From positions 1-14,907 of the forward strand of contig JASHRR010001078.1 in NCBI GenBank assembly GCA_030037185.1: a stretch of 14,907 nucleotides of DNA, written 5' to 3'. This document shows, in pieces, positions 1-14,907 of this stretch (positions are counted from its first letter, which is position 1; every line of letters begins with the position of its first letter). This stretch comes from Xanthobacteraceae bacterium (GTDB lineage Bacteria; Pseudomonadota; Alphaproteobacteria; Rhizobiales; Xanthobacteraceae). The notes under the pieces are model-generated. The model saw only the letters and a program-made list of their open reading frames with translations. It had not been told where the DNA came from and searched no databases. Made by a program: the position numbers and the translations under genes.

Positions 1-494
1 GCATCCGCTTCGCGGTCGGCGAGTGCTCGTTGGGCGCGATCCTGGTGGCGGCGACCCAACAGGGCGTCTGCGCCATCCAGTTCGGCGATGATCCCGACGT
101 ACTGGTGCGCGATCTGCAGGACCGCTTTCCCAAGGCGAAACTGATCGGCGGCGATGAGGCGTTTGAGCAGGCTGTCGCGCAGGTCGTCGGTTTTGTCGAA
201 GCGCCGCAGCGAGGTCTCCGCCTGCCGCTCCATGTGCGCGGCACCGCGTTCCAGCAGCGGGTTTGGCAGGCGCTGCGGGCCATCCCGGCGGGCGCGACCG
301 CAAGCTACGGCGAGATCGCCGAGAAGATCGGCGAGGCGAAAGCTGCCCGCGCGGTGGCGCAGGCCTGCGCCGCTAATCTGGTGGCGGTGGCGATCCCGTG
401 CCACCGCGTTGTGCGCCGTGACGGCGCGCCGGCCGGCTATCGCTGGGGCGTCGCCCGCAAGCGGGCACTGCTGTCAAAGGAAGCGCTGGCGTGA
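1..494 (+). CDS. ada: Ada-type methylated-DNA repair protein, C-terminal part (5' truncated)
   Basis: The reading frame is open from base 3 at the window edge, so the true start lies upstream and 163 residues are visible. They begin IRFAVGECSLG, which matches the junction before the methyltransferase domain of Ada. The visible part is the O6-methylguanine-DNA methyltransferase domain, which removes methyl groups from O6-methylguanine by irreversible transfer to a cysteine. The active-site motif PCHRVV places that cysteine at visible residue 133 (bases 399-401). The preceding stretch from ARAVAQAC to residue 129 is the helix-turn-helix with the arginine finger, and the tail GYRWG...RK..LL is typical. 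The N-terminal Ada domains (zinc phosphotriester acceptor and AraC-type HTH) would lie off-window, so a shorter Ogt-like protein cannot be excluded, although the GECSLG lead-in favours full Ada. The gene overlaps the next by GTGA. Confidence 0.9.
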   Translation, partial: IRFAVGECSLGAILVAATQQGVCAIQFGDDPDVLVRDLQDRFPKAKLIGGDEAFEQAVAQVVGFVEAPQRGLRLPLHVRGTAFQQRVWQALRAIPAGATASYGEIAEKIGEAKAARAVAQACAANLVAVAIPCHRVVRRDGAPAGYRWGVARKRALLSKEALA

Positions 495-1246
495 ACACGC
501 TGGGACAGCTGCGCGTGCGCTCCGCGCCGAGCCGATCAGATGCGCTCGCCTCGCCCCTCAAGGCGCTCGATTGGCAGCGCATCGGTGACGAGCTGTCAGC
601 CCATGGCTGCGCCACCACCGGCGCGTTGCTCTCGCCGGAGCAGTGCGCCGCGCTCGTTGACACCTATGCGCAGGAGGCGCCGTTCCGCAGCCGCGTGATC
701 ATGGCGCGGCATGGCTTTGGCCGGGGCGAATACAAGTATTTCGCCTATCCGTTGCCGGAACTGGTGGCCGCCTTGCGCACCCTGCTCTATCCGCCGCTGG
801 CGGCGATCGCCAATGGGTGGAACGAGCTGCTCGGGATCGACCGAACTTATCCTGCGGCACACGCCGCTTACCGCGCTTATTGCCACGCTGCCGGCCAGTC
901 CAAGCCGACGCCGCTGTTGCTGCGATACGGCGCCGGCGACTTTAACTGCCTGCACCAGGACCTCTACGGCGAGCAGGTGTTCCCGTTGCAAGCAACGATC
1001 CTGCTTTCCGAGCCCGGCCGCCATTTCAGCGGCGGCGAGTTCGTGCTGACGGAGCAACGCCCGCGCATGCAGTCGCGCGTCGAGGTGGTCGGGCTGCGTC
1101 AGGGCCAAGCGGTGATCTTCGCGGTGCATGACCGCCCGGTGCGGGGCACGAAGGGCATCTATCGGGTCCACATGCGCCACGGGGTGAGCCGGATAGGCCA
1201 CGGCGAGCGACATGCGCTCGGCGTGATCTTCCATGACGCCAGGTAA
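491..1246 (+). CDS. 2-oxoglutarate/Fe(II)-dependent oxygenase in the ada operon
   Basis: This is a 251-residue cytosolic protein with no signal peptide. The iron-binding facial triad is visible as H155-x-D157 (LHQDLYGE) and H230 (MRHGVSRI). R240 (GER), ten residues after H230, is the expected 2-oxoglutarate anchor. The order and spacing fit the double-stranded beta-helix dioxygenases (prolyl-4-hydroxylase/AlkB superfamily). The GTG start at 491 overlaps the ada stop codon and is preceded by AAGGAAG at 477-483, seven bases away, so the genes are probably co-transcribed and translationally coupled. Many bacteria place AlkB, a related oxidative demethylase, behind ada. The operon position therefore suggests a role in the alkylation response, but the sequence does not show the full AlkB signature and the substrate is unknown. 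Confidence 0.85.
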   Translation: MNTLGQLRVRSAPSRSDALASPLKALDWQRIGDELSAHGCATTGALLSPEQCAALVDTYAQEAPFRSRVIMARHGFGRGEYKYFAYPLPELVAALRTLLYPPLAAIANGWNELLGIDRTYPAAHAAYRAYCHAAGQSKPTPLLLRYGAGDFNCLHQDLYGEQVFPLQATILLSEPGRHFSGGEFVLTEQRPRMQSRVEVVGLRQGQAVIFAVHDRPVRGTKGIYRVHMRHGVSRIGHGERHALGVIFHDAR

Positions 1247-1291
1247 ACGGTGTCGCCAGAAACGGATTTCGGTGGCCTAAAATCACTTGAG

Positions 1292-1312
1292 GGTGGGCAA
1301 AGCCTGCCCACC
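1292..1312. repeat. 8-bp inverted repeat with 5-base loop
   Basis: GGTGGGCA (1292-1299) and TGCCCACC (1305-1312) are perfect inverted copies around the loop AAGCC. It lies 45 bases after the oxygenase stop and has no following T-run, so it is a weak terminator candidate. GGTGGGCA...TGCCCACC hairpins of this style resemble dispersed intergenic repeats of Bradyrhizobium-like genomes; that comparison is from memory and was not searched. Confidence 0.45.
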
Positions 1313-1594
1313 GCCCCTGCGAAACGCTCCGACGCTTGCGCGCCGCGCGCACGCGCGCCACCCGCACCAGCTGCCGTGGCGATCCAGCCTCTTTCGCGAA
1401 GCCGAGGGAGTGATGTAGCCTAAAAGCAGAACTGCCCGGCGGTGACCGGCGGCATCGGGCGCCGTTTGTGCTGCCGGGACAACCGACACTGAAGCGGTGG
1501 GCGCTTTGCGCGTTTGCGGGGGCGCTGAAAGGGATGGCGCTGGCCGGCCGTCTGTGCCGATCGGAGCGGCCGGACTGAACGTATTAAACGACCT

Positions 1595-1603
1595 GGGAGG
1601 AGG
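1595..1603 (+). promoter_or_regulatory. Strong Shine-Dalgarno of PQQ dehydrogenase copy 1
   Basis: GGGAGGAGG lies directly before the ATG at 1606. The GGGAGG part is five bases from the start, which supports this start and suggests high translation. Copy 2 has only GAGG, so the two paralogs probably differ in expression. Confidence 0.7.
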
Positions 1604-1605
1604 AT

Positions 1606-3369
1606 ATGAGAAAGCTCTTTATGTCGACGGCTCTGATCACTTTGGCAGCCTGCGGAGCGTTATCTCGGGCACCTGCAGCCGACATGTCATTTGAGCGCGC
1701 TCTCAATGCAGACCGTGAGCCGCAGAACTGGCTGCTGCATCACAAGAACTATCAGGGCCACCGGTTCTCGGCGTTGCGCGAGATCAACACCGGTACGGTC
1801 GGCAGACTGCGACTTGCCTTCACGGTCGGACTCGGCGGACTACAGTCGGGCGGCCGCTACGCCCAAGGCAATCTCGAGGCGACGCCCCTCGTCGATGACG
1901 GCATGATGTACATCCCGGACGGTTGGGGCTCCGTCTATGCCATCGATGTGTCGAGCGGCAAGAAGGGCGAGATCAAATGGAAGTTCGATCCTGGCGTCGA
2001 CCGCGCCTGGGCGGGTGACGTTGCGTGCTGCGGCGTCAACAATCGCGGCGTCGCACTGTGGAAGGACAAAGTCATCTCGATCGCCCTCGACGGCCGCATC
2101 TTTGCGCTCAATCGCGCGACCGGTGAAGTGATATGGGAGCGCAAGGTGGCCGAGCCGGCGCTGGGCGAGACCGTGACGCTTGCCCCGCTCGTTGTTCGCG
2201 ACCTCGCCATCATCGGATCGGCCGGAGGCGAATTCGGCATTCGCGGGTGGATCGACGCGACCGACCTCAACACTGGCCAGCAGGCGTGGCGCACTTATAC
2301 GATCCCCGGCGCCGGGGAGCCCGGCAATGAGACCTGGAAAGATGGCAAAGAGCACTGGAAGCACGGCGGCGCATCAGTTTGGGTCACGGCGACCTACGAT
2401 CCGGAGACCGAGACGATCTATCAGGGCATCGGAAATGCCGGTCCCGATTATGACCCCGAATACCGGCCCGGCGACAACAAGTGGGCTGCGAGCGTGCTGG
2501 CGCTCAATCCCAATAATGGCAAGATCAAGTGGGGGTTCCAATACACGCCCAACGACCCCTACGACTATGACGAAATTTCCGAGCACCAGATCATCAATGC
2601 CAAGATCAACGGCGAGGACCGCAAGCTGGTGGTGCACGGCGCGCGTAACGGCTTCTACTACGTCCTTGACCGCGTCAACGGTGCCTTCGTGACCGGCAAG
2701 CAATACGTCGATCAGTTGACCTGGACGAAGGGACTCGACCCCAAGACCGGCCTGCCGCTTGATTACGATCCGGCCAAGGACGTGCAGCCCTATGTCGCCG
2801 GCAGCCACCCCTCGCGCGCCAATCCGGTGGCGATGCGCTGCCCGTCGACGCCGGGCGGCAAGAATTGGGAACCGGCGGCGTATAATCCCGAATTGAACTT
2901 GATCTATATCCCGTCAAGCGAGGGCTGCAACCAGCTTGAAGGCAGGGTGCAGGTGGACTTCGCCGATCAGGGCGGCACCGTGCAGCCGCGCGAACGGTTC
3001 ACCGGCGGTGCCGGCAAGGTGCTGGAGCAGACCACCGGCAGCATCAAGGCGCTCGATCCGGTCAGCGGCGAAACCAAGGCGGTGGCGCGCAGCGATCTGC
3101 CGAACTGGTCGGGCGTGCTGGCGACCGGCGGCAATCTGGTCTTCACCGGGCTGTGGGAGGGCGCGCTTGTCGCCTATGACGGAAAGACCTTGCAAGAGCT
3201 GTGGCGGTTCGACACCGGTTGCGGCGTGGTAGCGCCGCCGATCAGCTACGCGGTCAATGGCAAGCAGTACGTCGCTGTCGCGGCCGGCCCAAAATGGAAC
3301 GCGGCCAACAAACCGGCGGCGCTGAAATACGCCAATGCCTGCTCAATGGTTTACGTGTTCACGCTTTGA
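1606..3369 (+). CDS. PQQ-dependent alcohol dehydrogenase, methanol/ethanol family, predicted lanthanide type (copy 1)
   Basis: This 587-residue periplasmic quinoprotein would oxidise a primary alcohol or aldehyde, passing electrons to a cytochrome c. The family opening is clear (PQNWLLHHKNYQGHRFSAL, residues 39-57), followed by repeated eight-bladed propeller tryptophan-docking segments. The vicinal disulfide over PQQ is C141-C142. Metal ligands by alignment to methanol dehydrogenase are E209 (GGEFG), N277 (GNAGP) and catalytic D320 in TPNDPYDYDE, with R347 (ARNGF) as active-site arginine. D322, two residues after the catalytic aspartate, occupies the position that is Asp in lanthanide-dependent XoxF/PedH enzymes and usually Ala or Ser in calcium enzymes. 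The signal peptide covers about residues 1-25. LAAC at 13-16 resembles a lipobox, so lipoprotein anchoring is possible. No C-terminal heme domain is present, so an external cytochrome is needed. The ATG follows GGGAGGAGG. The substrate is unknown. Confidence 0.93.
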   Translation: MRKLFMSTALITLAACGALSRAPAADMSFERALNADREPQNWLLHHKNYQGHRFSALREINTGTVGRLRLAFTVGLGGLQSGGRYAQGNLEATPLVDDGMMYIPDGWGSVYAIDVSSGKKGEIKWKFDPGVDRAWAGDVACCGVNNRGVALWKDKVISIALDGRIFALNRATGEVIWERKVAEPALGETVTLAPLVVRDLAIIGSAGGEFGIRGWIDATDLNTGQQAWRTYTIPGAGEPGNETWKDGKEHWKHGGASVWVTATYDPETETIYQGIGNAGPDYDPEYRPGDNKWAASVLALNPNNGKIKWGFQYTPNDPYDYDEISEHQIINAKINGEDRKLVVHGARNGFYYVLDRVNGAFVTGKQYVDQLTWTKGLDPKTGLPLDYDPAKDVQPYVAGSHPSRANPVAMRCPSTPGGKNWEPAAYNPELNLIYIPSSEGCNQLEGRVQVDFADQGGTVQPRERFTGGAGKVLEQTTGSIKALDPVSGETKAVARSDLPNWSGVLATGGNLVFTGLWEGALVAYDGKTLQELWRFDTGCGVVAPPISYAVNGKQYVAVAAGPKWNAANKPAALKYANACSMVYVFTL

Positions 3370-3625
3370 GGGCGGCGCAGAGCGGTCGCACGTGGCACCG
3401 CGATGTTTTGCGCCCTCTGCCGCCTGGTCGGCAGATGGCGGGCGGCCGGCGCACGCAATCATCGCGGTCGGGCGCGTGGCCGTTGGTGCCGGCCGGCTCT
3501 TTCAGAGTGGGCAATGGCGACGCGGTCAACGCCACTTCTCCATCGCGCGGACCGCTATCACGATGCCTGGCGGCCCGCGCTTCCTCCCCCGGCTGAAGCC
3601 GGGGTGTTAAGCGCGCGAGGCTGCG
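3370..3625. other. Spacer between the two PQQ dehydrogenase genes
   Basis: The spacer is 256 bases with no convincing gene. Its last third holds a long interrupted hairpin (3576-3615) ending two bases before the Shine-Dalgarno of copy 2. The spacer does not visibly resemble the region upstream of copy 1, so the duplication, if it once included the leader, has since diverged. A separate promoter for copy 2 could fit here but none was recognised. Confidence 0.55.
3576..3615. repeat. Interrupted hairpin just before PQQ dehydrogenase copy 2
   Basis: The outer arms CGCGCTT (3576-3582) and AAGCGCG (3609-3615) and the inner arms CCCCGGC (3587-3593) and GCCGGGG (3598-3604) are both perfect 7-bp pairs. 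They are separated by a symmetric 4x4 internal loop (CCTC/TGTT) and closed by TGAA. The element ends two bases before GAGG (3617-3620), the ribosome site of the next gene. It could be a processing or attenuation hairpin, a REP-like or transposon-derived repeat, or a terminator for copy 1. There is no T-run, which weakens the terminator reading. Confidence 0.65.
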
Positions 3626-5389
3626 ATGACAAAGTTTCTTGTTGCGACGGCCGTGGTCGCTTTGGCGGCTTCGGGCGCGCTGTCGGGCGCTGATGGCGCC
3701 GACATGACCTTCGAGCGGGCTGTTAATGCCGACCGCGAGCCGCAGAACTGGCTGTTGCACCACAAAAATTACCAGGGCCATCGATTCTCCGCGCTCCGCG
3801 AGATCAACACCAACACGGTCGGCGCGCTGCGGCTTGCCTTCACGGTCGGCCTTGGCGGACTGCAGGCCGGCGGGCGCTACGCCAACGGCGATCTCGAAGC
3901 GACGCCCCTCGTTGATGACGGCATGATGTACATTCCTGACGGCTGGGGCTCGGTCTATGCAATCGACGTGTCGAGCGGCAAGCAGGGTGAGATCAGGTGG
4001 AAGTTCGACCCCGGCGTCGACCGCGTATGGGCGGGCGATGTCGCCTGCTGCGGCGTCAACAATCGCGGGGTCGCGTTGTGGAAGGACAAGGTGATCTCGA
4101 TTGCGCTCGACGGACGCATCTTTGCGCTCAATCGCGCCACCGGCGAAGCGATTTGGGAACGCAAGACGGCGGAGCCGGCGCTTGGCGAGACAGTAACGCT
4201 CGCGCCGCTGGTTGTGCGTGATCTCGCCATCATCGGATCTGCTGGCGGCGAGTTCGGCATCCGTGGCTGGATCGATGCAACCGACCTCAACACCGGCATG
4301 CAGGCTTGGCGCACCTTCACGATCCCGGGCGTCGGCGAGCCCGGCCACGACACCTGGAACGACGGCAAGGACCACTGGAAGCATGGCGGCGGGTCGATCT
4401 GGGTGACGGCCACCTACGACAAGGATACCGACACCATTTACCAGGGAGTGGGCAATGCCGGCCCGGACTTCGACGCCGAGTACCGGCCCGGCGACAACAA
4501 ATGGGCCGCCAGCGTTCTGGCGCTCGATCCAAACAGCGGCAGGATCAAGTGGGGATTCCAGTACACGCCAAACGACCCTTATGACTACGACGAGATTTCC
4601 GAGCACCAGATCATCAATGCGGAAGTCAACGGCGAGGATCGCAAGCTGCTCGTCCACGGCGCGCGCAATGGCTTCTACTACGTGCTCGACCGCATCAGCG
4701 GCGCCTTCGTCGCCGGCAGGCAATATGTCGATGAGCTCAACTGGACACGCGGCCTCGATCCCAAGACCGGCCGGCCCCTCGACTACGATCCCAACAAGGA
4801 GGTGCAGACCTACGTCGCGGGCACGTCCGCGACCCGCGCCAAACCGACCGGCTTCCGCTGCCCGCATGTGACGGGCGGCAAGAACTGGGAACCCGCTGCC
4901 TATAATCCCGCATTGAACCTGATCTATATTCCCTCGACCGAGGGATGCAGCGAGATCAACGGCGTGACACAGGCCGACTTCGAGGACCAGGGCGGGACGC
5001 ACAAGTGGCGCGACCGGTTCACCGGCGGCGGCAGCAAGAACCGCACCCAGCCAACCGGCAGCATCAAGGCGCTCGACCCGGTGACGGGCGAGACCACGGC
5101 AATTGCCCGCACCGACCTGCCGAACTGGTCGGGCGTGCTGGCGACCGGCGGTAATCTTGTCTTCAGCGGCCTGTGGGAGGGCGCACTCGTCGCCTACGAC
5201 GGCAGGACGCTCAACGAGCTGTGGCGTTTCGACACCGGATGCGGCTTCAGAGCGCCCCCCATCAGCTACGCGGTCAACGGCAAGCAATACATCGCCATCG
5301 CGGCCGGCCCGCACTGGACCGGGGGTACCAGACCGGCGGCGCTGAAATACGCCAACACGTGCTCGATGGTGTATGTGTTCGCGCTGTAA
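3626..5389 (+). CDS. PQQ-dependent alcohol dehydrogenase, methanol/ethanol family, predicted lanthanide type (copy 2)
   Basis: This 587-residue paralog of the preceding gene aligns without a single gap; I count about 106 substitutions by hand, or roughly 82% identity. Every active-site feature is kept at the same number: C141-C142 vicinal disulfide, E209, N277, D320 with the lanthanide-type D322, and R347. The signal peptide runs to about residue 25 (SGADGA before DMTFE). Position 16, a lipobox-like Cys in copy 1, is Ser here, so this copy should be a soluble periplasmic protein. Differences between the copies cluster at residues 401-414, 441-474 and 563-569, leaving the metal and PQQ sites untouched. 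This suggests diverged substrate, partner or surface contacts. The start ATG follows GAGG (3617-3620) at five bases. A tandem duplication is the simplest origin. Confidence 0.93.
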   Translation: MTKFLVATAVVALAASGALSGADGADMTFERAVNADREPQNWLLHHKNYQGHRFSALREINTNTVGALRLAFTVGLGGLQAGGRYANGDLEATPLVDDGMMYIPDGWGSVYAIDVSSGKQGEIRWKFDPGVDRVWAGDVACCGVNNRGVALWKDKVISIALDGRIFALNRATGEAIWERKTAEPALGETVTLAPLVVRDLAIIGSAGGEFGIRGWIDATDLNTGMQAWRTFTIPGVGEPGHDTWNDGKDHWKHGGGSIWVTATYDKDTDTIYQGVGNAGPDFDAEYRPGDNKWAASVLALDPNSGRIKWGFQYTPNDPYDYDEISEHQIINAEVNGEDRKLLVHGARNGFYYVLDRISGAFVAGRQYVDELNWTRGLDPKTGRPLDYDPNKEVQTYVAGTSATRAKPTGFRCPHVTGGKNWEPAAYNPALNLIYIPSTEGCSEINGVTQADFEDQGGTHKWRDRFTGGGSKNRTQPTGSIKALDPVTGETTAIARTDLPNWSGVLATGGNLVFSGLWEGALVAYDGRTLNELWRFDTGCGFRAPPISYAVNGKQYIAIAAGPHWTGGTRPAALKYANTCSMVYVFAL

Positions 5390-5485
5390 AGGCCGACGCG
5401 CCGGGTGCGGCCCGGGTTCTGGCGAGCACCGGGAACCGCGTTGCCGCATTGACAATGCGACCCGGATGGCGCGCACGTTATCATT

Positions 5486-5510
5486 GGGCCGGTCCTGTTC
5501 TCGCCGGCCC
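5486..5510. repeat. 7-bp inverted repeat before the amidohydrolase gene
   Basis: GGGCCGG (5486-5492) and CCGGCCC (5504-5510) are perfect arms around an 11-base loop, in the 156-base gap between the second dehydrogenase and the amidohydrolase. No T-run follows. It may slow read-through or be chance in GC-rich DNA. Confidence 0.35.
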
Positions 5511-5545
5511 GGCTGCGGCACGACCAGCTCACGGGAGGTCCCAAA

Positions 5546-7300
5546 ATGCGCATCGGAGGTGGTTTTCTAGCGCTTGTCGCTGCCGGAATTCTTGTCCTCG
5601 CGGCATCGACGTTGAGCCGGGCGCAGGCGCCCTCGACGCTTCTGATCAGAGGCGCGACGATCATCGACGGGCTTGCTGACGCCCCCATTCGCGATCGCTC
5701 GCTGGTGATCGAGGGCAACATCATTCGCGGCCTCGTGCCGGCCGATGCACCGGCACCGCCGGACGCGCACGTGCTCGACCTTGCCGGAAAATTCGTCATT
5801 CCGGGACTGTTCGATTCCCATGTGCACTGGGAGCCGTTCATGGGCGAGCTGTTGGTCAATCACGGTGTGACCTCGATCCTTGCGCTCGACAATGTCCCCA
5901 AGGCATTGCGCGACAGGAGCCAGGACGCGCAGGATGTTCCGCGACTTTTCCATAGTGGACCGCGTCCGCAATTCACGGCCAACTCGACCGACGGCGAGAT
6001 CAGCGCGGCGATCGGGATCTGGCTCAAATCCGAACCCGATCTGGCGTGGTTCCCGCAATACAATGACAGGTTTTCCCGCGCCTACAAGTTCGCCGCCGAG
6101 GAGGCCCACAAAGCTGGCTTTCTGGTTTTCGGCCATACCGATGACGCGCCTGCCTCCATACGCGATGGCATGGACATCGTCGAGCATGTGTGGGGCTACG
6201 CGGAGGCCGTCATGGCGCCGAAGGAGCTGCGGTCGTTTCAGGAAGGCAGGTTGCTGACCTGGGCGACGCAACTCAACGATTGGAGCAAGCTCGATGCCAT
6301 GATCGCGGAGGCGGTTCGCCGCGGCATCTACCTCAATCCCACCATGATCTACGAATGGGGCGGCTTGAGCCGGCGCGCCGCTGAGCGGGAGCTTGAGGAC
6401 TACCGCACGCTCAGCAATACCGATCTCGTCTATTTTCCCCGCAACATCGCTGACAGCATCCTTGCCCGGCATCGGCAGATCAAGAATTTCTCTTCGCGCT
6501 ACGACAGCATGCCGTGGGTTCACAAGCTGCCGGCACAAGATCGCACGGAATTCGAGACCGGGTACAAAAACGTGCGCGAGTTCAACAGCAGGTGGGTCGC
6601 GGCCGGGGGCAAGCTTCAAGCCGGCACCGATACCATTACCGGCGGGATTCCCGGATTGGCGCTGCATCACGAGATGGAGATGCTGGTCGAGTCGGGCTTG
6701 ACACCGATGCAGGCGTTGAAAGCGGCGACCTCATGGTCGGCCGAACTTGTGGAGGGCAAGAACAAAGTGCGCGGCCCAGCCAGGGTCGGCTCCATTCGCG
6801 CCGGCAATTTTGCCGACCTTGTCGTGGTGAGTGCAGATCCCTTGAGCAACATTTCCAACACGAAGAAGATCGAGCGGGTGATGAAGAACGGCCGATGGGT
6901 CGAACTCGGCTATCATCCCGAATATTTTACGTTTGTTCAGCCTGCCCGCGCGCTTGCGGCAGCGACTTTCGCACCCGCGATCAGCTCTGCCCAGCCCAGC
7001 TCCGTAACGGCCGGGTCCGGACCCGTCCACGTGGTGTTGGAAGGGAGCGGGTTCATGATGACGTCGCTGGTTCGCGTCAACGGCGTATCGGTCAAGACGA
7101 TTTTCCGCGACCCGCGGCACATCGAATTCGATCTCCCGGCGCGTGCCATCGAGCGCGCGACGCCCAATCCCTACTCCGCGCCAGGACCAGCGCAAAACAC
7201 CGGGATCATCGGCTACCGCGCGGTTTCGATCGATGTCTTTAATCCGCCCCCGGAGGGCGGGACCTCGAACACTGTGCAACAAGCGGTCCTGCCGAACTAA
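5546..7300 (+). CDS. Exported amidohydrolase with C-terminal IPT/TIG-like domain
   Basis: This is a 584-residue secreted metal-dependent hydrolase of the imidazolonepropionase/prolidase-like amidohydrolase branch. The signal peptide is residues 1-28 (cleavage after AQA). The beta-sandwich start LLIRGATIIDG is followed by H92-x-H94 (DSHVHWE), H197 (FGHTDD), H214 (VEHVWG) and D362 (AGTDT), the usual metal and catalytic positions; K161 is the likely bridging lysine but is uncertain. The barrel closes at about residue 455 with the typical GSIRAGNFADLVVV segment. Residues 478-584 form an extra domain (SAQPSSVTAG, GSGF, RVNG, NPPPEGGTSN) that reads like an IPT/TIG immunoglobulin-like fold, unusual for this family. 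GGGAGG at 5533-5538 sets the start. It lies 156 bases behind the dehydrogenases on the same strand, so co-expression is plausible. The substrate is unknown. Confidence 0.85.
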   Translation: MRIGGGFLALVAAGILVLAASTLSRAQAPSTLLIRGATIIDGLADAPIRDRSLVIEGNIIRGLVPADAPAPPDAHVLDLAGKFVIPGLFDSHVHWEPFMGELLVNHGVTSILALDNVPKALRDRSQDAQDVPRLFHSGPRPQFTANSTDGEISAAIGIWLKSEPDLAWFPQYNDRFSRAYKFAAEEAHKAGFLVFGHTDDAPASIRDGMDIVEHVWGYAEAVMAPKELRSFQEGRLLTWATQLNDWSKLDAMIAEAVRRGIYLNPTMIYEWGGLSRRAAERELEDYRTLSNTDLVYFPRNIADSILARHRQIKNFSSRYDSMPWVHKLPAQDRTEFETGYKNVREFNSRWVAAGGKLQAGTDTITGGIPGLALHHEMEMLVESGLTPMQALKAATSWSAELVEGKNKVRGPARVGSIRAGNFADLVVVSADPLSNISNTKKIERVMKNGRWVELGYHPEYFTFVQPARALAAATFAPAISSAQPSSVTAGSGPVHVVLEGSGFMMTSLVRVNGVSVKTIFRDPRHIEFDLPARAIERATPNPYSAPGPAQNTGIIGYRAVSIDVFNPPPEGGTSNTVQQAVLPN

Positions 7301-7319
7301 AGGAGCGCTTGGATCACAC

Positions 7320-7368
7320 CGGCATTCCTTGCGAAATGCGCACGGCCACAAGGGCCGCCCTGATGCCG
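7320..7368. terminator. Possible structured 3' region between convergent genes
   Basis: CGGCAT (7320-7325) pairs with ATGCCG (7363-7368) and encloses a small hairpin CGGCC/GGCCG (7343-7357). It begins 20 bases after the amidohydrolase stop, where a terminator is expected because the next gene is convergent. No T-run is present, so this is a weak candidate. Confidence 0.3.
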
Positions 7369-7541
7369 CTGAAAGGATCGACGCGAAGCGGCGCATGCTC
7401 CGCCGCTGGCGCTTCAAATTCTGCCTGACATCGTGAGTATCTCGACCCGCTCAACCGTGACAAGCCGCATGACGAACAGCAGCACGGCCCGCGAGCCGCC
7501 GGATTTCTGGCACAGCGTGCCGCGGGCAGCGTCCAGGTTAC

Positions 7542-7910
7542 CTAATCGTCCAACAGGGGGCCGATAGCCATGATCAGGTCGCAGCGGAACTCGTCAGCCG
7601 CTCTGCCGTTTTGATCTTCTACCCGATGGTAACAAGCACTATTCCCAAATGGTCTGTTTTCGAACTTTCCGTTGCGGTCCGTAACCACCTCAGCCCGAAT
7701 CTTGTTACCGAGAAAATTATACAGCGTCTTTGCCTTGGCCGCATTGCAGGAAAAGATGATCACCGGGCCATCGTCCACCACCGAATTGGTGGCAACGGCT
7801 TCGGTAATGCAATCGGTCAGTCCCGCCACCGTCAACGTTCGCACATTTATTTGGCCATAACAACAAGTGGCAACCAGCACAAGGCAAGAGACCACGGCCA
7901 ATCTACCCAT
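7542..7910 (-). CDS. Small exported protein of unknown function
   Basis: The product is 122 residues when started at the ATG whose first base is 7910. A GTG twelve bases upstream is possible, but the GGAGG at 7916-7920 (minus strand) sits five bases before this ATG and decides the choice. Residues 1-20 are a signal peptide (MGRL, then a hydrophobic VVSCLVLVATCC core ending YGQ). The mature part keeps four cysteines, at residues 34, 55, 93 and 109, enough for two disulfides in the periplasm. I recognise no family. It is the last of three same-strand genes, 41 bases after the ferredoxin-flavoprotein gene, so it probably belongs to that operon. Confidence 0.65.
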   Translation of the reverse strand: MGRLAVVSCLVLVATCCYGQINVRTLTVAGLTDCITEAVATNSVVDDGPVIIFSCNAAKAKTLYNFLGNKIRAEVVTDRNGKFENRPFGNSACYHRVEDQNGRAADEFRCDLIMAIGPLLDD

Positions 7911-7915
7911 CTGTG

Positions 7916-7920
7916 CCTCC
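7916..7920 (-). promoter_or_regulatory. Shine-Dalgarno that decides the start of the small exported protein
   Basis: On the minus strand GGAGG is five bases from the ATG at 7910. The upstream GTG at 7922 would place this motif inside the coding sequence. Confidence 0.6.
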
Positions 7921-7951
7921 ACTCCCGGTGTCTGCCCGGGCGGCGCGCGAT

Positions 7952-9256
7952 CTACGCCGTGCCGTATTTGGTTTCCACCTCGATGCCAACGTCGCGGAGA
8001 AAGTCGGTTGGCAGAACCCCACCAGCGCAGACGATGACCACATCGTTTCTCAGTCGCACTCGCCGTCCGTTCTGCTCGATGTCGACGTCGTGGCGACCGA
8101 TCCTCTTGACATTGGATTGGAGCAAAACGTTGAGGCAGCCGGAGCTGCGCGCGGCTTCCACCTCCTCGCGATTCTTCACCTTGGCGCGCGAAAACGCTTC
8201 GCTCCGATGGGACAGAGTGACAGTGGTGCCAGACTGCGCGGCGAGGCTGAGCGCTGCCTCAAGGGCACTGTCGCCGCCACCGACCACCAGCACATGGTGC
8301 CGCCGGTATTGTTCGGGGTCAACCAGGCGATACACCACTTTGGCTTGCTGTTCGCCTTCCACGTTGAGCTTGCGCGGCGTTCCGCGCCGACCGATGGCGA
8401 GCAACACGCAGGCGGTCAAGTAGGAGCCGCGCCTCGTGTGCACCTCGAATGCGGCACCGCGTCGGACAATAGTTTTAACCTCCTCGCCGTATTTGATCTT
8501 CAGATCGCTCCGTCGAAGGATATCGTTCCAAGCCTTGAGCAGCTTTTCCTTGCTCACCGTTCTGAATTTGAGCTTGCCGCCGAGCGGCAGAGTTGCCGGT
8601 GCGGTCATGACGACCTTGCCGCGCGGATAGTGGGCGACGGTGCCGCCAAAATCCTCCTGCTCGAGGGTCAAATAACGAAGCTGGTTCTTCTCGGCGGCAA
8701 GACTGGCCGAAAAGCCCGCCGGACCGGCGCCGACGATGATCACGTCGTAACCTTGAGGCGGCCTGGTGCGGTGCTGTTTTCGCATCGATTCGATGGCTTG
8801 GCTGCCCTGCTCGATCGCATTGCGAACGAGACCCATGCCGCCCAACTCTCCGGCAATGAAGATCCCCGGAACGTTTGTTTGGAAATCCGAGCTGATATGC
8901 GGGATGTCGACGCCCCGCTGCTCGGTGCCGAAAACAAGCGTGATCGCGTCGTAAGGGCAAGCCGTGCGGCAAGCGCCGTGGCCGATGCAATGGGTTGGTT
9001 CAACGAGCTCGGCTTTCCCGTTGATCATGCCGATAATATCCCCCTCGGGACAGGCGCCGACACAGGCGCCACAGCCCAGACATTTCGCCGGGTCGATTTT
9101 CGGATGAATTGAGGCCGGCTCGGTGAGCCCGGCCTCGGCCGCCGCCGCCTTGGTCGCCCGGCTTCGTGCCTCCCCGCGGATGCGCGACACCACATAACCG
9201 GTCCAGATCAGCGCCATTGCCACCGCGTACACGGCAATTAGCGGAGTAAAGCCCAT
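7952..9256 (-). CDS. Membrane-anchored ferredoxin/FAD/NAD(P) oxidoreductase, permuted thioredoxin-reductase fold
   Basis: The protein has 434 residues. Residues 5-23 are one membrane helix followed by a basic stretch (R25, R27, R31, R33, K36), which predicts a cytosolic body. A two-cluster ferredoxin domain follows: C59, C62, C65, C69 is canonical, but the second set is C90, H93, C96, C100, with His in place of the second Cys. Residues 117-157 (NVPGIFIAGELGG...RNAIEQG) match the segment that normally ends a thioredoxin-reductase-like FAD domain, yet here they precede the FAD motif GAGPAG (176-181). The NAD(P) motif GGGDSALEA is at 326-334. The protein ends after AGGVLPTDFLRDVG, where the family's last segment would follow. 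No CxxC redox pair occurs between the domains, so it is not a disulfide reductase. It likely moves electrons between NAD(P)H, FAD and Fe-S, and its neighbours suggest heme proteins as partners. Confidence 0.87.
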   Translation of the reverse strand: MGFTPLIAVYAVAMALIWTGYVVSRIRGEARSRATKAAAAEAGLTEPASIHPKIDPAKCLGCGACVGACPEGDIIGMINGKAELVEPTHCIGHGACRTACPYDAITLVFGTEQRGVDIPHISSDFQTNVPGIFIAGELGGMGLVRNAIEQGSQAIESMRKQHRTRPPQGYDVIIVGAGPAGFSASLAAEKNQLRYLTLEQEDFGGTVAHYPRGKVVMTAPATLPLGGKLKFRTVSKEKLLKAWNDILRRSDLKIKYGEEVKTIVRRGAAFEVHTRRGSYLTACVLLAIGRRGTPRKLNVEGEQQAKVVYRLVDPEQYRRHHVLVVGGGDSALEAALSLAAQSGTTVTLSHRSEAFSRAKVKNREEVEAARSSGCLNVLLQSNVKRIGRHDVDIEQNGRRVRLRNDVVIVCAGGVLPTDFLRDVGIEVETKYGTA

Positions 9257-9311
9257 CGGATTAGAGGTTTCCCTTGAGTTTCGATTGTGATTTCACCGGA
9301 TTCGATCACGG

Positions 9312-10811
9312 TTACTTGAACAGCCGCGCAATCTCCCCGTGTCCCGACGCGACCGCAACGTCAGCGGCCGTTTCGCGCTTCTTATTTCTGAGCGTTTGGT
9401 TGGCGCCGGCCAGCAAGAGTGCCTTGACGACGTCGAGCCGTCCCTCTTGAGCGGCGATCATCAGTGCGTTGTATCCGACGTTGTTGCGCACGTCGGTTCG
9501 TGCGTGCCGTTTCAGCAGCAGAGCAACGATGTCGCTAGTGCCGGATTTCGCGGCGAGTATCAGGGGCGTATTTCCTGCCATCGTGTGCGCGTCGACATCC
9601 GCGCGATCGCCGATCAGCAGTCGGGCCGCCTCGGCGTTGCCGTTTTCAAGCGCTCGCAGCAGCGGCGTTCGCCCCTCTGTGTCGGCGATGTGCTGGTCGG
9701 CGTTATGTTTCAGCAGCGCTAATATGGCGCCGCTGTTTCCGTGGTCGGCCGCAAACCACATGGCCGTCCGACGTCCTTCGTCCACCGCGTCAACTTGCGC
9801 GCCGGTGGCGATCAGCGATTCCACCAGACGGGTTGGACAGGCCGCCGCCGCAACCATCAGCGGCGTGGTGCCGTGATCAAGGACCACCCCGACCTCGGCG
9901 CCGCGGTTGATCAGAAGGGTCACGACCTGTTGATGACAGCCGCGCGTTGCCAGTGTTAACGCGGTGTCGCCGCTGCGGGCCCGGAAAGCTAAGCCTGCTC
10001 CTGTGCGAAGCAAGCCTCCGACGATGTCGGCATGGCCGCCGGCCGCGGCAACCATGAGCGGCCGTTCGCCGGCGCGGTTTTCTGCATTGATGTCCGCACG
10101 CGCCGCCAAAAGCGCATTCACCACGTCAGTCTTGCCCGCCGACGCTGCGCGCAGCAGCGCGGTGTTGCCGTCATCGTCGCGGGTCGAGACGTCTGCGCCG
10201 GCCGCGAGCAGGCTCTCTACGGCGGCGATCTGACCGCGCCAGGCAGCGTCCAGCAGCTCCGTTTGACGTTCCGCCGCCGTCGCTCGCAGCACCGGCATTT
10301 CGGTCTGTGCTGGCCGGCGCGTCGCCTCGCGCGCGGCGGCCGCGTTCGGTTCGACGGTGCGGCGCGCAGAGATTTCCGCAAGACGCCTGGAGGCGCCGTC
10401 GTATCCCTGCGAGGCCGCCTTTCGCAGCCAGATTTTGGCAGAGCCAACATCTGGCGCCGCTCCGCGCCCCGCCAGATACATCATGGCGAGGTTGAATTGC
10501 GCGTTGGCATGGTTTTGTTCAGCCGCAGCCTTCATCCATCGGAAAGCCAAGAGGTCGTCCTGAGGCAGGCCGCGCCCAAGACGATAGAGCGAGGCCAGCC
10601 GGTATTGTGCTTCCGGGTTTCCAGACTCGGCGAACTTGCGAAGGACGGTCGCCGCGCGGCCGAACTCTCCGGTACGGGCGGCCTGATCAATTGCATTCGT
10701 GACGGCGGTTTCGTTACCGGTAACCTGCGCCAACGACGCGGCGGTGCCGGCAATTGCGACGGCGAGCGCTGGTAACAGCCGGTGCGCGGATTTGAATCTG
10801 GGTGAGGCCAT
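9312..10811 (-). CDS. Exported Sel1-repeat plus ankyrin-repeat protein
   Basis: This 499-residue protein is probably periplasmic. I start it at the ATG whose first base is 10811, because the next residues form a signal peptide (RFKSAHRLLPALAVAIAGTA, cleavage near SLA-Q at 28). A longer frame to 10931 only adds 40 residues unlike any leader. Two Sel1/TPR-type repeats lie at about 64-137 (GNPEAQYRLASLYRLGRG; HANAQFNLAMMYLAGRG). After an Ala/Arg/Glu linker (150-180), about ten ankyrin repeats run from 183 to the end, with motifs such as DGNTALLRAA, AGNTPLILAA and GYNALMIAA. Both repeat types bind proteins and no enzyme domain is visible. It is first of three minus-strand genes, 55 bases before the ferredoxin-flavoprotein gene, so it may serve as an assembly or docking factor for that system. 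Confidence 0.85.
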   Translation of the reverse strand: MASPRFKSAHRLLPALAVAIAGTAASLAQVTGNETAVTNAIDQAARTGEFGRAATVLRKFAESGNPEAQYRLASLYRLGRGLPQDDLLAFRWMKAAAEQNHANAQFNLAMMYLAGRGAAPDVGSAKIWLRKAASQGYDGASRRLAEISARRTVEPNAAAAREATRRPAQTEMPVLRATAAERQTELLDAAWRGQIAAVESLLAAGADVSTRDDDGNTALLRAASAGKTDVVNALLAARADINAENRAGERPLMVAAAGGHADIVGGLLRTGAGLAFRARSGDTALTLATRGCHQQVVTLLINRGAEVGVVLDHGTTPLMVAAAACPTRLVESLIATGAQVDAVDEGRRTAMWFAADHGNSGAILALLKHNADQHIADTEGRTPLLRALENGNAEAARLLIGDRADVDAHTMAGNTPLILAAKSGTSDIVALLLKRHARTDVRNNVGYNALMIAAQEGRLDVVKALLLAGANQTLRNKKRETAADVAVASGHGEIARLFK

Positions 10812-11072
10812 GCGGTGGTGTCGAGCCGAGATCTCCACGATAATGAAGCGCCAAGCAGGGGCGGGGTGAGGGGGACGCACCGGATGAGCAGACCGCCAAC
10901 CCCCCACGACTCCTCGCATCCGATTCGTCACGGCGGGCTTCCTCGCATTCGATTGCGGCAGAATATTAGAGGGCGGAGCATTTGTGCATTAGCGGAGCAT
11001 TTGTGCATGAGTTGAGGACCCAGCTGGGAGCGCGTCATAAAACGGTCAGTCTTTGTTCAAGCTGTCGCCCCG
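10812..11072. promoter_or_regulatory. Divergent regulatory region of the two redox gene groups
   Basis: About 260 bases separate the minus-strand ankyrin-flavoprotein group from the plus-strand cytochrome group, so promoters for both should be here. The part near 10930-11040 is relatively AT-rich and contains a 17-base direct repeat (10973-11008). No -35/-10 pair was identified with confidence. Confidence 0.5.
10973..11008. repeat. Tandem 17-bp direct repeat in the divergent region
   Basis: GCGGAGCATTTGTGCAT occurs at 10973-10989 and again, identical, at 10992-11008, separated by two bases, giving a 19-bp period. Within each copy GCA...TGC gives partial dyad symmetry (GCATTTGTGC). Spacing near two helical turns suits a dimeric regulator bound twice on about the same face, but a recent local duplication is equally possible. 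Confidence 0.7.
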
Positions 11073-12134
11073 GTGAGAAGATCGGATCACCGCAATTCGA
11101 CGCTAGACACGCCCGCTCCCAAAAACGGCGCCTGGTCTCGCGCCAGAGACGACGATGACCGTTTCGTAATGTCACAGCTGCTCCTCCAAGACGCGAACAT
11201 TCGTCGGCGGCTCGATGCTAATGGAGATCGAGCGGTCCTTCGGTGGCGCGCCCGGACGCCGGCAACGCCAGATTCTGCCCGTACTGGGCGTCGCTCGGCG
11301 AATATCTTATCAAAAGTTTTTACCGTCGCGATCATCCTCGTGCTTTGGGTCGGCTGGCTCAACCGCGACGACAATGGCCTGACGCCGGACGGCGGCGTCG
11401 GTTATTGGCTCGGGATTGCGGGAAGCAGCCTTATGCTGGTTCTGCTGCTCTATCCTTTGCGCAAACGCGTGCGGGCGTTGCGGGTAATCGGGACAATCGC
11501 CTTCTGGTTTCGCACCCATATGGTGCTTGGCGTGCTCGGACCGGTGTTGGTTCTATGGCACGCAAACTTCCACCTGGGCTCGATCAACAGCAGCGTCGCC
11601 CTCGTGACGATGCTCGTCGTCGCGGCAAGCGGCATTGTCGGACGGTATCTTCACAGCAAGATCCACCTTGATCTGCACGGGCGCAAAGCCAAGGCGCGGG
11701 AGGTCTTCGCCAATGCTGACGACGAACTGAGCGGCCTTATCGGCGCGGATCCGCGCGCTGCCGGCCGCGTGATCGCAGGATTGAATGCCTTTGCGCGGCT
11801 TGGTACGGCCAACCCCAGGGGCCTGCTCGCCGGCTTGGGTTTGGTGCTGGTGATCGGCTGGCAAGGCGTTGTTGTTCGTAAGCGGTTGGTAGCCTTGGCC
11901 CGGCACGCAATCGCGGTCGACGGAAAGCGGCATGGACGGTCGAAAAAGATTCAGAGCCAGCGGCTTGCCAGGGTCACGGACTTTGTCACCCAACATATTG
12001 GCGCTGCCAAAAAGGCTGCGACCTTTGCATTTTACGAGCGTCTTTTCAGGCTTTGGCACGTTCTTCACGTGCCGCTGTTCATCCTGCTCGTTATCGTGGC
12101 ACTCATTCACGTCTTCGCGGCGCATTTCTTTTGA
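11073..12134 (+). CDS. Membrane protein, probable di-heme b-type cytochrome
   Basis: The protein has 353 residues from the GTG at 11073. An ATG at 11169 (residue 33) is an equally likely start, since the first 32 residues are polar and neither start has a good ribosome site. Hydrophobic segments lie at about 80-96, 111-128, 146-162, 174-192, 251-268 and 328-349. Two of them carry histidine pairs exactly 14 residues apart: H149/H163 and H332/H346. This spacing is the hallmark of bis-histidine heme b ligation between two helices in cytochrome b and ferric-reductase-like proteins, so two stacked hemes are predicted. H167, H194, H329 and H351 lie nearby. No flavin or NAD domain is fused. The stop codon is 11 bases before the start of the 18-heme cytochrome gene, so the two are surely one transcript. 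It probably carries electrons across the inner membrane to that protein. Confidence 0.75.
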   Translation: MRRSDHRNSTLDTPAPKNGAWSRARDDDDRFVMSQLLLQDANIRRRLDANGDRAVLRWRARTPATPDSARTGRRSANILSKVFTVAIILVLWVGWLNRDDNGLTPDGGVGYWLGIAGSSLMLVLLLYPLRKRVRALRVIGTIAFWFRTHMVLGVLGPVLVLWHANFHLGSINSSVALVTMLVVAASGIVGRYLHSKIHLDLHGRKAKAREVFANADDELSGLIGADPRAAGRVIAGLNAFARLGTANPRGLLAGLGLVLVIGWQGVVVRKRLVALARHAIAVDGKRHGRSKKIQSQRLARVTDFVTQHIGAAKKAATFAFYERLFRLWHVLHVPLFILLVIVALIHVFAAHFF

Positions 12135-12145
12135 GTGGGGGCTCA

Positions 12146-13519
12146 TTGTTGAGCCGGCAACTCACACACGCCTTTGTGCTGCACATCTGCGTCATCATCG
12201 CAAGCGCCGCGATGTCAGGCGCACGTTCGCAGAATTTGTTCGAACAGCTTGTCACTCCTGGCCCGGTGATCGCCGGACATGCCAAGCTTGAACAAGACTG
12301 CAGCAACTGTCACAAGCCGTTCTCGCGAGGGTCGCAAACCCAACTTTGCCTGGCTTGCCATAAAGAAACAGCGCGCGATCGGCAGTTGGTGAGGGGGATT
12401 CACGGGCGCCAAACGGCTGCAGCGAAACAGGAATGCACCCATTGTCACACCGATCACATGGGGCGACATGCTGACATCGTCCTGCTTGACCGCGAGACAT
12501 TCAATCACACCTCGACGAATTTTGAACTTCGGGACGCCCATAAGGCGGTGCAATGCGACGGCTGCCACGCACAGAATGTAAAGTTTCGCGACGCGCCGGG
12601 ACGCTGCTTCGATTGTCACAAAGCAGACGATCCGCACAAGGGGCGTCTGGGGGAAGGGTGCGACAATTGTCATGACGAAGCCACATGGGCTCGCACCAAG
12701 GCGTTCGACCATGACAAGACCAAGTTTCCGCTGCAAGCCGCGCACCGCAATGTGGCGTGCTTGTCGTGCCATGTTGGCGAACGCTACACCGGAATCGGCA
12801 CGGCGTGCGTCGATTGCCACAGGATTCAGGATGTTCATGGCGGACGCTACGGCGCCAAGTGCGAAACCTGCCACGACCAGAACAAGTGGATGACGATCCG
12901 CTTTAATCATGACAAGGACACAAAATTTCCACTCAGGGCCGCACATGCGAAGGTCAAGTGCGATGCCTGCCACACGGGCGATCTGTATCGCGACAAGCTG
13001 TTGACGACATGTGTGTCTTGTCATCGCAAGGATGACCGGCACGAGGGCCAGCTTGGTGTTCGGTGTGAGAGTTGCCATGGCGAGGACAACTGGCGCCGCG
13101 TGGTGTCGTTCGACCACGATGTCACGCGATTTCCGCTGATCGGACGTCACACCGTGGTGACGTGCGAGGAATGCCACCGCTCATTGCGGTTCAAAGACGC
13201 GGCGTTGGCGTGCGCCTCCTGTCACCGCGACCAGCATCATGAGGGACGTTTGGGGGCCAATTGCGCACTCTGCCACAACCCGAATGGTTGGGCGCGCTGG
13301 CTCTTCGATCACGATAAGCAGACCCGCTACCCGTTGACCGGGGCCCACCGCGGCCTCGATTGCCAAGCCTGCCACACCACCAAGAACGTCACCAAGATTA
13401 CGCTGTCGACGAGCTGCTATGCGTGCCACCAGAAGGATGACGTGCATCGGGGCGCGCTCGGACAGACCTGCGAACGCTGCCATGTGACGACTTCGTTCAA
13501 ACAGGTGAGCAAGCGGTAA
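12146..13519 (+). CDS. Periplasmic 18-heme cytochrome c (cytochrome c3-like triheme modules)
   Basis: The product has 457 residues from a TTG at 12146; a second TTG at 12149 is equivalent. The frame is open back to 12053, but that extension overlaps the upstream membrane gene, while GGGGG at 12137-12141 and a following signal peptide (AFVLHICVIIASAA, cleavage near RSQ) favour the TTG. Eighteen CxxCH motifs start at residues 52, 68, 97, 137, 154, 172, 205, 221, 239, 272, 289, 307, 340, 356, 373, 406, 424 and 442. After an N-terminal group of three there are five tandem modules of about 67 residues, each opening with a variant of FDHDKTKFPL...AH and holding three hemes. Extra conserved histidines (FDHD, DDxH, AH) can supply distal ligands. 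It probably acts as a multi-heme electron wire or reservoir, fed by the adjacent cytochrome b. Confidence 0.93.
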   Translation: MLSRQLTHAFVLHICVIIASAAMSGARSQNLFEQLVTPGPVIAGHAKLEQDCSNCHKPFSRGSQTQLCLACHKETARDRQLVRGIHGRQTAAAKQECTHCHTDHMGRHADIVLLDRETFNHTSTNFELRDAHKAVQCDGCHAQNVKFRDAPGRCFDCHKADDPHKGRLGEGCDNCHDEATWARTKAFDHDKTKFPLQAAHRNVACLSCHVGERYTGIGTACVDCHRIQDVHGGRYGAKCETCHDQNKWMTIRFNHDKDTKFPLRAAHAKVKCDACHTGDLYRDKLLTTCVSCHRKDDRHEGQLGVRCESCHGEDNWRRVVSFDHDVTRFPLIGRHTVVTCEECHRSLRFKDAALACASCHRDQHHEGRLGANCALCHNPNGWARWLFDHDKQTRYPLTGAHRGLDCQACHTTKNVTKITLSTSCYACHQKDDVHRGALGQTCERCHVTTSFKQVSKR

Positions 13520-13846
13520 GCGGGCACATGCGCCCCATGCGCGGAATAATACTTCCGGGGCCCTCAAGGTGCCAAGTATTCAGTTCATGTGGCGCATCGT
13601 TTTTCGTTCCGGCTTGAACACCGAGCAGCCGAACATGGCGAGGTCGTTTTTCCGCCGGCATATTGCTGAATCCGATGCACCGTTTCTGCCTTTTCGCGGT
13701 TTTGCAAACGGCTGTTCGTTATCAATGCTGTTGCAGCCAAGGCCGCAAGGCGGCGCCGTCGAGTATTTTCTTTGTCGCCGCCAATTCGCGACAGGCGCTG
13801 CGCATTGTCTGCGTTCTGCTGAAGATCGCCGTGAAATGGTCTGATC

Positions 13847-13870
13847 AGATTCGTGATGTGGTCCGAATCT
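13847..13870. repeat. 7-bp inverted repeat
   Basis: AGATTCG (13847-13853) and CGAATCT (13864-13870) are perfect arms around a 10-base spacer; past one mismatch, two more base pairs extend the stem. It could be an operator or the first stem of a structured RNA. Confidence 0.45.
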
Positions 13871-13885
13871 CATGCCATTAAACCT

Positions 13886-13906
13886 GGGCACGATAGCTTC
13901 GTGCCC
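13886..13906. terminator. 8-bp GC-rich hairpin, possible terminator or RNA stem
   Basis: GGGCACGA (13886-13893) and TCGTGCCC (13899-13906) are perfect arms with a 5-base loop TAGCT. It stands 366 bases after the 18-heme cytochrome stop, far for a terminator, and no T-run follows. This makes a structural RNA or processing role equally likely. Confidence 0.4.
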
Positions 13907-13922
13907 TGAGGGCGGTGGCGCA

Positions 13923-13936
13923 GCCTTCCAGAAGGC
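13923..13936. repeat. Short hairpin GCCTT/AAGGC
   Basis: GCCTT (13923-13927) and AAGGC (13932-13936) close a CCAG loop. Alone it is unremarkable; it is listed because it is the third stem in a 90-base run of hairpins. Confidence 0.3.
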
Positions 13937-14227
13937 AGGGGATGGTCATGGTTTGTGCAGGTTCAATTCGCCAGAATGGCAACAGCCGGAAATTGTTCGG
14001 GCCGCCGCCTGCTAACTAGGCAAGGCGCGCGCGCTCCGAACCGACCGCTCAAACGTGTCATGAGCGCGTACCGGTAAAATCTGAAATCACAAAAAGGCGG
14101 ACGCCGGTCGACGACGCTGCGTGCGTGTTGTCGTTGCCGCCGCGGAGCCAGAGGGCCTCGACGCAACGTCACTGTCGTTCTCCTCAGTGCTCGAGCCCCC
14201 AGCGGAGTTTGCAAGGTAGCGCGGCGA

Positions 14228-14907
14228 ATGGGAAGAATCTTATTGAGATTGGCGAGCCTGATGCTGCCGATCACTGCGGCGGCTATGCTCGGCGCCGCGG
14301 TGGCGAATGCGCAAAACGCATCAACTTCACGTTTCAACCACGATCCGACCGGGTTTCCGCTGACCGGCACCCATGTCTACATTCCTTGCGCGTCGTGCCA
14401 CATCAATGCGCGCTACAAGAACACACCGCGGGCGTGCTTTGGTTGCCACAACGGCATGACCGCGCCGGGCGCGGCATCGGTGTTGTCGCATCCGAGGACG
14501 ACGAATTATTGCGAAGGTTGCCACAAGACGACGACGTGGCGCGATTACGGGTTCATCGATCACGTCCAGGCACTCGGACCTTGTGCCAACTGCCACAACA
14601 ACAAGACCGCCGAGGGCAAGACGCCGAACCATCCGGTCACCCAGGCGTCCTGCAATACCTGCCATTTCAACACGGTGTCGTGGGCGGGCGGGATATTACC
14701 GCCCGGCACGACCCAGTCCCCGGCGCCGGCCGCGACGACGCCTGCGCCCACGACGAAGACGCCTGCCGCAACGGGGACGACGCCTGCAGCCACAGCGACG
14801 CCGCCGCGAACGGCTGCGATCACTCCCGGCGCAACGTCACCGCCGGGCACAAGCTTGCCAAAGCCGCCAAGCGCTCAAACGTCCCCAAGCGGGCCGAAAG
14901 CCCCAAC
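14228..14907 (+). CDS. Exported pentaheme-or-more cytochrome c with Thr/Pro/Ala tail (3' truncated)
   Basis: An open frame from the ATG at 14228 runs off the window end without a stop, giving 226 visible residues. The signal peptide is residues 1-29 (MGRILLRL, hydrophobic LPITAAAMLGAAV, cleavage after ANAQ or ANA). Five CxxCH heme motifs start at residues 54, 70, 95, 119 and 142. The segment FNHDPTGFPLTGTH (36-49) before the first heme is the same module opener seen in the 18-heme protein, so the two are related. CANCHNNKTAEGKTPNH (118-134) is of the type found repeated in large multiheme cytochromes. From about residue 158 heme motifs cease and a Thr/Pro/Ala-rich stretch begins, including a 7-residue repeat. 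Such a tail may be a flexible linker to another domain outside the window. A weak AAGGTAG lies at 14213-14219. Confidence 0.88.
   Translation, partial: MGRILLRLASLMLPITAAAMLGAAVANAQNASTSRFNHDPTGFPLTGTHVYIPCASCHINARYKNTPRACFGCHNGMTAPGAASVLSHPRTTNYCEGCHKTTTWRDYGFIDHVQALGPCANCHNNKTAEGKTPNHPVTQASCNTCHFNTVSWAGGILPPGTTQSPAPAATTPAPTTKTPAATGTTPAATATPPRTAAITPGATSPPGTSLPKPPSAQTSPSGPKAP
14737..14799. repeat. 21-bp (7-residue) tandem repeat in the Thr/Pro linker
   Basis: GACGCCTGC recurs at 14737, 14758 and 14779, exactly 21 bases apart, encoding TPA-starting heptads at residues 171, 178 and 185 (TPAPTTK, TPAATGT, TPAATAT). It is a low-complexity linker that probably varies in copy number between strains. 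Confidence 0.65.

Follow-up and report, generated by a model that had tools for sequence, protein, structure and literature searches.

A predicted cytoplasmic flavoprotein partner for a PCC3-type multiheme electron conduit encoded on a Xanthobacteraceae contig

Contig JASHRR010001078.1 from a Xanthobacteraceae bacterium, analyzed over positions 1–14,907 (hereafter the window), carries electron-conduit genes at positions 7542–14907. He et al. (2017; PMC5566968) described PCC3 as a putative porin-cytochrome system, and by sequence this region was assigned to the inner half of a PCC3 cluster, not to a self-contained inner-membrane conduit, because its cytochrome b has the motifs published for the PCC3 inner membrane protein (IMP) and because related loci continue into a giant cytochrome and an outer-membrane porin. 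The reading we favor, at a probability of roughly 0.6, is that a divergently encoded flavoprotein is the cytoplasmic electron entry of this trans-envelope conduit and that electrons flow outward. Compared with the descriptions of PCC3 in the parts of PMC5566968 drawn on here, the cytoplasmic flavoprotein partner is new, whereas most of the wire had been predicted before. Computation established the gene content, the motifs, the predicted topology, the permutation described below, synteny and co-occurrence. An ORF check found all five ORFs of the region 7542–13519, and the features of the unit are as follows:

7542–7922, minus strand: small exported protein, downstream of the flavoprotein gene (ORF; no Pfam or NCBIfam match at E 0.001)
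7952–9256, minus strand: membrane-anchored flavoprotein of predicted NAD(P)H type (Pfam, NCBIfam, PDB, Foldseek, AF2)
9312–10811, minus strand, ORF extending to 10931: Sel1 and ankyrin repeat protein (Pfam, hydropathy, BLAST)
10812–11168, no strand: intergenic region separating the ankyrin/flavoprotein gene group from the divergent cytochrome gene group (sequence)
11169–12134, plus strand: five-helix membrane cytochrome b, predicted di-heme, corresponding to the PCC3 IMP (alignment, topology, AF2)
12146–13519, plus strand: 18-heme cytochrome, predicted periplasmic (CXXCH count, Cytochrome_C7, module spacing)
14228–14907, plus strand, open at the window end: 5′ part of a putative giant extracellular multiheme cytochrome (alignment to the L112 cytochrome)

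The extent of the divergent region holds if both ATG starts (10811 and 11169) are correct. For cytochrome b, ATG 11169 is likely and was preferred because GTG 11073 would add 32 residues that are missing in the closest homologue, P0121. The probable ATG 10811 of the Sel1-ankyrin ORF (9312–10931) lies ahead of a hydrophobic, signal-peptide-like segment in the hydropathy profile (residues 52–70 of the long ORF). The shared promoter region proposed in the original prediction was retained as a shared control region by position only: a site search found no promoter-like site in 10812–11168, with counts over 7300–14907 at chance level. The arrangement of the genes is not a chance one, because dozens of genomes share it. 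The unit runs on past the proposed end at 13519, since the cytochrome ORF at 14228 is probably also part of it. This ORF is cut by the window end, shows five CXXCH motifs followed by a Pro/Thr/Ala-rich stretch, and matches over residues 4–156 the residues 10–160 of a 101-CXXCH cytochrome (43% identity, E 8e-37) from L112, a cluster of the genus Bradyrhizobium with 18- and 101-CXXCH cytochromes.

The PCC3 IMP was defined by a length of about 300 aa, five TM helices, WX3HX13H on TM3 and TM5, and SGXXG on TM4 (PMC5566968), and the window cytochrome b shows all of these features. Its five helices were detected by hydropathy, and the alignment placed the motifs on the corresponding helices (W113, H117, H131, S154, G155, G158, W296, H300, and H314). 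Among 33 aligned sequences, the four histidines (H117/H131 and H300/H314), the S/G/G residues of SGXXG and the second tryptophan were invariant, and the first tryptophan was present in 32. Two bis-His heme-b sites are thus predicted, in line with the original di-heme proposal. Lys/Arg-rich parts at the N-terminus, in the 98–109 loop and in 158–217/244–297, with none in the last five residues, point to an N-in/C-out topology. A sixth hydrophobic stretch in the window protein (residues 218–236) was read as part of the cytosolic helical domain that sits between TM4 and TM5. The AF2 model was all helical (pLDDT 85.7). Ferric_reduct (PF01794) was touched by one of the 33 sequences (E 0.009), and the window protein gave no match to it at E 1 among the matches listed.

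Directly downstream of cytochrome b, the cytochrome at 12146–13519 contains exactly 18 CXXCH motifs, as originally counted; it probably starts at a TTG near 12146, in a frame open from 12053. Its Pfam domain is Cytochrome_C7, and apart from an irregular triplet its hemes fall into five regular c7-like triheme modules with spacings of about 16–18, 17–18 and 33 residues, regular over the five. The identity to the periplasmic multiheme cytochrome (MHC) of L112 was 59% (445 positions), and among PDB sequences 3ouq gave a weak match (E 0.003). Among 70 cytochromes adjacent to cytochrome b (window included), 21 CXXCH were found in 48, 18 in 13 and 24 in six, and counts of 25, 20 and 6 in one each. 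For PCC3, a median of 21 CXXCH was reported for the periplasmic MHC and a median of 34, with up to 85, for the extracellular MHC (PMC5566968); the 18-CXXCH protein is likewise a many-heme cytochrome adjoining the IMP, and giant cytochromes in the relatives reached 101. A decaheme of MtrCAB/MtoAB type was rejected, the score against TIGR03508 (DmsE/MtrA decaheme) being 26.8 bits versus a cut-off of 192.2. Identity with CymA/NapC was also rejected, since no NapC/NirT-type domain was found in the cytochromes or cytochrome b at E 0.001 among the Pfam and NCBIfam matches listed, which held no bc1 domain either. The earlier description of a route unlike NapC/CymA or bc1 agrees with these matches, but it covered only the inner half of a PCC3 route that would cross the outer membrane too.

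The flavoprotein (434 aa) has one hydrophobic segment, a TM helix at residues 6–24, followed by the Lys/Arg-rich IRGEARSRATK, and therefore, by the positive-inside rule, its Fe-S/FAD domain is predicted to face the cytosol from a single anchor, as the original prediction had it. Pfam assigned Fer4 (residues 52–101), from which a 2x[4Fe-4S] domain at residues 50–109 is predicted, and Pyr_redox (170–428). The FAD/NAD(P) domain is YpdA/TrxR-like and circularly permuted, the C-terminal FAD segment (residues ~110–160) preceding the N-terminal part (170–434). In the HMM alignment to PDB chain 3f8d the order was correspondingly broken, residues 163–430 aligning to 9–266 of the chain and residues 125–156 to 275–310, and a segment search also backed the permutation. 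The best Foldseek match of the protein (AF2 model, pLDDT 87) was YpdA 7a76. Identity with the bacillithiol disulfide reductase YpdA was nevertheless rejected, as the protein scored 152 bits against TIGR04018 versus a curated cut-off of 339.9. Cysteines occur only at 59, 62, 65, 69, 90, 96, 100, 283, 374 and 410; by these positions and the alignment the FAD/NAD part has no CxxC disulfide pair, and thioredoxin reductase was rejected because this redox-active pair is missing. R351 and R357 in the nucleotide-binding region were present in 29 of 29 sequences in a ligand-residue count, and we infer that the cofactors are bound and NAD(P)H is oxidized. His93 is invariant, from which a second [4Fe-4S] cluster of unusual kind is predicted.

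Synteny and genome co-occurrence agree with the original grouping of flavoprotein, cytochrome b and multiheme cytochrome in one system. The flavoprotein gene was found in the locus DNA of 68 of 80 cytochrome b loci; the upstream DNA is shorter than 1.5 kb in six of the remaining 12, and for two of the other six a flavoprotein is encoded elsewhere in the genome. The gene after cytochrome b encodes a multiheme cytochrome in 70 of 76 sequences (75 loci and the window, where the gene caller placed cytochrome b). Among 369 gammaproteobacterial genomes, cytochrome b was found in 42, a measure of its spread in this sample, the flavoprotein in 43 and both in 41. Leaving out the centre genome (40 with both, one with cytochrome b only, two with the flavoprotein only, 325 with neither), the Fisher p of 6e-50, obtained with score limits chosen after both groups were visible, overstates the significance because related genomes are not independent. 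Among 385 alphaproteobacterial genomes the two proteins were found in the same four, centre genome included. Five of the gammaproteobacterial genomes (G047, G050, G115, G315, and G332) contained two of each. Within the genomes sampled, the flavoprotein is a near-obligate partner of the PCC3 cytochrome b.

In G011, G012, G013 and G014 cytochrome b was present and the flavoprotein was not found (G013 has a partial porin at a contig edge); G205 gave a flavoprotein match of 115 aa only; G009 and G010 have an orphan cytochrome b plus a second cytochrome b, a flavoprotein and a porin. In several genomes the flavoprotein and cytochrome b genes lie about 4.5–11 kb apart or on separate contigs, and in G005 and G006 no cytochrome gene lies beside the flavoprotein-cytochrome b pair, the porin being about 15–21 kb off on the same contig. 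A diverged sister system (L098, L099, L103, and L104) was seen in four of six low-scoring places examined, of eight found: it combines a related cytochrome b (E 7e-16 to 1e-20) with a 10-CXXCH cytochrome and with a flavoprotein that is likewise hit by the flavoprotein profile.

Of the five families originally expected to co-occur, the flavoprotein, cytochrome b and the multiheme cytochrome form the core, but the other two do not belong to it. The Sel1-ankyrin protein, probably a periplasmic scaffold, was matched by BLAST in no more than 37 of 80 related loci and is a frequent, non-core accessory. Relatives of the small exported protein were found only in L001 and L004 (2 of 80 loci, ORFs of the loci searched), and it is not core. 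Two further core parts lie beyond these five families, the porin and the extracellular cytochrome. The porin was found in 45 of 49 genomes with cytochrome b and/or flavoprotein (counting G316, whose porin is partial) versus 0 of 31 control genomes; it was not found in G107, G340, G112 and G584, where the contigs are short (3.5–9 kb).

In the favored scheme, NAD(P)H would reduce FAD in the permuted YpdA-like domain, and electrons would travel over the two [4Fe-4S] clusters to cytochrome b, entering at its cytosol-side heme (H117/H300) and leaving from its periplasm-side heme (H131/H314). The 18-heme triheme-module cytochrome would then carry them across the periplasm to the porin, through which they would reach the giant cytochrome outside the cell and finally an external acceptor. 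Contact of the flavoprotein with cytochrome b, the direction and the acceptor are what we infer here. Such a conduit might serve as a redox-balance valve or reduce extracellular oxidants, as a cross-envelope analogue of NADPH oxidase/ferric reductase. Net flow is expected to be outward because NAD(P)H is strongly reducing and because no proton coupling is visible in a cytochrome b of this design, which would move charge. Reduction of NAD(P)+ from outside is uphill against both the redox span and the membrane potential, and export is downhill; on bioenergetic grounds the two directions, which the original prediction left equal, are thus not symmetrical.

PCC3, which is listed as a candidate iron oxidase, was described as functionally unverified as late as 2025 (PMC12442390). 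The model proposed in 2017 links cytochrome b to the quinone pool for the uptake of electrons from outside, with Fe(II)/Mn(II) among the possible donors, and would make the flavoprotein a side entry or a regulator. Some metal-oxidising bacteria do have PCC3 (PMC5566968), and in Sideroxydans CL21 one PCC3 copy showed upregulation of its inner membrane gene with iron oxidation (PMC12442390), whereas in S. lithotrophicus ES-1 the expression of both PCC3 clusters fell on Fe(II) (PMC8788666). Nor does the model explain why a cytosolic flavoprotein of NAD(P)H type should accompany cytochrome b at close to 1:1, in occurrence as in copy number. The hosts found here are mostly not known as metal oxidisers, and we consider this model unlikely.

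Uptake could instead end at the flavoprotein, where electrons from outside would reduce ferredoxin or NAD(P)+ and so serve the fixation of CO2 or N2. The parts are reversible in principle, and autotrophic hosts such as Thiodiazotropha (L026, L031, and L044–L046) would suit such a use; against this, the flow would run uphill with no visible energy coupling, and many hosts of the cluster are heterotrophs, which makes it quite improbable. About as improbable is that the pair serves the maturation of the extremely heme-rich cytochromes as a source of reductant, and not respiration. At most nine genes from cytochrome b, 37 loci have a CcmI/CycH-type family and nine a CcmF-type family (one member of each was named by Pfam), but not every locus has such Ccm neighbours, a disulfide-reductase Cys pair is absent from the flavoprotein, and the diverged sister system too pairs flavoprotein and cytochrome b with a 10-CXXCH protein.

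The near-obligate flavoprotein gives PCC3 both a cytosolic partner and a predicted direction. If NAD(P)H reduces the hemes via the flavoprotein, many soil and marine Proteobacteria would dump NAD(P)H electrons outside, bypassing quinones, CymA and bc1. A bolder version, which we hold as a doubtful possibility, is that PCC3 is a widespread two-membrane NADPH oxidase and not a metal-oxidising uptake system, the permuted Fe-S flavoprotein feeding a NOX-like cytochrome b and a continuous heme wire that discharges to minerals, partner cells or O2. With O2 as acceptor, extracellular superoxide might then aid Mn(II) oxidation, for example in Erythrobacter: one locus (L049) is from strain SD-21, and an Erythrobacter sp. 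with PCC3 was named as a Mn(II) oxidiser (PMC5566968). The flavoprotein-cytochrome b pair would also be a reusable module, found as well in a second system with cNMP-binding domains.

Compared with PCC3 in the parts of PMC5566968 drawn on here, the gene set (IMP, periplasmic MHC, extracellular MHC, and porin) and the IMP motifs are the same, whereas the flavoprotein and the ankyrin protein lie outside the published set and the published model is quinone-linked; the window itself reaches only the start of the extracellular MHC, with no porin before the window end. PCC4 lacks an extracellular MHC and has periplasmic MHCs of 4, 5 and 10 hemes (PMC5566968), and was rejected as identity since the window has an 18-CXXCH protein and the start of a giant MHC. 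The IMP of PCC4 and of porin-less MHC/IMP clusters has the same helix/His pattern as the window cytochrome b, and an additional redox protein was noted in PCC4 and most porin-less clusters, though not for PCC3, in those parts of the paper (PMC5566968). This protein probably represents the same idea, a partner for cytochrome b, and the sister system may be of this sort.

CymA/NapC and MtrCAB/MtoAB resemble the conduit in leading from the inner membrane over a periplasmic multiheme cytochrome and a porin to the surface; the window cytochrome differs in being of triheme-modular c7 type, not a DmsE/MtrA decaheme, and no NapC/NirT-type protein was among the matches listed. With YpdA and the ferredoxin-NADP reductase-like thioredoxin reductases the flavoprotein shares an FAD/NAD(P) domain (25–26% identity to YpdA), but in it this domain is permuted and joined to a TM helix and a pair of predicted [4Fe-4S] clusters, and the disulfide Cys pair is missing. 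The likeness to NADPH oxidase/ferric reductase (NOX/FRE) is one of outline, NAD(P)H, FAD and two transmembrane hemes b passing electrons out; here, however, the flavoprotein is a separate protein that has a flavin fold of YpdA/TrxR type and two predicted Fe-S clusters, the cytochrome b is no recognisable Pfam ferric reductase, and the heme wire would cross a second membrane. With the GSU1996-type triheme-module nanowire cytochromes of Geobacter the 18-heme cytochrome shares triheme c7 modules and the weak match to 3ouq; it differs in module number, its family having about six (18 CXXCH), seven (21) or eight (24) modules.

All five genes that the original prediction had assigned to a divergently encoded electron conduit are present as ORFs in the window, and a further cytochrome ORF runs to its end:

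7542–7922, minus strand: small exported protein, third gene from the divergent gap
7952–9256, minus strand: flavoprotein with [4Fe-4S], FAD and NAD(P) domains, 434 aa, second gene from the gap
9312–10811 (ORF to 10931), minus strand: Sel1-ankyrin protein, first gene from the gap
11169–12134, plus strand: cyt b, a five-helix di-heme membrane protein
about 12146–13519, plus strand: 18-CXXCH cytochrome, 3′ of cyt b
14228 to window end, plus strand: further cytochrome ORF, 5 CXXCH visible before the window stops

A relative of the small exported protein was found at locus L004 (193–570, minus strand) of a Bradyrhizobium genome, about 9 kb from cyt b. Elsewhere in the window, 1606–3369 and 3626–5389 (plus strand) encode a tandem pair of PQQ alcohol dehydrogenase-type proteins (82% mutual identity) without BLAST match across 80 cyt b loci, and 5546–7300 (plus strand) encodes an amidohydrolase-family protein with a choice-of-anchor Z repeat domain at its C-terminus.

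Scanning contigs with an alignment of cyt b confirmed 107 matches, the best 80 of which were used as loci. Most of these best 80 of 107 carry labels of Alpha- or Gammaproteobacteria or their subgroups, and one bin each is assigned to Acidobacteriota, Desulfuromonadales and Planktophila. In the usual order, the flavoprotein gene is divergent from genes for cyt b, a periplasmic multiheme cytochrome, a giant multiheme cytochrome, a protein of about 820 aa and one of about 200 aa; the last two were present in 46 and 14 of these 80 loci, respectively, and a CcmI/CycH-type family was found near cyt b in 37. Four members of the 820-aa family were scanned: a SPOR domain scored above cut-off in two, and TPR-like matches, mostly below cut-off, were present in every one. 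Outer-membrane barrels typically end in Phe or Tyr, and one of these residues was C-terminal in 37 of the 46 proteins. The family was taken as the putative porin of PCC3, a porin-cytochrome system (PMC5566968), and is called the porin below.

The flavoprotein was present in 68 of the best 80 of 107 cyt b loci. Six of the 12 loci lacking it have less than 1.5 kb of upstream DNA (L023, L026, L038, L056, L064, L071), and two contain an orphan cyt b (L034, L051) in genomes (G009, G010) that carry a second cyt b, a flavoprotein and a porin. In the genomes of L061, L032, L048 and L073 (G011–G014) the flavoprotein was not found genome-wide, and in three of these four the porin was missing too. At L028 and L053, flavoprotein, ankyrin and cyt b genes lie together without an adjoining cytochrome gene, and the porin is about 15–21 kb off on the same contig.

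Flavoprotein and cyt b also co-occurred at genome level. Among 369 Gammaproteobacteria, cyt b was found in 42 genomes, the flavoprotein in 43 and both in 41, and among 385 Alphaproteobacteria the two were found in the identical four genomes (search centre included in both surveys). The Fisher p for the Gammaproteobacteria (6e-50) is descriptive, since the genomes are related by descent. Five gammaproteobacterial genomes showed exactly two strong matches of each protein. In G205, which has cyt b, the flavoprotein match was a 115-aa piece with no full-length match; the flavoprotein was present without cyt b in G112, on a 3.5-kb contig, and in G192, on a contig that stops 0.2 kb past an 11-CXXCH ORF. 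The porin was found in 45 of 49 genomes positive for cyt b and/or flavoprotein and in none of 31 controls; the local contigs of the porin-less positives (G107, G340, G112, G584) are only 3.5–9 kb. Within the genus of G001 (Bradyrhizobium) the system is patchy, the flavoprotein being present in only 6 of 175 genomes, all six with cyt b and an adjoining 18-CXXCH gene. Giant cytochrome and porin were found in both positives with 20 kb of sequence around the locus, and the porin elsewhere in the genome in the remaining four. Flavoprotein and cyt b distances were correlated across 28 clusters (r 0.63, a value reached in 0 of 2000 permutations). Each was correlated to a similar degree with the porin across 18 clusters (r 0.65 and 0.66, respectively), so the correlation shows shared history and not specific contact.

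In the flavoprotein, a single TM helix at the N-terminus is followed by a dicluster ferredoxin domain and a FAD/NAD(P) domain of YpdA/TrxR-like type. One unusual feature is circular permutation: residues 163–430 matched residues 9–266 of thioredoxin reductase 3f8d, residues 125–156 weakly matched its C-terminal residues 275–310, a separate search with residues 108–168 matched the C-terminal part of thioredoxin reductase 5nii (239–285, E 0.005), and YpdA ranked top in Foldseek. Thioredoxin reductases carry a disulfide-active Cys pair, which Cys positions and the alignment to 3f8d show to be absent here. A second unusual feature is H93 (8978–8980, minus strand), located where the canonical motif of the second [4Fe-4S] cluster would have its second Cys; this residue was His in 29 of 29 aligned flavoproteins, which suggests a His-ligated cluster. 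In the first motif, Ser replaced the second Cys in three of the 29. As originally proposed, the protein is predicted to be single-anchored and cytosol-facing, because a Lys/Arg-rich stretch follows its one helix.

The window cyt b had no Pfam or NCBIfam match at E 0.001. Across 33 cyt b sequences, His 117, 131, 300 and 314, S154, G155, G158 and W296 were invariant, and W113 was retained in 32; together these residues make up the motifs given for PCC3 and PCC4 inner membrane proteins (PMC5566968). The predicted topology is N-in, C-out, so that of the two His pairs one would lie towards the cytosol and the other towards the periplasm.

Triheme c7-like modules make up most of the 18-heme protein, and CXXCH counts in the gene adjoining cyt b (n = 70) were mostly multiples of three: 21 in 48, 18 in 13 and 24 in six, with single cases of 25, 20 and 6, the last at a contig end. 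The ORF at 14228, separated from the 18-CXXCH gene by 708 bp, is most likely the start of an extracellular cytochrome, since its N-terminal 150 residues matched the giant cytochrome of the Bradyrhizobium locus L112. That ORF (7004–16120), in a genome that forms a single 8.4-Mb contig, is whole, with 3038 aa and 101 CXXCH, and is followed by a 1089-aa porin-family protein. Cytochrome ORFs at L114 (6728–15309) and L094 (11022–19001), both truncated because the sequence ends inside them, have a minimum of 95 and 88 CXXCH, respectively. Earlier reports gave 85 (PMC5566968) and 86 (PMC12133095) as the largest counts in their respective contexts. Contig ends fall within the giant cytochrome gene at L110, L111 and L113; its repeats probably break up assemblies and mask the system in draft genomes.

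Eight cyt b matches of the gammaproteobacterial scan (E 7e-16 to 1e-20) mark something different. In four of the six examined, cyt b was adjoined by a protein of about 800 aa with a match to the flavoprotein profile (E ≤ 1e-60); it was not found at the other two (L096, L097). Together with this flavoprotein, the four clusters encode a 10-CXXCH cytochrome and a relative of cyt b:

L098, 4303–9535
L099, 3385–8417
L103, 4086–9001
L104, 3581–8616

In the L099 flavoprotein, the one scanned, the FAD/NAD domain is not permuted and is accompanied by two stretches of cNMP-binding domains and, at the C-terminus, a [4Fe-4S] dicluster. The L099 10-CXXCH protein starts with an FHA domain and flanks cyt b opposite to the flavoprotein. 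The sister pairing is evidence that flavoprotein and cyt b form a module, and the cluster is possibly an NAD(P)H electron conduit gated by a second messenger.

Gene content, motifs, predicted topology and co-occurrence were established computationally; the electron path from NAD(P)H through to the porin/surface cytochrome we infer. Electrons would pass from NAD(P)H to FAD and Fe-S, then to the inner and outer heme b, and through the 18-heme protein to the porin/surface cytochrome. If NAD(P)H is the partner, outward flow would be downhill and would dissipate membrane potential, so a redox valve or reduction of an outside oxidant fits better than Fe(II) oxidation. In the original description of PCC3 the inner membrane protein is possibly linked to quinone (PMC5566968), and the function of the system is still termed unverified (PMC12442390). 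Both PCC3 copies were down on Fe(II) in S. lithotrophicus ES-1 (PMC8788666), while the inner membrane gene of one copy was up with iron oxidation in Sideroxydans CL21 (PMC12442390), a point in favour of the rival reading, a quinone-linked conduit oxidising Fe(II).

The cytochrome/porin part is PCC3, known since 2017, beside whose related inner membrane proteins redox proteins of other kinds have been noted, in PCC4 and porin-less clusters (PMC5566968). In the open-access text searched, PCC3 was not linked to the flavoprotein, and the system therefore appears to be an already known conduit whose near-obligate cytosolic partner is newly recognised.
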